Source of the DNA: Salinibacter grassmerensis
GTDB lineage: Bacteria; Bacteroidota; Rhodothermia; Rhodothermales; Salinibacteraceae
DNA length: 64,000 nt
Direction: 5' to 3'
Assembly (NCBI RefSeq): GCF_947077765.1
Contig: NZ_CAMTTF010000001.1
Coordinates: 656,818 to 720,817, forward strand
Shown piece after piece: positions 1-64,000 of this stretch; position 1 is the first letter of the stretch, and each line of letters opens with the position of its first letter. The notes under the pieces were generated by a model. That model was given only the letters and a program-made list of their open reading frames with translations. It made no database searches and was not told the origin of the DNA. The translations under genes and the position numbers were made by a program.

Positions 1-1
1 C

Positions 2-673
2 GAGAAGGAGGTGGGGGTCGCCCTGATCGATATCGGGGGCGGGACGACCGACATTGCCGTCTTCGAGGACCACACGATCCGCCACACGGCCGTCATCGCG
101 GTGGCCGGCGACAAGGTGACCGACGACATCCGAAAAGGCCTCGGCGTAATGCGGGACCAGGCCGAGCAGCTGAAGCGACAGTTCGGCGTGGCCCTCGCTG
201 GGGAGGCGGACTCGGACGAGAAAATCGAGATTCCCGGCATCGGCGGGCGGGACGAGAAGACGATTGGGCGCGACGCCCTCGCCCAGATCATCCAGCCACG
301 CCTGGAAGAGATTCTGGAGATCGCGGCGATGGAAATCAAGCGCAGCGGCTACGGGCGGCACCTGGGCGTCGGCGCCGTGCTGACCGGGGGCGGGGCGCTG
401 GTCCCCTACACCGATGAACTGGCCGCCGAGGTGCTCGGCATGGAGGCCCGTGTGGGGCGCCCCATGGGCCTGAGCGGCGGGCTCGTGGAGGAAGTGAGCG
501 ACCCGAAATTTTCGACTGGGGTGGGCCTCGTCCTCTACGGCATGCGCCCTGAGATTATCGGCGGCACCACGCTCTCCGAGGAGGTGCGTTCCCATCAGAA
601 CGGGCAGGCCGGTGGGGAAACGCTCATGGCCCGCATCGCCAACCGCATGAAAGCCTGGTTCGACGAATTGTAA
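2..673 (+). CDS. ftsA: Cell division protein FtsA, C-terminal part (5' end outside the window)
   Basis: FtsA is the actin-like membrane anchor that ties FtsZ filaments to the inner membrane at the division site. The visible part starts inside the second ATPase subdomain. The phosphate-binding motif DIGGGTTDIAVF lies at about the tenth visible residue, and the adenosine-side motif LTGGGALVPY is present near residue 124. The protein ends with a short amphipathic helix (ARIANRMKAWFDEL), the usual FtsA membrane-targeting tail. The frame is open to the left edge, so the GTG at position 11 is internal, not a start. ftsZ follows after 215 bases on the same strand, the classical order of the division cluster. 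Confidence 0.95.
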   Translation, partial: EKEVGVALIDIGGGTTDIAVFEDHTIRHTAVIAVAGDKVTDDIRKGLGVMRDQAEQLKRQFGVALAGEADSDEKIEIPGIGGRDEKTIGRDALAQIIQPRLEEILEIAAMEIKRSGYGRHLGVGAVLTGGGALVPYTDELAAEVLGMEARVGRPMGLSGGLVEEVSDPKFSTGVGLVLYGMRPEIIGGTTLSEEVRSHQNGQAGGETLMARIANRMKAWFDEL

Positions 674-888
674 ATCGACGACGACGGGCACGGTGCAGGA
701 CGGAGCGGTCCCTCGTTCCGCCAACCCTCACGCACACCGCTCGCCCTCCACATTCAGACCTTCACTCCCCAATTAGCTAGCACAAGACCACTTCGACAGG
801 CCGGCACGCACGCGCTTGGAGCCGCTCACTTCAGGCCCGCCGGGCTGTACTCTCATACTCTCAAAACCACAGACCCACTGGAGGGACC
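674..888 (+). promoter_or_regulatory. ftsA-ftsZ intergenic region with ftsZ ribosome binding site
   Basis: These 215 bases between ftsA and ftsZ hold no credible reading frame. The sequence just before the ftsZ start has GGAGGG three bases upstream of the ATG, a Shine-Dalgarno-like site. This is unusual here, because most starts in the window lack one. A separate ftsZ promoter could lie in this gap, but no hexamer pair is convincing. Confidence 0.45.
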
Positions 889-2211
889 ATGGACCAAGAC
901 TTTAGCTCAAAATTTTCGTTCGACGACGCCGCGAATGAGGAAGCCAAGATCTGCGTCGTCGGGGTCGGCGGCGGAGGCGGCAACGCCATCAACAACATGG
1001 TGCAGAAAGGCATCCACGGCAGCGTCGAGTTTATCGCCGTCAACACCGACTCCCAGGCGCTCAACGAGAATCGCGCGCCCCAGAAAATCCAGGCGGGCGA
1101 GGACTTGACCAGCGGCCTTGGGGCCGGGGCGCGGCCGAGCGTCGGCGCCGAGGCCATCGAAGAAAGCAGTGAAGAAGTCCGGCAGGCCCTCGAAGGCTAC
1201 GACATGGCCTTCATCACGGCCGGAATGGGGGGCGGCACCGGCACCGGCGGCGCGCCCGTGGTGGCGGCCATCGCCCGCAGCCTCGACATCCTGACCGTCG
1301 CCATCGTCACCAAGCCCTTCGACTGCGAGGGATCGCGGCGCATGAACACGGCGCTCGAGGGGATCGAGCTGCTGCGCGAGAACGTCGACACGCTCATTGT
1401 CATCCCCAACGAGCGACTGCTCGACATTGCCGACCCGGACACGAGCCTCATCGAGGCGTTCGAAAAGGCCGATGAGGTGCTCTACAACGCCACCCGCGGC
1501 ATCAGCGACCTGATTACGGTCCACGGCCTGATCAACCTTGACTTTGCCGACGTGCAGACGACGATGAAGGACGGCGGCACGGCCCTGATGGGCTCGGCCA
1601 CGGCCACCGGCGAGAACCGCTCGGAGAAGGCCGCCGTGCAGGCCATCAGCAGTCCGCTGCTCGACGGCCTCTCCATCGCCGGTGCCACCAACGTGCTCGT
1701 CAACATCACCAGCGGCCCGTCGCTCGGCATTCGCGAGGCCACACAGGCCACGAGCGTCATTCAAAAGGAGGCCGGCGAGGACGTGGAGGTCATCTTCGGG
1801 ACCGTCATCGAGGAGGACATCGAGGACAAGCTCCGCGTGACCGTCATCGCCACGGGCTTCGACCGCGACGAAGAGCCGGAGGACGACGGCGACGACGGGC
1901 GGCGCACGGTACCGCTCGAGGATCAGGGTGAGGACGACGACCCGGCGGACTACAAGGGCGAAACCAATCTCCGCCAGCTCGACACGCCGGCCTATGAGCG
2001 CCGCAACGCGCCCCTTCGTTCAGAGCCGTCGGAGGACGAGCCGAGCGAGGAGACGGACGGAGAGGGGGAAGAGGACAACCCCAACATTCGCCGATTGGAG
2101 GCTGACGACCTGAACGAGCGGACGGATCGCGACGAGCGCTCCCGCTCCGACGACGAGGAACCCGACGACGACACCGACACGCCCGCGTTCCTCCGCAAGA
2201 TGATGGACTGA
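889..2211 (+). CDS. ftsZ: Cell division GTPase FtsZ
   Basis: Tubulin-like GTPase that polymerises into the cytokinetic ring. The N-terminal glycine-rich nucleotide site (VVGVGGGGGNAINNM) begins near residue 20, and the tubulin signature GGGTGTGGAPVVA lies near residue 113. The globular part ends about residue 322. After it comes an unusually long and acidic linker of about 105 residues, dominated by Asp and Glu, and then the conserved C-terminal peptide DTPAFLRKMMD that binds FtsA. The total of 440 residues is longer than the usual 380-400 because of the linker, which fits a salt-in halophile. The ATG at 889 is supported by the GGAGGG just upstream and by the downstream match to the family N-terminus. 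It follows ftsA and is probably cotranscribed with it. Confidence 0.97.
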   Translation: MDQDFSSKFSFDDAANEEAKICVVGVGGGGGNAINNMVQKGIHGSVEFIAVNTDSQALNENRAPQKIQAGEDLTSGLGAGARPSVGAEAIEESSEEVRQALEGYDMAFITAGMGGGTGTGGAPVVAAIARSLDILTVAIVTKPFDCEGSRRMNTALEGIELLRENVDTLIVIPNERLLDIADPDTSLIEAFEKADEVLYNATRGISDLITVHGLINLDFADVQTTMKDGGTALMGSATATGENRSEKAAVQAISSPLLDGLSIAGATNVLVNITSGPSLGIREATQATSVIQKEAGEDVEVIFGTVIEEDIEDKLRVTVIATGFDRDEEPEDDGDDGRRTVPLEDQGEDDDPADYKGETNLRQLDTPAYERRNAPLRSEPSEDEPSEETDGEGEEDNPNIRRLEADDLNERTDRDERSRSDDEEPDDDTDTPAFLRKMMD

Positions 2212-2342
2212 GACACTGGACTACGTAGCATTGAGACTACGTAGCGTTGACGTGTGTGCGTTGAGTGTCGATCTGGGACAGACCGCTGCAAACCACGATG
2301 CGATCCCCCATGCTTTTTTCGAACGCCGACACTCGACCGCAT

Positions 2343-2367
2343 AAAAAAGTGGGCCCTCCAGCCCCAC
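2343..2367 (-). terminator. Rho-independent terminator for the subtilase transcript (minus strand)
   Basis: Read on the minus strand, a GTGGG/CCCAC stem with a nine-base loop is followed at once by six T residues (2348 down to 2343). It lies about 320 bases beyond the subtilase stop codon. It would end that transcript, or a minus-strand small RNA from this stretch. Confidence 0.65.
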
Positions 2368-2547
2368 CACAGGTCGTTCGGTGCCACGGCGGGGCACTGC
2401 CCTCATTCTGGGCAGGCCCGGTCCTGTCGGGTCTCAGCCCGCCGTCCACCCGGACACCTGATCGCAGCGTTTGAGCAGCGCTGCGGTGCTGTGGTTGTGC
2501 ACGAGAGGCCCCGAGAATTCCCCGGTGGCTTCTGTGTTGCACGCGAG

Positions 2548-2582
2548 AGCCACGCCCGGCCCTGCGCCGGCGCGTGGCTTTT
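2548..2582 (+). terminator. Rho-independent terminator downstream of ftsZ (plus strand)
   Basis: An eight-base-pair stem AGCCACGC/GCGTGGCT is continued by an inner CCGGC/GCCGG stem with a five-base loop, and a TTTT tract follows. This is the strongest terminator seen in the window. It lies about 335 bases after the ftsZ stop codon, so it ends either a long ftsZ 3' untranslated region or a separate plus-strand RNA. Confidence 0.75.
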
Positions 2583-2684
2583 CGTGTTTGATGGGGGCGA
2601 TGGGCGGTCAAGGAGAAGCCCGAGCCCATCTTGCGGAGCGCCCGCTCGCGAGAGAGCGCTTGCCCCAAACGAGTCGGCGTGCCC

Positions 2685-4373
2685 CTACTGCGCGGCGACC
2701 CTGTCGGCGGCCCGCCGGAGGGCCGCACGGGCGTTCACGATGGCGCCGGTGTCGGAGAGCGTGCCGAACGGCACGGTCTCGCCGTCGCCGGGACGAGCGA
2801 CCGGTCGGTCCCGGTAGGACGTTGCCGTCTCGAGGATGATGTTTCGGACATCCGTGGCGGGCAGGGACGGGTAGTGGGCCATGATCAGGGCGGCGAGGCC
2901 GCTCACCATAGGGGCCGCCATGCTCGTTCCGTCGTTGCGGTCGTACGCGTCGCCGGGGACGGTGGAGTAGATGGAGTGCCCGGGCGCAAAGACGTCCACG
3001 CGCTCGGCGCCATAGTTGCTGAACGAGGCGGCCAGCTTCTCACCTCCTTTCCAGGAGGAGGCACCGACTTCGATCCACCGTTGCGCCTGGCCGCCGCCTG
3101 CGTAGTAGGGTGACGGGAAGTTGTCGGTCGAGTCGACGTTGGCCCCATCGTTTCCGGCGGCGTGGACCATCAGGACGCCCATCGAGTCGGCGTACTGTAC
3201 GGCGGCATCGACCACGTCTTTGTGCGGCGAGTACGACTTGCCGAAGCTCATGTTGATCACGTCGGCCCCGTTGTCGACCGCGTAGCGAATCGCGTTGGCG
3301 ACGTCCTTGTCGCGCTCGTCTCCGTTCGGCACCGCACGGACGGACATGAGGCGGACGCCCCGGGCGACGCCGTCGACGCCGATTGAATTGTCGCGGGTGG
3401 CCCCAATGATGCCCGCTACGTGCGTGCCGTGTCCGGGGTCGGGGCCCTCCGCGTCCCCGTTTCCGTACCGCCGTTCGGTCTTGTTCGCGTAGTCGTCGCC
3501 CACGATGGACCGCGGGTTAAAATCGGGGTTGTAGTTGTACTCGACCTGACGCTCCAGCTGGTTTTTGTACTCCTTGAGGTCGGAGGGGGAGAGGTCTTGG
3601 TCGTAGAAGTATTGGAGGGTCTGCTGAGCCCGGCGCACGTCCTGGCGGGGACTCGCTACCGACCGGACGGCCGACTGGGTGAGGCTGTCGGTGTCGAGGT
3701 GGGACTTCAACACGTCCACGGACGCCTGCACGGCCTTCTGGGCCTTCCCAACGCTCGCGAGCCGCTTGCGGGCCTCGCGCCGCTTCTTCTGAAACGCGCG
3801 CTTGATTTCCTGATACCGCCGGTACGAGTCCCGAGCGTCGGGGCCGATGCTCGCCGAGTCGACCCCGGCGAAGCGCTCCTGAAGATTCACGTAGATCCGG
3901 GTCAGCTCGTACGTGTCCTGCTCCACGTTCTTGCCGTTGGGCCCCCCAATGAAGTTCCACCCGTGCACGTCGTCGACGTAGCCGTTGCCGTCGTCGTCGA
4001 CGCCGTTGCCGGGAGTCTCGTCGGCGTTGGTCCACGTCGTGGCCGCGAGGTCTTCATGGTCAATGTCGAGGCCGGAGTCGATGACGGCGACCTGGACGGT
4101 ATCCTGCGGCGCTCGGCCCTGGAGCACCTCCTGGTAGGCCGCCCGGGTGTCAAGGCCGGGGCCGCTTCGTGGGACGCGATCGAGGTGGTACCAGTCCCGC
4201 GGGGCGCGAGAGGGAGCCGGTGGGGCGGTTGCCTTAGTGGCCGTATCCGGGTCCGCCGAGCTCGATACCGCGGTGGTGTCGGACGCCGGCGACGTGCTGG
4301 AGGGGCGGGTTCCGGCGCAACCAGCCAGCAGGAGGGCCAGAACGAGTGTTGAAAGGGTCGTTGCGGGCTTCAT
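2685..4373 (-). CDS. Subtilisin-family (S8) serine protease, predicted lipoprotein
   Basis: Secreted serine protease of 562 residues. The N-terminus is a lipoprotein signal peptide with lipobox LAGC (Cys19), so the mature enzyme is probably lipid-anchored and faces the periplasm or the cell surface. A low-complexity Ser/Thr/Ala linker follows to about residue 55. The catalytic triad reads Asp99 (VAVIDSGLDIDH), His315 (GHGTHVAG) and Ser484 (GTSMAAPMVSG), with Asn408 in AAGND as the oxyanion residue. The gap of over 200 residues between Asp and His is much longer than in subtilisin. It holds a charged Lys/Arg-rich helical segment at about 185-285 that may act as a built-in regulatory or substrate-binding insertion. 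The gene is convergent with ftsZ, and the next upstream gene on the same strand lies 39 bases away. Confidence 0.93.
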   Translation of the reverse strand: MKPATTLSTLVLALLLAGCAGTRPSSTSPASDTTAVSSSADPDTATKATAPPAPSRAPRDWYHLDRVPRSGPGLDTRAAYQEVLQGRAPQDTVQVAVIDSGLDIDHEDLAATTWTNADETPGNGVDDDGNGYVDDVHGWNFIGGPNGKNVEQDTYELTRIYVNLQERFAGVDSASIGPDARDSYRRYQEIKRAFQKKRREARKRLASVGKAQKAVQASVDVLKSHLDTDSLTQSAVRSVASPRQDVRRAQQTLQYFYDQDLSPSDLKEYKNQLERQVEYNYNPDFNPRSIVGDDYANKTERRYGNGDAEGPDPGHGTHVAGIIGATRDNSIGVDGVARGVRLMSVRAVPNGDERDKDVANAIRYAVDNGADVINMSFGKSYSPHKDVVDAAVQYADSMGVLMVHAAGNDGANVDSTDNFPSPYYAGGGQAQRWIEVGASSWKGGEKLAASFSNYGAERVDVFAPGHSIYSTVPGDAYDRNDGTSMAAPMVSGLAALIMAHYPSLPATDVRNIILETATSYRDRPVARPGDGETVPFGTLSDTGAIVNARAALRRAADRVAAQ

Positions 4374-4412
4374 GGAGGGGAAGGTCCTGAAGAAATGAAG
4401 GGCAAGGGAGGA

Positions 4413-5003
4413 CTACGCGACAATTGGGCCCTGGAGGTCGCGCTTCAGTTCGGGCGGGAGCCCAAGGTGCTCGTCGCGGAAGCCGCCCAGGTCGTCGAGC
4501 GTTTCGCTGGAGAGACGCTGCACGAGGGCGTCGATCGCGGGGCCGCCCATCAAGAGGGGGAGGTGGGTAAGCAGCAGCTCGTCCCCCTGACAGTGCGCGA
4601 TGACCTGATACTCCTCGAGCTCCTCCCGGGGCGTGCCGTGCACCACACACTGGCGCGTCCAGTCGGCCGGGTCCTGTGAGTCGGTGTCAAGGAGCCGCCC
4701 AGTGCGAGCGGCCAGGTCCACGTGCTCGGACAGGTACGCCTGGCACCGGCGCTTCGAGGGGTCGGAAAAGGACTGCCGCATTTCGGTGTGGCAGTCCATG
4801 CAGATGGCGTACTCGAAGACGGTCTCCTGCACGTCGTAGGCCTCGTACTGGCGATAGCCCTTTTCGATCAGGTACTCGGTGGGCCCTTCCAGCAGGGGCG
4901 CATCGCAGGCGAGGCACGTGGCGATCGGGGCCTCGGTCTCGGTGGAGTAAAGAGACTCGGGAATGGGAATCCGTTCGGGAAGCACAGTCGAGGCCCGGTG
5001 CAT
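4413..5003 (-). CDS. Small zinc-ribbon protein of unknown function
   Basis: A 196-residue soluble protein that I do not recognise. Two CxxC pairs (CLAC at 30-33 and CMDC at 68-71) sit 34 residues apart and probably bind one zinc ion. Three more cysteines and several acidic patches follow, and there is no signal peptide or membrane segment. The frame extends upstream to 5264, but that part reads as low-quality sequence and overlaps the divergent glycosyltransferase start, so the ATG at 5003 is chosen. It stands 39 bases upstream of the subtilase on the same strand and may share its transcript. A nucleic-acid-binding or chaperone-like role is possible but is not shown by the sequence. Confidence 0.7.
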   Translation of the reverse strand: MHRASTVLPERIPIPESLYSTETEAPIATCLACDAPLLEGPTEYLIEKGYRQYEAYDVQETVFEYAICMDCHTEMRQSFSDPSKRRCQAYLSEHVDLAARTGRLLDTDSQDPADWTRQCVVHGTPREELEEYQVIAHCQGDELLLTHLPLLMGGPAIDALVQRLSSETLDDLGGFRDEHLGLPPELKRDLQGPIVA

Positions 5004-5226
5004 GGGGGAGCGTACGAGGACACCGCCTCTCTCCAAGGCAGTGCCCCTTGTAAATGCGAGTGCTTGGGAAGGTTCAGTTTTGCCCTTCACGCCGCTCCGA
5101 ATTGCGCCCAGTGCATCTCGTTGGAAAGGGCTAAACGCCAGGGCCTCTATCCGAACACCGACCAGGCCGCGGTGTATCTTCATCGTGTGATCATTGTTCA
5201 GGTCCAAAATAAACCGTTCCACTTTC

Positions 5227-6396
5227 GTGCACGTCCTCGTGGTTCCGTCTTGGTATCCCACCACGGAGGCGCCGCTGGACGGAATTTACTTTGCGGAGCA
5301 GGCCCGCTGCCTGCAGGCACACGGGATGGACGTAGGGGTGGTGTATCCGGAGCACCAGAGCCTGCGTCGACTCGCGGCCACGACCTTCGGGCACAAGCAC
5401 TTCCAGACGGAATGGACGACGGACCACGGCATCCCAACGCTCCGCCGGTACGGATGGAACGTATGGTGGCAGGTTCCCCCTGGTCTGCGGTGCCGAATCG
5501 GCAGTGCCGTGCGCCTCGCGCGCAAGTACGTGGACCGACGCGGCGTTCCCGATGTAGTTCACGCCCACAGCGCCCGCTGGGCCGGCGCGGCCGCGGCCCG
5601 GGTGAGCGATGCGTTCGGGGTGCCGTACGTGCTAACTGAGCACTTTAGCGGCTTCCAGCGCGGGAGCATTCTGCCGTGGCGCCGGCCGCTCGTGGACCGG
5701 GGACTCCGTCAGGCGAGCGGCCTGGCGGCCGTCAGTGCGGGCCTCAAAGATGCACTCACGGGTCGAGAAGGCGTTGTGCCCCAGGACGTGGCGGTCCATC
5801 CGAATCCAGTCCGGGCTTCGTTCTTCACGCGGCCCCCCAAGGGGCGTCCGTCAGAGTCGCCGTTCCGGTTCGTGACGGTCGCCGGGCTGAACTCGCGAAA
5901 GAACATCGGTGGGCTGATCGATGCCTTCACGCAGGCCTTTGAGGCTTCGAACGGAGCGTCGCTTACCATCTTGGGCGACGGCCCGCGGCGGGCGGCGCTG
6001 GAGGCGCGAGCGCGCAGGCTTGGCGTTGAGGACCAGGTCGCTTTTCGGGGACAACAAGGCCGGTCGGGCGTGCGCGAGGCGCTTTGGGGCGCCCACGCCT
6101 TCGTGCTGCCGAGCCGGCACGAGACGTTCGGCGTGGCGCTCGTGGAGGCGATGGCGACGGGACTTCCGGTCGTCGCGACCCGGTGCGGGGGGCCCGCCGA
6201 CATTGTGACGGAGAAGACGGGCCTTCTCGTGCCCCCCGACGCTCCGGTCGCCCTGGCGGAGGCCCTCTGCACAATTCGGAACCGGTGGGGCGCGTACGAC
6301 GCTGAGTGCATCCGGGCACACGCGGTGACCCGCTACGGACCGGCCCCCTTCGTTCGGCGCACGCAATCATTCTACCGTCGTGCCCGTGCTGCCTGA
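5227..6396 (+). CDS. Glycosyltransferase family 4 (GT-B fold)
   Basis: A 389-residue cytoplasmic glycosyltransferase. The N-terminal acceptor domain begins VHVLVVPSWYPTTEAPLDG, typical of GT4 enzymes that use nucleotide sugars to extend lipid-linked or cell-surface glycans. The donor domain starts near residue 205 (FRFVTVAGLNSRKNIGGLI). The EX7E region is clear: the stretch HETFGVALVEAMATGLPVV near residue 298 gives the two glutamates. A TTG codon 33 bases upstream (5194) also opens the frame, but GTG at 5227 matches the family N-terminus better. Its stop overlaps the extended frame of the next gene, so the two are probably cotranscribed. Donor and acceptor cannot be read from sequence. Confidence 0.88.
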   Translation: MHVLVVPSWYPTTEAPLDGIYFAEQARCLQAHGMDVGVVYPEHQSLRRLAATTFGHKHFQTEWTTDHGIPTLRRYGWNVWWQVPPGLRCRIGSAVRLARKYVDRRGVPDVVHAHSARWAGAAAARVSDAFGVPYVLTEHFSGFQRGSILPWRRPLVDRGLRQASGLAAVSAGLKDALTGREGVVPQDVAVHPNPVRASFFTRPPKGRPSESPFRFVTVAGLNSRKNIGGLIDAFTQAFEASNGASLTILGDGPRRAALEARARRLGVEDQVAFRGQQGRSGVREALWGAHAFVLPSRHETFGVALVEAMATGLPVVATRCGGPADIVTEKTGLLVPPDAPVALAEALCTIRNRWGAYDAECIRAHAVTRYGPAPFVRRTQSFYRRARAA

Positions 6397-6430
6397 TCGG
6401 GGCGACCTCGCTCTTTTTTCTGCTCTCGTC

Positions 6431-9400
6431 ATGGTCGACCTCCGTGGTTTCGTGTGGTGGGTGGGGTGGGGCCTCCTGTTTCTGGTGCCCGTGGCGGCCA
6501 CCGGGCAGACGAGCGACGGCTTTGATTCTGAGTGGTACGACCCGGAAGCGCCCCATCTCCAAATTAGCGTCACCACCGACGGGGTGTACCGCGTGTCGGC
6601 CAGTGCACTGACGGAGGCGCTGCCGGACGGGACGAGGCTGGCCGACATCTCCCCGAAAACCATCCGGCTCCTTGAGAACGGCGAGGAGATTCCGATCCAG
6701 ATTGAGGGAGCGGCGGACGGGACGATCGACCCGTCGGACACAATCACGTTCGTGGGGCGCCGCAACCGGGGGGCGGATGAGCTCTGGGCCTACGACGGAG
6801 AGGCCTCGGCACAGAGCAGCACCCACCGTAGCCTCTACAGCGACACGACCCACTACTGGATGACGTGGGGCGGGAGCGACGGGCGCCGGTACGCGCAGGC
6901 GGCACCGGGCGCGTCTGCCGTAACGCAGGCCCTTCGCGACACGGCGCGCATCGAGCGGGACGAGACGTATTACTTCGGGCGCCCGAGCAGCACCGGCAAT
7001 CCCCTCTACACCGAGTCGGAAGGGTACTACTGGCGCCAGTTTCGGCACAACGACACGTCGCCCCGGTCGGCCACCTACACGCTCCCGGTGGGGCGGCGTG
7101 CGGACACGGACGCGTCGCTTGACCTGCGGGTGCGGGTCGACGCCGCCTCCAGTTCGTGCCACCGTGTGGAGGTAGAGGGACGGCTCCGGCAGCCGGGCGG
7201 GTCGCGCGCCTTTGAGTCGCTCAAGACCGCGGAGTGGAAGAACCTCGCCCGGCGAACGATCGAGGCGTCCGTCGCGCAGGACCGCGTCCCCGACGGGGGA
7301 CTAGAGCTGCGCCTGACCTCCTACAACGACGGGTTTTCGGGCGATCTAAACTGTCCCCCTCCGTCCGACACCCCCAACTATGTGCTGTTCGACTGGGCGG
7401 AGGCGGCCTACACGCGTGTCCTCACGGCCCAGGGCGACGAGCAGCGCTTCGTGGTTCCGACACCCGACGCCCGAACTGTTGCCCTGACGGGACATACGGG
7501 CGACTCGGTGCGCGTGTACAGCCCCGTCGACGCCCGTCGGTACGAGGTGCCCATCGAGGAAGATACCACGTTTGTGAGAGCGAACCCGTTGGCGGCGCCG
7601 GCGCCACACTGGGCCGTGGGGGCGGACGGGTACAGGACGCCCGCCGCTATCCAGACGGACGCGTCCAGCAATTGGTCAACCCCCGACGCCCACGCGGCCG
7701 ACTACCTCCTGCTTACCACCGAGGCCCTTCGTCCCGCCGCCGAGCAGCTGGCCGACTACCGCCGGGCGCACGACGGCTATGAGGTGGAGGTGGCCCTCGT
7801 CCAGAACGTCTTCGATGAGTTCGACTATGGGCGTCCCACCCCCATCGCCATCCGGCGCTTCGTGCGGTCTACGCAGGCGTGGGCCACCGCTCCTGAGTTT
7901 CTCGCCATCTTTGCCGACGCGCAGTATCCCATCCGCGACGGCTCGGTCGACACGCTTTATCCGAAGTGGAGCGTGCCGTCGTTCGGCTACGCCCCCTCCG
8001 ACGGCTGGTTTGCCATGCAGGGCGACGGCCCCGACGACTGGTCGGAGCTTCTCGCCGTGGGGCGCATCCCGGTTCGGTCCGTGGCGCAGGGCGAGCTCTT
8101 CGTCGACAAGATCCAGACTTACGAGGCGGCGCCCCTGGAGCGGTGGCAGAAGCGCATGCTCCTCCTTGCGGGGGGCACCGACGAGGGGGAGCAGGAGGAC
8201 CTACAGGATTGGTCGAACTGGTGGGGGGAAATCGCGGCGGGCACGGCGGCGGATACTCGCGGGTACACGGGCCCTGTGCATACGGGGGCGGACACCCTTC
8301 AGTACTACAAGCGCGCGAACGATCCCCTCGACGCCAGTTTCCAGGACTCCCTGGCCGTCGACTTGGAGCGGGGCGCCGGGTGGCTCAACTACTTTGGCCA
8401 CTCCGCCGCCCAGACCTGGGAGATCGTGACGGACCCGCCCGCGGAGTTTGACAACGCCGGGCGACTGCCGGTCGTCGTGTCCCTCGGCTGTCGCACCGGC
8501 TCGTTTGCCGGGGGGCGCTTTGAGGAGAAGAGCGCGCCGTCGCTGGGGGAGCAGCTCGTCGTAGGGTCCGTGCGGCCCGACGGCACCCCGCGCGACGGGG
8601 GGCTCAACGGCGGCATCGCCCACTTTGGGGAATCGGCCCTCGGCAACCTCGTCCCCTCGGCCCGGCTCAACGACGCCCTCGTGCGGCGCGTCTTCGTCGA
8701 CACGATGCGCGTGCTCGGTGAGGCCATCCGGTCGGCCAAGGCGGAGATCGACGCCGATTTTGGCAGCAGCGACTTCTACGTGAAGCACCTCCTGCAGTAC
8801 GGGTTGATCGGAGACCCGGCTACGAACCTGGCCCTGCCCGCCAAGCCCGACCTGCACGTGTCGCCGGACCTCATCGCGACGGAGCCCACGGCCCCGGTGC
8901 CCTCCGACGAGCTCACCACCACGGTTCGGGTGCAGAATCGCGGCCTCATTCCCGCCGACAGTGTTGGCACCCGCCTAACCTGGGAGCAACCGGACGGGGG
9001 CACGACCCGCCGCACGCGCCGCCTCGACCGGTTTGCGCTCGAGCGGACGCTCTCGTTCTCGGACTCCCTAGACGAGCGCGCCATCGGCACCAATACGTTC
9101 CGCGTCACGGCCGATCCGTCGAACGAGTATAAGGAGGCGAACGAGACGAACAACACGGCTGAGCGGAGCCAGGTGGTGTTCGACGCGGGCGTCTCGCTCC
9201 TCGCCCCGAGAGACTACGGGACGGTGGAGGCTGAGCAGCCGTCACTGGAGTTTATCGTGTCCGGCCCGGCGATCGACCGGGGGGCGGTCGTCCTCCAGCT
9301 CGACACGGTGCCCGACTTCTCGTCGTCGGCCCGGCGGGAAGTGCGGCGTGCGGTGGACGGGCTGCGCGGTACGTGGAGGCCGTCCGGCCTGTCCGCCGAC

Positions 9401-11479
9401 GAAACCTACTACTGGCGCGCCCGACTGGCCGACACTGACGCGGAGGCGTGGCGCACGTCTCGATTTACCGTGGAACCCGAGGAGAGCAACAGCTCCTGGC
9501 TCCAGCGAGAGCGGTTCTTCGCGGCGAACACAAACACCCGGCTTCAACGCACAGATCGATCGTGGAAATTTGAGGAGTACGCCCGAAATGTGCTGGTCTT
9601 CTCCGAACGAGGACAGGGCTCCAGGACAGATGGATTCATCGTGGACGGGACCTCTGACTACGAGTATCTGAAGTTCGGATTCGGAGTGCTTGTCGTAGAC
9701 GGTCTCACGGGAGAGGTACAGGGGAACGAGTCGTTCCCGACTTATGATCTTCCGACGCAGTGGGAGAACTATCTAAAAGAGAGAGGAGAATTTATCGGCG
9801 ATCAGCAAGAGGCGATCGATGCGCTCTCGACCTTCCTCGACCAAGTACCCGAACGAGGGGACTACATATTCGTCCGCACCCGACACCTTGCTCGGCAGAG
9901 CAACGCATCGATTCCGCAAGAGGTAAAGTCCCTCTTCCAAAACTTGGGGTCGTCGGCCATCGACACACTCACGTACAACCACGTCTGGGCATTGAAGACC
10001 CGGAAGGGAGAATCGGGCGAAACCGTCGAACGGGTCTCTCCACCCTCGGAGGCGGGTGAGGTGAATGAGGTTACGATCGAATCAGAACCGGACTTCCCAC
10101 ATGCTTCTGGGGTCACTCTCTCCCCCCGGATCGGTCCCGCCAGCGAATGGGGAATGGTTCAGTGGGACGGGGCAGTCTCAGACGCGGCGGACGCACTTGA
10201 GATCGACGTGCTCGCCGCGGATTCGACCGTTCTCATCGACAATCTCACCGGGCCGTCGGGGGGGCAGTCCCTCGGGGCGATTGACGCGGCGGCGCACCCC
10301 TACCTGTACCTCCGCGCCACGCTGTCGGACACGACGGCCCGGACTGCCCCACAGCTCGACCGATGGGGGGTGTCGTACACGGGTGTTCCCGAACTCGTGC
10401 TAGACCCATCCGGCCCGGCCACACTGCCCGATACGGTTCGGCAGGGCGAGCGCGCCACGGCCGCCCTTCCCATCGTCAACCTCGGGCCCGTGGAAAGCCG
10501 TCCCGTCCGCGTCCGTGCGTCCCTAGAGGACGCCTCGAATGCAGCTACGACCGTGCTCACCGATACCCTTCCGGCCCTCCCTCCAAACGGGGGCCGAGAC
10601 ACGAGCACCCTCGCCGTGTCGAGCGCAGAATTCCCAGGCGACAATGTGCTCCGGGCCGAGGCCGCGACGGACGGGCCGCCGGAGCGCCTGCCGAGCAACA
10701 ACACCGTGGTCCGAAACCTCTACGTGCAAGCGGACGAGGAGGGGCCGTCCCTCCGCGTACTTGCCAACGGACGGAAACTCCCGCCGACCTCCGGCGACGT
10801 GACCAGGCTTCAGGCCCCCGAGTTGCCGTTTGTCTCTACGGAGCCGACGCTTGAGGTTCTCGTGCGCGACGATAATCCCTACCTTGCCCTCGACGACACG
10901 AGCTACGTCGACGTATATCTGAAGGGTGGGCTTCCCAGTCGCGGGCCAGGCTTGGAGAGCGACTTCCGCCGAATTTCCTTTGCCGAAGACGCCCTGACGT
11001 TCGTGCCGCCGGACTCCGGCACGACCGACCCGCTCCGGCTCCAGTTCTCTCCCAAACTGTCCCCGCGGGACTCGACGTATACTCTGAAGGTAGAGGCCCA
11101 GGACACACGCGGCAATGCCGTGGAGCCCTACCAGGGCAGTTTCCGCGTGCAGCAGGAGCAGGTGATTCGGGACGTGTACCCCTACCCGAACCCGATGAAC
11201 ACCCACACAACGTTTGCTTTCCGGGTGGAGGGAGGACGGAATGAGGCACTTCGTGATTTTTCTCTACGCATTTACACTCTGTCCGGCCGCCTCGTGCGCC
11301 AACTGGAGGACCGCCACCTCGACAGTCCCCTGCGCGTTGGGTGGAATACGCTGCGCTGGAACGGGCGGGACGAGGACGGAGATCGGGTGGCAACCGGCGT
11401 GTACCTCTATCGGGTCAACATCGAAGGATCCGAGACGACCTTCCGGGGCGACGTCGAAAAAATCAGCGTGATCCGGTGA
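6431..11479 (+). CDS. Large C25 (gingipain-family) cell-surface protein with ILEI-like domain and type IX sorting domain; PorU-like
   Basis: A 1682-residue exported protein. The ATG at 6431 gives a clean signal peptide ending VAATGQ; an in-frame GTG at 6380 is less likely. The peptidase C25 domain spans about residues 410-790, with the catalytic His657 in NYFGHS and Cys687 in VSLGCRTG. A CARDB-like beta domain follows at about 820-915. Residues about 1076-1195 look like an ILEI/FAM3 domain (VLVVDGLTGEV, then SFPTYD, FVRTR and LFQNLGSSA). Further adhesin-like domains lead to a C-terminal type IX sorting domain from about 1577 (YPYPNPMN, then TLRWNGRDEDGDRVATGVYLYRV). Such proteins are either surface proteases or long PorU-like sortases of type IX secretion; the sorting domain favours a secreted substrate. 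Its 3' end overlaps the convergent neighbour by 17 bases. Confidence 0.85.
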   Translation: MVDLRGFVWWVGWGLLFLVPVAATGQTSDGFDSEWYDPEAPHLQISVTTDGVYRVSASALTEALPDGTRLADISPKTIRLLENGEEIPIQIEGAADGTIDPSDTITFVGRRNRGADELWAYDGEASAQSSTHRSLYSDTTHYWMTWGGSDGRRYAQAAPGASAVTQALRDTARIERDETYYFGRPSSTGNPLYTESEGYYWRQFRHNDTSPRSATYTLPVGRRADTDASLDLRVRVDAASSSCHRVEVEGRLRQPGGSRAFESLKTAEWKNLARRTIEASVAQDRVPDGGLELRLTSYNDGFSGDLNCPPPSDTPNYVLFDWAEAAYTRVLTAQGDEQRFVVPTPDARTVALTGHTGDSVRVYSPVDARRYEVPIEEDTTFVRANPLAAPAPHWAVGADGYRTPAAIQTDASSNWSTPDAHAADYLLLTTEALRPAAEQLADYRRAHDGYEVEVALVQNVFDEFDYGRPTPIAIRRFVRSTQAWATAPEFLAIFADAQYPIRDGSVDTLYPKWSVPSFGYAPSDGWFAMQGDGPDDWSELLAVGRIPVRSVAQGELFVDKIQTYEAAPLERWQKRMLLLAGGTDEGEQEDLQDWSNWWGEIAAGTAADTRGYTGPVHTGADTLQYYKRANDPLDASFQDSLAVDLERGAGWLNYFGHSAAQTWEIVTDPPAEFDNAGRLPVVVSLGCRTGSFAGGRFEEKSAPSLGEQLVVGSVRPDGTPRDGGLNGGIAHFGESALGNLVPSARLNDALVRRVFVDTMRVLGEAIRSAKAEIDADFGSSDFYVKHLLQYGLIGDPATNLALPAKPDLHVSPDLIATEPTAPVPSDELTTTVRVQNRGLIPADSVGTRLTWEQPDGGTTRRTRRLDRFALERTLSFSDSLDERAIGTNTFRVTADPSNEYKEANETNNTAERSQVVFDAGVSLLAPRDYGTVEAEQPSLEFIVSGPAIDRGAVVLQLDTVPDFSSSARREVRRAVDGLRGTWRPSGLSADETYYWRARLADTDAEAWRTSRFTVEPEESNSSWLQRERFFAANTNTRLQRTDRSWKFEEYARNVLVFSERGQGSRTDGFIVDGTSDYEYLKFGFGVLVVDGLTGEVQGNESFPTYDLPTQWENYLKERGEFIGDQQEAIDALSTFLDQVPERGDYIFVRTRHLARQSNASIPQEVKSLFQNLGSSAIDTLTYNHVWALKTRKGESGETVERVSPPSEAGEVNEVTIESEPDFPHASGVTLSPRIGPASEWGMVQWDGAVSDAADALEIDVLAADSTVLIDNLTGPSGGQSLGAIDAAAHPYLYLRATLSDTTARTAPQLDRWGVSYTGVPELVLDPSGPATLPDTVRQGERATAALPIVNLGPVESRPVRVRASLEDASNAATTVLTDTLPALPPNGGRDTSTLAVSSAEFPGDNVLRAEAATDGPPERLPSNNTVVRNLYVQADEEGPSLRVLANGRKLPPTSGDVTRLQAPELPFVSTEPTLEVLVRDDNPYLALDDTSYVDVYLKGGLPSRGPGLESDFRRISFAEDALTFVPPDSGTTDPLRLQFSPKLSPRDSTYTLKVEAQDTRGNAVEPYQGSFRVQQEQVIRDVYPYPNPMNTHTTFAFRVEGGRNEALRDFSLRIYTLSGRLVRQLEDRHLDSPLRVGWNTLRWNGRDEDGDRVATGVYLYRVNIEGSETTFRGDVEKISVIR

Positions 11480-12626
11480 CCGAGACAGTGGCGGCGCCCA
11501 GCATCCGGCGATAGAGGGTGACGAGGCGCTCGCCCATTTCGGCCCAGCGATACTGCGACGCGGCGGCCCGGGCATTCTCGGCACACCGCCGATACTGGTC
11601 TGGGGCGGTCTGCCATGTGTCGAGCACGTCGAGCACCGCTCCCGCATCGCCCGGTGGCACTACGGCCCCGCACTCGTGCCGCTCCACGAAGCGTCGCCAC
11701 AGGGGAATGTCCGAGCAGATGAGAGGCAGGCCATGGTGGAGGTACTCGTAGAACTTCGTAGGGATCGAGCCCACGTGGTTGGGGTGTCGGTGGAAGAGAG
11801 CGAGTCCTACGTCGGCCCAGCGGCGATGCGAAGGCATGGTCGAGGGGGGCATGTAGGCGTCCCAGCCGATGCGCTCGACGACCTCGTGGAGCCCCGCGTC
11901 TCGAAGTCGGGCCTCCGCCTGGGCGCGCTGTTTTGGGTAGCGACAGATGCCGGCGAGTCGGATCGTCCCCGCGCGGTTCTCACATTTGATTGACGTGGCC
12001 AGATCGATCATCGCATGAAGGCCGCGACTGGACGAGAGGGTGCCGGTGTAGAGCAGTCGCGTCGGGGGTGTTCGGATCGCCGGGGCCTCGTCCGGGCGCT
12101 CGTCCCCGATTGGACGGAAATAGTTTGCGATGTAGGTGTGGGGCACCGCGTGGCCGTCCAGGATCGACCGATAGCTCGCCTCCGCGATCAGCACGTGGTC
12201 GAGCCACCGGAACGCCCAGCGCTCCAGCGCTCGGAGCGCCCGCCCCAACACGGCGCCCTTCGCCCGGTAGTTCTCGTGCATATCGTAGACAATTCGGGCC
12301 CCGGTCGTCTTCTTCAGGAGCAAAGCGAGAGGCAAAAGCTCCGGGTCGTGAATCTGATACAAGGCAGCGTCCAGTTCCCGAGCTTCTCGAAAGAGTTGCG
12401 GCTGGAGGGCAACCCGGGACCAGCGGGTGTCCGGTTGGGGGAGGGCATGAATCGAGACGCCCTGCACCTCCTCGTCGCATCCGTGCGGGGCGATAAGGTG
12501 CGTGTCGAAGCCGGCGTCGTGGAGCGAAGCGAGCTGCTTGTAGAAGATGCGCGGGTCGAACGGCTGGTGCACCGTCGTCATGTGCACGATCCGGGCTCGG
12601 ACGTTGCGCTCGTGCTCTCGTCCCAT
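11463..12626 (-). CDS. Glycosyltransferase family 4
   Basis: A 387-residue GT-B glycosyltransferase. The N-terminal motif IVHMTTVHQPFDPRIFYKQ is characteristic of a GT4 subgroup found in capsule and exopolysaccharide clusters, where the pattern is usually HLTSVHPPFDTRIF. The acceptor domain includes YDMHENYRAKG near residue 134. The donor domain has LLYTGTLSSSRGL near 210 and a C-terminal EYLHHGLPLICSD stretch near 312 in place of the classical EX7E. It is divergent from the fucosyltransferase at 12790, and its stop codon lies inside the 3' end of the C25 protein gene on the other strand. No terminator separates the convergent pair. Confidence 0.87.
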   Translation of the reverse strand: MGREHERNVRARIVHMTTVHQPFDPRIFYKQLASLHDAGFDTHLIAPHGCDEEVQGVSIHALPQPDTRWSRVALQPQLFREARELDAALYQIHDPELLPLALLLKKTTGARIVYDMHENYRAKGAVLGRALRALERWAFRWLDHVLIAEASYRSILDGHAVPHTYIANYFRPIGDERPDEAPAIRTPPTRLLYTGTLSSSRGLHAMIDLATSIKCENRAGTIRLAGICRYPKQRAQAEARLRDAGLHEVVERIGWDAYMPPSTMPSHRRWADVGLALFHRHPNHVGSIPTKFYEYLHHGLPLICSDIPLWRRFVERHECGAVVPPGDAGAVLDVLDTWQTAPDQYRRCAENARAAASQYRWAEMGERLVTLYRRMLGAATVSVTGSR

Positions 12627-12789
12627 CGTGAGGCCAAGAACTGTTGCGGATCGAGAAGAGAGGGACGTGCCGGAAACGGGAACGTTGAACCTGGAGCCTA
12701 CCGGGCGGTTCGTGGCAGCAGATCCTCCGTACTTGCACCTCCCTAATCGAGGGTCTAAGCCGAACTTTCTGAGCCCAAGACGCCCAGCA
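12627..12789. promoter_or_regulatory. Divergent promoter region between GT4 and fucosyltransferase genes
   Basis: These 163 bases separate two divergent starts and should hold promoters for both. No convincing hexamers or TAnnTTTG-type Bacteroidota boxes could be picked out by eye. Confidence 0.3.
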
Positions 12790-13689
12790 ATGCCGACAGT
12801 GATTGTGCACGGAGGAGTGGGGAATCAACTGTTTCAGTACGCGGCCGGCAGGGCTCTGTCTCTCAAAACGGGGGCTAGGCTCTACCTGGAAACGTCCACG
12901 TTTGCCCGTTCTTCAGCCTCCGGAGGTGTGTCACGTACGCTTCGTCTCCCTCGATTTTCTGTACAGGGGCAACTCATCCGAGACTCGGTGGAAGACCGGG
13001 CTCTTTTGGAAGGACGATTCAAACTGTATACGCTTCTGAGGCGCGCAAGTCCCAGGCTTGCCCTACAGACATGCAGGGTGCACCGGGACCTGGAATGTCC
13101 GCGCCACTTTGCCCCGCACGTGCTGGAGGCCCCTGGCTCGTCGCTGCTATACGGATACTACCAGTCCGAAAGATACTTCCGTCCGGTTGCGGACACGTTG
13201 AGGACGGAGCTAACGCTGCGGGACGGGCCGGACGGAGAGAACCAAAGATGGAAATCGCGGATCGAAGAGGAGAAATCAGTGAGCGTGCACGTTCGCCGGG
13301 GCGATTACACGAGGCAAGGGTGGACCTTGCCCCCAGCGTACTACCGGTCGGCGATCCAAGAAATGAGACGCACAATTGAGCGTCCGCGTCTGTTTTTCTT
13401 CTCGGACGAAATGGATTGGGTAACTGCGCACATCGGTGCGCTTCTTCCGGACGGGATCAGTCATGAAAATGTCCGATTCGTGGAGGGAAATGAAGAGAGG
13501 GCGTGCGAAGACCTTCGCCTCATGAAGGCCTGCTCCCACAACATCATTTCCAATAGCACCTTTAGCTGGTGGGGGGCGTGGCTGAACCGCAATGAGAGGA
13601 AGACGGTCCTCGCGCCCGCTCAGTGGCTGCCTGGCCGCGCGAGAGACTCCGACATCATCCCAGAAAGGTGGAGGACCGTAGACTTTTGA
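12790..13689 (+). CDS. GT11-family alpha-1,2-fucosyltransferase
   Basis: A 299-residue enzyme expected to transfer L-fucose from GDP-fucose to a galactose or similar acceptor on a surface glycan. The start region VIVHGGVGNQLFQYAAGRAL is the GT11 N-terminal motif (GGxGNQxFxYAxGxAL). The donor-binding motif SVHVRRGDY lies near residue 161, and the third GT11 motif appears as ISNSTFSWWGAWLN near residue 253. The reading frame is open further upstream, but the ATG at 12790 places the motif at the N-terminus as in the family. Codon use is more AT-rich than in neighbouring genes, which hints at transfer. A GDP-mannose-forming gene lies 1.2 kb downstream, and GDP-fucose is made from GDP-mannose. Confidence 0.9.
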   Translation: MPTVIVHGGVGNQLFQYAAGRALSLKTGARLYLETSTFARSSASGGVSRTLRLPRFSVQGQLIRDSVEDRALLEGRFKLYTLLRRASPRLALQTCRVHRDLECPRHFAPHVLEAPGSSLLYGYYQSERYFRPVADTLRTELTLRDGPDGENQRWKSRIEEEKSVSVHVRRGDYTRQGWTLPPAYYRSAIQEMRRTIERPRLFFFSDEMDWVTAHIGALLPDGISHENVRFVEGNEERACEDLRLMKACSHNIISNSTFSWWGAWLNRNERKTVLAPAQWLPGRARDSDIIPERWRTVDF

Positions 13690-13707
13690 TGGTCGGAGAC
13701 GTGGGTC

Positions 13708-14739
13708 GTGGAGTTTGAGAAACGAGATGGTCCCGTGCGTGACAACAGAGACGGCTCTGCAGAATCTCGTCCGGACGTACTCTCTTCGGCGTCCGAGGCG
13801 GTCGTGCTCTGCACCCGAAACCGTCCCGAGGCCCTTGCCCGAACCCTTGGGAGTGTTGCTGAACAGCGCCGAGCCCACGACCGCCCGGTGGTGGTGGTAG
13901 ACGGAAGTGAGCCGGACGAGGCTCGCCGAACGGCCCACGTTGTCCGGCACGGGTTCGGTCGAGAATTGCCATTCTACTACCACCGTTACACTGAGGCGCC
14001 GGCCGGCGCGCGCCAGCGAAATGCCGGCGTCGACCTGCTGCCGGCGACGATCCGTGCTGTTCATTTCATCGACGACGACGTGACGCTGCGGCCCGGCTAC
14101 TTCGAGGGCCTGTGCGAGGTCCTGAATCAACGGCGGCATCTCCTCGGGGTCGGGGGCATCATTGCAGAAGCCGAAGACACCTCCCCGCGCCCCCGGGTTA
14201 CTTGGAAACACCGCCTATTTCTCCTGCGGACGAACCACCCCAGTCGTGTGCTCCCCTCCGGCCAAACGACGCCGGCGTGGCCGACCGGGAAAAAAGACGT
14301 GCAACCCGCCGCGTGGCTTAGCACGTGTGCGTCCAGCTACCGGGCCGAGGTGTTCGATCGGCACCGCTTTGATCCTGCCGTGGAGGGACCATCCCCCCGC
14401 CTCGAGGACCTCGACTTTTCGGTTCGGGTGGCGCGGGACGGCCCCCTTGCCGTGGTGCCGGAGGCGCGGTGTGTGCATCGCGTCTCCGACCGGAACCGTC
14501 GCGACACCGCGGACACGACGCGGGAGCGTCTCGTCCGGCGGTACTGGTTTGTCCAAAAGAACATGGATCAACCGTTGAACCGCCTCGCGTTTTGGTGGAG
14601 CGTGTTGGGCCAGCTCATCGCCCTCGTCACGTCTTCTAGGCCGGATAGCCGGGCGGCCCTCCAGGGGCACGTGCGAGGACTCCGACAGGCGTGGACTCGT
14701 GCACATCCGCTTCTCGGTGAAGAGGCGGGCGACGGCTGA
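13708..14739 (+). CDS. Glycosyltransferase family 2
   Basis: A 343-residue GT-A-fold glycosyltransferase. The nucleotide-sugar domain starts near residue 30 (AVVLCTRNRPEALARTLGSV). The metal-binding DxD-like motif is IDDDVTLRPGYF near residue 113, and a later acidic motif RLEDLDFSVRVARDG near residue 230 resembles the catalytic-base ED region of GT2 enzymes. A hydrophobic stretch near the C-terminus (FWWSVLGQLIALVTS) may associate with the membrane. It follows the fucosyltransferase by 18 bases and is probably in the same transcript. The start is a GTG, and starts a few codons downstream cannot be excluded. Confidence 0.87.
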   Translation: MEFEKRDGPVRDNRDGSAESRPDVLSSASEAVVLCTRNRPEALARTLGSVAEQRRAHDRPVVVVDGSEPDEARRTAHVVRHGFGRELPFYYHRYTEAPAGARQRNAGVDLLPATIRAVHFIDDDVTLRPGYFEGLCEVLNQRRHLLGVGGIIAEAEDTSPRPRVTWKHRLFLLRTNHPSRVLPSGQTTPAWPTGKKDVQPAAWLSTCASSYRAEVFDRHRFDPAVEGPSPRLEDLDFSVRVARDGPLAVVPEARCVHRVSDRNRRDTADTTRERLVRRYWFVQKNMDQPLNRLAFWWSVLGQLIALVTSSRPDSRAALQGHVRGLRQAWTRAHPLLGEEAGDG

Positions 14740-14783
14740 CTGGAGGTGTGCAACTTCCCGCGTCGAGACCTATGTTTAGGGTT

Positions 14784-14809
14784 CCTCTTGCGAGTCCCTC
14801 TTGCGGGTC
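14784..14809 (+). repeat. Tandem 13-base repeat upstream of the guanylyltransferase gene
   Basis: The unit CCTCTTGCGRGTC occurs twice in direct tandem in the 148-base gap before the guanylyltransferase start. The copies differ at one base. Function unknown. Confidence 0.6.
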
Positions 14810-14887
14810 CCCACGGCTTCGTATGGGGCACCACCCGCTGAGGCAATTCCTCTTCTTCCGTTCCCTCCAATCCGACGCTGCATATCT

Positions 14888-15958
14888 ATGAAGTACGCCG
14901 TCATCATGGCCGGAGGCATTGGCACGCGCTTCTGGCCCGTCAGTCGCAAGGAGCACCCCAAGCAATTCCTGGACATCTTCGGCGATGGGACGCTCATTCA
15001 GAACACCATCGCGCGGCTTCAGGGGCTCGTGCCGCCGGAGCGTTGCCTGGTGGTCACCCACGAGCGGTACGTGGAGAAGACGAAGAAGCAACTGCCGGCT
15101 GTGCCGGAGGAGAACATCCTCGCAGAGCCGATCAGTCGCAACACGGCCCCCTGTATCGCCTATGCGGCCACGACGCTCGCGAAGCGGGACCCGGACGCGA
15201 CGATGGCGGTCCTCCCGGCCGACCACGTCATCGGGAACGTGGCGCGGTTCCACGACACGCTGGACGTGGCGTTTGACGCCGCCCAGGAGCGTGAGGCCCT
15301 CGTCACCATCGGGATCGATCCCACCTACCCGGCCACCGGGTACGGCTACATTCAGTACGACGGACCTGGGGCGGACGACCCGGCCCTGGAGGCCTATCCC
15401 GTGCGCACCTTCGCCGAGAAGCCGGACCAGTCCACGGCCGAGCGGTTCATCGATTCCGGCGACTTTCTGTGGAACAGCGGCATGTTCATCTGGCGGGCGG
15501 ACACGATCCTCGACCAGATCGAGACGCATCTGCCCGACGCCCACGAGGCGTTTGCCCCGGTCCGCGAGGCCGACGGCGCCGCCGACCCCGACACGCTCAC
15601 CGACGCCTTTCGACAGAGCCCGCGCATTTCCATCGACTACGGGGTGATGGAGCAGGCCGAGACGGTTCACGTGGTGCCGGGCACGTTCGACTGGAACGAC
15701 GTCGGCGACTGGCGGGCCGTCTACGACCTGAGCGAAAAGAACGAGCACGGCAACGTCATCGAGGGAGAGGTCATCATGCAGGACTCCAGCCGCTGCTACG
15801 TCCAGACCGAAGATCGGCTGGTGGTGCTCGTGGGCATCCACGACAAGGTGGTGGTCGACACCGGCGATGCGGTGCTGGTGTGTGACCGTGAGAGTGCCCA
15901 GCAGGTCAAGCAGGTGGTGGAGTACCTCCATGCCCACCAGTTTGAGGAATACGTGTGA
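14888..15958 (+). CDS. manC: Mannose-1-phosphate guanylyltransferase
   Basis: Forms GDP-mannose from mannose-1-phosphate and GTP in the cytoplasm. The 356-residue length matches the short form without an isomerase domain. The N-terminal pyrophosphorylase signature reads MAGGIGTRFWPVSRKEHPKQ, with the loop residues that hold the nucleotide. FAEKPDQSTAERF lies near residue 177 and WNSGMFIWRAD near 197, both typical of this family. The frame is open upstream to 14801, but the ATG at 14888 puts the signature at residue 2. The product feeds mannosylation and GDP-fucose synthesis, matching the fucosyltransferase and GT2 gene just upstream. It is convergent with otsB, with about 70 bases between stops. 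Confidence 0.95.
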   Translation: MKYAVIMAGGIGTRFWPVSRKEHPKQFLDIFGDGTLIQNTIARLQGLVPPERCLVVTHERYVEKTKKQLPAVPEENILAEPISRNTAPCIAYAATTLAKRDPDATMAVLPADHVIGNVARFHDTLDVAFDAAQEREALVTIGIDPTYPATGYGYIQYDGPGADDPALEAYPVRTFAEKPDQSTAERFIDSGDFLWNSGMFIWRADTILDQIETHLPDAHEAFAPVREADGAADPDTLTDAFRQSPRISIDYGVMEQAETVHVVPGTFDWNDVGDWRAVYDLSEKNEHGNVIEGEVIMQDSSRCYVQTEDRLVVLVGIHDKVVVDTGDAVLVCDRESAQQVKQVVEYLHAHQFEEYV

Positions 15959-16027
15959 CCAGGGCGGCGTCCGGTCGTCGCCGGTCTCCGGTCTTTCATG
16001 CCCGACCGCCCGATTCGGCGCGACGGC

Positions 16028-16726
16028 CTACACGTACCGACGCAGGTAGTCCATGACGGCGTCGGGGCCATCGAGTCGGGCATCGGCCCGCGTGTCGCCG
16101 GGGCCGACCTTCACGGAGACGGCGTTCCGGTCCATGTCCTGGAGCGCCGCGAATGCGTCCTCGTCCGTCACGTCGTCGCCCAGGTAGACGGGCACGTGAT
16201 CGGGGTGCTGGTCCGCGATGCGACGCACGGCGGTGCCCTTCGTCAATCCGTCCGGGCGGAGCTCCACCACCTTTTTGCCCCAGATGGCGTCGAGAACCTC
16301 CGGCAGGTTGGCGAGCCAGTCCCGGAGGTGCGCCCGTGCGTCCTGCTCGTCCGCCACCGCGCGGTAGTGGACCGCGAAGGAACGGTCCTTGTCCTCGATC
16401 CGGAGCCCGTCGACCGCCGGCACGGACTCGCGGAGGCGACGGAGGGCCTCGGCGGCGGCGTCCGACATGAGGCTGCGGGCGTCGCGGCCCACGACGCCCT
16501 CTTGCGCCCCGTGCAGCCCAATTGCCGAGTACGGGCGATCGAGAAATGAGGAGAGGGCCTGCAGATCGCGCCCCGTCACGATCCAGAGGGGGAACTGCGC
16601 GTCGAGTTTCCGGAGCAGGTTCGGGGCCTCGGGGTGGGGCACCGCCGCGTCCGGGTCGTCCACGATGGGGGCAAGTGTCCCGTCGTAGTCAAGGAAGAAA
16701 AGCGGATGTTCGACAACAGGAGGCAT
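16028..16726 (-). CDS. otsB: Trehalose-6-phosphate phosphatase
   Basis: A 232-residue HAD-superfamily phosphatase that removes phosphate from trehalose-6-phosphate, giving trehalose. HAD motif I is FLDYDGTLAPIVDD near residue 10, with the nucleophilic and general acid Asp residues. Motif II is IVTGRD near residue 50, and motif IV is VYLGDDVTDEDAF near residue 188, the typical trehalose-phosphatase form. A longer open frame continues to 17167 but overlaps the end of otsA, so the ATG at 16726 is chosen. It follows otsA by 116 bases on the same strand, forming the usual two-step trehalose pathway, which is important for osmoprotection. Confidence 0.95.
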   Translation of the reverse strand: MPPVVEHPLFFLDYDGTLAPIVDDPDAAVPHPEAPNLLRKLDAQFPLWIVTGRDLQALSSFLDRPYSAIGLHGAQEGVVGRDARSLMSDAAAEALRRLRESVPAVDGLRIEDKDRSFAVHYRAVADEQDARAHLRDWLANLPEVLDAIWGKKVVELRPDGLTKGTAVRRIADQHPDHVPVYLGDDVTDEDAFAALQDMDRNAVSVKVGPGDTRADARLDGPDAVMDYLRRYV

Positions 16727-16842
16727 TGGACTGCGGGGATGGTGCGTCTCGTCTGCTCGTGTCCTTTCCGGGTCGCGACCCGTGTTGCGTGAGGGGTGTT
16801 GTCCACGACCCACGTCTGTTGCCACTGCGCCCGCATCATTCC

Positions 16843-18285
16843 TCATGCCTCGCGCTGAATGGAGCTGAGGAAGTTTCCAGCCCAGTTGTGGACGTCGAGG
16901 GTTTCGATGGTGTCCTTGAGCCCGGCGAGCCGCTCTTCGCGCTCGCCGGTCGGCATTTCGAGGGCGGTGCGGATGGCATCGGCCACGCCGCCGTGGTCGT
17001 AGGGGTTGACCTGCACGGCCTCGGGCAGCAGGTAGGCGGCCCCGGTGAGCTCCGAGAGGATGAGCACGCCGTCCTGCGAGGCGGTGACGAACTCCTGGGT
17101 GACCACGTTCATGCCGTCGCGGAGGGGCGTAATCAGCGCCGCGTCGGCCGCCCGGTAGAAGGCGCACAGCTCGTACTGCGTGTACGTCCGGTAGCGGTAG
17201 TTGACGGGCACCCAGTTCTCCTGGGCGAAGCGGCCATTGATGCGGCCCACCACCTCGTCCACCTCACGCCGGATCTGCTGGTACGACTCCAGCTCCGTAC
17301 GGCTCGGGGTGGCGATCTGAAAGAAGCTCACGTTGCCGTGATACGCGGGGTTCTCCTCCAAAAACTTCTCGAAGGCCAGCATGCGCGACCGAATGCCTTT
17401 CGTGTAGTCGAGCCGGTCGATGCCAATGACGATGTGGTCGGAGCCGAGGCGCTCGCGAAATTTCCGGGCGTCCTGCTCGATGGACTCGTCTTGGGACATC
17501 TCCTTGAAGCGGTCCACGTCGATTCCGATGGGGTGGGCCTCCACCCGGGTCTCTTGCCCGTCGTACCGGACGCGGTGGCCGTCCACCTCGGCGTCGAGCA
17601 GCACCTCGGCACTCTCAATGAAGTTGTCGACGTACTCCTGCACGTGGAACCCGATGAGGTCACACCCCAGCATGCCGCGCAGCAGCTCGCGCGACCACGG
17701 CAGGATCCGGAAGATCTCCATGGCGGGCCACGGAATGTGCCAGAAGTGCCCGATCGTGGCCTCCGGGCGTTCCTGCCGGATGAGGTTGGGCGACAGCATC
17801 TGGTGGTAATCCTGGATCCAGATGACGTCCTCGTCGCCCTTCTCGGTTTCTGAGAGGACGGCCTCGGCGAAGCGCTCATTCACTTGGCGGTACGTCTCGA
17901 TGAACGCGTCGTCCAGGTTGAGGTGTTGAATGAGGTAGTGGGAGAGGGGCCAGAGAATCTGGTTGGCCATGCCGTAGTAGTACCCCTCAAGCTCCTTCGA
18001 ACTCAGGGGCACGCGCCGCACGAGGAAGTCAGGGTCGTCGGACGGGTACTCCTGGCGCTCGGGCAGGTCTGGGTCTTCGCCCATGCCCACCCACATGCCC
18101 CCTTCCTCTTCGAGCACGGGAAGAAGGGCAGTGGTGAGGCCGCCCACCGACGTTTCCCAGCCGTCGTCGGTCTGCCGAATGGGAACACGATTCGCGACTA
18201 CAGTCAGGCTCAAGGCGATGGGGGCTGCATGATCAGAGAAGCAGTGATTGTGCACTGGGTCCGCCCCGGGCGACGGTCGGGGCAT
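16843..18285 (-). CDS. otsA: Alpha,alpha-trehalose-phosphate synthase
   Basis: GT20 enzyme that joins glucose from a nucleotide sugar to glucose-6-phosphate. Motifs in order: LTVVANRVPIR (phosphate-binding N-terminus), GGLTTAL (the glycine loop), WIQDYHQMLSPNLIR (active-site Asp), GHFWHIPWP (His), GIDRLDYTKGIRSRM (Arg/Lys donor site) and PLRDGMNVVTQEF. The C-terminus is a single GT-B domain with no fused phosphatase. The ATG at 18285 gives 480 residues, but its first 24 residues do not look like the family. An in-frame TTG at 18213 (reading MSLTVVANRVPIR) would give a normal N-terminus and may be the real start. The distance to the upstream small gene is about 130 bases. Confidence 0.94.
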   Translation of the reverse strand: MPRPSPGADPVHNHCFSDHAAPIALSLTVVANRVPIRQTDDGWETSVGGLTTALLPVLEEEGGMWVGMGEDPDLPERQEYPSDDPDFLVRRVPLSSKELEGYYYGMANQILWPLSHYLIQHLNLDDAFIETYRQVNERFAEAVLSETEKGDEDVIWIQDYHQMLSPNLIRQERPEATIGHFWHIPWPAMEIFRILPWSRELLRGMLGCDLIGFHVQEYVDNFIESAEVLLDAEVDGHRVRYDGQETRVEAHPIGIDVDRFKEMSQDESIEQDARKFRERLGSDHIVIGIDRLDYTKGIRSRMLAFEKFLEENPAYHGNVSFFQIATPSRTELESYQQIRREVDEVVGRINGRFAQENWVPVNYRYRTYTQYELCAFYRAADAALITPLRDGMNVVTQEFVTASQDGVLILSELTGAAYLLPEAVQVNPYDHGGVADAIRTALEMPTGEREERLAGLKDTIETLDVHNWAGNFLSSIQREA

Positions 18286-18413
18286 GTGCGGGCGCCGTAC
18301 ACGGTGGGGAGCGTTACCAGCATACCGGTGCGGGCGAACGAAGGCAAGATCAACGACGGGTGTCTTTGATCACGCCGGATGCCCTGCGATGGACGGCTCG
18401 TTCCGTCACCTCC

Positions 18414-18713
18414 TCACCGGAGGGCATCCGTCTGTTCAGAATCATCGGCCCCGGCCTGCTGCTCTCGCGCCTGCTCGTACAGCGCGCGGTGCTTGATGGC
18501 GTCGCCGAAGAGGCACAGGCCGGCGTTGAGCGCCACGAGGCTGGCCGTGCCGGCGGCCACCCATTTCCAGGTCGGCTCGTCACGGCCCTTGAGGAGGGTC
18601 GACTGCCCGACGCCGCTGGCGCCGAGGCCGGTGGCCAAGAGACCGAGGGGGGCGAGGACCTTCCAGTTCCGATAGTGCTGATCCGCGAGCGCGTCCGTGT
18701 CATCGCGTGCCAT
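18414..18713 (-). CDS. Small two-segment membrane protein of unknown function
   Basis: A 99-residue protein with two hydrophobic segments, about residues 19-40 (VLAPLGLLATGLGASGVG) and 52-70 (VAAGTASLVALNAGLCLFG). Both ends are short and charged, so both probably face the cytoplasm, and the C-terminus is rich in Gln, Asp and Glu. I recognise no family. Codon use and the lack of a competing frame support it as real. It lies 63 bases downstream of the glycerophosphodiesterase on the same strand and upstream of otsA. Confidence 0.6.
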   Translation of the reverse strand: MARDDTDALADQHYRNWKVLAPLGLLATGLGASGVGQSTLLKGRDEPTWKWVAAGTASLVALNAGLCLFGDAIKHRALYEQAREQQAGADDSEQTDALR

Positions 18714-18776
18714 GAGGAAAGGAGGGTTGAGAAACGGATTGACGATGAAGGGCGGTGTTGGCAGCCCCGAAGGACG

Positions 18777-19739
18777 TTAGTCTGAAGCGGACAGGGCTTC
18801 CACGACGTCCACGCCGACGTCCGGGTAGTCGGTGATGAGGCCGTCGACCCCGAGACGAATCAGGCGGCGCATCGCGTCGCGCTCGTTCACGGTCCAGGGG
18901 ACCACCTGGAGCCCACGGTCGCGGGCGGCCCGCAGCAGCGCATCGTCGACCGCAGAATAGGCAGGGCTGTATATGGCCGGCGTAAAGCCGAGGGCGTCGA
19001 TCTGGTCGGGGAGGGACTCCGCCGTGCCGTCCGCCACCAAGAGAGAAAACTGCACGGCCGTGTCCGCGTCCCGGTCTTCGCGCAGGCGCCGGGCCGCCCG
19101 GAGCGCCCGCTCGTCGAACGACTGGATCGTGGTCCGGGCCGCGACCCCGTGCTCACGGACCACTTTCAGGACACGCTGTGCGAAGGCCTCTGGTTCGGGG
19201 TGAAACGTCCCGTCTCCCTCGGGCCGCGACTTGATCTCAATGTTGTAGAACGCGGGGGGGCGATTGTGCTCCGCCGCGTAGGCCTCCGCCATCGCAATCA
19301 CGTCGCGGAGGCGGGGCTTGGCGGCCGGCTGGGAGGCCTGTTGGGGAAAGTCCGGGTGTTGCCGTCGGCCGCAGTCGTAGCGCTCGATCTCGGCGTACGA
19401 CAGCTGATAGAGGTTGTGCTCGCGGGCGCTGCCTTCGGGCACCGGGTCCCCGGACGGGAGCGTACAGATGTCGGGGTTCATCCACGGCTCGTGCGACACG
19501 ACGACCTGCCCGTCGGCGCTCACGACGACATCCATCTCCAGCGTCGTCACGCCGATCGCCAGCGCCCGACGGAACGCCGGGATTGTATTCTCGGGGACGA
19601 GGCCGCGGGCCCCCCGGTGGCCCTGCAGGTCGAAGGTGTCCGGTGGGGCCATCGAGTCGGGGGGAGGGGCGGCCTGTGTCGCGGCGGGCATCCCGATTCC
19701 GACCGTGGCGAGAAGGCAGAGCAGTAGGGCAGGCGTCAT
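18777..19739 (-). CDS. Secreted glycerophosphodiester phosphodiesterase
   Basis: Hydrolyses glycerophosphodiesters to glycerol-3-phosphate and an alcohol. The 320-residue protein starts with a signal peptide (ALLLCLLATVGIG, then AATQA as the likely cleavage region), so it acts in the periplasm. The TIM-barrel GDPD signature is clear: GHRGARGLVPENT near residue 40 holds the first catalytic His, LEMDVVVSADG near 67 the metal-binding Glu and Asp, and VVSHEP near 80 the second His. The C-terminal GVDGLITDYPD near residue 300 is the usual end of the barrel. It starts 30 bases after the DPP-IV-type peptidase stop, on the same strand, so the two are probably cotranscribed. Confidence 0.93.
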   Translation of the reverse strand: MTPALLLCLLATVGIGMPAATQAAPPPDSMAPPDTFDLQGHRGARGLVPENTIPAFRRALAIGVTTLEMDVVVSADGQVVVSHEPWMNPDICTLPSGDPVPEGSAREHNLYQLSYAEIERYDCGRRQHPDFPQQASQPAAKPRLRDVIAMAEAYAAEHNRPPAFYNIEIKSRPEGDGTFHPEPEAFAQRVLKVVREHGVAARTTIQSFDERALRAARRLREDRDADTAVQFSLLVADGTAESLPDQIDALGFTPAIYSPAYSAVDDALLRAARDRGLQVVPWTVNERDAMRRLIRLGVDGLITDYPDVGVDVVEALSASD

Positions 19740-19769
19740 CCTGAAGAGGGAGACTCCGTCTGAGGAAGG

Positions 19770-22100
19770 CTATTCTGTGTGCTGTGCGGGCTCGTCCGAG
19801 GACAAGTGTTCGGTGATGTGATTGGTGAGCATGGTGAATAGGTGCAGTCGCGTCCGTCCCCCCGCAATGCCGTGCTCGTGGGTCGGGTACATCATGAACT
19901 GGAACTGCTTATTGGCCGACTGCAGCTGGTTCACCATCTGGACGCTGTTTTGGAAGTGCACGTTGTCGTCATCGTCGCCGTGCACGATCAGTAGGTTCTG
20001 GTCTTCGTGCAGGCGGTCGGCGTAGGCCTGCGGGGCCCCGTTCTCGTAGCCGTCTGCGTTCCGGTCGGGCGTCGACATGTAGCGCTCGGTGTAGATGGTA
20101 TCGTAGAGCCGCCAGTCGGTTACGGGGGCCACCGAGACGCCCGTGTCGAACGTGGACGGGCCCTCGTCGGTCAGCATGGACATGAGGGTCATGTATCCGC
20201 CGTAGCTCCAGCCCCAGATGCCGATGTTGGCGTCGTCCACCCACGCGGAGTCGGCCAGGGCCTGTGCCGCGTGAATCTGGTCGGCCGACTCCGGCTGGCC
20301 GAGGCGCTGGTACGGCACGTCCTGAAACGCCTTTCCGCGCCCGCCGGTGCCCCGGTTGTCGACGCTGACGACGACCACGTCGTGGGCCTGGGCCAGGTAC
20401 TGGTGCCAGAGTTGTCGGCTGCTCCCCCACTGGTCGGTTACCGTCTGCACGCCGGGCCCGCCGTAGACGTACATCAGTACCGGATACGCCCGCGAGGGGT
20501 CAAAGTCGTTGGGCTTGATGATGGATGCGTTGAGGGCGGTGCCGTCGGCCCCGGGGAGGCTCGTGAACTGCTTCGGGGGCAGGTCGAGACTGTCGAGGCG
20601 CTCTTCGAGGGTGTCGTTGGCCTGAAGAGTCGTGAGGCGGTCGCCGGACGCCTCGTGGAGGGACCAGGAGGGAGGGGTGCCCGCGGCCGAGTACTGGTCA
20701 ATGTAGTAGTCGCGGTCCGCGGACAGGTTGATGGAGTGCCAGCCCGGTCGCGACGTCACTTTGCGGGCGGGCTGGGCCTCCTCGTGCGGGCTGAACGACA
20801 CGCCGGTCGTATAGAGATGCCGTTCCAACGACGTGTCGCGGGTGCCAGTGACGTAGGCCGTCGAGGCCTCCGCGTCCACGCCATGGAACTGCGTCACTTC
20901 CCACTTCCCCTCGGTGATAGGGCCCACCTCTGTGCCGTCGGTACGGTACAGGTGGGCGTGATTGTATCCGGTCCGTTCCGACAGGAAGACGAAGTGCTCG
21001 CCGCCGTCGAGGTAGGTGAGCTTGTCGTCCGTGACGTCAATGTAGGTGTCCTGCGTGTCCTGGAGCACCTGGTCCGTGTCTCCGGTCTCGGGATGGCCGT
21101 ACAGCAGATCGAGGACATTCTGGTTTCGGTTGAGGCGATACATCCAGACCCGGTGCGTGCCGTCGATCTCGGGGGTCCACCCCATGCGGGCCAGGTACTC
21201 GTGCGTCCGGCCCCCGGCATTCCACGTGTTGGTGTCGAAGTACTGGGTCGCCTGCGGCTGGCCCTGGGCGGTGGTGTCGACCGCCGCGAGGTCGACCACC
21301 CCGATCTTGATTTCGCTGTTCTGCTCGCCCGCCTTCGGGTAGCGAAACTCCGTGGTTTCCGGGTAGCGCGTGGTGTTGTTCGTCAACGGAAACGAGCGGG
21401 TCTCGGACTCGTCGAGCTTGAAGAACGCGATGCGCCGGCCGTCCGGGCTCCACTGCCAGCCGTCGCGCAGCCCGAATTCCTCCTCGTACACCCAGTCGAA
21501 TGTGCCGTTGATGATGCTGCCCTCGCTGCCGTCCGTCGTGAGGGCCGTCTCCGTTCCCGTCGCCAGGTCCACGACGTGCAGGTTTCGCTTCCGGACGAAG
21601 GCCACCTTCGTGGCCGAGGGGTTGAACTTCGCGAACATCTGATACCCCTTTTCGCGATCCGAGACCGGGGTGAGCGTCTTCGCGTCGAGGTCGTAGACGT
21701 AGTAGTAGCCCTTCGTGTTGGCGCGCCACACTTCCTCCGAGTCCGTGTAGATCAGCACCTTGTCGCCCGCCTGGCTGAAGGTGTAGTCCTCAATTGGCAC
21801 GGTCCGGTCTACGTCGCCTGCGTACAGGTTGGTGCCGTCGATCACCCGCGTCTGCTCGTCCGTCCGCAGGTTGTATCGCATGAGGTGCGTCGCGTCGGCG
21901 GAGTCGGCGGCCTCGATATACGTGATGACCGGGCCCTGGTCCGCCCATTTTCCGCCCTGAAAGGTGCTAGCACGAAGCGCGGTCGAGGCGTGGATGCGTT
22001 CGAGGGTGAACTCGGGGCCGTCCTGGCCCTGGGCCGGACCCGTGGGGACGGAGAGCACCAGAAGAGCAACGAGCGAAAGGGTGACGCGGCGAGTCATCAA
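19770..22100 (-). CDS. S9B dipeptidyl peptidase IV-family serine peptidase, secreted
   Basis: A 776-residue exported peptidase that would remove X-Pro or X-Ala dipeptides from peptide N-termini. A signal peptide ends near GPAQGQ. The N-terminal half is an eight-bladed beta-propeller of the DPP-IV type, including FDWVYEEEFGLRDGW near residue 204, whose Glu pair binds the substrate amino terminus. The C-terminal alpha/beta hydrolase domain has the nucleophile Ser632 in GWSYGGYM, an Asp near residue 709 (VHGDDDDNVH) and a His near residue 743 (THEHGI). Such enzymes are common in Bacteroidota as periplasmic scavenging peptidases. It is divergent from alanine racemase, with about 280 bases between. 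Confidence 0.94.
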   Translation of the reverse strand: MMTRRVTLSLVALLVLSVPTGPAQGQDGPEFTLERIHASTALRASTFQGGKWADQGPVITYIEAADSADATHLMRYNLRTDEQTRVIDGTNLYAGDVDRTVPIEDYTFSQAGDKVLIYTDSEEVWRANTKGYYYVYDLDAKTLTPVSDREKGYQMFAKFNPSATKVAFVRKRNLHVVDLATGTETALTTDGSEGSIINGTFDWVYEEEFGLRDGWQWSPDGRRIAFFKLDESETRSFPLTNNTTRYPETTEFRYPKAGEQNSEIKIGVVDLAAVDTTAQGQPQATQYFDTNTWNAGGRTHEYLARMGWTPEIDGTHRVWMYRLNRNQNVLDLLYGHPETGDTDQVLQDTQDTYIDVTDDKLTYLDGGEHFVFLSERTGYNHAHLYRTDGTEVGPITEGKWEVTQFHGVDAEASTAYVTGTRDTSLERHLYTTGVSFSPHEEAQPARKVTSRPGWHSINLSADRDYYIDQYSAAGTPPSWSLHEASGDRLTTLQANDTLEERLDSLDLPPKQFTSLPGADGTALNASIIKPNDFDPSRAYPVLMYVYGGPGVQTVTDQWGSSRQLWHQYLAQAHDVVVVSVDNRGTGGRGKAFQDVPYQRLGQPESADQIHAAQALADSAWVDDANIGIWGWSYGGYMTLMSMLTDEGPSTFDTGVSVAPVTDWRLYDTIYTERYMSTPDRNADGYENGAPQAYADRLHEDQNLLIVHGDDDDNVHFQNSVQMVNQLQSANKQFQFMMYPTHEHGIAGGRTRLHLFTMLTNHITEHLSSDEPAQHTE

Positions 22101-22380
22101 GGAACGTGAACTGGTGGGGGAGAAACGACCGGCACAATCGCCGAGAACATATTCGTCTTGCGGGAAATTTGCAACGTTGCTTGTCTCAACTGGTCGAGGG
22201 CACTCGGGTTGCGAGGCCAGCGGCCCCGGCGAGCCGCTTTGCTATGTCGTCGGGACTGGTGGGGACTTTGGGGAACCATCGTGCAGACAGACGCCTATCA
22301 TGCGTTTGCTCGTTTATTTTCACGCGCAGTCCTTCCCTTTCGCCATCGATCGGCCGACACACACAGTCGAGGAGGCGCCA
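22101..22380. other. Divergent intergenic region between peptidase and alanine racemase
   Basis: About 280 bases between two divergent starts. The racemase frame is open through all of it, and an ATG at 22300 could add 27 residues to that protein. Promoters for both directions are expected here, but none is clear by eye. Confidence 0.35.
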
Positions 22381-23544
22381 GTGACCGCCACCGTGGACCT
22401 GGCGGCCATTCGTCACAACGCGGGCGTCCTGCAGGAGCGGGCGGGGGAGGCCGACGTGATGGCCATCATTAAGGCCGACGCGTACGGGCATGGGGCGCGT
22501 CCGGTGGCCCGAGCGGCATGCGAGGCAGGGATTCGCCATTACGGCGTGGCCCGGCTGCCCGAAGGCATTCACCTGCGAGAAGCCGGGCACAAGGGCCGCA
22601 TTCTCGTCCTTGGGGCCCCGGCCCCAGCGCAACTGCCGCAGTACGCCGAATACAATCTCGACCTGACCGTCCCCTCGGCCGACATTGCGGCTGCAGTCGT
22701 GCGGCACGCATCGCCGACGGCCCCGCTCCGAGTTCACGTCACGGTCGACACGGGCATGGGACGTCTTGGGCTGGCCCCCGACGACGCGCCAGCGGTGATG
22801 ACGCGCCTGGCCGACGCGCCGGGCGTCCGCCTCGCTGGGCTGTGGACCCACTTCGCGACGGCCGATGCCCCCGGAAGTTCGTTTGCGAAGACCCAACTCG
22901 ATCGCTTTCGGGAGGTGGTGGACGCGGTCGACGTGGACGTCGAGCACGTGCACGCAGCCAACACAGGAGGACTTCTCACAATCGGGACGCCCACCTACGA
23001 ATTCGACGCGTCCCTCGTGCGGAGCGGCATTGCGCTGTACGGGTTGGCGGCGACCCCGGAGCTGAGCGCCCGTCTCGACCTGCGCCCGGCCATGCGGCTC
23101 ACGGCCCGGGTCACCCACCTCAAGACGGTCCCGGCCGGCACGCCGATCTCGTACGGGGCGACATGGGAGGCCCCCCGTCGAACCCGCATTGCGACGTTGG
23201 GAGTCGGATACGGCGACGGCTATCCGCGCCGGTGCTCCGGCCACGCCTCCGTGCGGATCGGGGGCGCCCTGTGTCCCATCGTGGGCACCATCTGCATGGA
23301 CATGTGTATGGTCGACCTTGGCCCGCCGGACGAGGCCCCGGCCACGCGTGTCGACCGGGGCGATGACGCCGTCTTGTTTGGCCCCGCCGGCCCCACTGTC
23401 TATGACGTGGCCCAGTGGAGCGACACCATCCCGTACGAGATTCTGTGCGGGGTGTCTCCCCGCGTGCCCCGGCGGCACGTAAATTGCGAGGACGAAGCCC
23501 CGGCATTGTCCTCTCCGGCACGGACCGCCCCGCCAGGCGGATGA
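22381..23544 (+). CDS. alr: Alanine racemase
   Basis: PLP enzyme that converts L-alanine to D-alanine for peptidoglycan. The start region TATVDLAAIRHNAGVLQER and AIIKADAYGHGA near residue 28 (the PLP-binding lysine) are the family signature. ISYGATWEAPRRTRIATLGVGYGDGYPR near 257 carries the second catalytic residue, the Tyr, and the phosphate-binding loop. GTICMDMCMVDLG near 303 is the conserved active-site segment. GTG at 22381 gives 387 residues, close to the usual length. An ATG at 22300 would add 27 residues with no family match. The D-amino-acid product links to the same cell-envelope theme as ftsA and ftsZ, but nothing shows shared control. Confidence 0.95.
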   Translation: MTATVDLAAIRHNAGVLQERAGEADVMAIIKADAYGHGARPVARAACEAGIRHYGVARLPEGIHLREAGHKGRILVLGAPAPAQLPQYAEYNLDLTVPSADIAAAVVRHASPTAPLRVHVTVDTGMGRLGLAPDDAPAVMTRLADAPGVRLAGLWTHFATADAPGSSFAKTQLDRFREVVDAVDVDVEHVHAANTGGLLTIGTPTYEFDASLVRSGIALYGLAATPELSARLDLRPAMRLTARVTHLKTVPAGTPISYGATWEAPRRTRIATLGVGYGDGYPRRCSGHASVRIGGALCPIVGTICMDMCMVDLGPPDEAPATRVDRGDDAVLFGPAGPTVYDVAQWSDTIPYEILCGVSPRVPRRHVNCEDEAPALSSPARTAPPGG

Positions 23545-23602
23545 ACGATACACGAAATCTTTACAATTGAGTCGGCAGTCACGATGCGGATGCTGCATCC
23601 CG

Positions 23603-23623
23603 TCCTATGGCTGTCGCATAGGA
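23603..23623 (+). promoter_or_regulatory. Inverted repeat upstream of the response regulator gene
   Basis: TCCTATG and CATAGGA form a perfect seven-base inverted repeat with a seven-base spacer, about 90 bases before the response regulator start. No T-tract follows, so it is not a terminator. It could be an operator, possibly autoregulatory, or the end of the racemase transcript. Confidence 0.35.
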
Positions 23624-23713
23624 TGTAAGGTGGCGAATGAACCATTCTTCACCGATCCGCGATCAGAACGATCTGTAGAGCTTTATTTCTACTCATTAAT
23701 CTACTTGTAACCA

Positions 23714-24427
23714 ATGCCTATTACTGCCGACCCCAGTGACATCGATGTCCTCGTTGTTGACGACGAGAAAGATGTCGTCGAAGTTGTAGGTCACTTTCTT
23801 GAGGAAGAAGGGTACACTGTTCACACGGCGTTCGACGGAGAGGAAGCCCTCGAAACGGCCTCGGGAAAAATCGACTTGATCGTCCTGGACATCATGCTTC
23901 CGGGCGTAGACGGCTACGAGGTATGCAGAGAGCTCCGAGACCGTGTCGAGACCGAGGAGATTCCCATTGTCTTTCTGAGTGCGAAGACCGAAGAGGAAGA
24001 CCAGATTGAGGGCCTCATGCTCGGGGGCGACGATTATCTCACCAAGCCCGTCTCGCCGCAGGTGCTCGTGGCGCACGTAAAGGCTGTGCTGCGACGCTCC
24101 GGGGTAGAGGAGAGCAGCATCCTCGAGGTGGATGGCCTCAAGATTTACGAGGACGAGTACCGTGCGGAGTTGAACGGGGAGGATCTTGGCCTGACCCTGA
24201 CGGAGTTTGAGCTTCTTCGCTACCTGGTGCGTCACCCGCGCAAGGCCTTTACCCGCCAGCAGCTGCTGGAAACCATCTGGAAGGACGCGATGATGGTGAC
24301 CGAGCGAACCGTGGACGCACACATCAAGAACCTGCGCGAGAAGCTTGGCGAATTCGCCCAGCACATCCAGACAGTTCGGGGCGTTGGGTACCGATTCGTA
24401 CAGGAGGAGGAGTCGGCCGAAGCATAA
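23714..24427 (+). CDS. OmpR/PhoB-family response regulator
   Basis: A 237-residue DNA-binding response regulator. The receiver domain spans residues 10-125: the acidic pocket is VVDDEKD near 15, the phosphoacceptor is Asp59 in VLDIMLPGVDG, and the signalling residues are in FLSAKTEEED near 90 (Lys). The winged-helix domain spans about 135-237, with LTLTEFELLRYLVRHP and RTVDAHIKNLREKLG, the OmpR recognition helix. The sensor kinase begins 51 bases after its stop on the same strand, so the two make a cognate pair. The stimulus is unknown; the PhoB-like layout alone does not show phosphate control. Confidence 0.95.
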   Translation: MPITADPSDIDVLVVDDEKDVVEVVGHFLEEEGYTVHTAFDGEEALETASGKIDLIVLDIMLPGVDGYEVCRELRDRVETEEIPIVFLSAKTEEEDQIEGLMLGGDDYLTKPVSPQVLVAHVKAVLRRSGVEESSILEVDGLKIYEDEYRAELNGEDLGLTLTEFELLRYLVRHPRKAFTRQQLLETIWKDAMMVTERTVDAHIKNLREKLGEFAQHIQTVRGVGYRFVQEEESAEA

Positions 24428-24478
24428 CCCCACCGCACTCCGTGTTGATTTGCGGGAGTTGTCTCTCTCTTGCGCCGT

Positions 24479-25945
24479 ATGTCTTTCGTTCGGTCAATTC
24501 GAGACGCGCTCCTGCCCCGCCGGGCCTCGACGCAGACCTGGATGGTCTTGACGTTCGCCCTGTTCGTGGGCACGGCTGTCGTAGGCGTGGGGCTCTACGT
24601 GGTGCTGGTCCTCCGCGGAGAGATGCGGACGGCCATGCAGGAGACGCTCCGTGAGCAGGCCGACCGGATTGCGGTGCAGGTGGAGCAGGAGCCGGATCCG
24701 GTGCGGCGTGGGCGCATCGTGGACAACCTGACGGAGCTGCGAGACCTGCACGTTACCCTCGTCACCCCCGATACAACCTACCGCCCGTCCCCCCGGACGG
24801 CCTATCCCTTCCCGGCCGATACGCTGGTCGAGGCGTCGGCCCTCCAGGACATGGCGGACGAGACGGTCCGGTTTGCCCGGTATGAGCCTGAGGACGGCCA
24901 GCAGTTCTTCCTGGCGGCCCTCTACCGCCCATCCTCTGACTTAGTCGTGCAGGTGGGCCAGCCGCCCCCGCCGCTGTACTGGCTTGCCCAACGCTCCCAG
25001 GTCGTGCTCGTACTGGGTATGATTCTGGCGCTCATGCTGGCCCTCATCGGGAGCTTCATCGCGGCTTACCAGATCACCACCCCCCTTACGCACATCAGCA
25101 AAACGGCCCGCCGGGTGGCCGATGGGAAGCTGACCGGCAAAATCCAGGTCGAGTCCCGCGCGGCGGAGTTTCAGGACCTCGCCGAGAGCCTCAATCGGGC
25201 CTCCGACACGTTCCGGGAGAAGATTGAGGAGCTGGAGCGCATGACCCGGCTGCAGAGCGAGTTCATCGGCAACGTCTCCCACGAGGTCCGCAACCCCATC
25301 TTTTCCATTAGCGGGTACTTGGAGGCCCTCGGGACGTCCGGGCTCGACGACGAGCAGCGGAAGATGTACTCCGAGAAGGCCCTCACCAACCTGAATCGCC
25401 TCCAGAACCTCTTCAACGACCTCATCGACATTGCCCGGCTCGAATACAAGGAGGACCTCATCAATCGGTCGGCGTTCGACCTGAAGGACCTAGTCGACGA
25501 GGTGGCCGAGATGCTGCGGCCCAAGGCCGAGGAAAAAGGCCTCGACCTCGAGGCCGACGTATCGCGCTTTTTCGTCCACGCCGATCGCTCCCGCGTCCGC
25601 CAGGTGCTGACCAACCTCATTGAGAACGGCATCGCGTACACGGGCAGCGGATCGGTGCGGTGCCGGGTGCAGCGACGCCTCGACAAAGTCCGCGTAGAGG
25701 TCGTGGATACGGGACAGGGCATCGACGAAGATCACCTCGATCGCATCTTCGAACGCTTCTACCGGGTGGACCCGGACCGCTCCCGCGAGAGTGGCGGGAC
25801 CGGGCTCGGGCTCAGCATCGTCAAGCAGATCCTCCAGGCCCACGGTGAAGACATCCACGTTGAGAGCACCAAGGGACGAGGGACCCGCTTCTGGTTTGAA
25901 CTTCCCTACGAGCCTGAGCCCGAGCCGGAGGCCATTGAGGCGTAG
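24479..25945 (+). CDS. Sensor histidine kinase with HAMP domain
   Basis: A 488-residue inner-membrane kinase, partner of the response regulator just upstream. It has a first membrane segment at about 22-45, a periplasmic sensor domain of about 115 residues without a recognised fold, a second membrane segment at about 170-200, and a HAMP linker to about 250. The HisKA box carries the phosphoacceptor His268 in NVSHEVRNP. The ATPase domain has the N box (LTNLIENGIAYT), G1 (DTGQGID), the F box and G2 (GGTGLGLSIV). The C-terminus is a Glu/Pro repeat. The ATG at 24479 is preferred to the TTG at 24470. Confidence 0.95.
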   Translation: MSFVRSIRDALLPRRASTQTWMVLTFALFVGTAVVGVGLYVVLVLRGEMRTAMQETLREQADRIAVQVEQEPDPVRRGRIVDNLTELRDLHVTLVTPDTTYRPSPRTAYPFPADTLVEASALQDMADETVRFARYEPEDGQQFFLAALYRPSSDLVVQVGQPPPPLYWLAQRSQVVLVLGMILALMLALIGSFIAAYQITTPLTHISKTARRVADGKLTGKIQVESRAAEFQDLAESLNRASDTFREKIEELERMTRLQSEFIGNVSHEVRNPIFSISGYLEALGTSGLDDEQRKMYSEKALTNLNRLQNLFNDLIDIARLEYKEDLINRSAFDLKDLVDEVAEMLRPKAEEKGLDLEADVSRFFVHADRSRVRQVLTNLIENGIAYTGSGSVRCRVQRRLDKVRVEVVDTGQGIDEDHLDRIFERFYRVDPDRSRESGGTGLGLSIVKQILQAHGEDIHVESTKGRGTRFWFELPYEPEPEPEAIEA

Positions 25946-26248
25946 CCCGTCGTGCAGCCTCCGGTCGCCCCTGCCTCGTCGCCCCACGTTCTTGCCAGGT
26001 CTTTGTGGGAGATCCTTTTTGGAGTCCAGAGAATTTTGTATGATGGGGGTGTCAGTCGTTCAGCCGTTTACTTTTTGGAGAACAGACCTTTCGGAAGCGC
26101 TTTCAAAAGGCTGACTGACGCAACGACCACCCTCATAGACGTGACGGCGTCTGAAAAAAAGCACGTGCGGGGACGGTCGATGTGCGAATGAGCGAGGGGA
26201 TCCTTTGGCGCTCGATGCCGTGTCGACTTATCTAGCTGGCTTCGACCA
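25946..26248 (+). promoter_or_regulatory. Leader of the 2-oxoacid dehydrogenase gene with candidate promoter
   Basis: About 300 bases without a gene. A sigma70-like promoter can be proposed at TTTTGG (26017-26022), a 16-base spacer and TATGAT (26039-26044). The transcript would then have a leader of about 200 bases. In it, GTCAGTC...AGCC (26051-26065) can pair with GGCTGACTGAC (26109-26119) with a four-base bulge, giving an 11-base-pair stem. A second stem AGACG/CGTCT lies at about 26137-26154. No known riboswitch core was recognised. Confidence 0.35.
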
Positions 26249-28495
26249 ATGGCTACACCCGAGATGCAAGATACGAACGACTCGGACCTTGACACCCAGA
26301 CGAATGCGTCGTCGGACGGCCCCCCGTCCGCATCTCCCGACGCGGAGGAGGCTGTGAAGACGGCCGCCGAAGAGATTCCGGCCGAGAACCTCATGCACGG
26401 CGACGGCCACGCGGCCATTCCCCAGATCCCGTCCATCACCTCGGACGGGTCGATCGAGGTCGACGAGCTGTCCCCCGCGGACTTCGAGCCCGATGACTTG
26501 CGGCAGCGGCTCCGCACGATGATGCTCTCGCGGCGGCTCGACGAGAAAATGATGACGCTGCTCAAGCAGGGCAAGGGGCACTTTCACATCGGGTGTGCCG
26601 GGCACGAGGCCATGCAGTCGGCCATCAGCCGCTACTCACGACCCGGAGAGGGCCCCGGCTACGACTGGTTCTGCTTCTACTACCGAGACCTGTGCATGGC
26701 GCTCTCCCTCGGGATGACGACGAAGGAGGCCCTGCTCGCCCACCTCGCGAAGGCCGACGATCCGAACTCAGGGGGGCGCCAGATGCCGGAGCACTTCGGC
26801 CTAAAGCACCTCAACGTGATGACGACGGCTTCCTCGGTCGGGGCACAGTTCAATCCTGGGGTCGGATTCGGGTTTGGCATCCAGCAGCGCGGGGAGGACA
26901 ACTACGTGTACATCTCGTGCGGCGACGGCGCCACCTCACAGGGCGACTTCCACGAGGCCCTCAACTGGGCGGCCCGGGAGCAGGCGCCCGCCCTGTTCCT
27001 GGTACAGGACAACAAGTACGCCATCAGCGTCCCCATCGAGGAGCAGACCGCGGGCGGCACCCCGTACAAGCTGGCTGCGGGCTACGAGGGACTCAGCCGG
27101 ATGCGGGTGGACGGAACGGACTTCTTTGCCAGTGCCTCTGCCGCACAGGCCGCCATCCAGCACATCCGTGACGGCAAGGGGCCGGTCTGCCTCGTGGCCG
27201 ACGTGGTGCGCCTGCTGCCTCACTCCTCCTCCGACGACCACACCAAGTACCGCACGCCCGACGAGTTGGAGGCCGACCGCAAAATTGACCCTATTGACCG
27301 CCTGGAGGCGGCCCTCATCGACGAGGGCATCCTGACAGCGGAGGACGCGGAGGCCCTGCAAGACGAGGTCCACGAGGAGGTCGACGAGGCGACCGAGTGG
27401 GCGAAACAGCAGGACGACCCGTCCCCCGAGACCGCCAACGATCACGTCTTCTTCGAGGGCGACCTCGACCTCGATTACAATTCCGAAGACGACCTCGACG
27501 AAGACGCCGAGCCGATGGTGATGGTCGACGCCATCAACCGCACGCTCAAAGAAGAGATGGCGCGTGACGAGTCGGTCATCGTCTACGGCGAGGACGTGGC
27601 GGGCGACAAGGGCGGCGTCTTTACCGCAACCAAAAACCTCACCGACGAATTTGGCGGGGATCGCTGCTTCAACTCGCCGCTGGCCGAGGGGTCCATTATC
27701 GGCACCGCGGTGGGGTACGCCGCGAGCGGCTTCACGCCGGTCGTCGAAATCCAGTTTGCCGACTACATCTGGCCGGCGATGCAGCAGCTGCGCAACCAGG
27801 TGGCGCCCTTCCGCTACCGCTCGGACGGGGAGTGGGGCTGCCCCATGGTCGTTCGCGTGCCTTGTGGGGGTTACATCCACGGTGGCCTTTGCCACTCGCA
27901 GAACGTCGAGTCCATCTTCGGCCACACGCCCGGCCTGAAGGTGGCCCTCCCCTCCACGGCCGCCGACGCGAAGGGACTTCTCGCCACCGCCATCCGCTCG
28001 GAGGACCCGGTGCTCTTCCTGGAGCACAAGGCGCTCTACCGGGCCGCGTCGGCCCGCACCCCCACGCCGCCGGAGGATTACACCCTTCCCTTCGGCGAGG
28101 CGCGCATTGCCCGCGAGGGGTCGGACATGACGATCGTCACCTACGGCATGATGACCCCGAAGTCGCTCAACGCGGCGCAGGAGCTGGAGCAGGAGGGCGT
28201 GGACGTGGAAGTCGTGGACCTGCGCACCATCGTGCCGCTCGACTCGGAAACGGTCCTGGAGTCGGTCCGGAAGACAAACCGTGCGCTCGTCGTCTACGAG
28301 GATCACGAGTTCATCGGCTTTGGGGCCGAGCTCTGCGCCCAGATTGCCGACGACGCGTTCACGCACCTCGACGCCCCTGTTCGCCGCGTCGCGGGCGAGT
28401 TTACGCCCATTCCGTTCGCCCACTCCCTCGAGCGGAGCGTGCTCCCGAGCGACGAGGGCATTCTGGAAGCGGCCCGCGACCTCGCTGCCTTTTAG
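26249..28495 (+). CDS. Fused alpha/beta E1 of a branched-chain 2-oxoacid (or related) dehydrogenase
   Basis: The thiamine-diphosphate-dependent E1 component that decarboxylates a 2-oxoacid and passes the acyl group to the lipoyl E2. The 748 residues join alpha and beta subunits in one chain. An acidic N-terminal extension of about 75 residues is followed by the alpha part, with the ThDP motif GDGATSQGDFHEALNWA near residue 225. An acidic linker near 385-415 leads to the beta part, from about 421 (VDAINRTLKEEMARDE), with ALYRAA and YGMMTPKSLNAAQELE. The alpha sequence resembles 2-oxoisovalerate E1 more than pyruvate E1. Such fused E1 proteins are known in Bacteroidota. No E2 or E3 gene lies within the window, so the substrate is inferred. 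Confidence 0.9.
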   Translation: MATPEMQDTNDSDLDTQTNASSDGPPSASPDAEEAVKTAAEEIPAENLMHGDGHAAIPQIPSITSDGSIEVDELSPADFEPDDLRQRLRTMMLSRRLDEKMMTLLKQGKGHFHIGCAGHEAMQSAISRYSRPGEGPGYDWFCFYYRDLCMALSLGMTTKEALLAHLAKADDPNSGGRQMPEHFGLKHLNVMTTASSVGAQFNPGVGFGFGIQQRGEDNYVYISCGDGATSQGDFHEALNWAAREQAPALFLVQDNKYAISVPIEEQTAGGTPYKLAAGYEGLSRMRVDGTDFFASASAAQAAIQHIRDGKGPVCLVADVVRLLPHSSSDDHTKYRTPDELEADRKIDPIDRLEAALIDEGILTAEDAEALQDEVHEEVDEATEWAKQQDDPSPETANDHVFFEGDLDLDYNSEDDLDEDAEPMVMVDAINRTLKEEMARDESVIVYGEDVAGDKGGVFTATKNLTDEFGGDRCFNSPLAEGSIIGTAVGYAASGFTPVVEIQFADYIWPAMQQLRNQVAPFRYRSDGEWGCPMVVRVPCGGYIHGGLCHSQNVESIFGHTPGLKVALPSTAADAKGLLATAIRSEDPVLFLEHKALYRAASARTPTPPEDYTLPFGEARIAREGSDMTIVTYGMMTPKSLNAAQELEQEGVDVEVVDLRTIVPLDSETVLESVRKTNRALVVYEDHEFIGFGAELCAQIADDAFTHLDAPVRRVAGEFTPIPFAHSLERSVLPSDEGILEAARDLAAF

Positions 28496-28543
28496 GAGTG
28501 CCCTGGGCCCACGCTCCCCTCCGACCCACGGGCATCGAGGGTG

Positions 28544-29164
28544 CTACGGACTCTCGGCGTCGGAGGAAGACGAGCCTGCAGCGGACTCGGAGGCTTGCGC
28601 CGTGGTGTCTCGCTGTGTGGAGTCCGCGGCTGGAGAGGACGTGGACGGCACTTCCTGAGTGCGCGTGACGCCAACGCCGCGCTTGTACACCATGGCCCCT
28701 CCGTTCTCTCCGGTCTCGTGCATCGGCACCAGGGTCCCCAGTCCAAGAAGGAACAGGACGACGTGGGCGGAGCGCCGAGCTCGGACCCAGGGGATGAAGA
28801 GCCCGGCGGTCCGAAGGAGGGCGTATCCGCTCGTCGACACCATTGTGTACCACGCCCAGAATGAGTGCGTCGACAGGGTCTGGGCGGCGCCGGGCGTCAC
28901 GATCGGAACCGTGTCGATTGCCCAGGTGCCGCTGTAGTAGCTCGCGATCGCGCTCAGCCCCGTCGCTGCGTAGAGCCCCGTTGCTACCTCCTGGCCCGTC
29001 TCCCATCGCTCCCCAAGCCACAGGGCGAGTGCGTCGGCGGCAATGGAAACAAAAATAAGGGCAATGGGGAAGTGCACAATGAGAGGATGTGCGTTCGGCA
29101 CCCACTCAGGCAGCAGAAAATCGGGGATCACGGTGAGGTGAACAGGTTCCAGAAGTGACAACAA
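28544..29164 (-). CDS. DUF2231-like membrane protein
   Basis: A 206-residue integral membrane protein. The N-terminal motif NAHPLIVHFPIALIFVSIAADAL near residue 24 is the DUF2231 signature, with His residues at the membrane face. Further segments lie at about 62-82, 95-117 and 128-146. The C-terminal GGAMVYKRGVGV near residue 155 is also typical. After residue 168 comes a Ser/Thr/Ala/Glu tail that looks unstructured. Members of this family are often found with cytochrome or copper proteins, but no such gene is adjacent, so the role is unknown. It is convergent with the E1 gene, with 48 bases between. Confidence 0.8.
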   Translation of the reverse strand: MLSLLEPVHLTVIPDFLLPEWVPNAHPLIVHFPIALIFVSIAADALALWLGERWETGQEVATGLYAATGLSAIASYYSGTWAIDTVPIVTPGAAQTLSTHSFWAWYTMVSTSGYALLRTAGLFIPWVRARRSAHVVLFLLGLGTLVPMHETGENGGAMVYKRGVGVTRTQEVPSTSSPAADSTQRDTTAQASESAAGSSSSDAESP

Positions 29165-29399
29165 CGCTTTTCAGAACCCGCCGTCGCGAAAGCATGGTTC
29201 CGGCAGATCGTAATCAAATCGATATTGTTCGGCCGCATCTCAACGAACCCGGAATCCTTGACCGTTCTGAGTCCCTCCGGTGATATCGCTTCACACGGAG
29301 GCTCGAGAGAAGAGAAGGCGCCCATGACGCAGTGGTCTCTCGGGTCGAGGGAGCGAAAGACATGGGTCGGGCGACGTTATGAGGCAGTACGCGTGGCAT

Positions 29400-30971
29400 C
29401 TACGATTTGAGAGGGGACGACCGGGCGCCGTTCGTCCGGGGCTGGATGCCGGGGTTCGTTTTCAAGAGCAGATGTCGCAGCCGGGCCGGCGGCTCGCGTG
29501 CCGCCACCGACCGCAGCCGCTGGAGGTGCGCGTTGAGCACGGCACGCGTGTGCGGCACCGGCCCGTCCAGGCCGAGGATGTTCGGGTGCTCGGTGTCGCG
29601 CATCGTTTCGTCGTCCCGTACGAGCCGCTCGCTGAGTTTTTCGCCGGGGCGCCGCCCCACGTACGTGATCATCGTCTCGGGGGCGACGTGCGGGTACCGG
29701 CGTCGGATGAGGCGCTCGGCCAGCCACTGAATCCGAATGGGGTCGCCCATGCGAAAACTGTAGGTCGGGAAGGCGTCGAGGAGGAGGGTGTGTAGGACGA
29801 GCCCGCAGGCCTCCTCCGGGCTCATGAAGTAGCGCTCCATGTCCGGGTGCGTGACGGGGAGCGGCTCGCCCGCGGCAAGCTTCTCTTCGAACCGGGGCAC
29901 GACGCCCCCGTCCGTTCCGAAGACGTTTCCGAAGCGTACCGTCGTACACTGCGTCGAATCCGGTCCTGTGCGCACGTACCACTCGGCCAGTTGGTTGGTC
30001 GTCCCGAGGACGCTGGATGGGTGGACGGCCTTGTCGGTTGACACAAACACAAACCGGTCCACCGCGTGCTGCTCGCAGAGCTGCAGGAGCTGGACGGAGG
30101 CCTGCGTGTTGTTGCGGAATGCCTCGGTGGGATGACGCTCCATGAGGGGGACGTGCTTGTAGGCCGCCGTATGGATCACCACGTCGGGCTGGTGGCGGGC
30201 AAGAAGACTGTCTACCAAGGGGGCGTCGCGCACGTCGGCGACGCACACCTCCAGGTCGCCGCGGTAGCCGTCGGCCCGCAGGGTCTGCTCAAGCCGGTAG
30301 AGATTGCGCTCGCTCATGTCCACGAGCACGATTCGGAGCGGCTCCAGGGCCAGCAGCTGCTGGCTCAGCTCCGATCCGATGGCGCCGCCCGCCCCCGTGA
30401 CGAGCACCGTGCGGTCGGACAGCACGGTGTGCAGGGCAGCCCGGTCCACGGCCACCGGTTCGCGGGGCACGAGGTCGTTCAGGCACACGCTCGGGGGCGA
30501 CACGTCGGGATCCGGACCAACGGATGGAGCGGACTGCATGGCGAGAAGGCCCCGTACCCCCACCCGGACGCCCGGAATGCCGATGAGGGCGACGACGCCC
30601 AGCACTGTGAGGACGCGTCGGGGCGGCATGGCGGCCGGGTCGACCGCGTAGGTCAGTGCAACCGTACCGCTCCACGCGCCGACGAGCCACGCCCCCAGGC
30701 GCAACAGGTCCGACACGTTCATCCGTCGGGGCGAGCGGCAGTAGGTGCCGCTCGCGGCCAGCGCAGTTCCGTATGCGCCCAGAATGAGAAGGGAGGCCAT
30801 GTCCCATTCGGCTGCGTGTGAGAACACCGCGCCTCCAAAGTGAACGGTATAGCCGAGAAGTAGGCCCCCGCACAGGAGCAGCGCATCCGGAAGGGCCAGC
30901 AGGAGCGGCCCCCAACCGCGGAGCCACGTTCCGCCTGTGGTGTGCTCTATGTCCGGGTCGAAAGAGAACAT
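29400..30971 (-). CDS. FlaA1/CapD-type nucleotide-sugar 4,6-dehydratase-like protein, atypical active site
   Basis: A 523-residue membrane protein. Four hydrophobic segments lie at about 18-40, 60-76, 92-108 and 120-140, followed by a Rossmann dehydratase domain with VLVTGAGGAIGSELSQQLL from about residue 188. AAYKHVPLMERHP and STDKAVHP are the expected PglF/WbpM motifs, so the Thr-Asp-Lys trio is kept. The next motif, normally YGATK or MGATK, reads LGTTNQ, so both the Tyr/Met position and the NAD-binding Lys are replaced. The CoA_binding_3-type domain that normally lies between the membrane part and the dehydratase is missing. It may be inactive, may use another route, or may only bind substrate. 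It is last in the five-gene operon. The TTG at 31031 inside the repeat is an alternative start. Confidence 0.85.
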   Translation of the reverse strand: MFSFDPDIEHTTGGTWLRGWGPLLLALPDALLLCGGLLLGYTVHFGGAVFSHAAEWDMASLLILGAYGTALAASGTYCRSPRRMNVSDLLRLGAWLVGAWSGTVALTYAVDPAAMPPRRVLTVLGVVALIGIPGVRVGVRGLLAMQSAPSVGPDPDVSPPSVCLNDLVPREPVAVDRAALHTVLSDRTVLVTGAGGAIGSELSQQLLALEPLRIVLVDMSERNLYRLEQTLRADGYRGDLEVCVADVRDAPLVDSLLARHQPDVVIHTAAYKHVPLMERHPTEAFRNNTQASVQLLQLCEQHAVDRFVFVSTDKAVHPSSVLGTTNQLAEWYVRTGPDSTQCTTVRFGNVFGTDGGVVPRFEEKLAAGEPLPVTHPDMERYFMSPEEACGLVLHTLLLDAFPTYSFRMGDPIRIQWLAERLIRRRYPHVAPETMITYVGRRPGEKLSERLVRDDETMRDTEHPNILGLDGPVPHTRAVLNAHLQRLRSVAAREPPARLRHLLLKTNPGIQPRTNGARSSPLKS

Positions 30972-30989
30972 CAAACGCGCAAGCACCGG

Positions 30990-31041
30990 TAGTTCTGGAA
31001 TCCAATCTGGTCGTTTAGTTCTGGAATCCAATCTGGTCGTT
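30990..31041. repeat. Two tandem copies of a 26-base repeat at the 5' end of the CapD-type gene
   Basis: Positions 30990-31015 and 31016-31041 are identical 26-base units, starting TAGTTCTGGAATCC and ending TCTGGTCGTT. They fill most of the 79-base gap between the GT4 stop (31051) and the ATG at 30971. Because 26 is not a multiple of three, copy number changes the frame of any upstream start such as the TTG at 31031. Confidence 0.9.
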
Positions 31042-31050
31042 GGGGTGAGG

Positions 31051-32268
31051 CTACTCCCGGCTTGGTGGTCCCTCGGCGACGTCCTCTACCAGGGCGGTGT
31101 ACCGATCGAGCATTACGTCCCGATCGAAGTGCCGCCGGGCCGCGTCGCGGGCATTGTGTACGGCCCGGGTGCGAGCATCGGCGGGAGACGTCAGGACGGT
31201 TCGAACGCGGTTGGCGAGGGCTTCGGGGGACTCGGGCGGGACGAACCACCCGCACCCGTGCCGCTCCACAAACCGTCGTGTCCACCCGGGGTTCGTCACC
31301 ACGACAGGCGTCCCGACGGCGAGGCTGTCGAAAAATTTACTGGGCGCGTTGGCGGCCAATACGGGGCGATCGAGGAAGGGGACGAGCGAGAGGTCGGCGC
31401 GCTCGAACAGTGCGAGGGTGTCGGGATAGGGAAGGGGCGGAAGGCGGCGGATGGCGTCGTGCCGACGGGCGGCCTGTTCCACCAGCGGGGCGTGGTGGCC
31501 CCGCCCGGTCAGGGCCACGAGCACGTCCGAGCGGGCGTCGACGAGGCGGCGGGCCGCGTCGAGCAGTGTCGGAATGGCATTGGCGCGGCCAAATGTGCCG
31601 GCGTAAAGCACCAAGAAGCGTCGTTCTGGGGAGAGGTGCTCCGTCAGGCTTCGGCGTGCCTCCTCGCCGACCGTCTCGAGAACCGTCGGGTCGGCCCCGT
31701 ACGCCAATGTCGTCGCCGGCGCGTTGGGTGCCCGGACGCGAACGTGTCGCTCCATGTCCGGGGACACCGTCACGACGTGCGCCGCGCTCTGGTACAGTCT
31801 CGATTCCCCCCACCGCAGCAGCCCGTGCAGGCCGACGTCCGGCACCGCGCCCATCTGAATGGGAAAGGCGGGCCAGAGGTCGCGCACCTCAAAAATCCAC
31901 GGGACGCCGCGTGTCCGGGCCACGAGGCCCGCGGCGGCGGCCGCGGTGAGGGGCGTCGAGGACCCGAGAATTACGTCCGGTCGGGACATCTGTAGGCCAT
32001 TCCGGACGGCCCGGGCGGCATAGTGCAGGAACGCGCCCAGTCGTCTCGGGGCCGACATTGTGTTGGCGTAGGGCACGTCGAACCGCACAAGGTCAACGCC
32101 CGAGGGCGCCCACGGAAACCGGTGGGCCGTCCGCGTGTCCTCCCAGGCCCGTGTCGTGATCACGGTTACCTCGTGGTCCCGCCCCAGCCGCTCCACCAGT
32201 GCGTAGGGCCGCCCCGCCGTTGGGCAGTCCGGCGTGTGGTAGTGCTGGAGGAAAACGGCGATGTGCAT
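31051..32268 (-). CDS. Glycosyltransferase family 4
   Basis: A 405-residue GT-B glycosyltransferase of the WbuB/FnlC-like kind. The N-terminus IAVFLQHYHTPDCPTAGRPYALVERL is the usual opening of this subgroup. SSTPLTAAAAAGLVARTRGVPWIFEVRDLWP near residue 103 matches its acceptor region. The donor domain has VLYAGTFGRANAIPTLLDAARR near residue 210 and KFFDSLAVGTPVVVTNPG near 312, with the usual C-terminal Glu. It is in the middle of the minus-strand operon: the acetyltransferase stop lies 10 bases upstream, and the CapD-type gene follows. It probably adds a second sugar to the lipid-linked sugar made by the phosphoglycosyltransferase. Confidence 0.88.
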   Translation of the reverse strand: MHIAVFLQHYHTPDCPTAGRPYALVERLGRDHEVTVITTRAWEDTRTAHRFPWAPSGVDLVRFDVPYANTMSAPRRLGAFLHYAARAVRNGLQMSRPDVILGSSTPLTAAAAAGLVARTRGVPWIFEVRDLWPAFPIQMGAVPDVGLHGLLRWGESRLYQSAAHVVTVSPDMERHVRVRAPNAPATTLAYGADPTVLETVGEEARRSLTEHLSPERRFLVLYAGTFGRANAIPTLLDAARRLVDARSDVLVALTGRGHHAPLVEQAARRHDAIRRLPPLPYPDTLALFERADLSLVPFLDRPVLAANAPSKFFDSLAVGTPVVVTNPGWTRRFVERHGCGWFVPPESPEALANRVRTVLTSPADARTRAVHNARDAARRHFDRDVMLDRYTALVEDVAEGPPSRE

Positions 32269-32278
32269 AGGAGCAAGC

Positions 32279-32917
32279 CTATTGGGGACGAGCGGGCCTC
32301 CCGACGGCGGTACAGTTGGGAGGGAGGTCGTTGGTGACGACCGCCCCGGCCCCCACTGTCGTGCCGGCGCCGATCGTCACATTGGGCAGCACAACCGCCC
32401 CCGCGCCCACAGTGACCTCCTGCTTTAAATGCGCCGATCCGGAAACCCGGGCCCCAGGGCGAAGCGAGACAAAGGCATCGAGCACGGCGTCGTGGCCCAC
32501 AGTGCAGTGCTGGTCAAGAACCGTGTAGGGGCCAATTTGAACGTCCACGGTCGGGGCGGCCCCCTGGCAGAGAATGGCGCCCGGCCCAAGGGTGACAGTG
32601 CGGTGCACCGAAACCGCCGGGTGGACGAGCGTCGCAGGCTGGAGATCGGCGGTGGCGAGGCGGTCGGCCACGGACCGGCGAGCCGCTCCGTTTCCGATGG
32701 TAGGGGAAACGGAGAAGTCGGTCTGGCGGACGAGCCAGTCGACGCTGCCCCGAACCGGGATGCCCATGACGGTGGTGTCGTGGAGCGCCGTGTTGTCGTC
32801 GACGAAGCCGCACAGGTTCCATGTTGGGGCCTGGTGGTTCAGGTCCTCCACGAGCGCGGCCACCTCGCGTCCGAATCCACCCGCGCCGACGAGGAGGAGG
32901 GGAACAGGATCAGACAT
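32279..32917 (-). CDS. NeuD/PglD-family sugar O- or N-acetyltransferase
   Basis: A 212-residue acyltransferase with two parts. The N-terminal Rossmann-like domain holds the sugar nucleotide (LLLVGAGGFGREVAALVED). The C-terminal left-handed beta-helix (from about residue 95) has repeated hexapeptides such as VTLGPGAILCQGA and VTIGAGTTVGAGAVV, and the catalytic His is likely in GHDAVLDAFVSL near residue 138. In PglD it acetylates the 4-amino group of a UDP-amino-sugar; in NeuD a sialic acid. With an aminotransferase and a dehydratase-like gene in the same operon, the PglD role is favoured. The ATG at 32917 overlaps the stop of the upstream sugar transferase by eight bases, which suggests translational coupling. 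Confidence 0.88.
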   Translation of the reverse strand: MSDPVPLLLVGAGGFGREVAALVEDLNHQAPTWNLCGFVDDNTALHDTTVMGIPVRGSVDWLVRQTDFSVSPTIGNGAARRSVADRLATADLQPATLVHPAVSVHRTVTLGPGAILCQGAAPTVDVQIGPYTVLDQHCTVGHDAVLDAFVSLRPGARVSGSAHLKQEVTVGAGAVVLPNVTIGAGTTVGAGAVVTNDLPPNCTAVGRPARPQ

Positions 32918-33530
32918 GCAACTGAGAGCCAGAAGGGAACGAAGGATTCTTCGCGTCAACCCCGTACACGCCCACCCCCCGAATCAAAATGAGAGGCGTG
33001 TGGAGCAGAATCCGCAGGTCGAGCAGGAGGCCGCGGTTCCGCGTGTACCACACGTCCAGATCGATGCGCTCGGGCCACGAGAGGGCGTTGCGGCCGTGGA
33101 TCTGGGCCCAGCCGGTGAGGCCGGGGCGCACCTGGAGCCGCCGCCGCTCGCGTGGGCCGTACTGCGCGACCTGATCGGGAACGGTGGGCCGGGGGCCGAC
33201 GAGACTCATCTCGCCGCGCAGAACGTTCCAGAGCTGCGGCACCTCATCGAGGGCCCAGCGCCGGAGGACACGTCCGATGCCGGTTGTGTGGGCCGCGGGC
33301 CGTGTGGGGTCGTCGGGCTCGTGCGTGAGCGTGCGGAATTTGAGCACCCGAAACGGGACGCCGCCGCGGCCGATCCGGGTCTGGGTGAACAGAATGGGTC
33401 GGCCGTCGTCCAGCCAGACGCCTACGGCAACGAGGCCGAGCAGCGGGGACAGCCCGATGAGAAGCAGGCCCGCCCCGATGGCGTCGAGGATCCGCGTGGT
33501 CACTGAGTATGCAGAGGACGGTGCAGGCAT
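32910..33530 (-). CDS. Short phosphoglycosyltransferase (PglC/WcaJ catalytic type)
   Basis: A 206-residue monotopic phosphoglycosyltransferase that moves a phospho-sugar from a UDP-sugar to undecaprenyl phosphate, starting a repeat unit or a glycan for proteins. The N-terminal hydrophobic re-entrant helix is at about residues 10-33 (RILDAIGAGLLLIGLSPLLG). The catalytic Asp-Glu pair is in ALDEVPQLWNVLRGEMSLVGPRP near residue 97. VRPGLTGWAQIHGRN near 140 is the conserved C-terminal motif. The chain lacks the large N-terminal membrane domain of WcaJ, so it is the PglC-length form. The start at 33530 is five bases from the aminotransferase stop. Confidence 0.93.
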   Translation of the reverse strand: MPAPSSAYSVTTRILDAIGAGLLLIGLSPLLGLVAVGVWLDDGRPILFTQTRIGRGGVPFRVLKFRTLTHEPDDPTRPAAHTTGIGRVLRRWALDEVPQLWNVLRGEMSLVGPRPTVPDQVAQYGPRERRRLQVRPGLTGWAQIHGRNALSWPERIDLDVWYTRNRGLLLDLRILLHTPLILIRGVGVYGVDAKNPSFPSGSQLHV

Positions 33531-33535
33531 GGGCG

Positions 33536-34699
33536 TCAGGGCTGGCGGGGGAGGGTCGGAAGAATCTTGGTCAGGGCCTCGGCCACGCGATCGACGTCCG
33601 CGCGGGTCATGTCTCCGAAGAAGGGCAGGGCCAGCGTCCGCGCTGAGACCGACTCGCACACCGGAAAGTCGCCCGGCGCGAAGCCGAATCGGTCTCGGTA
33701 GTGGGGCTGCAGGTGGATCGGCGGAAAGTACGGTGCACAGCCGATCCCGCGGGCCTGCAGGCGGTCCATCAGTTGGTCGCGGGCACCGGGGGCGAAGTCA
33801 TCGCGCAGGCGGACGACGTACACGAACCAGCTTCGCTCGGCGTCGTCCGTCGGTTCGGGGCGCGCCACACCGTCGGCCAGGGGCGCGAGGGCCTCCTCGT
33901 ACATCGCGGCGACGGCGGCGCGACGGTCGAGGAGCGTGTCCAGGCGGTCGAGCTGGGCGCAGCCGAGGGCCGCCGACATCTCGTCGAGCCGGTAGTTGTA
34001 GCCGAGTCGGTCGTGGCGCATCCGGCCCGACGATTGTTGAGACCGTCCTTGATTGCGGAGTGCGCGGCACCGGCGGGCCAGGTCGGCGTCGTCGGTCGTG
34101 ATGCAGCCCCCCTCGCCGGTCGTGACCTGCTTGTTCGGGTAGAACCCGAAGGACGCAGCGTCCCCCCACGCCCCGATGGGACGTCCCCGCACCGACGCCC
34201 CGATTGCCTCGCAGGCATCGTCGATGAGCCGAAGGTCGTGCGCGTCGGCGAGGGTGGCGAGGGCGGGCCAGTCGACGGGCACGCCAAACACGTCCACCGC
34301 GAGAATCGCTTCGGTCCGCGGCGTGAGGGCCCCCGCCACGCGGTCCACGTCGAGGGCGTAGGTAGACGGGGCCACGTCGACGAAGCGGGGCCGCAGGTCC
34401 TCGTACAGCAGCACGTTGCTCGACGCGACGAAGCTGAACGGCGTCGTGAGGACCTCGGCGCCCGGCGCCAGGTCGAGGGCCGACACGATGCAGTGAAGGG
34501 CGGCCGTCCCGCTGCTGACCGCGACGGCGTAGGCGGTGCCGCACCGGTCGGCCATTGCGGTCTCGAAGGCCTCAAGGGCGGGGCCGCGCGAGAGGCGGCC
34601 CGAGCGCAGCACCTCCAGCACCCGCTCCCGTTCGTGGCTCGTCACGTCCGGCCGCGCGAGCGGGAGTGTAGATGCAGAATGGGCTGTGTCTTTAGACAC
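33536..34699 (-). CDS. DegT/DnrJ/EryC1-family PLP aminotransferase for nucleotide sugars
   Basis: A 387-residue aminotransferase that turns a 4-keto (or 3-keto) nucleotide sugar into an amino sugar using glutamate. SGRLSRGPALEAFE is near residue 32, and AVAVSSGTAALHC near 58 binds the cofactor phosphate. LIDDACEAIGAS near 138 gives the Asp that pairs with the PLP ring. The Schiff-base Lys is in FGFYPNKQVTTGEGG near residue 190. LRNQGR and GYNYRLDEMSAALGCAQL are also typical. It is the first gene of the five-gene minus-strand operon and would act after a 4,6-dehydratase, as PglE does. The operon promoter is expected in the gap before the divergent cysD gene. Confidence 0.93.
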   Translation of the reverse strand: MSKDTAHSASTLPLARPDVTSHERERVLEVLRSGRLSRGPALEAFETAMADRCGTAYAVAVSSGTAALHCIVSALDLAPGAEVLTTPFSFVASSNVLLYEDLRPRFVDVAPSTYALDVDRVAGALTPRTEAILAVDVFGVPVDWPALATLADAHDLRLIDDACEAIGASVRGRPIGAWGDAASFGFYPNKQVTTGEGGCITTDDADLARRCRALRNQGRSQQSSGRMRHDRLGYNYRLDEMSAALGCAQLDRLDTLLDRRAAVAAMYEEALAPLADGVARPEPTDDAERSWFVYVVRLRDDFAPGARDQLMDRLQARGIGCAPYFPPIHLQPHYRDRFGFAPGDFPVCESVSARTLALPFFGDMTRADVDRVAEALTKILPTLPRQP

Positions 34700-35129
34700 G
34701 CCGGGTTGGGTGAATGGAAAATTAATTTTTGGGTATCTAAACGTAACATAAAAAAGTGTCCGGCAAAGTCGAAACTGGACGTTGGGAGCGTCGCCACGTG
34801 AAAAAACGACGGATCAAGGCCCGTTCGGCCCGCGTCGTGGGCAGTGTGAGGCATCAATGACTCAAGGTAGGCATTGCTTTTCCGGATCGTGTTCCCGACG
34901 TTCACGCGTGGTTTGTATCATTTCCAATGGCATCACGCCCGACGCGCCCTGTATATTTCGTACCTCATGGGACGCTCTCTGCACCGCGGAAAAACCCACC
35001 TGCGGCATAGGCCTTGATGCTCCTGGGGGGTAAGAGGGACGGACGTCCCCGAATGTGCCCCGGTACGCCCTTTTCTGTACGGCGCGTCCCCTCGCGCCTG
35101 ACTCTTTCAGAAGCCCTGCGCTACACATC
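34700..35129. other. Divergent intergenic region between the sugar operon and cysD
   Basis: About 430 bases without a credible gene. A short AT-rich island at about 34718-34762 lies just upstream of the aminotransferase start and is the best place for the minus-strand operon promoter. A small stem GGGAC/GTCCC with a four-base loop is at 35036-35049, upstream of cysD. A TATATTT sequence at 34952 could be part of a cysD promoter. I found no SAM riboswitch core. Confidence 0.4.
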
Positions 35130-36041
35130 ATGCCCATTTCCAACGACACCTCCGAGCACCTCGACTGGCTGGAGTCGGAGGCGATTCACGTCATGCGGGA
35201 GACTGTGGCCCAGTTCGACAATCCCGTCCTCATGTTCAGTGGGGGGAAGGACTCGCTCACCATGATCCACCTGGCCCGGAAGGCGTTCTATCCGGCGAAG
35301 GTGCCGTTTCCGATTCTTCACGTGGACACGGGCCACAACTTCCCGGAGACGATCGAATTCCGGGACAACCTGATGGAGAAGCATGGCTTGGACCTGATCG
35401 TGGGCAGCGTGGAGGAGACCATCGAGTCGGGCCGGGCGAAGGAGGAGCAGGGGCCGGATGCGAGCCGCAACAAGCTCCAGATCGTGACATTGCTCGACAC
35501 GATTGAAGAGCAGGGCTTCGACGCGGCCCTGGGCGGGGCGCGCCGGGACGAAGAGAAGGCGCGGGCCAAGGAGCGCTTCTTCTCCCACCGGGACCGATTC
35601 GGGAACTGGGACCCGAAGAACCAGCGCCCGGAGCTCTGGAACCTGTACAACGGCCGGAGCCGGCAGGGCGAGCACTTCCGCGCCTTCCCCCTCAGTAACT
35701 GGACGGAGCTGGACGTGTGGCAGTACATCCAGCAGGAGGGCGTTGAGATTCCGAGTCTGTATCTGGCCCACGAGCGCACGATGTTCGAGCGGGACGGCGT
35801 GCTGCTTCCGAAGTCGCCCTACAATGATCTGCGGGCGGACGAGCACTACGTGGAGAAGATGGTCCGCTTCCGGACGATTGGGGACATGACCTGCACCGGC
35901 GCGGTGGAGTCGACGGCGACGACGCTCGACGAGGTGATCGCGGAAGTGGCCACGACGCAGCAGGCCGAGCGCGGGGCCCGGGCCGACGACCAGCGCGCGG
36001 AAGCGGCCATGGAAGAACGCAAGCGCGAAGGCTACTTTTAG
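35130..36041 (+). CDS. cysD: Sulfate adenylyltransferase subunit 2
   Basis: The catalytic subunit of ATP sulfurylase, which makes adenosine 5'-phosphosulfate (APS) from sulfate and ATP. The 303-residue protein has the PP-loop SGGKDSLTMIHLARKAF near residue 34 and LHVDTGHNFPETIEFRD near 68. GGARRDEEKARAKERFFS lies near 137 and FRAFPLSNWTELDVWQYI near 188, both typical of CysD. The ATG at 35130 is chosen because the family N-terminus (HLDWLESEAIHVMRE) begins nearby; the frame is open to 35055 without similarity. It is 146 bases upstream of the cysN-cysC fusion. No sulfite- or APS-reductase gene is nearby. Confidence 0.96.
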   Translation: MPISNDTSEHLDWLESEAIHVMRETVAQFDNPVLMFSGGKDSLTMIHLARKAFYPAKVPFPILHVDTGHNFPETIEFRDNLMEKHGLDLIVGSVEETIESGRAKEEQGPDASRNKLQIVTLLDTIEEQGFDAALGGARRDEEKARAKERFFSHRDRFGNWDPKNQRPELWNLYNGRSRQGEHFRAFPLSNWTELDVWQYIQQEGVEIPSLYLAHERTMFERDGVLLPKSPYNDLRADEHYVEKMVRFRTIGDMTCTGAVESTATTLDEVIAEVATTQQAERGARADDQRAEAAMEERKREGYF

Positions 36042-36187
36042 GCCCCGGGACATTACGGCCACCGCCTAATTTGGGCGTTGGGAGGGCCAGGTGGCATCGG
36101 CCGGTCTCATGCATCGGCCAGTGCGCGCGGCCCGAAGGCACGACCCCACAACTCGACATTCGCATCTCGACAATCGACACTGATCTG

Positions 36188-38092
36188 ATGGAGACGCAGG
36201 ACATGGATGTATTGCGGTTTACGACCGCGGGAAGCGTCGACGACGGCAAGAGCACGCTCATCGGGCGCCTCATGTACGACACGCAGGAGATCTTCGAGGA
36301 GAAGATGGAGGAGATCGAGCGCAACACCCAGCGGGACGACGAAGAGCTGGAGCTGGCGCTCCTGACCGACGGCCTTAGCGCGGAGCGCGAGCAGGGCATC
36401 ACGATCGACGTGGCCTACCGGTACTTCTCCACGCCGGAGCGCAAGTTCATTATTGCCGACACGCCGGGGCACGAGCAGTACACCCGCAACATGGTCACCG
36501 GCGCCTCGACGGCGGAGCTGGCCGTGGAGCTGATCGACGCCCGGAACGGGGTGCTGGAGCAGACGCGGCGGCACGGTTTCATCACCTCGCTGCTGCAGAT
36601 CCCCCACGTCATCGTGGCGGTTAACAAGATGGATCTGGTCGGCTACAGCGAGGAACGTTTCCGTGAGATCGTGGCCGAGTATGAGGCCTTCGCCGACAAC
36701 CTGGACGTGCAGGACATCACCTTCGTCCCGATCTCGGCCCTGAAGGGCGACAACGTGGTGCACCACTCCGATAACATGCCGTGGTACGAGGGGTCGACCC
36801 TCCTGCACCGACTGGAGAGCGTCCGGACGGAATCGACGCGCAACCAGGTGGACTTCCGGTTCCCGGTCCAGACCACGATCCGGCCCCACCAAGACTTCCG
36901 GGGCTTCGCCGGGCAGGTGGCGTCCGGAAAGGTGCGGCCGGGAGAAGAGATTACAGTGCTCCCGTCCGGGTACACCTCGGAGGTGGACGCGGTCACGACC
37001 CTGGATGGCGACCTCGACGAGGCGGGGCCCGGCGAGTCGGTGGTCCTCTCGCTGGAAGACGAGATCGATGTCAGCCGTGGGTCGATGATCGTGCGGAGCC
37101 GCAACAAGCCGGACGTGACGCGGCAGCTGGACGCCGACCTCTGCTGGATGAACGAGGAGGGTATGCGCCAGGACCGCCCCTACGTCCTGCAGCACACCAC
37201 GCGCCGCACGCAGGCCTACGTGTCGAAGATTGTGTACCGGACGAACGTGGAGACCTTCCACCGGGAGGAGGCCGACACCTTTGAGCTTAACGACATCGGA
37301 CGGGTCGAGATCGAGACCGCCGATCCCCTGTTCGTCGATCCGTACAAGCTCAACCGGGCGACGGGCAGCTTCATTCTCATCGACCCGGACACCAACGACA
37401 CGGTGGCCGCCGGCATGATTCGGGGCGTGGCCGAGGACGTGACGCCGTTCGGCGAGCACGCGGAGCCGCAGACGGAGGACGAGCCGCAGAGCTCCCCGAA
37501 CGTGGTGTGGGAGGGGCTCCAGATTCCGCGGGAGGAGCGCGAGAAGCAAAACGGCCACAAGGCCGGCGTCGTGTGGCTGACGGGCCTGTCCGGTGCCGGC
37601 AAGTCCACCATCGCGAAGGCGGTGGAGGAGCGCCTGTTCGATGCGGACGTGCAGACGATGATGCTCGACGGGGACAACGTGCGGCACGGCCTGAGTGGCG
37701 ACCTCGGCTTTGCGCCCGCCGACCGGAAGGAAAACATCCGCCGGGTGAGCGAGGTGGCGCGGCTCTTCTTCGAGCAGGGCAACGTGACGCTCTGCTCGTT
37801 CGTCTCGCCCTACCAGGAGGACCGGGACAGCGCGAAGGAGCTGCTGCCGGAGGACGTAAGAGACCGCTTCCTGGAGGTGCACGTCGACTGCCCGCTGGAG
37901 GTGTGCAAAGAGCGGGACACGAAGGGTCTCTACGCGAAGGCCGAGGCCGGCGAGATCGCCAACTTTACCGGCGTCTCGGCGCCCTACGAGGCCCCGGCGG
38001 ACCCGGACGTGGTGGTCGATACCGACGAGAACGACGTGGACGCGTGCGCCGATCAGATCGTCGAGGCCCTCGAAGCGCGCGGCATTGTCTAA
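36188..38092 (+). CDS. cysNC: Fused sulfate adenylyltransferase subunit 1 and adenylylsulfate kinase
   Basis: A 634-residue bifunctional protein. The N-terminal GTPase (CysN) drives APS synthesis with CysD: P-loop SVDDGKSTLIGRLMYDT near residue 16, switch ERGITID-like EREQGITIDVAYRY near 68, DTPGHEQYTRNM near 97 and NKMDLV near 149. From about residue 455 the APS kinase (CysC) adds a 3'-phosphate to give PAPS: GLSGAGKSTIAKAVEE, DGDNVRHGLSGDLGF and RRVSEVARLF. The product PAPS is the sulfate donor for sulfotransferases, and two such genes lie at the far end of this window. The ATG at 36188 is chosen over the frame opening at 36071. A run of nine G residues follows the stop (38099-38107). Confidence 0.95.
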   Translation: METQDMDVLRFTTAGSVDDGKSTLIGRLMYDTQEIFEEKMEEIERNTQRDDEELELALLTDGLSAEREQGITIDVAYRYFSTPERKFIIADTPGHEQYTRNMVTGASTAELAVELIDARNGVLEQTRRHGFITSLLQIPHVIVAVNKMDLVGYSEERFREIVAEYEAFADNLDVQDITFVPISALKGDNVVHHSDNMPWYEGSTLLHRLESVRTESTRNQVDFRFPVQTTIRPHQDFRGFAGQVASGKVRPGEEITVLPSGYTSEVDAVTTLDGDLDEAGPGESVVLSLEDEIDVSRGSMIVRSRNKPDVTRQLDADLCWMNEEGMRQDRPYVLQHTTRRTQAYVSKIVYRTNVETFHREEADTFELNDIGRVEIETADPLFVDPYKLNRATGSFILIDPDTNDTVAAGMIRGVAEDVTPFGEHAEPQTEDEPQSSPNVVWEGLQIPREEREKQNGHKAGVVWLTGLSGAGKSTIAKAVEERLFDADVQTMMLDGDNVRHGLSGDLGFAPADRKENIRRVSEVARLFFEQGNVTLCSFVSPYQEDRDSAKELLPEDVRDRFLEVHVDCPLEVCKERDTKGLYAKAEAGEIANFTGVSAPYEAPADPDVVVDTDENDVDACADQIVEALEARGIV

Positions 38093-38186
38093 CCGACTGG
38101 GGGGGGGACGGACGGGGCAGTGATCTTTCCTGGGGACGCTTCGTTCAGGTCGACAGACTCCCCCTTGTCTCAGACTCCCCGCCGTC

Positions 38187-38630
38187 ATGCTTTCCGAGAC
38201 CACTGCGGATCGGCTCCGAAATGTCTTTGCGGATCACCCTGCCGTGCGGGCGGCATACGTCTTCGGATTCGTCGCGGGCGATCGCGAACGAGACCGCAGC
38301 GACCTTGATCTCGGCATCGTCGTCGATTCCGATCGGTGGAAGCCCACCGACGACAAGGTCCCGCTCGTCACCGACGACAAGGTCCCGCTCGTCACCGACT
38401 GCATGGAGGCGGCGGAGCGGGACTGGATCGACCTCGTCGTGCTCAACGGCGCCCCCCTCGTGCTGCAGTTTGAGGCTGTGCGGCCGAATGTTCTTCTCTA
38501 TGCCCGGGACGACTTCCATCACGGTCGCTTCTTTTCGAAGGTCGCTCGCATGTGCTGGGATTTTGAGCCCCACTTCCGGCGGCAGCGCAAGGCCCTCAAA
38601 GAACGCCTGCGAGAGAAGGCCCATGGTTGA
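38187..38630 (+). CDS. MNT-domain nucleotidyltransferase antitoxin (MntA-like), probably impaired
   Basis: A 147-residue minimal nucleotidyltransferase. In MNT/HEPN pairs this protein silences its toxin by adding AMP groups to it. The hallmark GSx10DxD is altered: the sequence is FGFVAGDRERDRSDLDL, so Phe replaces the Ser, while the two Asp residues remain. An exact 24-base tandem duplication (38346-38393) gives DDKVPLVT twice, near residues 54-69. The third acidic residue is probably the Asp in WIDLVVL near residue 81. The stop overlaps the toxin start by eight bases, the normal arrangement for such pairs. The changed Ser and the duplication suggest loss of function after the toxin was inactivated. 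Confidence 0.85.
   Translation: MLSETTADRLRNVFADHPAVRAAYVFGFVAGDRERDRSDLDLGIVVDSDRWKPTDDKVPLVTDDKVPLVTDCMEAAERDWIDLVVLNGAPLVLQFEAVRPNVLLYARDDFHHGRFFSKVARMCWDFEPHFRRQRKALKERLREKAHG
38346..38393 (+). repeat. In-frame 24-base tandem duplication in the MNT gene
   Basis: Two identical 24-base copies (38346-38369 and 38370-38393), each coding for the same eight residues. The duplication keeps the frame. Confidence 0.95.
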
Positions 38631-39036
38631 CCCAAACGTGATCCGGCGCCGGCTGCAGAAGCTCAGCGAGTACCTCGATATTCTGAGGACGACGCAATAG
38701 TACTCGCGCTCGGAGTTCGTCGAAGACCCCTGCCTCTACGGAAGTGCTGAGCGATTTCTGCAGTTGTCGATTGAATCTATCAACGATATAGCCAGCCACG
38801 TGGTCGTCGATGAGAACCTCGGGGCCGTGGAACGGGCTCAGGATTTGCCCGACATCTTCGAGTCCGAAGGACTGATCGGGGAGGAGATGCGCGAGCAATG
38901 GACCGATATGGTTGGATTGCGGGACGCGCTCGTGCACGACTACCTCGACATTGACCGTGACATTGTATACGAGGCGATTCAACACCGACTCGATGAGATT
39001 GAACAGCTCCGCTCCGTCTTCTCCCAGTTTCTTTGA
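38623..39036 (+). pseudogene. HEPN-domain toxin with premature amber stop
   Basis: Read from the ATG at 38623, the frame is a HEPN ribonuclease toxin: VDPNVIRRRLQKLSEYLDIL at the start, then after codon 25 a TAG (38698-38700). The same frame then continues with YSRSEFVEDPCLYGSAERFL and on to 39036. The HEPN catalytic motif Rx4-6H is intact as RDALVHDY (Arg codon 38920-38922, His codon 38935-38937). The sequence on both sides of the TAG matches the family without a gap, so a single base change made the stop. A TTG at 38764 could start a shortened product that still holds Rx4H, but it would lack the first two helices. The partner is the MNT gene just upstream. Confidence 0.88.
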
Positions 39037-39121
39037 GAAGCACACCACTTCGACCAAAAAGGTTTTTTCAACTTCTTTGAGAAACTGACCGCGTTTCGCT
39101 TCTCATTCGATAGTCCTTCTC

Positions 39122-40954
39122 GTGGGTTCGCTTGGCAGTCTCGGCCTCAATGCCTGGATCACCGTTGCCGTGGTGGTCGGACTGGTCGGGGCACTGATGG
39201 CAGATGTGGGACGGCCGGACCTCGTGCTGCTGAGCGGCCTCGCGGTGCTGCTCGTCACGGGCGTCGTGTCGCCGGGGGAGGCCTTCGCCGGGTTTTCCAA
39301 CTCCGCCGTCCTCACCGTGGGCGCCCTCTATGTGGTGGCCGGGGGCGTGCAACAGACGAATGCCCTCTCGAGGCTTGACCGGGTGCTCTTTCCCGACACC
39401 ACGCGGCTCGGCCCCGTTCTGGCCCGCTTCATGGTGCCGACCTCCGTCCTGTCCGGGCTGCTCAACAACACGCCCATCGTGGCGATGCTCACGCCGCGCC
39501 TGCAGGAATGGGCCGATGCGCAGGACATCCCCGCCTCGAAGCTGATGATCCCGCTCTCCTATGCGGCCATCACCGGGGGCATGATGACGCTCATCGGGAC
39601 CTCCACGAACCTCATCGTGGCGGGCCTGATGGAGGCGGAGGGCTACGAGCCGCTCCACCTGTTCGATGTTACCTGGGTCGGCGTCCCCGCGGCCCTGGTC
39701 GTGATTGCCTATTTTGTCCTGGGGGGTCATCGGCTGCTGCCGGACCGCGGCGCCTCCGCCCCGGCGGCCGAGCGGCAGCTGGGCCAGAACATGTTCGAGG
39801 TCACGGTGACCGCGCCGTCCTCCATCGTGGGCCAGACGGTGGCCGAGGCGGGCCTGCGCGACCTCGGCGACGCCTACCTGACGCACGTCCGCCGGGGAGA
39901 GGAGGTGCTGCAGGGCCGCCCGGACCGCACCCTCGAACAGGGCGACATCCTGGCCTTCAACGGCAGCCTGGCCGCACGCGAGCGGCTTTTGGGGCGCCGG
40001 GGCCTCACGCGGACCCTGCCCCACCCGGACGGGGCCCACGGCGCCCCGGCCCGCTACGAAACCCTGCCGCTCTACGAGGCGGTCATTGCCGAGTCCTCGG
40101 ACCTCGTGGGCACCACGCTCGGGGAGGCGAACTTCCGCGAGCAATACCAGGGCGTCGTCCTCGGCATCCAGCGCCAGGACGAGCCGGTGACGAGCCCGGT
40201 GGGCACGACGGAGCTGCAGGCGGGCGACCTGCTGATCGTGGAGGCGCCGGACGACTTCGAGGAGCGGTGGAGCAGCGGGAGCCGGGAGGAGTTTTACCTC
40301 GTGGCGCCCCGCGACGGCCGGGCGCGCCGGAGCGGGGCACCCGAAGATGATGAGGAGACGGATCGGTCGGGGTGGGCGCCGATCGCCCTGGGCCTGACGG
40401 GCGCGATGGTGCTCGCGGCGGCGACGGGCCTGGTGCCCATCGTCACGGCCGCCTTCATCGCGGCCCTCCTCATGATCCTGGCCGGGTGCATCCGGGTGGC
40501 GGAGGCGCAGCGGGCGCTCAACGTGCAGGTGCTGGTTGTGATTGCGGCGGCACTGGGCATTGGGACGGCCATCGAGACCACGGGCCTCGCGACGGCGGCG
40601 GCCCAGGGCGTGCTTTCCGTCGCCGAGCCGATCGGGCCTGTGGCCGTCCTCGTGGCCCTCTACCTCTTGACCAACCTCCTGACCGAAATCATCACGAATA
40701 ACGCCGCGGCGGTGCTGATGCTACCCATCGCGATGGCCGCGGCGTCGAGCCTCGGGGCTCCGCCCATTGCCTTTGGGGTCCTCGTGGCCGTGGCGGCCTC
40801 CGCGAGCTTCCTCACGCCCATCGGGTACCAGACGAACCTGATGGTGATGGCACCGGGGGGGTACCGGTTCAGCGACTACGCCCGCGTGGGCTGGCCGGTC
40901 ACCCTGCTGGTGATGGGCACGTCGGTGGGCATCATTTCGCTAGTCTGGCTGTAG
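39122..40954 (+). CDS. SLC13 (DASS)-family anion permease with two RCK_C domains
   Basis: A 610-residue inner-membrane transporter, probably for sulfate or another divalent anion with Na+. The N-terminal transport half has the re-entrant signature [12 protein letters not shown] near residue 116 and [10 protein letters not shown] near 160. Two cytoplasmic RCK_C (TrkA_C) domains sit at about 220-300 and 310-395, the usual layout of this subfamily. The second transport half has [21 protein letters not shown] near 522 and [21 protein letters not shown] near 562. The start is a GTG. It follows cysD-cysNC by about 1 kb, separated only by the decayed toxin pair, so sulfate uptake is a reasonable inference. 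Confidence 0.88.
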
Positions 40955-40991
40955 AGGGTCGACCCGTCATCCCCATAACCATTTTGCTCGC

Positions 40992-42053
40992 ATGAACGAT
41001 ACTCTCTTCGTGACCGGCGGGGCCGGCTTTATCGGCTCGGCGGTGGTGCGCCACCTGATCCAAGAGACCGAGGCGACCGTCGTCACGGTCGACGCCCTCA
41101 CCTACGCCGGGCACCGCGAGAACCTCGCGCCGGTCACAGGCCACCCCCGTCACCACTTTGAGGTGGAGGACATCACCGACGCCCCGGCCATGCACCGCCT
41201 TTTCCGCGAGCACGAGCCCGGCGGGGTAATTCACCTCGCGGCCGAGTCGCACGTGGACCGCTCCATCGATGGCCCGGCCGCCTTCGTGCAGACGAACGTG
41301 GTGGGCACGCAGGTGCTACTGGAGGCGGCGCGGACTTACTGGGAGGACCAGGGCAGGCCCGAGAGATTTCGCTTCCTCCACGTTTCAACCGACGAGGTGT
41401 ACGGGGAGCTCGGCGAGACCGGCGCGTTTACCGAGGAGACCCCCTACGACCCGAGCTCCCCGTATTCGGCCAGCAAGGCCGGGGCCGACCATCTCGCTCG
41501 GGCGTGGCAGCGCACCTACGGCCTGCCGGTCCTCATCACCAACTGCTCGAACAACTACGGCCCGCGTCAGCACCCGGAGAAGCTCATTCCGGTCGTCATC
41601 CGCAGCGCGCTGGACGGGGCGCCCATTCCGGTCTACGGCACCGGCGAGAACGTGCGCGACTGGCTCTACGTGGAGGACCACGTGCGGGCGCTACTGCGCG
41701 TGCTAACAGATGGAGAGGTGGGAGAAACGTACAACGTCGGCGGCGATCAGGAGCGGGAGAACATTGCGGTCGTCCGACAGATTTGCGACATTCTCGACGA
41801 GGCGCGGCCCCCGAGTGGCGCTCTTGATACCAGAAGCCACCACGACCTGATCACGTTCGTGGAGGACCGGCCGGGGCACGACTGGCGCTACGCCATCGAC
41901 GCGAGCAAGGTCGAGTCGGACCTGGGGTGGGCGCCGCAGGTGCCTTTTGAAGAGGGCCTGCGCCGGACGGTCGACTGGTACGTGGAGCACCGGGGCTGGG
42001 TGGAGGCTGTTGGGGCAAACGCCGACGAGGAGTCGACAGGAGACGTGAGTTGA
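40992..42053 (+). CDS. rfbB: dTDP-glucose 4,6-dehydratase
   Basis: The second enzyme of dTDP-L-rhamnose synthesis, forming dTDP-4-keto-6-deoxyglucose with bound NAD. The 353-residue protein has the NAD motif [16 protein letters not shown] at residue 7, [13 protein letters not shown] near 86, and [13 protein letters not shown] near 131 with the catalytic Asp-Glu pair. [15 protein letters not shown] near residue 159 holds Tyr and Lys. [17 protein letters not shown] near 185 is typical of RmlB. It is the first of four rml genes on the plus strand; the glucose-1-phosphate thymidylyltransferase follows after about 100 bases. Confidence 0.96.
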
Positions 42054-42155
42054 CATGGGAACCGTGTATTGTGAGACGGGGAAAAGCCGCTCCGGACATT
42101 CGCGCATCACGTGCCGTGACGAGAGGTCTTCTCATCGCTGAATAGCGTGAACGAC

Positions 42156-43085
42156 ATGAGTAGCGACGCACACAACACGGCCCGCACTCGGAAGGGCATC
42201 CTCCTCGCCGGCGGCGCCGGCACGCGGCTATACCCGGCCACCCGGGCGGTGAGCAAACAGCTGCTGCCCGTCTACGACAAGCCGATGGTGTACTACCCGC
42301 TCTCGACGCTGATGCGGGCGGGCATCCGGGACATCCTGCTCATCTCGACGCCCAAAGATCTGCCCCGGTTTGAGGACCTGCTGGGCGACGGGGCGCAGTG
42401 GGGGCTCAACCTCCGGTACGCCGAGCAGCCGGAGCCGAAGGGCATCGCGCAGGCGTTCACGATCGGAGCGGACTTCATCGACGGCGACGACGTGTGCCTC
42501 ATCCTCGGCGACAACATTTTCCACGGGGGCGGACTGGGCGAGAAGCTGCGCCGCGCCTCCGGGCAGCCGTCGGGCGGGACCGTGTTTGCCTACTACGTGA
42601 ACGATCCGGAGCGCTACGGGGTCGTGGACTTCGACGAGGCGGGCCGGGCTCTCGCTATAGAGGAGAAGCCCGACGTGCCCCCGTCCAACTACGCAGTCAC
42701 CGGGCTTTACTTTTACGACGCGGGCGTCGTCGACGTCGCTGCGGGCCTGGAGCCCTCGGGTCGAGGCGAGCTGGAGATTACGGACGTGAACCGGCACTAC
42801 CTCCAGCGGGACGAGCTCCAGGTCGAAACCCTGGGGCGGGGCATGGCGTGGCTCGACACCGGCACGCACGACTCGCTGCTCCAGGCGGCCAACTTCGTGC
42901 AGACGATCGAGGAGCGCCAGGGCCTGAAGATCAGCTGTCCGGAGGAAGTGGCCTGGACCCAGGGCTGGATCGAGGCCGATGACGTGGTGCGGATCGGCCG
43001 ATCGATGGACAACAACGCCTACGGCCAGTACCTGCTCGACCTCGTGGAGCGAGTCCGGAGCGACACCACGCCCACTTCCACCTAG
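42156..43085 (+). CDS. rfbA: Glucose-1-phosphate thymidylyltransferase
   Basis: The first enzyme of the dTDP-L-rhamnose pathway. [32 protein letters not shown] near residue 13 is the nucleotide-binding signature, and [13 protein letters not shown] near 118 includes the loop after the metal-binding Asp. [27 protein letters not shown] near 230 and [12 protein letters not shown] near 260 are typical of the long RmlA form. The ATG at 42156 is used; a GTG three codons upstream (42147) is an alternative. It sits between rmlB and rmlC on the same strand. Confidence 0.95.
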
Positions 43086-43113
43086 CATTCTTTCTGTCTC
43101 GCCCTGCCGTCCG

Positions 43114-43674
43114 ATGACTGTTTCCGAGACCACCCTCCCCGGCGTGCGCCTTATCGAACCGGACGTCTACACGGACGATCGCGGCTCGTTCGCCGAACTC
43201 TGGAACGCTCGAGACTACGGGCACCAGGGCCTCGACGTCACCTTCGTTCAGGACAACCTGTCCCGGTCCCGCGAGGGGGTGCTCCGGGGGCTGCACTTCC
43301 AGAACCCCCGGCCGCAGGGAAAACTGATCTCGGTGCTGAAGGGGGCCGTCTACGACGTCGTTGTCAACGTGCGGGCCGATGCGGACACGTTTGGGGCGTG
43401 GGAGGGGCAGGTCCTGTCGGCAGAGAACGCGCGGCAGCTGTACGTGCCGGAGGGGTACGCCCACGGCTTCGTGGCGACGAGCGGCGACGTCCTCTTCCAC
43501 TACAAGTGCACCGACTTCTACCACCCGGAGGCCGACCGGACGATTCGGTGGGACGACCCGGCCCTCGACATCGACTGGCCGGTGAACGATCCCGTTCTCT
43601 CGGAGAAGGATGCGGGGGCCTCCACGCTGGACGCGATGCCCCGCGAGGCCCTTCGGTTCGACGCCGTTCGATAA
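43114..43674 (+). CDS. rfbC: dTDP-4-dehydrorhamnose 3,5-epimerase
   Basis: The third enzyme of dTDP-L-rhamnose synthesis, a cupin-fold epimerase of 186 residues. DDRGSFAELWNARDY near residue 21, NLSRSREGVLRGLHFQNP near 49 (catalytic His) and GKLISVLKGAVYDVVVN near 71 are family motifs. YVPEGYAHGFVATSGDVLFHYKC near 110 supplies the second active-site segment. The start at 43114 is fixed by the family N-terminus; the longer open frame before it overlaps rmlA. Gaps to rmlA (28 bases) and rmlD (12 bases) indicate one transcript. Confidence 0.95.
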   Translation: MTVSETTLPGVRLIEPDVYTDDRGSFAELWNARDYGHQGLDVTFVQDNLSRSREGVLRGLHFQNPRPQGKLISVLKGAVYDVVVNVRADADTFGAWEGQVLSAENARQLYVPEGYAHGFVATSGDVLFHYKCTDFYHPEADRTIRWDDPALDIDWPVNDPVLSEKDAGASTLDAMPREALRFDAVR

Positions 43675-43686
43675 GTTCGACCCGCA

Positions 43687-44604
43687 ATGCCCGACGCGAC
43701 CGCCTCCATTCTACTGCTCGGCGCCACCGGCCAGGTGGGCCACGAACTCAGGTGCACCCTCGCGCCGCTCGGCGCGGTGCACACGCCAGGCCGAGCCGCG
43801 GTGGACCTCAGGGTCCCGGACGCCATCCGTCGGGCCGTCGACGAGATCGGTCCGGACCTCATCGTGAACGCGGCGGCCTACACCGACGTGGACGGGGCCG
43901 AAGACGCGCCGCGCCGCGCCGCCGCCATCAACGCCGAGGCGCCCCGCGTGCTGGCCGAGGCGGCCCAGACGACGGGGGCCTGGCTGGTGCACTACTCCAC
44001 GGACTACGTGTTTGACGGGACGAAACGTGCCCCGTACACCGAAGACGACGCCCCGAACCCCATCAACGTGTACAGCCGAACGAAGCGGGACGGGGAGGCG
44101 GCCATCCAGGCGGTCGGCGGGCGCCACGTCATCCTGCGCACGAGCTGGATGTACAGCCGCCGCCGCTCGAACTTCGTGCGGACCATGCTGCGCCTGGCCG
44201 ACGACACCGACCGGCTGACCGTGGTGGACGACCAGCTTGGCGTGCCGACCTGGGCGGGCTGGCTCGCCGAGGCGACGACCACGATCTGCAACTCCCTTCT
44301 TGGGGCCGAGGGCGCGTCCAAGGCAGGGTGCTACCACCTTGCCGGGACCGGCCAGACGAGCTGGTACGGCTTCGCCCGGGCGGTCTTCGCGCAGTTTGGC
44401 CGTACGGACGTGGCGGTCGAGCCCGTCTCGTCGGACGCGTACGACACGGCCGCTCCCCGTCCGGCCTACACCGTGCTTGACTCCAGCCGCGCACGGGCCG
44501 CCTTTGACCTGCCGGCCACGACGTGGACGGCGCAGCTGGATCGGTTCTGCGAGCGGATTGGTACGGAGAAGGGCACCCCGAAGGCGCCATTTGCGTCCGT
44601 TTGA
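43687..44604 (+). CDS. rfbD: dTDP-4-dehydrorhamnose reductase
   Basis: The last enzyme of the pathway, reducing to dTDP-L-rhamnose with NAD(P)H. The 305-residue short-chain dehydrogenase has LLGATGQVGHELRCTL at residue 9 and NAAAYTDVDGAEDAP near 60. YSTDYVFDGTKRAPYTEDD near 103 holds Thr/Asp, and NVYSRTKRDGEAAI near 125 gives Tyr and Lys. LRTSWMYSRRRSNFV near 150 is also typical. It completes the rml set, so the cell can supply L-rhamnose to a surface polysaccharide. After it comes a region altered by a mobile element. Confidence 0.95.
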   Translation: MPDATASILLLGATGQVGHELRCTLAPLGAVHTPGRAAVDLRVPDAIRRAVDEIGPDLIVNAAAYTDVDGAEDAPRRAAAINAEAPRVLAEAAQTTGAWLVHYSTDYVFDGTKRAPYTEDDAPNPINVYSRTKRDGEAAIQAVGGRHVILRTSWMYSRRRSNFVRTMLRLADDTDRLTVVDDQLGVPTWAGWLAEATTTICNSLLGAEGASKAGCYHLAGTGQTSWYGFARAVFAQFGRTDVAVEPVSSDAYDTAAPRPAYTVLDSSRARAAFDLPATTWTAQLDRFCERIGTEKGTPKAPFASV

Positions 44605-45069
44605 TCCATTATCTTCGTCGCGCCTCCTGGCCCCTCCGAGGCTGATCGCATTCTGACAGCGGTCGTGGAGGACTGACCCTGATCCCCCAACGAGCTCCCA
44701 CGAGAGCAGCTTACCGGCCGCCAGCATTGTCTTCGCGTCAGGGGTCTCTGACTACCTTGCGGTGCGTTCGTGTCCAACCGCGAAGGCGCACCCATTGGCG
44801 CTGACTTGGCCGTAGAGCTTCTGCGTAGGGGAATGGGTTTAGACCTGGGGCTGACTGAGAACCCAGCCCGCTACGCTTGCGTTTCCGCAGTGCCTCAAAC
44901 AGTCAGCTACTCTATAGTATTAGGTAGAGCGCGGGAAGGGCTAGGAAGCTGTCGCTACAAGGATTCCCGGCTTTAGCCGGCCTGCAGAAAACCCTTCTCG
45001 TAGGCGAAGAGCGGGCCGGACACGCGCTCTTCGAAACCCTATCAACCCACGGTTATTGTTGATAAAACA
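44605..45069. other. Non-coding region after rmlD with mobile-element end sequences
   Basis: About 465 bases without a clear gene. A 68-codon frame at 44770-44976 has no recognisable product and may be decayed DNA. At about 44946-44980 is GCTACAAGGATTCCCGG...GCCGG with a CCGGC/GCCGG hairpin (44967-44980). This resembles the 3' scaffold end of IS605-type TnpB guide RNAs and could be a remnant of an older copy. A nine-base perfect stem CGAAGAGCG/CGCTCTTCG at 45005-45033 is a candidate for the left-end hairpin of the TnpB element. Confidence 0.4.
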
Positions 45070-46310
45070 ATGAGAAACGAGATCAAGCGCACATACCGAT
45101 ACCGCCTGTATCCAAGCGAGGCGCAAAAAGCTGAACTCGCCCGTACGTTCGGGTGTAGCCGATGGGTGTACAACTGGGCGCTTGAGACCAAAACAAAGGC
45201 GTACTATCAGGACGAAGAGTCCCTTTCGTTCACGGGTCTCTCCAGCCGACTCACCTCCAAGAAGAAGGAGGACGAGACCAAGTGGCTGTCGGAGGTCAGT
45301 GCGGTCACGCTCCAACAAAGCCTTCGGAACTTGAATCAGGCGTTCACCAACTTCTTTGAGGGCCGGGCGGAGTACCCATCATTCAAGTCGAAAAAAGGAG
45401 ATCAGACTGCTCGGTACGTGGGCACCGCGTTCGACATCCGAGAAGAGAACGGGAAGCGGAAGCTCCGTCTTTCGAAGATGCCCGGACTGATCAACATCCG
45501 GTGGTCCAGAGAGCTTCCCTCTCAGCCGAGCAGTTGCACCGTCACGAAAAACGCCGCAGGCCAATACCACGTCTGCTTCGTCTGCACCGAGGAAGTCGAA
45601 CTTCTCCCGAGAGTCAACGGAGAGGATGGCGACCTAAAGCCAGTCGGAGTGGACCTTGGTATCGAGAGTCTCGTGACGCTCTCCACGGGCGAGAAAGTCG
45701 GGAATCCGCGCTGGTTCGAGAACGAACAGGAGCGGCTTCGCCGCGAACAACAGAAACTCTCCCGCAAAGAGAAAGGATCGAACAACTGGGAGCGGCAGAG
45801 AAAGCGCGTGGCGAAGGTCCACCAGCGCATTCAAGACCGACGCAAGGACTTCATCGAGAAGCTGACCACACGTCTCGTGGAGAATTTTGACATAATCGTG
45901 GTCGAAGACCTGTCGGTGAAGAGTATGCAGCAAAACAAGAACCTTGCCCGTCATATCTCTCAGGCGGGATGGGGCCAGATTGTCCGACGGCTCCGAGATA
46001 AATGCGAGTGGTACGGGCGTACTCTTGTGGTTTCTGACAAATGGTTTCCATCTAGCCAGCGCTGCTCTGAATGCGGCCACGTCGACGGGAAGAAGCCTCT
46101 CGACGTGCGAGACTGGACGTGCAACGAATGCGGCGCTCATCACGACAGAGATGTTAACGCAGCAAAAAACCTGAGTAGGGTCGGGCAGACCCGAATTCAA
46201 GCACCCGGACAGCTGGATAAGACCGACGCGTTTGAAGTCGTCGGCACCGCTGGATGAACGGTAGAATCCCCCGCAAAGCGACAGCTGGATTAGCCGGGGG
46301 AGAAGTCAAC
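45005..46310 (+). mobile_element. IS605/IS1341-type element carrying only tnpB
   Basis: A single tnpB gene is flanked by a left hairpin (stem 45005-45013 with 45025-45033) and a right-end hairpin (TCCCCCG at 46267-46273 with CGGGGGA at 46295-46301). After the right hairpin the sequence is GAAGTCAAC, close to the GTCAA-type 3' end of this group, and the next base is the ATG of a Uma2-family gene. No tnpA gene is present, so movement would need a transposase from elsewhere. The exact left boundary is not certain; it may lie up to about 60 bases further left. Confidence 0.6.
45070..46257 (+). CDS. tnpB: TnpB, RNA-guided nuclease of the IS200/IS605 family
   Basis: A 395-residue protein of the family ancestral to Cas12 that cuts DNA using a guide RNA made from its own transposon end. 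The N-terminal KRTYRYRLYPSEAQKAELARTFGCSRWVYNW is the usual helix-turn-helix region. The RuvC catalytic residues are present: Asp in PVGVDLGIESLVTL near residue 196, Glu in IVVEDLSVKSM near 279, and Asp in HHDRDVNAAKNLSR near 360. The four zinc cysteines are CSECGH and CNECGA (near 333 and 351). All are intact, so it is probably functional. The start is the ATG at 45070, just after an AT-rich TTGTTGATAAAACA. Confidence 0.95.
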   Translation: MRNEIKRTYRYRLYPSEAQKAELARTFGCSRWVYNWALETKTKAYYQDEESLSFTGLSSRLTSKKKEDETKWLSEVSAVTLQQSLRNLNQAFTNFFEGRAEYPSFKSKKGDQTARYVGTAFDIREENGKRKLRLSKMPGLINIRWSRELPSQPSSCTVTKNAAGQYHVCFVCTEEVELLPRVNGEDGDLKPVGVDLGIESLVTLSTGEKVGNPRWFENEQERLRREQQKLSRKEKGSNNWERQRKRVAKVHQRIQDRRKDFIEKLTTRLVENFDIIVVEDLSVKSMQQNKNLARHISQAGWGQIVRRLRDKCEWYGRTLVVSDKWFPSSQRCSECGHVDGKKPLDVRDWTCNECGAHHDRDVNAAKNLSRVGQTRIQAPGQLDKTDAFEVVGTAG

Positions 46311-46326
46311 ATGCCCCATGCAGCCA
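46200..46326 (+). ncRNA. Candidate TnpB guide RNA (reRNA/omegaRNA) overlapping the tnpB 3' end
   Basis: In this family the guide RNA is read from the 3' end of tnpB through the right end and into flanking DNA. Here the scaffold would include the stem 46267-46273/46295-46301, and the guide would begin at about 46311, which is the first codons of the Uma2-family gene. The 11-base word GACAGCTGGAT occurs at 46208-46218 and again at 46280-46290, and may help form the scaffold. The 5' end is not defined by sequence. Confidence 0.4.
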
Positions 46327-46817
46327 CGCAGGCTGAAGATCACCAGAAGCGATGGCAAGAGATCGCGGGCGACCCGTTGCTCGGTAGGCTCCCTTACAAA
46401 GTTGAGACCAACCACAGAGGCCAGGTCGCCCTGAGCCTACGCAAGAACCGTCACACATTTCAGCAGAAGGCCGTTCAAAAGAAGCTGGACCGGTTGCTTG
46501 CAGGTGGCGAGGCGTTCCAGGAACTGGCAATTGCTACCAGCGGGGGCACAAAACAGGCCGACGTGGTCTGGGCGTCCGACGGTCGGCTCACGGACATGAA
46601 AGAGACCGGAGACCCCACGACCCTTGCTCGGGAGGTTTGCGTCGAGGTGATGAGCGGCTCGAATGATTGGGACGAGATGCGCTCCAAGCGAGAGTTGTAC
46701 CTGGAGGCTGAGGCCGAAGAGGTGTGGGTCGTTGACGAAAACGACCGTGTCCAGTTCTTCGGGCCGGAAGAGCTGGGGCGTTCGGAATTCGCTCCGGACT
46801 TCCCGGATGAGATATAG
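46311..46817 (+). CDS. Uma2-family (DUF820) restriction-endonuclease-like protein
   Basis: A 168-residue protein with a PD-(D/E)xK-like fold. CVEVMSGSNDWDEMRSKRELYLEAEAEEVWVVD near residue 112 is the Uma2 C-terminal core, where the Glu and Lys are candidate catalytic residues. QADVVWASD near 84 could give the active-site Asp. The first 60 residues (helical, Gln/Lys-rich) are less like the family, where a longer N-terminal domain is usual. The ATG at 46311 directly abuts the TnpB element, so the insertion may have replaced the original upstream sequence or promoter. Members are abundant in cyanobacteria and other groups; their role is unproven. Confidence 0.75.
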   Translation: MPHAATQAEDHQKRWQEIAGDPLLGRLPYKVETNHRGQVALSLRKNRHTFQQKAVQKKLDRLLAGGEAFQELAIATSGGTKQADVVWASDGRLTDMKETGDPTTLAREVCVEVMSGSNDWDEMRSKRELYLEAEAEEVWVVDENDRVQFFGPEELGRSEFAPDFPDEI

Positions 46818-47337
46818 CTGAACCTCATGTAGCTAGACTTCGAAGCATGGGGCACGTGTGAAGGGACAACTCCCTCCTGCATTGGGAGACGGAAACTTCT
46901 CGCCAAGAGAGGTGGACCGGACGCCCCGCGACTCTTTTGCAGCAAAAGGTCAAGACAGGGGAATTCTCGGGTGCCGCCCGTGGTTGGCCGTCGACCGGGC
47001 AGTATCCGTCGGAAAAGAACCCCCCGAAGGAACCATTGCAGTGTCCGTGCGGTGGCGCACTACCCTTTGTGCTCGGCACGACGGGCAAGCGTGCTCAAAA
47101 CCGCAGTGGCATTCCCATCGGTGGCGGCCCCAAAGCGCGACGGCCCGGCGGCCTACGAAGCGGCGTAGAGGCGAATATTCGAAAAAGCTGTCGGGGACGG
47201 CGCGGATGCGTTCGCCTTTCTGCCCGGCGCCACTTACCAATTACCTTCGGGTTACTCCCGCTGCCGTCGTCGCGGTTATAGTGCGGCGGCTGCTGTTCGG
47301 CTCCTTCCGGTCTCCCTATCATTCGATCGCCGTTGCG
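46818..47337. other. Long non-coding leader upstream of the export protein gene
   Basis: About 520 bases with no recognisable gene, although the export protein frame is open back to 46858. At 46934-46948 is a perfect palindrome, CTTTTGC-A-GCAAAAG, flanked by GAC and GTC; it could be an operator for the exopolysaccharide cluster. Because this is the first gap before a 16-kb run of plus-strand surface-polysaccharide genes, the main promoter of that cluster is expected here. Confidence 0.4.
46934..46948 (+). promoter_or_regulatory. Palindromic candidate operator upstream of the exopolysaccharide cluster
   Basis: A perfect inverted repeat of seven bases on either side of one central A (CTTTTGC/GCAAAAG). 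It lies about 390 bases before the export protein start and has no T-tract, so protein binding is more likely than termination. Confidence 0.3.
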
Positions 47338-50300
47338 ATGCGCTGGATCCTTTCGGTGCTTTGTGTTCTTCTGACGGCCCTGGCCGTTACGCCCGGCCCG
47401 GCCCAGGCCCAGCAGCGCGAGGAGCTGCCGGAGGAGGCGCGACAGGAGCTGGAGGAACGGGGCATGACGATCGACGAGGCGCGGCAGCGCCTGCGCCAGC
47501 TCGGCATCGACCCGAACAACCCAGAGCAGGCGGCCCGCCGGGCCCGACAGCTGGGCGTGCCGGAGGCGCGCATCCAGTCTCTGTTGCAGGCGGCCCGCCA
47601 GCGGCAAAGCCAAGATACCACGGGGGTCGGAATGGGGCAGCGCCAGGTTCCCCGCAACCCACCCTACCCGGTTCTGGCCGGCACCCCCGAGATCGACCCC
47701 GACAGCATCTCAGTGGGACAGCTGCCCCGCGACATCGAAGTGCGCGTGCCGCTGCGAAGCAGCAATCAGATCCGGCGGGTCCAGCCGGGGTTCCTTACGG
47801 CGGGGGGCGACTCGGTGCAGGCGCAAAATGTTCAGCGGGTCCGTGGCTCGGTGATCAACGGCACGTGGCGGGGCGACTTTACGGTTCCGAAGGACACGAG
47901 CAACGGCACGTGGAGCCTCTTCGTACGGGCCTCCACCCGAGACACGACGGTGACCTTGGCCACGGGCCGTCGCCTTACGATTTTTCCGGAGGGGGAGCTT
48001 CCGGACCGGGACACGACCCGGGCGGACCGGGATACGCTCACGTACTTCGGCTACGACACGTTTAAGACCATCCCGGAGGCCTTTACGCCCCAGCCGGGCG
48101 GGCCCGCCGATGGGGGTTACGTCGTGGGGCCGGACGATGAGCTGCGCCTCACCGTGTGGGGGGGAGCGGAGTTTACGTACGAGCTGCCGGTCGACCAGGG
48201 CGGGCGCGTGACGGTGCCCAATGTGGGCCAGTTTACGGTCTCGGGCAAATCGTTGAAGGAACTGCGGACGGAGATGAAGGAGTGGCTGTCCCAGAGCTAC
48301 TCGGGGCTTACGAGCGACCCGCCGACGGTCTTCATGGACCTCACGCTCACCCGTGTGCGGCCCACGCAGGTCTTTGTGCTCGGCGAGGTGGCACAACCCG
48401 GCGGGTACGTGGTGAGCGGCTACTCGACCGTCTTTAACGCCCTTTACAGCGTGGGCGGGCCCCTGCGCCGCGGAAGCCTGCGCAACATCAGCGTCATCCG
48501 CGACGGGGAGGTCGTCGAAACCGTTGACCTATACGACTACCTGCTGCGGGGATACAGTCCCGACCCGGTGCAGCTGCAGAGCAACGACTACATCTTCGTG
48601 CCACCCCGTGGAGAGACCGTCGCCATCACCGGGCCCGTGAAGCGCCCGGCGTACTACGAGATGAGGGAGGACGAGACGGCGGCGGACCTGCTCGACTACG
48701 CGGGCGGCCTCAAGCCGAACGCCTACACGAAACGCTTCCAGATCGAGCGCATCGTGCCGTTTGCCGAGCGGGAGGACCCGTCTGTGGCCCGTGAGGTACT
48801 CGACGCCAACCTACAGGCGGCCCGCGCCGACACCGCGGAGGTCCCCCTGGCCGACGGCGACCGCGTCAAGGTCCTGTCCATCTCGGAGGCCCAGGCCCCG
48901 GCCGTCAAGGCGCGCGTTGACGCCGCGGAGGTCACGGGGGCGGTCCTCCAGCCGGGCCAGTACGAGATTGGGGGCCAGGTGCGCACCGTCAAGGACCTGA
49001 TCGAGCAGGCGGACGGGCTGACGGGCGACGCCTACCGCGAGCAGGCCACCCTCGTGCGCATCAACGACAGCCTACGCGAGACGAGTCAGTCCCTCGACCT
49101 CCAGTCTGCGATGGAGGATCGACCCCAGTCGAACGTCGTCCTCCGCCCGGGCGACAGCCTGCACGTGGCGTCCGTCCGTGAGATGGAGGCGGACCGTCAG
49201 GTCCGCATCACCGGAGAGGTGCGCGATCCGGGCTCGTACCGCCACCGCCCCGGCATGACGGTGCAGAACCTTCTGCTCAAAGCCGGCGGGCTGACCGACG
49301 ACGAGTACCTCAAGAAGGTTTTTCTGGGCCGGGCCGATCTGTTTCGGGTGTCGAGCGACGGCGACGAGGAGCGGGTGATTCCGTTTCACCTCGGCGACGC
49401 GCTGGCGGGAGAAGGCATGGCGGATCGCAAACTGCGCCCCGAAGATGAGATTCGCATCTACCCGGCGACCCTCGAGCGCCTGGAGGAGAAATTCGTGCAG
49501 ATCAGTGGGGCGGTGCAGGACACCGGCCGCTACGCGTTCCGGGACAACATGACGCTCAAGGACGCCATCCTGCAGGCGAACGGGTTCACCGAGGGGGCCT
49601 CCCTCCGGCAGGTGAGTGTGACCCGGATGGTAGAGCGGGAGGGGCGAGAGGGACGGCGCGCCAGCACGGTGGAGGTGCCCCTGGTCGACCGGGACGTGGA
49701 CCCCAAGAGCGTGAACTTCTCGGTGCGGGATACGGCCCGTGCGCTGGAGGCCGCCGACAACTTTGACCTGCAGCACCGGGACCGCATCTTCATCCGGAAG
49801 AACCCCTCGTTTCAGCCGCAGGAAACCGTCTCGGTCCAGGGAGAGGTGCAGTACCCGGGCGAGTACACGCTGCTCCGCGACAACGAGCGGCTCTCCAACG
49901 TCATCCAGCGGGCCGGAGGCATCTTGCCGACCGGCTACCTAAAGGGCGGGCGGCTCGTCCGGCCGGAGGCACAGGCAGACCAGGACTTCCGGGTGCAGCG
50001 GGAGGGCGAGCAGGTTATCGTTGAGATGGAGCGGGCCGTGCGGGGGAACCCGGCGGAGGATGTGATCCTGCGCCCGGGCGACGAGATTGTCATCCCGACC
50101 CAGCCGAACACCGTGGCCATCCGGGGCAACGTGGCGAACGAGGGGCTCATCAAGCACGAAGACGGGCGGCGCGTGGACTACTACCTCAGTCGCGCCGGCG
50201 GCACGCGCGAGAACACGCAGGATGTGTTCCTCACCCAGGCATCCGGTGCCACGTTCAAGGTCAACACGGGCTGGTTCCGGCGCGCGCCGGTCGTGGACGA

Positions 50301-50436
50301 CGGGGCGGTGATCCGGGTGCAGCCCGAGCCCGAGCAGGAGCAGGAGATCAACTACACCGAGATTGCCTCCAACGTGACCCAGATCCTGTCGAGTGCGCTT
50401 TCCGTGCTGGTGCTTGCGGGCCGGGCCTTCAACTGA
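47338..50436 (+). CDS. Polysaccharide export protein with multiple SLBB domains (Wza-like)
   Basis: A 1032-residue exported protein that would form or gate the outer-membrane channel for exopolysaccharide. The ATG at 47338 gives a signal peptide (LSVLCVLLTALAVTPGPAQAQ). Residues about 25-95 are Gln/Arg/Glu-rich helices. The polysaccharide-export domain starts at about 256 (YVVGPDDELRLTVWGGAEF). The first SLBB is near 345 (VFVLGEVAQPGGYVVSGYSTVFNALYSVGG), and at least five more follow, for example ITGEVRDPGSYRHRPGMTV near 622 and VQGEVQYPGEYTLLRDN near 838. The C-terminus ends with a hydrophobic helix (SSALSVLVLAGRAF). It is much longer than Wza (about 380 residues), as is common in Bacteroidota. 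It leads the plus-strand cluster. Confidence 0.92.
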   Translation: MRWILSVLCVLLTALAVTPGPAQAQQREELPEEARQELEERGMTIDEARQRLRQLGIDPNNPEQAARRARQLGVPEARIQSLLQAARQRQSQDTTGVGMGQRQVPRNPPYPVLAGTPEIDPDSISVGQLPRDIEVRVPLRSSNQIRRVQPGFLTAGGDSVQAQNVQRVRGSVINGTWRGDFTVPKDTSNGTWSLFVRASTRDTTVTLATGRRLTIFPEGELPDRDTTRADRDTLTYFGYDTFKTIPEAFTPQPGGPADGGYVVGPDDELRLTVWGGAEFTYELPVDQGGRVTVPNVGQFTVSGKSLKELRTEMKEWLSQSYSGLTSDPPTVFMDLTLTRVRPTQVFVLGEVAQPGGYVVSGYSTVFNALYSVGGPLRRGSLRNISVIRDGEVVETVDLYDYLLRGYSPDPVQLQSNDYIFVPPRGETVAITGPVKRPAYYEMREDETAADLLDYAGGLKPNAYTKRFQIERIVPFAEREDPSVAREVLDANLQAARADTAEVPLADGDRVKVLSISEAQAPAVKARVDAAEVTGAVLQPGQYEIGGQVRTVKDLIEQADGLTGDAYREQATLVRINDSLRETSQSLDLQSAMEDRPQSNVVLRPGDSLHVASVREMEADRQVRITGEVRDPGSYRHRPGMTVQNLLLKAGGLTDDEYLKKVFLGRADLFRVSSDGDEERVIPFHLGDALAGEGMADRKLRPEDEIRIYPATLERLEEKFVQISGAVQDTGRYAFRDNMTLKDAILQANGFTEGASLRQVSVTRMVEREGREGRRASTVEVPLVDRDVDPKSVNFSVRDTARALEAADNFDLQHRDRIFIRKNPSFQPQETVSVQGEVQYPGEYTLLRDNERLSNVIQRAGGILPTGYLKGGRLVRPEAQADQDFRVQREGEQVIVEMERAVRGNPAEDVILRPGDEIVIPTQPNTVAIRGNVANEGLIKHEDGRRVDYYLSRAGGTRENTQDVFLTQASGATFKVNTGWFRRAPVVDDGAVIRVQPEPEQEQEINYTEIASNVTQILSSALSVLVLAGRAFN

Positions 50437-50613
50437 TACGTGGAACGAAGTTTGATTAAAGTGTTTGGGCGAGGGGACATCTTGGTCATTTCATCCCACT
50501 GCGGGTTTTACGTTTACAGTAAGGAAGGAGCTCGAACGCACCCGGATCTACCGGGGCGGCATCGTTCCTCCGCGTCTTCCGACGCTCACTTTTTCACTTC
50601 AGGCCGTCTCTGC

Positions 50614-51618
50614 ATGACATATTTAATCACGGGGGGCGCCGGATTTATCGGGAGCCACCTTGCCGATCGCCTCATCGAAAACGGGCACCGTGTGCGGGTC
50701 CTCGACGACCTCTCGACGGGGCGCCGAGAAAACATTGCCCACCTGGAAGGCCGCGACGAGTTTACGCTGACGACCGGGAGCGTTCTCGACGAGGATGTCC
50801 TGGACCGAGAAATCGGCGCTGCTGATCGGGTCGTCCACTTGGCGGCGGCGGTGGGCGTGAAGCGCATTCTGGATCGGCCGGTGGAGACGATCCACACCAA
50901 CGTCGATGGCACGAAAAATGTGCTCCAGCGGGCCGCCGAGGAGGACAAAAAGGTTCTGGCGGCCTCCACCTCCGAGGTCTACGGGAAGGCCATGCAGGAG
51001 AACGAAGACCTCGAGGCCCTTTCGGAGACGGACAACTGGACCCTCGGGGCGACCGGCAAACGGCGCTGGGCATACGCGTGCACGAAGGCAATGGATGAGT
51101 TTCTGGCCCAGGCCTACCACGACGAGTACGGCCTTCCGGTGACCTGCGTCCGCTTCTTCAACACGGCGGGCCCGCGGCAGTCCGGACAGTACGGCATGGT
51201 GATCCCGACGTTCGTCGAACGGGCCCTGAGCGGACAGCCCCTCGATATCCACGGAGACGGCACCCAGACGCGCTGCTTTACCCACATCGACGATGCGGTT
51301 CGGGCGGTCGTCCAACTCCTGGATACGCCGGCGGCTGAGGGGGAGGTGGTCAACGTCGGACAGCCGACGGAGATCTCCATTAACGACCTAGCCGAGCGGG
51401 TCCTGGCGCTCACGGGTTCGAACGCGGACGTCCGGCACGTGCCCTACGAAGAGGTCTATGGCGACGGGTTCGAAGACATGAAGCGCCGGACGCCGGACTG
51501 CTCAAAGCTTGCTGACCTCACCGGATACGAACCCCAACGCACCGTCGACGACATCCTGCGTGACGTGATCGAGGAGGTGGGAGCAGCGAAAGACGAGGAA
51601 GCTGGGGCTGTCGCGTAA
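50614..51618 (+). CDS. NAD-dependent sugar-nucleotide epimerase/dehydratase
   Basis: A 334-residue extended short-chain dehydrogenase. The NAD motif [19 protein letters not shown] is at the N-terminus. HLAAAVGVKRILDRP lies near residue 75, STSEVYGKAMQEN near 116 (Ser/Thr and Glu), YACTKAMDEFLAQAY near 150 (Tyr and Lys) and VRFFNTAGPRQSGQYGMVIPTFV near 175. This is the pattern of UDP-glucose 4-epimerase and UDP-glucuronate decarboxylase-like enzymes of capsule clusters, with a dehydratase-type ring left open. The ATG at 50614 is fixed by the NAD motif. It follows the export gene by 177 bases and precedes the lipid-sugar transferase by 89. Confidence 0.9.
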   Translation: MTYLITGGAGFIGSHLADRLIENGHRVRVLDDLSTGRRENIAHLEGRDEFTLTTGSVLDEDVLDREIGAADRVVHLAAAVGVKRILDRPVETIHTNVDGTKNVLQRAAEEDKKVLAASTSEVYGKAMQENEDLEALSETDNWTLGATGKRRWAYACTKAMDEFLAQAYHDEYGLPVTCVRFFNTAGPRQSGQYGMVIPTFVERALSGQPLDIHGDGTQTRCFTHIDDAVRAVVQLLDTPAAEGEVVNVGQPTEISINDLAERVLALTGSNADVRHVPYEEVYGDGFEDMKRRTPDCSKLADLTGYEPQRTVDDILRDVIEEVGAAKDEEAGAVA

Positions 51619-51707
51619 ACTCTATGTGATTGAGGCGGGGAACCGTCCATCCCGAAACCTGCCTGTGTGGACACGAAAGATTTTCGATCAAGAACTGAAG
51701 ACGGACT

Positions 51708-53585
51708 GTGCTTTCGAGTCTATCCCACTTGTCGGTGAGCGTTTGGGCGGTCGCCGCCGCGTGCCTGTCGGGCGCAGCGACGCTGCTGCTCACGCCCGCC
51801 ATGATCAAGGTGGCGTACACGTTTGACTGGGTCGATTACCCGCAGGTAGACCGCTGGCACACTACCCCGACCGCCCTGATGGGTGGTATGGCCATGTATG
51901 GAGCGGGAACGATTGCACTGTTCCTCCTGGGATCCCTGTCAGGGGCGGGCGCCGACGTGGGGGTGATCTGGGGCGGGGCGTCGCTGCTATTCGCCGTCGG
52001 ACTGGTCGATGACCTGTGGGGGATGGGGCCCGCCGCGAAGCTTGCGGCGCAGGTCGGAGCGACCGGTCTTCTGATGGCCGCTGGTTATACGTTTGGCCCC
52101 GAGTGGCCGCTGTGGGTGTCGGGGCCAGTCACGCTCGTTTGGGTCATCGGGATCACCAACGCCGTGAACCTGCTCGACAACATGGACGGGCTCGCGGCCG
52201 GCATCGGAGGCATTGCGGCGGTGGCGCTGACGGCCTTTGCGGCGGCGGGCGGGTCGCTGCCGGCCGTACTTCTAGGAGGAACGATCGGGGGGGCGGCCTT
52301 GGGGTTTCTGTGGTTCAACGCAAAGCCGGCCCGCATCTTCATGGGCGACTGCGGGAGTCTGGTCCTCGGGTACGGGGTGGCCGCCCTGGCGGTCATGGGG
52401 CAGGGGGCGGTGGAGACGGGGCCCGGCGTGGCGGTCCTCGCGTCGATCTGTGCGCTGGCAGTGCCCATCCTCGACACGACCCTCGTCACCGTAACGCGAA
52501 TGCGGGCGGGTCGCTCGGTGGCGGATGGGGGACAGGATCATACGTCGCACCGGCTGGTCTCGGCCGGGCTCCCGGAACAGGCGTCCGTCGGCGCGCTCCA
52601 CGGGATCGGCGTAGGCGCTGGTGGATTCGGACTGCTGGCGCTGGTCGTGGATCCGACGCTCTTCTACGCTGCGTGCGCCCTGGGGACGGTGGCGCTGGGG
52701 ATCCTGGGGATACACCTGGGCCGGCTCGATGTGCAGACGGCGGTCCGGGTGGGCGGAGACGGCGCGCCGGGCTCGTCACGAGACGCGCAGAGCGGACTGG
52801 AAGCATGGCCGAAAGAATCGATCAGCCTAATTGGCGACGGGCTTCTGGTCGGCGGCGCCTTCGCGGCCGCCCACGCCCTCAGCGGGGCGGACAGTGCCTC
52901 GGTGGTTCCGCTCGTCGAGGGGCTTCTTCTCGTCGGCGGGGGAAAGCTCGCCCTGTTTGCCGCGATGGGGCTCTACCGGCGCCTCTGGCGACACGCCGGC
53001 ACCCCGGGCATCGCGCGGATCGTTGGGACGGCGCTTCTGGCCGAGGGAGCGGCTGCGGGGGGACTGGCGCTCGTGTACGGATCCGGTGCACTCGCCGGGC
53101 CGCTGTTGACGATTGACGGGTTGATCGTTATCGTGGGACTGCTTGGTACTCGGCTAGGCTTTCGGGGGCTGCGCCAGGGTATCTCGTTTTACAAATCTCG
53201 TCTTGAGTCCTCCGAAGCGGCCTCCAACGTGCTCCTCTGCGGAGCAGGAGAGCAAGGGATACTCGCCCTACGGGCGCTCCGAGACGCGGAAGAAATAGAC
53301 CGCGTGCCGGTCGGGTTTGTGGACCCGGACGCCTCGAAACAGGATCGAGTAGTCCAGGGGCTCCCGGTTCTCGGGGGAATCGACGCCTGTGGCGACCTTT
53401 GCCGGGAACACGACGTCGACGAGGTGATCGTGGCGACCGACGCCCCAGGTCCCGAACAGGAGGTATCCCGGCAGTGTGCAGAGGCCGGTGTGGAGTGCCG
53501 GTCATTTGACGTGCGCCTTACGCCGCTCCAGCCGGAGCGCGAGGCGGCCGACTACTCTGGCCGTGCGACCCCGCCTGCTGCGTAA
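51708..53585 (+). CDS. WecA-type phosphoglycosyltransferase fused to CapD-like membrane and nucleotide-binding domains
   Basis: A 625-residue two-part protein. Residues 1-340 are a polytopic transferase that moves a HexNAc-phosphate to undecaprenyl phosphate. Its motifs are GLVDDLWGMGPAAKL near 101, NLLDNMDGLAAGIGG near 154, FMGDCGSLVLGYG near 211 and the histidine motif DHTSHRLVSAGL near 277. From about 370 a second membrane region of four segments begins, with GLYRRLWRHA near 423. It is followed by a nucleotide-binding domain of about 110 residues from about 505 (VLLCGAGEQGILALRALRDAEEI, then GFVDPD and VQGLPVLGG). This second half matches the N-terminal half of FlaA1/CapD proteins but stops before the dehydratase domain. 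The GTG at 51708 is the likely start. Confidence 0.88.
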   Translation: MLSSLSHLSVSVWAVAAACLSGAATLLLTPAMIKVAYTFDWVDYPQVDRWHTTPTALMGGMAMYGAGTIALFLLGSLSGAGADVGVIWGGASLLFAVGLVDDLWGMGPAAKLAAQVGATGLLMAAGYTFGPEWPLWVSGPVTLVWVIGITNAVNLLDNMDGLAAGIGGIAAVALTAFAAAGGSLPAVLLGGTIGGAALGFLWFNAKPARIFMGDCGSLVLGYGVAALAVMGQGAVETGPGVAVLASICALAVPILDTTLVTVTRMRAGRSVADGGQDHTSHRLVSAGLPEQASVGALHGIGVGAGGFGLLALVVDPTLFYAACALGTVALGILGIHLGRLDVQTAVRVGGDGAPGSSRDAQSGLEAWPKESISLIGDGLLVGGAFAAAHALSGADSASVVPLVEGLLLVGGGKLALFAAMGLYRRLWRHAGTPGIARIVGTALLAEGAAAGGLALVYGSGALAGPLLTIDGLIVIVGLLGTRLGFRGLRQGISFYKSRLESSEAASNVLLCGAGEQGILALRALRDAEEIDRVPVGFVDPDASKQDRVVQGLPVLGGIDACGDLCREHDVDEVIVATDAPGPEQEVSRQCAEAGVECRSFDVRLTPLQPEREAADYSGRATPPAA

Positions 53586-53636
53586 TCAACGCCGAAGACG
53601 CATTTCCTCCAATCATTCAGCGTCTCTTTTCCCAAA

Positions 53637-55094
53637 ATGGCGACTCCTGACAACATGGAGGTCCCTGATCTCGACCCGCCGCCCTCGGAGGACCTCTCCT
53701 CCAACGGCGCCGCGAAGACGACTCGGTCCGGGTCCGCCGCGGCCCGGCAGTTGGCCCAGCGCCTCGATACGACCGAGGCGACCATCGGGGTCGTTGGGCT
53801 GGGGTATGTGGGGCTGCCGCTGGCGGTCGAGTACGCCACGCAAGGCTTCGAGACGCGGGGGGTGGACCTGGACGAGGACCGCGTCCAGCGCCTCAACGCG
53901 GGCGATAATTATATTGAGGACCTCGACGACGAGGCGATCGAGGGCCTGGTGGAAATGGAACGGTTGTGGGCCACGTCCCACTACGACGAGAGCGAGGACG
54001 TGGACGTGTGGTTTCTCTGCGTACCAACCCCCGTGACGGAGACCAACGAGCCGGACTCCGCTTACATCGAGGCGGCCACCCGCTCGATCGCGCCGCACCT
54101 TCGGCCCGGCCAGCTCGTGGTCCTGAAAAGCACCACCTACCCGGGCACGACGGAAGATGTCGTCGCGCCGATTCTGCGGGAGGAGGGGCCGAGCGGCCTG
54201 ACACTGGGGGAGGATGTGTTTCTCGCGTTCAGCCCCGAGCGCATCGACCCGGGAAACGACGAGTACACGACCGCAAACACGCCCGTGGTAGCGGGGGGCG
54301 TGACAGAGGCCTGTACGGACCTGGCCCGACGGGCATTGGGGCAGATCATTGCCGACGTGCATACGGTTTCCGGCCCGAAGGTGGCCGAGATGGAAAAGCT
54401 CTTGGAGAACATCTTCCGGTCGGTCAACATCGCCCTGGCCAATGAGCTAGCCCAGCTCTGTGAACGGGTGGACGACCTGTCGATGTGGGAGGTGGTTGAC
54501 GCGGCGGCGACGAAGCCGTTCGGGTTCATGCCGTTCTACCCCGGGCCGGGCGTGGGGGGACACTGCATCCCGATCGACCCGCACTACCTGGCAAAAGTGG
54601 CCAAGACGCACGACTTCGAGACGAGCTTCATCACCCTCTCCGCCCAGGTCAACGAGCAGATGCCGCGGCACGTGGTCGACGCGGTGATCGAGGCGATTGC
54701 CCGCGAGCCGGTGCGCCTGCAGGACGCGGAGGTGCTGGTGCTCGGCGTGGCGTTTAAGGGCAACGTATCCGACACGCGCCGCTCCCCCGCCAATGAAATT
54801 ATCCGGTTGCTCCGGGCGAAAGACATCGGCCAGGTTCGGTACTATGATCCCCACGTCGACGCTCATAATGTGTCTGAGGGTACGAACGGACCGGCCGAAG
54901 AGGTGCCGTCGATCGACCTGACGCCCGAGACGCTCCGACACCACGAGGCGACGGTGATCGTGACGGACCACGACGCTTTGGACGCGGGCCTTGTCGCGGA
55001 GCATGCGCCGGCCATCGTCGACACCCGTAACGCGCTCGGCGAGATTGAAACTCCGGTGCTGCGAGAGAAGATCACGCTGCTGGGGGCGGGGTGA
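53637..55094 (+). CDS. UDP-sugar 6-dehydrogenase (WecC/WbpA-like)
   Basis: A 485-residue NAD enzyme that oxidises the C6 hydroxyl of a UDP-sugar to a carboxylate, giving a uronic acid for an acidic polysaccharide. The NAD motif IGVVGLGYVGLPLAVEYA is near residue 44, after an acidic N-terminal tail. KSTTYPGTTEDVV lies near 163 and FSPERIDPGNDEY near 197. The catalytic Cys is in GVGGHCIPIDPHYL near residue 309. The C-terminal domain has LGVAFKGNVSDTRRSPANEI near 368. The sequence is of the UDP-HexNAc dehydrogenase kind, not the shorter UDP-glucose type, though the substrate is inferred. A hairpin with a T-tract follows the stop. Confidence 0.93.
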   Translation: MATPDNMEVPDLDPPPSEDLSSNGAAKTTRSGSAAARQLAQRLDTTEATIGVVGLGYVGLPLAVEYATQGFETRGVDLDEDRVQRLNAGDNYIEDLDDEAIEGLVEMERLWATSHYDESEDVDVWFLCVPTPVTETNEPDSAYIEAATRSIAPHLRPGQLVVLKSTTYPGTTEDVVAPILREEGPSGLTLGEDVFLAFSPERIDPGNDEYTTANTPVVAGGVTEACTDLARRALGQIIADVHTVSGPKVAEMEKLLENIFRSVNIALANELAQLCERVDDLSMWEVVDAAATKPFGFMPFYPGPGVGGHCIPIDPHYLAKVAKTHDFETSFITLSAQVNEQMPRHVVDAVIEAIAREPVRLQDAEVLVLGVAFKGNVSDTRRSPANEIIRLLRAKDIGQVRYYDPHVDAHNVSEGTNGPAEEVPSIDLTPETLRHHEATVIVTDHDALDAGLVAEHAPAIVDTRNALGEIETPVLREKITLLGAG

Positions 55095-55158
55095 GCGGAT
55101 GGGCGTGGGGGAGGAGAGGAAAGTGTGTAGAGGAAGGGGGCGATACGAACCTGGGCGA

Positions 55159-55195
55159 GAACCGACGAGCTGAACGTCACGGTTCATCTGTTTTT
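55159..55195 (+). terminator. Candidate intrinsic terminator or attenuator between the dehydrogenase and wzz genes
   Basis: GAACCG (55159-55164) pairs with CGGTTC (55180-55185). An inner ACG/CGT stem, a two-base bulge and a seven-base loop complete the hairpin. ATCTG and five T residues follow. It could end the upstream transcript or partly separate it from wzz. Confidence 0.45.
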
Positions 55196-55278
55196 ATCTG
55201 CGTAAAGAAGGCCGACCGGTGGTCTTAAGGACGCGCCGCTCTGTGCTGCTGTAGACATTGATTTAGTTCGCTTTTGGG

Positions 55279-56517
55279 ATGAGCACTGCCGACGACCAAA
55301 ACCAGACAGATGGTCCTCCGGGGACACCACCTGGTGATGGGTCACCTGCAGAACAGCCGGGCTACGGTCCTCGGAAAGAAGACGAGGTGTCCCTGCTGGA
55401 CATCCTGCTCGTCCTGGCCCGTCATAAGCCCCTCATCGTGCGGACGGTGCTTGTCTTCGCATTGCTGGGCGTTACCTATGCTTTGCTGGCGCCGGAGAAA
55501 TTCAAGTCGGAAGCGCGGGTGGTGCGGGAAGCGCAAACGGAGGGGGGGGGTGATCTGCCAGGGGGGATTTCACCAGGGGCGCTCTCGGGATTTGGCATTA
55601 GTCTGGGAGGGAGTGCGAGTGGTCTCACGCCGGCGGCTTTTCCGGACGTGCTGCAGAGCCGCGAGGTACGGCTGGCCGTGGTGCGAGATACGTTCCGCTT
55701 TCCGGACGCCGGGCAACCGATGACGTATGTCGACTACATGAACCGCCCGGCGGGGCCGCTGAGCACGGTGATGAACTACACACTCTGGTTGCCCTGGACG
55801 CTCAAGAGTGCGCTCAGGGATGCCATCTCGGGATCTCCGGCACCGGCGGGAACGACGGACGCGGGGGAGCCGATGATTCCGAGTGAGGACGAGGATGCGG
55901 CGTTAAAGTCCGTCTCCGAGAAAATATCGGCGTCGGTGAATGAGGAGACGGGTTTGATGACCATTTCGGTGACGGCTGGGGGGCCGCAGCTGGCGTCGGC
56001 CTTCGCGGAAAGCTTCCTCGATCACTTCACGACGCGGGTGCGGGAGATTCGGACGGAAAAGGTGCGGGAGCGGTTGCAGTTTGTGGAGGGTCGCTTTGTG
56101 GAAGCTGAGCAGGAGCTGGAAGCAGCGGAGGACGAGCTGGCGCAATTTTTGGAGCGCAATCAGAACCCGACGACGGCAACTCTCCAGTTTCGCCGGGATC
56201 GTCTTCAGCGGCAGGTCCGCTTTAAAGAAGAACTATATAGCAGTCTTCAGAGTCAACTGACGCAGACACGGCTCGATCTTCAGCGTCGTCAGCCCGTGGT
56301 AACGGTGGTCGAGAAGTCGGTACCCCCGATGCAACGGAGTGCGCCGAAGCGTACTCAGATTGTCTTGATCTTTTTTGCCCTAGGTGGAGCTCTTGGAATC
56401 GGTGGAGCATTCGGAAAATCGTTCATCGAGCAGACTGAAGAGAGCTCCGAAGAGCGTGAGAAAATCGAGGAGGTAAAAAGGAATCTCGTTCCGGAACGGT
56501 GGCATGAGAAAGTATAA
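55279..56517 (+). CDS. wzz: Wzz-type polysaccharide chain-length determinant protein
   Basis: A 412-residue inner-membrane co-polymerase that sets polysaccharide chain length. A soluble, Gly/Pro-rich N-terminus leads to the first membrane segment at about 52-72 (IVRTVLVFALLGVTYALL), then a large periplasmic domain with a long coiled coil at about 260-330. The second segment is at about 358-378 (IVLIFFALGGALGIGGAFG). No tyrosine-kinase domain is present, so it is the O-antigen/capsule type. A run of nine G residues (55542-55550) lies inside the gene and codes part of EGGGD; slippage there would break the frame. Confidence 0.88.
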   Translation: MSTADDQNQTDGPPGTPPGDGSPAEQPGYGPRKEDEVSLLDILLVLARHKPLIVRTVLVFALLGVTYALLAPEKFKSEARVVREAQTEGGGDLPGGISPGALSGFGISLGGSASGLTPAAFPDVLQSREVRLAVVRDTFRFPDAGQPMTYVDYMNRPAGPLSTVMNYTLWLPWTLKSALRDAISGSPAPAGTTDAGEPMIPSEDEDAALKSVSEKISASVNEETGLMTISVTAGGPQLASAFAESFLDHFTTRVREIRTEKVRERLQFVEGRFVEAEQELEAAEDELAQFLERNQNPTTATLQFRRDRLQRQVRFKEELYSSLQSQLTQTRLDLQRRQPVVTVVEKSVPPMQRSAPKRTQIVLIFFALGGALGIGGAFGKSFIEQTEESSEEREKIEEVKRNLVPERWHEKV

Positions 56518-56554
56518 GTGATTCTCAATGTATAATCCTTGTTAAAAGCTTAGC

Positions 56555-57751
56555 GTGAAGGAAGAGAAAAGACTTGCGGTAATCCATACCCATCCAATCC
56601 AGTACCTGGCCCCCCTCTATCGAGAAGTGCAGCGACAGGGGATTCCGGTCACGGCGATATACGCGTCGGATTTTAGCATAGCAGGCTATGAGGACGAAGA
56701 ATTCGGAACGTCGGTCGCTTGGGAAACGGACCTGCTTTCTGGGTATGAGGTGCGCTTTCTTGAGAGAAGTGAGGAAGAAGGGGCGAGTTCGGTGAGTGAA
56801 GCGAGCGTAGGAGATCTCTGGCGAGTCTTGTCGGAGGTGGAGCCAGACGCGATAATGTTGTCAGCCTATTATCCCCAATTTCATAGCCTTGCCTTTTTGA
56901 TCACGATCGCTTACACCTTCGGGCAAGACCCCAAGTTACTCCTTCGTGCAGAGACGACCGACCACGCCGAAAACCGAGGTCAACTAACGAAAATTTTGAG
57001 AGATTTTTTACTCTCTTTTCTATATAGTTTCTGTGATCACTTTGCCTACATTGGGAGGAGGTCAAGAAATCATTATGAAAGGCTCGGGATGGACGAAAAG
57101 TCTCTTTCATTCTCCCCCTACAGTGTCAACACTGATGTTTTCTCTGAAAGCGAAAAAGAAAGAGAAGAGTTACGAAGAGAGGTTCGGAGAGAAATTGGAT
57201 CAAGAAATCAGTTTGTGCTTCTGTATGTCGGAAAGATTTCCGAAAGGAAAGGCGTCGATTTGATCATTAAGGCCGCTGGGGGCCTTAGTGATCAGGAACG
57301 GCAGGAATGGACTATTCTCTTTGTGGGAGAGGGGGAGATGGAAGACGACCTCCGTCGAGAGGCCCAGGAGAGAAGAGTTGATACACACTTTGCAGGTTTT
57401 CAGAAGCAAAGTCGTCTGAGTCGCTTCTACCACGCTGCGGATGCGTTTGTGCTTCCAAGTAGGAGAGGGGAAACGTGGGGATTAGTTGTGAACGAGGCCC
57501 TTCACCACGGTGTCCCCGCCATAGTTTCCGACCAGGTGGGATGTGCTCCCGATTTGATTGACGAAGGGACCACCGGTGAAGTCTTTCGTAGCGGAGACGT
57601 GGGTGAGTTGCGAGAGGCAATGGTGAAAGTAAAGTCTCAGCACGAAAGAGGACAAGAAATGAGGAAAAAAATACGCAGCTATGTGGGAAACTATAGCATA
57701 GAAGAATCAGCCAGGGGGGTTGTCAACGCGTTGAAGCGAGAATGGGAATAG
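56555..57751 (+). CDS. Glycosyltransferase family 4
   Basis: A 398-residue GT-B glycosyltransferase. The N-terminal LAVIHTHPIQYLAPLYREVQRQ is a distinct GT4 opening often seen in variable surface-glycan clusters. The donor domain has LLYVGKISERKGVDLIIKAAGGL near residue 223. VLPSRRGETWGLVVNEALHHGVPAIVSDQVG near 303 holds the EX7E motif. Base composition is clearly lower in GC than upstream genes, and this marks the start of the AT-richer end of the window. The start is a GTG, with TATAAT at 56531-56536 just before it but no good partner box. Confidence 0.88.
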   Translation: MKEEKRLAVIHTHPIQYLAPLYREVQRQGIPVTAIYASDFSIAGYEDEEFGTSVAWETDLLSGYEVRFLERSEEEGASSVSEASVGDLWRVLSEVEPDAIMLSAYYPQFHSLAFLITIAYTFGQDPKLLLRAETTDHAENRGQLTKILRDFLLSFLYSFCDHFAYIGRRSRNHYERLGMDEKSLSFSPYSVNTDVFSESEKEREELRREVRREIGSRNQFVLLYVGKISERKGVDLIIKAAGGLSDQERQEWTILFVGEGEMEDDLRREAQERRVDTHFAGFQKQSRLSRFYHAADAFVLPSRRGETWGLVVNEALHHGVPAIVSDQVGCAPDLIDEGTTGEVFRSGDVGELREAMVKVKSQHERGQEMRKKIRSYVGNYSIEESARGVVNALKREWE

Positions 57752-57766
57752 GGATTCTCCTTCTGA

Positions 57767-58822
57767 ATGAAAAGCAATATGAGAATACTTTATTTAGGAC
57801 GCCGGACTGGTACATCCTACCACCGAGCGGAAGCCCTGCGCCGTCTTGGGCATGAGGTGAGAACTCTCAATCCGCGTCGAGTGCTCGTGAATAAGGTTCC
57901 TGGCCTTACACAGTTTTGGCTATCGCGGTGGATCCGGTACACAGGGGCGCTTCTCTTGGAGAGGCTGTTTCTGCGAGCAATGCAGAATAGCGAGAAGTGG
58001 GAGGGAGAATTCGACCTAGTTCACGTGGACGACATTGCTGCTGTGGGTCCCTCAGCAGTCGAAGCCCTCAGACGAAAATTCGGGCGAGTCTCTTGCTATG
58101 TTATCGACGATCCTTTTGGAGACCGCGACGGTTGGAAGTGGCGTCTCTTTTTAAAGGCAGTGCCAGAATATGATCTGATTACCGTAGTACGAGAGCCCAA
58201 CGTGCAGGAGGCCTACGATCATGGAGCGAAGGATGTGCTTCGCGTCTACCGCAGCGCCGATGAGGTTGTGCACGCCCCATTGGAGTTAAGTAAGGAGGAG
58301 GAGAAGAAATGGGAGAGTAAGGTTGCATTCATAGGAACCTGGTTCCCTGAACGTGGGCCCTTTATGAAGCGATTGATTGATCGAGGTGTCCCTCTTACGA
58401 TTCGTGGAAACGATTGGGAAAAAGCGGACGAATGGAAAGACATTGAGCCCCACTGGGCCGGGACAGCAGTGCAGGGAAAAGACTATACGAAGGCTCTGCA
58501 GTGTGCGGAGATTTGTTTGGGGCTCCTCTCGAAAGGGAATCGAGATCTCCACACACAGCGTTCAATTGAGATTCCATATATTGGAAGTTTGTTCTGTGCC
58601 GAACGGACGGAGGAACACCGTTATCTCTACGAGGAAGGGGAAGAGGCAGTCTTCTGGGACGACGCCGACGAGTGTGCGGACCGCTGTTTCGAGTTGCTTG
58701 CCGATGAAGATCGACGTCAAGCGATTGCACAGGAAGGACAGCGACGATGCATTGAGAATGGGCACTTTAATGAGGATGTTATGAAGAAGATAATCGAAAG
58801 AGCAAAGGATAGAATATTGTGA
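57767..58822 (+). CDS. CgeB-like glycosyltransferase
   Basis: A 351-residue GT-B protein of the CgeB/DUF3880 kind. The N-terminus MRILYLGRRTGTSYHRAEALRRLGHEV is typical, and DLVHVDDIAAVGPSAVEAL follows near residue 84. The C-terminal half has the characteristic VAFIGTWFPERGPFMKRL near residue 187, IRGNDW near 213 and QRSIEIPYIGSLFCAERTEEHRYLYEEGEEAVFW near 265. These enzymes lack the GT4 EX7E motif but are predicted to use nucleotide sugars. It follows the preceding glycosyltransferase by 15 bases, and its stop overlaps the next start. Confidence 0.85.
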   Translation: MKSNMRILYLGRRTGTSYHRAEALRRLGHEVRTLNPRRVLVNKVPGLTQFWLSRWIRYTGALLLERLFLRAMQNSEKWEGEFDLVHVDDIAAVGPSAVEALRRKFGRVSCYVIDDPFGDRDGWKWRLFLKAVPEYDLITVVREPNVQEAYDHGAKDVLRVYRSADEVVHAPLELSKEEEKKWESKVAFIGTWFPERGPFMKRLIDRGVPLTIRGNDWEKADEWKDIEPHWAGTAVQGKDYTKALQCAEICLGLLSKGNRDLHTQRSIEIPYIGSLFCAERTEEHRYLYEEGEEAVFWDDADECADRCFELLADEDRRQAIAQEGQRRCIENGHFNEDVMKKIIERAKDRIL

Positions 58823-59982
58823 TGATGGACGTAACGGTTTCATTTTTTGGAAGGTTTTGGTCATTTAATTTGGCTAATCAACTTCATAAAAGAGGTTGTC
58901 TACGTAGTCTCGTTACAAGCTATCCTGCAAGTGAGGCAGAGAAGTTTGGCGTTCCAAAAGATCGAATACATTCACTTCCACACTACGAGGCGCTGCAACG
59001 AATTTTGGGACGCTTTTCAGGATGGATACCTAAGCTCCATAAGTTTGAGTATTGGGTAAAAAAGAGGTTTGAAAACGCTGCAGCACGTCATATATCAGAA
59101 AATGATGATATATTTGTTGGTCTATCTGGTGTATCGGAGAGGGGACTGAAAAGAGCGAAAAAGTTAGATATTATACCTATACTAGAGCGAGGCTCGTCGC
59201 ATGTAGAATATCAAAAAAGGTTGCTCAAAGAAGAGGTAGAGAGAGAGGGTATAGATATAGATATGCCTAGTAACAAATATGTAGAAAAAGAAAAAAGAGA
59301 GTACGAAAAATCTGACTTGATAATTGTTCCTTCTAAGTTCGTAAAAAAATCATTCTTAGATAAAGGTATTAAAGAATCGAAAGTACATAATATACCTTTT
59401 GGTGTAGATGTCGAGGAGTTTAGCCCCGTCGAGAAAAAAGATGATATATTTAGGGTGGTTTTTGCTGGCCAAATGATGCTACGAAAAGGAGTTCATTACC
59501 TTTTGAAGGCGTTCTCCGAGTTAGACTTGCCAAATTCGGAATTATTGTTGATTGGCTCCAAGAGACCTGAGATAGATCCTTATTTTAAAAAATATGAAGG
59601 CTCCTTCAGGTTTGTTGGTCACAAACCCCAAAAAGAGCTTTATAAGTACTATTCTCAAGGGACAGTTTTTGCTATGTGCTCGATTGAAGAGGGGTTGGCG
59701 ATGGTGCAACCGCAGGCGATGGCCTGCGGACTTCCACTCATCTGCACTCCTAACACTGGGGGTAGTGACCTTATACGTGAAGAGAAAGAAGGATTTGTTA
59801 TCCCTATTCGTGACGTGAAAGCTTTAAAAGAAAAAATACAATGGTGTTACGAGAACCGTGGCGAGTGTACCGAAATGGGGAGGAGGGCAAAGAATCGGAT
59901 ACACAGTAACTTTACCTGGGACGATTATGGGGACCGAGTTTTTAAAAAATACTCTGAAATAATAAATAATAATGAGAGATAA
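58819..59982 (+). CDS. Glycosyltransferase family 4, AT-rich
   Basis: A 387-residue GT-B glycosyltransferase. MDVTVSFFGRFWSFNLANQLHKRG opens the acceptor domain. VVFAGQMMLRKGVHYLLKAFSEL near 213 starts the donor domain. FAMCSIEEGLAMVQPQAMACGLPLICTPNTGGSDL near 282 holds a GT4 EX7E-like motif. The first 860 bases are AT-rich, with many AAA, ATA and AGA codons, while the stretch around the conserved donor motif (59690-59780) returns to higher GC. That pattern suggests foreign DNA. GTG (58819) or ATG (58822 or 58825) may start it; the overlap with the upstream stop implies coupled translation. Confidence 0.87.
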   Translation: MMMDVTVSFFGRFWSFNLANQLHKRGCLRSLVTSYPASEAEKFGVPKDRIHSLPHYEALQRILGRFSGWIPKLHKFEYWVKKRFENAAARHISENDDIFVGLSGVSERGLKRAKKLDIIPILERGSSHVEYQKRLLKEEVEREGIDIDMPSNKYVEKEKREYEKSDLIIVPSKFVKKSFLDKGIKESKVHNIPFGVDVEEFSPVEKKDDIFRVVFAGQMMLRKGVHYLLKAFSELDLPNSELLLIGSKRPEIDPYFKKYEGSFRFVGHKPQKELYKYYSQGTVFAMCSIEEGLAMVQPQAMACGLPLICTPNTGGSDLIREEKEGFVIPIRDVKALKEKIQWCYENRGECTEMGRRAKNRIHSNFTWDDYGDRVFKKYSEIINNNER

Positions 59983-60907
59983 GGAAATTTCCGTTGTATA
60001 CATTTTGAGTAGTGGACGAAGCGGGTCCACGCTGACTGATCTGCTTCTTGGTTCCCTTCCCGGCTTTTGGACGCTGGGAGAGGCCTCGATGCTGCCTTAT
60101 GAACTTCGCGATGAAAGATCACCATGCGGGTGTGGGAATCCGATTTCGCAGTGTGACTTTTGGGATGAGGTGGTTCCACGGATTTCTCTTGACGAGGATA
60201 GACCTTATCCGATCGGGTACTTCCGAGAAAGTTATTCTAGACGGATAACACTCCGATGGCGTGAAGTGACCTCCATACTCAGTGGAAGTATCACCTCAGT
60301 TCAGGCCCGGGCAGCTCGAGAGTATGGAGCGGTAAATGCTAAGTATTTTGCTGCTGTCAGAGCACAGGCATCGGTTGAAGGTAGCAGCACAGTCGAATGG
60401 CTGATAGATGCCTCGAAGGATCCGTACCGTCTATATTGGCTTCTTTACTCCGGAAGATTCAACCTCCGGGTCGTACATTTGACGAAAGATCCTAGAGCGT
60501 ACGTTTATTCGATGGCACGCGGGCATGACTCGTATTCGGTTCGCGACGTTATACGATGGGCTGGTCGCTGGGCTGTTGATAACTTCATACAGTCGGCACT
60601 TACGAAGATTCATTTCGGGGATGCGTCAGTCCTTCACCGTCGATACGAAGACATTGCAACCCATCCCTCGGAAATGTTGTCTGATATCAAGAAATGGTTG
60701 GACGTGCCCGGCCAGCTCAGCCGTGATGAGAAAAAAGGATTGATAAGAGGGTATAAAAACCATGCAGTATCAGGTAACAAAATGAGGTGGGAGGATACAA
60801 AAATAGAGCTGGACGAGAAATGGAAGAGGAACCTATCTGAGAACGAAAAAAATATGGTATGGTTTGTGGCGGGCTGGCTTGCAACTTTGTACGGATACGA
60901 GAGATAG
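59972..60907 (+). CDS. PAPS-dependent sulfotransferase
   Basis: A 311-residue sulfotransferase that would move sulfate from PAPS to a sugar hydroxyl. The 5'-phosphosulfate loop is VVYILSSGRSGSTLTDLLLGSLPG at residue 8. CGCGNPISQCDFWDEV near 51 is a Cys-rich motif common in bacterial carbohydrate sulfotransferases. The 3'-phosphate-binding motif is VVHLTKDPRAYVYSMARGH near 168, and HRRYEDIATHP near 223 is the usual C-terminal motif. It starts 11 bases before the end of the upstream glycosyltransferase, so it belongs to the polysaccharide transcript. PAPS would come from cysD and cysNC, which lie 22 kb upstream on the same strand. Confidence 0.88.
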   Translation: MRDKEISVVYILSSGRSGSTLTDLLLGSLPGFWTLGEASMLPYELRDERSPCGCGNPISQCDFWDEVVPRISLDEDRPYPIGYFRESYSRRITLRWREVTSILSGSITSVQARAAREYGAVNAKYFAAVRAQASVEGSSTVEWLIDASKDPYRLYWLLYSGRFNLRVVHLTKDPRAYVYSMARGHDSYSVRDVIRWAGRWAVDNFIQSALTKIHFGDASVLHRRYEDIATHPSEMLSDIKKWLDVPGQLSRDEKKGLIRGYKNHAVSGNKMRWEDTKIELDEKWKRNLSENEKNMVWFVAGWLATLYGYER

Positions 60908-62164
60908 GTGCAGAAAAATTTCCGCGATTTAAAAGAGTTCTTCTCGAGTGAGGCATCCAGGAGCGCCAACTGGTTGGTGAGTGGAGGAGTACTTCGGGCA
61001 GGAATTGCTTTTCTAGCCAATCTTGCTCTTGTTCGTCTTCTTTCACCAGAGGACTTTGGTCGATTTGCGATTATTCAAGCAGACATCAGTCTTGTGGCGG
61101 CCATTGTAAACTTTCAGACGGGTCCTCTGATCGTACAAGCTCCAGAAGAACACTTGGAGCCTTACCAATTGAGCCGCTATACCGGTGCTTTGATTGTCGA
61201 AACTTTGCTCATTACAGGTGGAGGGATTATAACCTTATGGGTCTTAGACCTAATTACGCTGGGGGCAGTGGTACTCCTCGGCTCTTCACTGATGTCTATT
61301 TGGATCGATACGGAGGTCAAACTCTACGAGCGGAACTTCGAGTATAAAAACATTACCTACGTTGAAACGACCGCTCACGTCCTGAGTCGGTCGTTCGCTG
61401 TTCTGGGTGCTTTTTTCGGAATGGGGCCTCTCGTGTTGTATTTGAGAAAAGCTATTAAGCAGACCATCGTCTTTGAGGGACTTCGCCAACTTGGTGGCCT
61501 CACTTCACTGCCTTTCCGCTGGCTTTCGTTGAAAGACTGGGAAATACATATTCGTCGATTGAGTGGATTCTGGGCTGACGGGCTTTTGGAACGCATGTTT
61601 GACCGAGTCACCGTGATGATCCTTGGAAGGGTTGCGGGGGAGGAAACGACAGGATACTTTTATCAAGCGAGAAGGCTTGCCATTATTCCGAATCAGATCC
61701 TCCGTCCTTTTTCTTACAGGATGGCCTTTAACTATTTCAGTAATCGGATATCCGAGGATGAAAGATATTCGACGCTTTGGAGGGGACTCGCCATTGAAGG
61801 GGGGGTCCTTGCCATTTTGGCTGCAGCATGCTGGTTACTAGCTGATCCCATTGTCCCGTGGCTTTTTGGGGAGGAATGGAGTTCCGTTGTACCTATGCTT
61901 ATTGCCATGATAGGGGTCATTATAGGAATGCCAATCTTCGGAACAGTACAGGTATATTTGAAAGCAATAGATAAAGTCACAACCTTTATAGTATGGGGGA
62001 GGGGTGTTCAGTACACTATGATTATAATAGCGGCCTCCTTAGCAGCGATCGACTTGTTGAATGCAGGAGTTCTTCTCTCGGCAGGTCTTTCAGCGGGCTT
62101 TATTGGAGGGGCTATTGCCTCTTGGGGAGTCATACATTACCACTACAGTAAAGTACAAAAATAA
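60908..62164 (+). CDS. wzx: Wzx-type oligosaccharide flippase
   Basis: A 418-residue polytopic membrane protein of the polysaccharide transporter (MOP) superfamily. The N-terminus SANWLVSGGVLRAGIAFLANLALVRLLSPEDFGRFAIIQADISLV is the family signature. About 10 to 12 hydrophobic segments follow; RLSGFWADGLLERMFDRVTVMILGRVAGEETTGYFYQARRLAIIPNQ-type text near residue 215 marks the middle of such flippases. It would move undecaprenyl-linked repeat units across the inner membrane for polymerisation under Wzz control. No Wzy polymerase is seen in the window. The start is a GTG directly after the sulfotransferase stop. Confidence 0.87.
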   Translation: MQKNFRDLKEFFSSEASRSANWLVSGGVLRAGIAFLANLALVRLLSPEDFGRFAIIQADISLVAAIVNFQTGPLIVQAPEEHLEPYQLSRYTGALIVETLLITGGGIITLWVLDLITLGAVVLLGSSLMSIWIDTEVKLYERNFEYKNITYVETTAHVLSRSFAVLGAFFGMGPLVLYLRKAIKQTIVFEGLRQLGGLTSLPFRWLSLKDWEIHIRRLSGFWADGLLERMFDRVTVMILGRVAGEETTGYFYQARRLAIIPNQILRPFSYRMAFNYFSNRISEDERYSTLWRGLAIEGGVLAILAAACWLLADPIVPWLFGEEWSSVVPMLIAMIGVIIGMPIFGTVQVYLKAIDKVTTFIVWGRGVQYTMIIIAASLAAIDLLNAGVLLSAGLSAGFIGGAIASWGVIHYHYSKVQK

Positions 62165-62173
62165 CGACAATGG

Positions 62174-63214
62174 ATGTCATTCTTAGTTGAGAAGGCGAAA
62201 AAAGAGGGCATAGCGAGCGCAGCTAAATTTCTGCTCAATCGTGGGGTGAGGGCCCTGCAGAATTGGAAGCCGGTTTGGACGCCACGCCGGACGTACATTC
62301 CCCTCGACTCCGTGAGTATCGAGCGTCCTGTCTTTTTTCTGGGCACTCAAGGAGGGGGACTTACTCTTGTTTCTCGGACACTGCGTCGGAGTGGCCAGTT
62401 CGTCATGATCGGAGGTGGATCAGCCTTTTGGATGGGCAATGACGAGATGGATAAATTTCACGTTGGACATGAATCACTGCCCGACGAAATGGCCCTACGA
62501 AGTCCAGGCTACCACAACATGACAGGCCGAGAGGAGGATCACCCCATATTCGGATTGGAGCGTAGCTGGGCATACGCCACGGACGAGTTGCTTCCGCGCT
62601 ACCGGATGACTCGCGACGATTACTCGGAGAAACTCGAGCGGGAGTTCAAAAACTTCATTCGGCGTAGTATCAGGGCGTACTCGGAGGACGGAAGGGAGTC
62701 GCGTTTCCTAGATATGTCACAGAGCTACTCGCTGAAGGTCCCCCTTCTGCGAGAATTCTTTCCTGAGGCAAAGTTCATTGTTGTGACTCGAAATCCCTAT
62801 GTGATGTGCTGGCGTGAAGTGACTCGCCGCCCAGATCATAAATATCGTCTATGGAACAAGCGGCCATCTTTCGAAGAAGGGCTTCGCTTGGCCGCACAGC
62901 ACTGGGGAAACACTTACCGAATCGCACTCGATGATTTGGGAGCTAGGGATGACTGGATCAGAATTAAGTTTGAGAAGTTTCTGGAAGAACCCAAAGAAAA
63001 GATAAGGGAAATGTCAGTTCTTTGTGGGTTGAAATTTAAGGATAATATGTTGCCAAGCGAGAATGATAAAATTCCTTTAGGTTCGAAAGCATCCAAAAAG
63101 TGGCACCCTATAAGAAAGACAATAAACAAAAAATACAAAAATGAAATAAGTAAAGAGGCTAAATGTATAATAAACGAGGAAATAAATAAAGAAATTGAAA
63201 AGACAGATTACTAA
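62174..63214 (+). CDS. Sulfotransferase-family protein
   Basis: A 346-residue protein with a sulfotransferase fold. The phosphosulfate loop is modified: FFLGTQGGGLTLVSRTLRRSG near residue 56, with Gly-Gly-Gly in place of the usual Pro-Arg-Ser-Gly-Thr. The 3'-phosphate motif is KFIVVTRNPYVMCWREVTRR near 198. WIRIKFEKFLEEPKEKIREM near 258 is the usual C-terminal motif. The last 70 residues are Lys-rich and AT-rich in codons, unlike the first 270. It is a second sulfotransferase in the cluster and may add sulfate at another position. The altered loop makes substrate and activity less certain than for the first. Confidence 0.78.
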   Translation: MSFLVEKAKKEGIASAAKFLLNRGVRALQNWKPVWTPRRTYIPLDSVSIERPVFFLGTQGGGLTLVSRTLRRSGQFVMIGGGSAFWMGNDEMDKFHVGHESLPDEMALRSPGYHNMTGREEDHPIFGLERSWAYATDELLPRYRMTRDDYSEKLEREFKNFIRRSIRAYSEDGRESRFLDMSQSYSLKVPLLREFFPEAKFIVVTRNPYVMCWREVTRRPDHKYRLWNKRPSFEEGLRLAAQHWGNTYRIALDDLGARDDWIRIKFEKFLEEPKEKIREMSVLCGLKFKDNMLPSENDKIPLGSKASKKWHPIRKTINKKYKNEISKEAKCIINEEINKEIEKTDY

Positions 63215-63217
63215 AAT

Positions 63218-63943
63218 ATGAATAATGAAAAAAATAGAGTATACGAAAAATATGTATCTTCTGGGCAAGCAGGTAATGTAAGTATAGATGGGGGTAGACT
63301 AGTTGAGGTAAAAAAAGTAATAGATGAGCACGTACCTAAAGATAAAAGTTGTAGGGTAATAGACATAGGGTGTGGATATGGAATATATTTGAAAGAACTA
63401 AAAGAGAGGGGCTACGAAAAAATAAAGGGAGTGGATGTATCTTCAGAGCAGGTAGAAGCGGCCAAAAAAAATGGTCTAAAAAATATACAAAGAAAACAGG
63501 CTTTGAGTTTTCTTGAAGAAGAGAAAGATGAATCCGTTGATGTAGTGCTTATGATAGACATAATAGAACATATGAACAAGGAGAAGACATTTTCAGTCAT
63601 GGATGAAGTATGCAGGGTTTTACGGAAAGGGGGGAAGTGTATTATACATGTTCCAAACGCTCAGGGGATTTTCGGGATGCGTGTTCGCTATGGCGACCTG
63701 ACCCATGAGCGGGCCTTTTCTCCGAAATCCATTCGGCAGCTGCTGCGAACAACAGGCTTTACGAACGTGAGCGTCTTTGAGGATAAGCCTGTTGTTCACG
63801 GTATTCCGAGCTTGGGCAGAAGGATGCTCTGGGAAGTGATGACTCCCGTTCTGAAACTGTTATTACTCGTGGAGTCTCCTGGAGCCGAGAGCCTCGCCAT
63901 GAGCCAAAATTTACTGGTCACGGCTTTTAAAAATGGAGAATAA
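63218..63943 (+). CDS. Class I SAM-dependent methyltransferase
   Basis: A 241-residue Rossmann-fold methyltransferase. Motif I is VIDIGCGYGIYLKELKERGY near residue 47; VDVVLMIDIIEHMNKE near 107 and VCRVLRKGGKCIIHVPN near 131 complete the core. It resembles the UbiG/Methyltransf_11 type that methylates sugars or lipids in surface-glycan clusters. The first 430 bases are very AT-rich, and from about 63655 the same frame becomes GC-richer, with different codon use. The frame is unbroken, so the gene is probably a recombinant. The window ends 57 bases after its stop, so the next gene cannot be seen. Confidence 0.88.
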   Translation: MNNEKNRVYEKYVSSGQAGNVSIDGGRLVEVKKVIDEHVPKDKSCRVIDIGCGYGIYLKELKERGYEKIKGVDVSSEQVEAAKKNGLKNIQRKQALSFLEEEKDESVDVVLMIDIIEHMNKEKTFSVMDEVCRVLRKGGKCIIHVPNAQGIFGMRVRYGDLTHERAFSPKSIRQLLRTTGFTNVSVFEDKPVVHGIPSLGRRMLWEVMTPVLKLLLLVESPGAESLAMSQNLLVTAFKNGE

Positions 63944-64000
63944 GCTGAAGCAACCATTGACGAAATAATAAGGGGGTGACTAAATTTGGATTGCATTGCT

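Follow-up and report, generated by a model that had tools for sequence, protein, structure and literature searches.

A WecA/MraY-type phosphoglycosyl transferase fused to the four-helix and nucleotide-binding module of WbaP- and CapD-type proteins in a polysaccharide gene cluster of Salinibacter grassmerensis

Overview

Within a polysaccharide gene cluster of Salinibacter grassmerensis, a single intact gene joins a polytopic phosphoglycosyl transferase (PNPT) domain of the WecA/MraY kind to a four-helix membrane bundle and a PF13727 nucleotide-binding domain. This C-terminal module is shared by the large monotopic transferases, WbaP among them, and by the membrane dehydratases FlaA1/CapD. The gene lies in a 64,000-nucleotide stretch of DNA, hereafter the window, whose relevant features are collected in Table 1. 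We give an even chance to the reading that the fusion is the initiating enzyme of an exopolysaccharide pathway and carries, in parallel with WbaP, a uridine-nucleotide-responsive and probably dimerising regulatory module. No description of a PNPT plus CoA_binding_3 fusion was found in the open-access literature; PF00953 and PF13727 are each known, and the fusion of both may already stand in domain-architecture databases.

Table 1. Coordinates of the fused gene, its parts, neighbouring genes and the double chimeras (window positions unless a locus is named)
Feature	Position	Strand	Evidence or remark
Fused gene: PNPT + four-helix bundle + PF13727 nucleotide-binding domain, 625 aa	51708..53585	+	Frame, Pfam, AlphaFold2
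PNPT catalytic domain, residues 1-340, 11 predicted membrane helices, MraY fold	51708..52727	+	PF00953; Foldseek
Catalytic Asp pair D101-D102	52008..52013	+	Invariant in 28 aligned fusions
NAVNLLDNMDGL motif, N151-L162	52158..52193	+	N151, N154, D157, D160 invariant in 28; aligned with MraY of known structure
FMGDCGS motif, F211-S217	52338..52358	+	F211, M212, G213, D214, G216, S217 invariant in 28; aligned with MraY
DHxxHR motif, D277-R282	52536..52553	+	D277, H278, H281, R282 invariant in 28
Four-helix membrane bundle, residues 369-500, homologous to WbaP and CapD N-terminal bundle	52812..53207	+	AlphaFold2, VIA-align, profile match
Rossmann-like nucleotide-binding domain PF13727, cytoplasmic, residues 506-600	53223..53507	+	Pfam; 3nkl_B Z 14.6; 3nkl E 1.5e-17
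Glycine-rich loop GAGEQG, residues 512-517	53241..53258	+	Typical loop kept in this copy
Polysaccharide export protein	46858..50436	+	Poly_export + SLBB repeats
SDR-family NDP-sugar enzyme, conserved upstream neighbour	50440..51618	+	Nearest solved relatives UDP-glucuronate decarboxylases
Nucleotide-sugar dehydrogenase (TIGR03026), conserved downstream neighbour	53637..55094	+	Nearest solved relatives UDP-ManNAc(A) dehydrogenases
Wzz-type chain-length regulator	55279..56517	+	
Wzx-type flippase family	60908..62164	+	Polysacc_synt
CapD-type dehydratase P0002, N-terminal membrane part, without nucleotide-binding domain	29400..31031	-	PF02719 at 209-486; no PF13727
Double chimera	L152:799-3291	-	
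Double chimera	L153:1480-3981	+	
Double chimera	L156:325-2808	-	
Double chimera	L159:331-2832	-	
Double chimera	L274:1489-3975	+	

Architecture of the fusion

The 625-residue frame opens with a GTG start and has no internal stops. Pfam places PF00953 (Glycos_transf_4) at residues 86-231 (E 1.2e-30; 107.1 bits against a cut-off of 27) and PF13727 (CoA_binding_3) at residues 461-576 (E 3.5e-6), the latter with a score (27.6 bits against a curated cut-off of 25) that barely exceeds the threshold and that we count against the uridine-nucleotide-sensor explanation. Both domains are matched in 28 of 28 aligned relatives, PF13727 at E <= 0.01. An earlier note on this DNA, made by a model from the letters and open reading frames, had observed that no dehydratase follows the C-terminal part, and Pfam indeed matched no dehydratase domain (PF02719) in the fusion, nor the monotopic catalytic domain PF02397. 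The same note had named a frameshift artefact as grounds for rejecting its account; a frameshift or assembly artefact is ruled out by the uninterrupted frame, by an orthologue of 74% identity and by numerous relatives of equal architecture. In one relative the fusion copy is split into two overlapping frames, through either a frameshift or an assembly error.

The AlphaFold2 model of the full protein (mean pLDDT 83, 28-sequence alignment) consists of an MraY-like half, four extra membrane helices (369-392, 402-419, 434-457 and 464-500) and an alpha/beta domain at 506-599, and ends in a disordered tail whose residues, 611-625, fall under pLDDT 50. Lysine and arginine amount to 13.2 per 100 residues in the predicted cytoplasmic loops vs 2.4 in the periplasmic loops; this positive-inside pattern supports a topology of 11 PNPT helices plus four, in which the catalytic motifs and the nucleotide-binding domain are all cytoplasmic. 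For the N-terminal half, the best PDB matches found by Foldseek with the full model are MraY structures (6oyh_D, E 6.4e-8, TMt 0.72), with 3nkl and WbaP 8t53 ranking lower. NCBIfam groups this part with WecA/MraY, and the catalytic motifs DD, NxxNxxDG, FxGDxGS and HxxH are intact in the 28 sequences.

The earlier note had likened the C-terminal half to the part of FlaA1/CapD proteins that precedes the dehydratase domain. That likeness stands, but it is not specific to FlaA1/CapD, as the large monotopic transferases match equally. TIGR03025 (EPS_sugtrans), which corresponds to the first half of the large monotopic transferases, matches residues 405-597 with 48 bits (NCBIfam), and a sequence profile of the C-terminal half recovers 3nkl, the stand-alone nucleotide-binding domain of a CapD-like protein (E 1.5e-17), along with WbaP entries (E 7e-8), the latter matched through helices and domain alike. 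When this half is modelled alone (pLDDT 88, 48 sequences), its top two PDB entries are again 3nkl and WbaP. VIA-align superposes it on 3nkl with Z 14.6 over 101 residues and on WbaP 8t53 with Z 12.0 over the 209 residues of bundle plus domain, the high rmsd of the latter (10.9) suggesting that bundle and domain are placed differently relative to each other. In WbaP, moreover, a dimerising beta-hairpin follows the domain where the fusion has its disordered tail, so that dimerisation of the fusion, if any, differs. The mean identity of the window protein to its relatives is 37-41% in the C-terminal half vs 49% in the PNPT half, by which measure the former evolves somewhat faster; within the fusion family its residues D470, R482, G551 and C597 are invariant.

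The surrounding polysaccharide cluster

The cluster comprises rmlBACD-type genes, the export protein, the SDR, the fusion, the dehydrogenase, Wzz, glycosyltransferases, the flippase and two sulfotransferases. The gene order SDR - fusion - dehydrogenase is kept in at least 13 further genomes, and acidobacterial and Nitrospirota loci likewise have an SDR upstream of the fusion. Between rmlD and the export gene lie an IS605 OrfB/TnpB-type gene (PF01385, PF07282) and then a Uma2-family gene (PF05685); since rmlD directly adjoins the export gene in two relatives, this segment (45070-46817, plus strand) looks like an insertion. At 35055-38092 and 59972-63214 (plus strand), PAPS reductase-type and GTPase/APS-kinase genes upstream, together with two sulfotransferase-family genes in the cluster, suggest that the product is a sulfated polysaccharide.

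Distribution and origins of the fusion

A search with the C-terminal half gave matches in 34 of 60 relatives, and the frame of PNPT, bundle and domain is present in nearly all of the more complete genomes of the window's family as well as in other families of the order. A scan of genome contigs recovered full-length fusions from Acidobacteriota, Planctomycetota, Omnitrophota and Thermodesulfobacteriota, and also from records of Chloroflexota, Nitrospirota, Chlorobiota and Bacteroidota, so the fusion is widespread, occurring in at least six phyla besides its own and the acidobacterial phylum. Matches spanning the whole model were found in 33 of 199 genomes of the acidobacterial phylum, sampled around a Pyrinomonadaceae genome, and in 12 of the 296 genomes sampled from the window's own phylum, two of these being double chimeras of the kind described below; further candidates of 646-666 residues exist in the latter phylum, with a profile match that ends earlier. 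In the window's own genome, a tblastn match at C1:987162 was discarded, as it overlies no open reading frame matching either half. One relative has a variant that lacks the four-helix bundle, its PNPT domain running straight into the nucleotide-binding domain (L056:810-2261, plus strand; 484 aa from the chosen start).

Additionally, twelve loci form a second, paralogous fusion clade in the family, whose members lack the SDR and dehydrogenase neighbours. The GxGxxG loop is kept in only 2 of these 12, vs 12 of 16 in the window's clade, and this predominant loss means that nucleotide sensing cannot hold for all fusions. Eroded loop and missing neighbours together hint at divergent regulation in the paralogous clade.

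In the PNPT tree, the main fusion clade contains the Rhodothermales-like relatives, Acidobacteriota and others, while a second fusion group comprises relatives from Bacteroidota and Chlorobiota with a DxxHIHH-type motif; stand-alone enzymes lie between the two. The AU test rejects a single clade both for the fusions by themselves (p 0.033) and when the double chimeras are included (p 0.0125). These double chimeras, proteins of 828-834 aa from relatives within the phylum, carry PF00953, PF13727 and a complete PF02397 in one frame; they were found in 8 of the 60 genomes sampled around genome G293, with 51-89% identity to the query and one N-terminally partial, at the five loci of Table 1 and at L157, L268 and L273 (partial). 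In the C-half tree the fusions are separate from both CapD and the large transferases, whereas the double chimeras cluster with the large monotopic transferases, away from the other fusions, and so are probably of separate origin. These comparisons suggest that PNPT domains acquired such a module on no fewer than two, and probably three, occasions, always in the same order; this number of joining events is provisional because both trees were made by quick methods and contain some long branches. As to whether CapD or a large transferase was the nearest source of the C-terminal half, the C-half tree, with its quick method and several long branches, favours neither. PF13727 also occurs in other settings: a 719-aa protein (L256:5306-7462, plus strand) has CoA_binding_3 together with a GT2 glycosyltransferase domain and, of Bac_transf, just the C-terminal part, and candidate frames of similar size (about 690-760 aa) that bear PF13727 are common in the window's order, often near a large transferase.

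Proposed function and alternative readings

In the scheme that we favour, the fusion would be the phosphoglycosyl transferase that initiates synthesis in a Wzx/Wzz-type exopolysaccharide cluster. Judging from its family and invariant motifs, the PNPT half would transfer a hexosamine-1-phosphate, probably N-acetylated, from a UDP-sugar to undecaprenyl phosphate with release of UMP. By analogy with WbaP, the C-terminal module would most likely bind uridine nucleotides (UMP/UDP and/or UDP-sugar) and help the fusion to dimerise, and a build-up of UMP would lower its activity and thereby spare the shared lipid carrier. The homologous domain of WbaP is reported to bind UMP, UDP and UTP and to be destabilised by UDP-Gal, most inter-chain contacts of WbaP fall in this PF13727-type domain, and UMP inhibits the full-length enzyme (IC50 4.1 uM; PMC10942596). 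On its simplest reading, the module may give a polytopic enzyme feedback from uridine nucleotides in the cytoplasm, an interface for dimerisation, or both. The earlier proposal, that a sensor domain governs the step with which lipid-linked sugar synthesis begins, finds support in principle, as it fits the nucleotide binding and UMP inhibition of WbaP.

Several other roles have to be weighed against this one. The C-terminal half might be purely structural, dimerising the enzyme or docking pathway partners without sensing any small molecule; Wzz, the glycosyltransferases, the flippase or an activating response regulator would be candidate partners. The location of the WbaP inter-chain contacts points this way, as does EpsZ of Myxococcus, for which activation has been proposed through contact of the corresponding region with the response-regulator protein EpsW (PMC12802240), and the paralogous clade retains the domain while losing its glycine loop. 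However, the loop is kept in most of the window's clade and uridine nucleotides do affect the domain of WbaP (PMC10942596), and we judge a purely structural role rather unlikely. More doubtful still is a domain that responds to one particular UDP-sugar, for instance a UDP-uronate or UDP-pentose, produced by the adjacent SDR and dehydrogenase, and tunes the first step to donor supply. It would agree with the conserved gene order, with the destabilising effect of UDP-Gal on the WbaP domain and with the coincidence that the glycine loop was lost in just the clade that lacks these neighbours, but the donor and product of the neighbours are putative, and the synteny may merely reflect a common pathway. 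Finally, the domain could bind NAD(H) and tie the start of chain synthesis to redox state in the manner of the Rex regulators, whose fold is similar. NAD(H)-bound Rex structures are among the best fold matches of the C-terminal half (VIA-align, Z 13-14), and a GxGxxG loop with an acidic residue after strand 2, as present here, is typical of NAD-binding Rossmann folds; Rossmann similarity is nevertheless generic, and the closest sequence relatives are the WbaP domain, reportedly responsive to uridine nucleotides, and its CapD counterparts, leaving a redox role improbable.

The remaining readings concern the CapD-type gene of the window and the ancestry of the module. The earlier note had held that this gene lacks the nucleotide-binding domain found in the fusion, which is borne out, and that the two proteins look like complementary pieces of a rearranged set, which is not. 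The gene is the only strong CapD-type gene of the genome and has N-terminal hydrophobic segments, PF13727 is matched genome-wide only in the fusion, and a small monotopic transferase near the CapD gene (32910-33659, minus strand), the genome's only PF02397 protein, likewise lacks the domain. While the division of domains would suit two halves working together, the genes lie about 21 kb apart on opposite strands and each occurs without the other. CapD genes without the domain are conserved in the window's family and two others. Four genomes of these two other families have such a gene without the fusion; the fusion without such a gene is present in five genomes of the comparison, which includes some incomplete assemblies. 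Fusion-bearing genomes of other phyla, moreover, contain complete CapD proteins with four membrane helices, nucleotide-binding domain and dehydratase (five genomes) or complete large monotopic transferases (six genomes). Such fusions are thus common and unrelated to CapD partners, the very finding that the earlier note had named as telling against it and that here bears on this half of its account; this independent distribution leaves the rearranged set unsupported, and complementary halves seem highly improbable. A related suggestion drawn from PF13727 counts, that the fusion substitutes for large monotopic transferases in the family, was rejected, since PF02397 proteins of about 500 aa exist in several members as well, a few of them with a weak match to the nucleotide-binding domain. 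That the C-terminal half is left over from a one-time dehydratase or monotopic transferase, decaying and without function, could be read from its lower identity among relatives, but the open frame and domain are retained across phyla and four of its residues are invariant, so we find this scarcely credible.

Comparison with known systems

An initiating enzyme under uridine-nucleotide control, our preferred reading of the fusion, bears on how limited undecaprenyl phosphate is shared among competing surface-polymer pathways. We tentatively propose, at somewhat less than even confidence, that the four-helix plus PF13727 unit is a transferable control module that throttles undecaprenyl phosphate use by uridine-nucleotide feedback and has become combined with phosphoglycosyl transferases of two unrelated superfamilies; this proposal also takes into account the dehydratases and the GT2-type glycosyltransferase that carry the unit, its acquisition by PNPT enzymes more than once and the proteins of about 830 residues with both transferase superfamilies. 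The part played by PF13727 in initiating enzymes had been called unclear before WbaP supplied a first link to UMP; should the module make a catalytic domain of unrelated fold sensitive to UMP, it would be a general sensor. Annotation by one domain, as WecA-like or CapD-like, overlooks the combination.

Among characterised systems, the WbaP-type large monotopic transferases (Lg-PGT; WbaP, WcaJ, EpsZ) share with the fusion the four-helix bundle and PF13727 domain and, as predicted from sequence, the class of reaction in which a sugar-1-phosphate is passed to undecaprenyl phosphate. The fusion differs from them in lacking PF02397 and in placing an unrelated, polytopic PNPT catalytic domain ahead of the module. 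The double chimeras likewise place a PNPT domain ahead of a module of this kind but, unlike the window fusion, keep a complete monotopic catalytic domain. With WecA, TagO and MraY the fusion has in common PF00953, the MraY fold and the Asp-Asp, NxxNxxD, GDxGS and His motifs, whereas these classical enzymes stop after the catalytic domain and the fusion continues for about 260 residues. The summary table of the WbaP paper lists polytopic enzymes as 'PGT only' (eLife 2024, PMC10942596); as the fusion illustrates, polytopic enzymes are not all confined to a catalytic domain. For MraY, inhibition by externalised lipid II has been proposed (PMC10914600), with control exerted at the enzyme's own dimer interface and not via an added domain as proposed for the fusion. 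The membrane UDP-sugar dehydratases FlaA1, CapD and PglF, lastly, resemble the fusion in their four-helix and nucleotide-binding part, 3nkl being the top fold match, but the fusion has no dehydratase domain and the C-half tree places the fusions apart from CapD.
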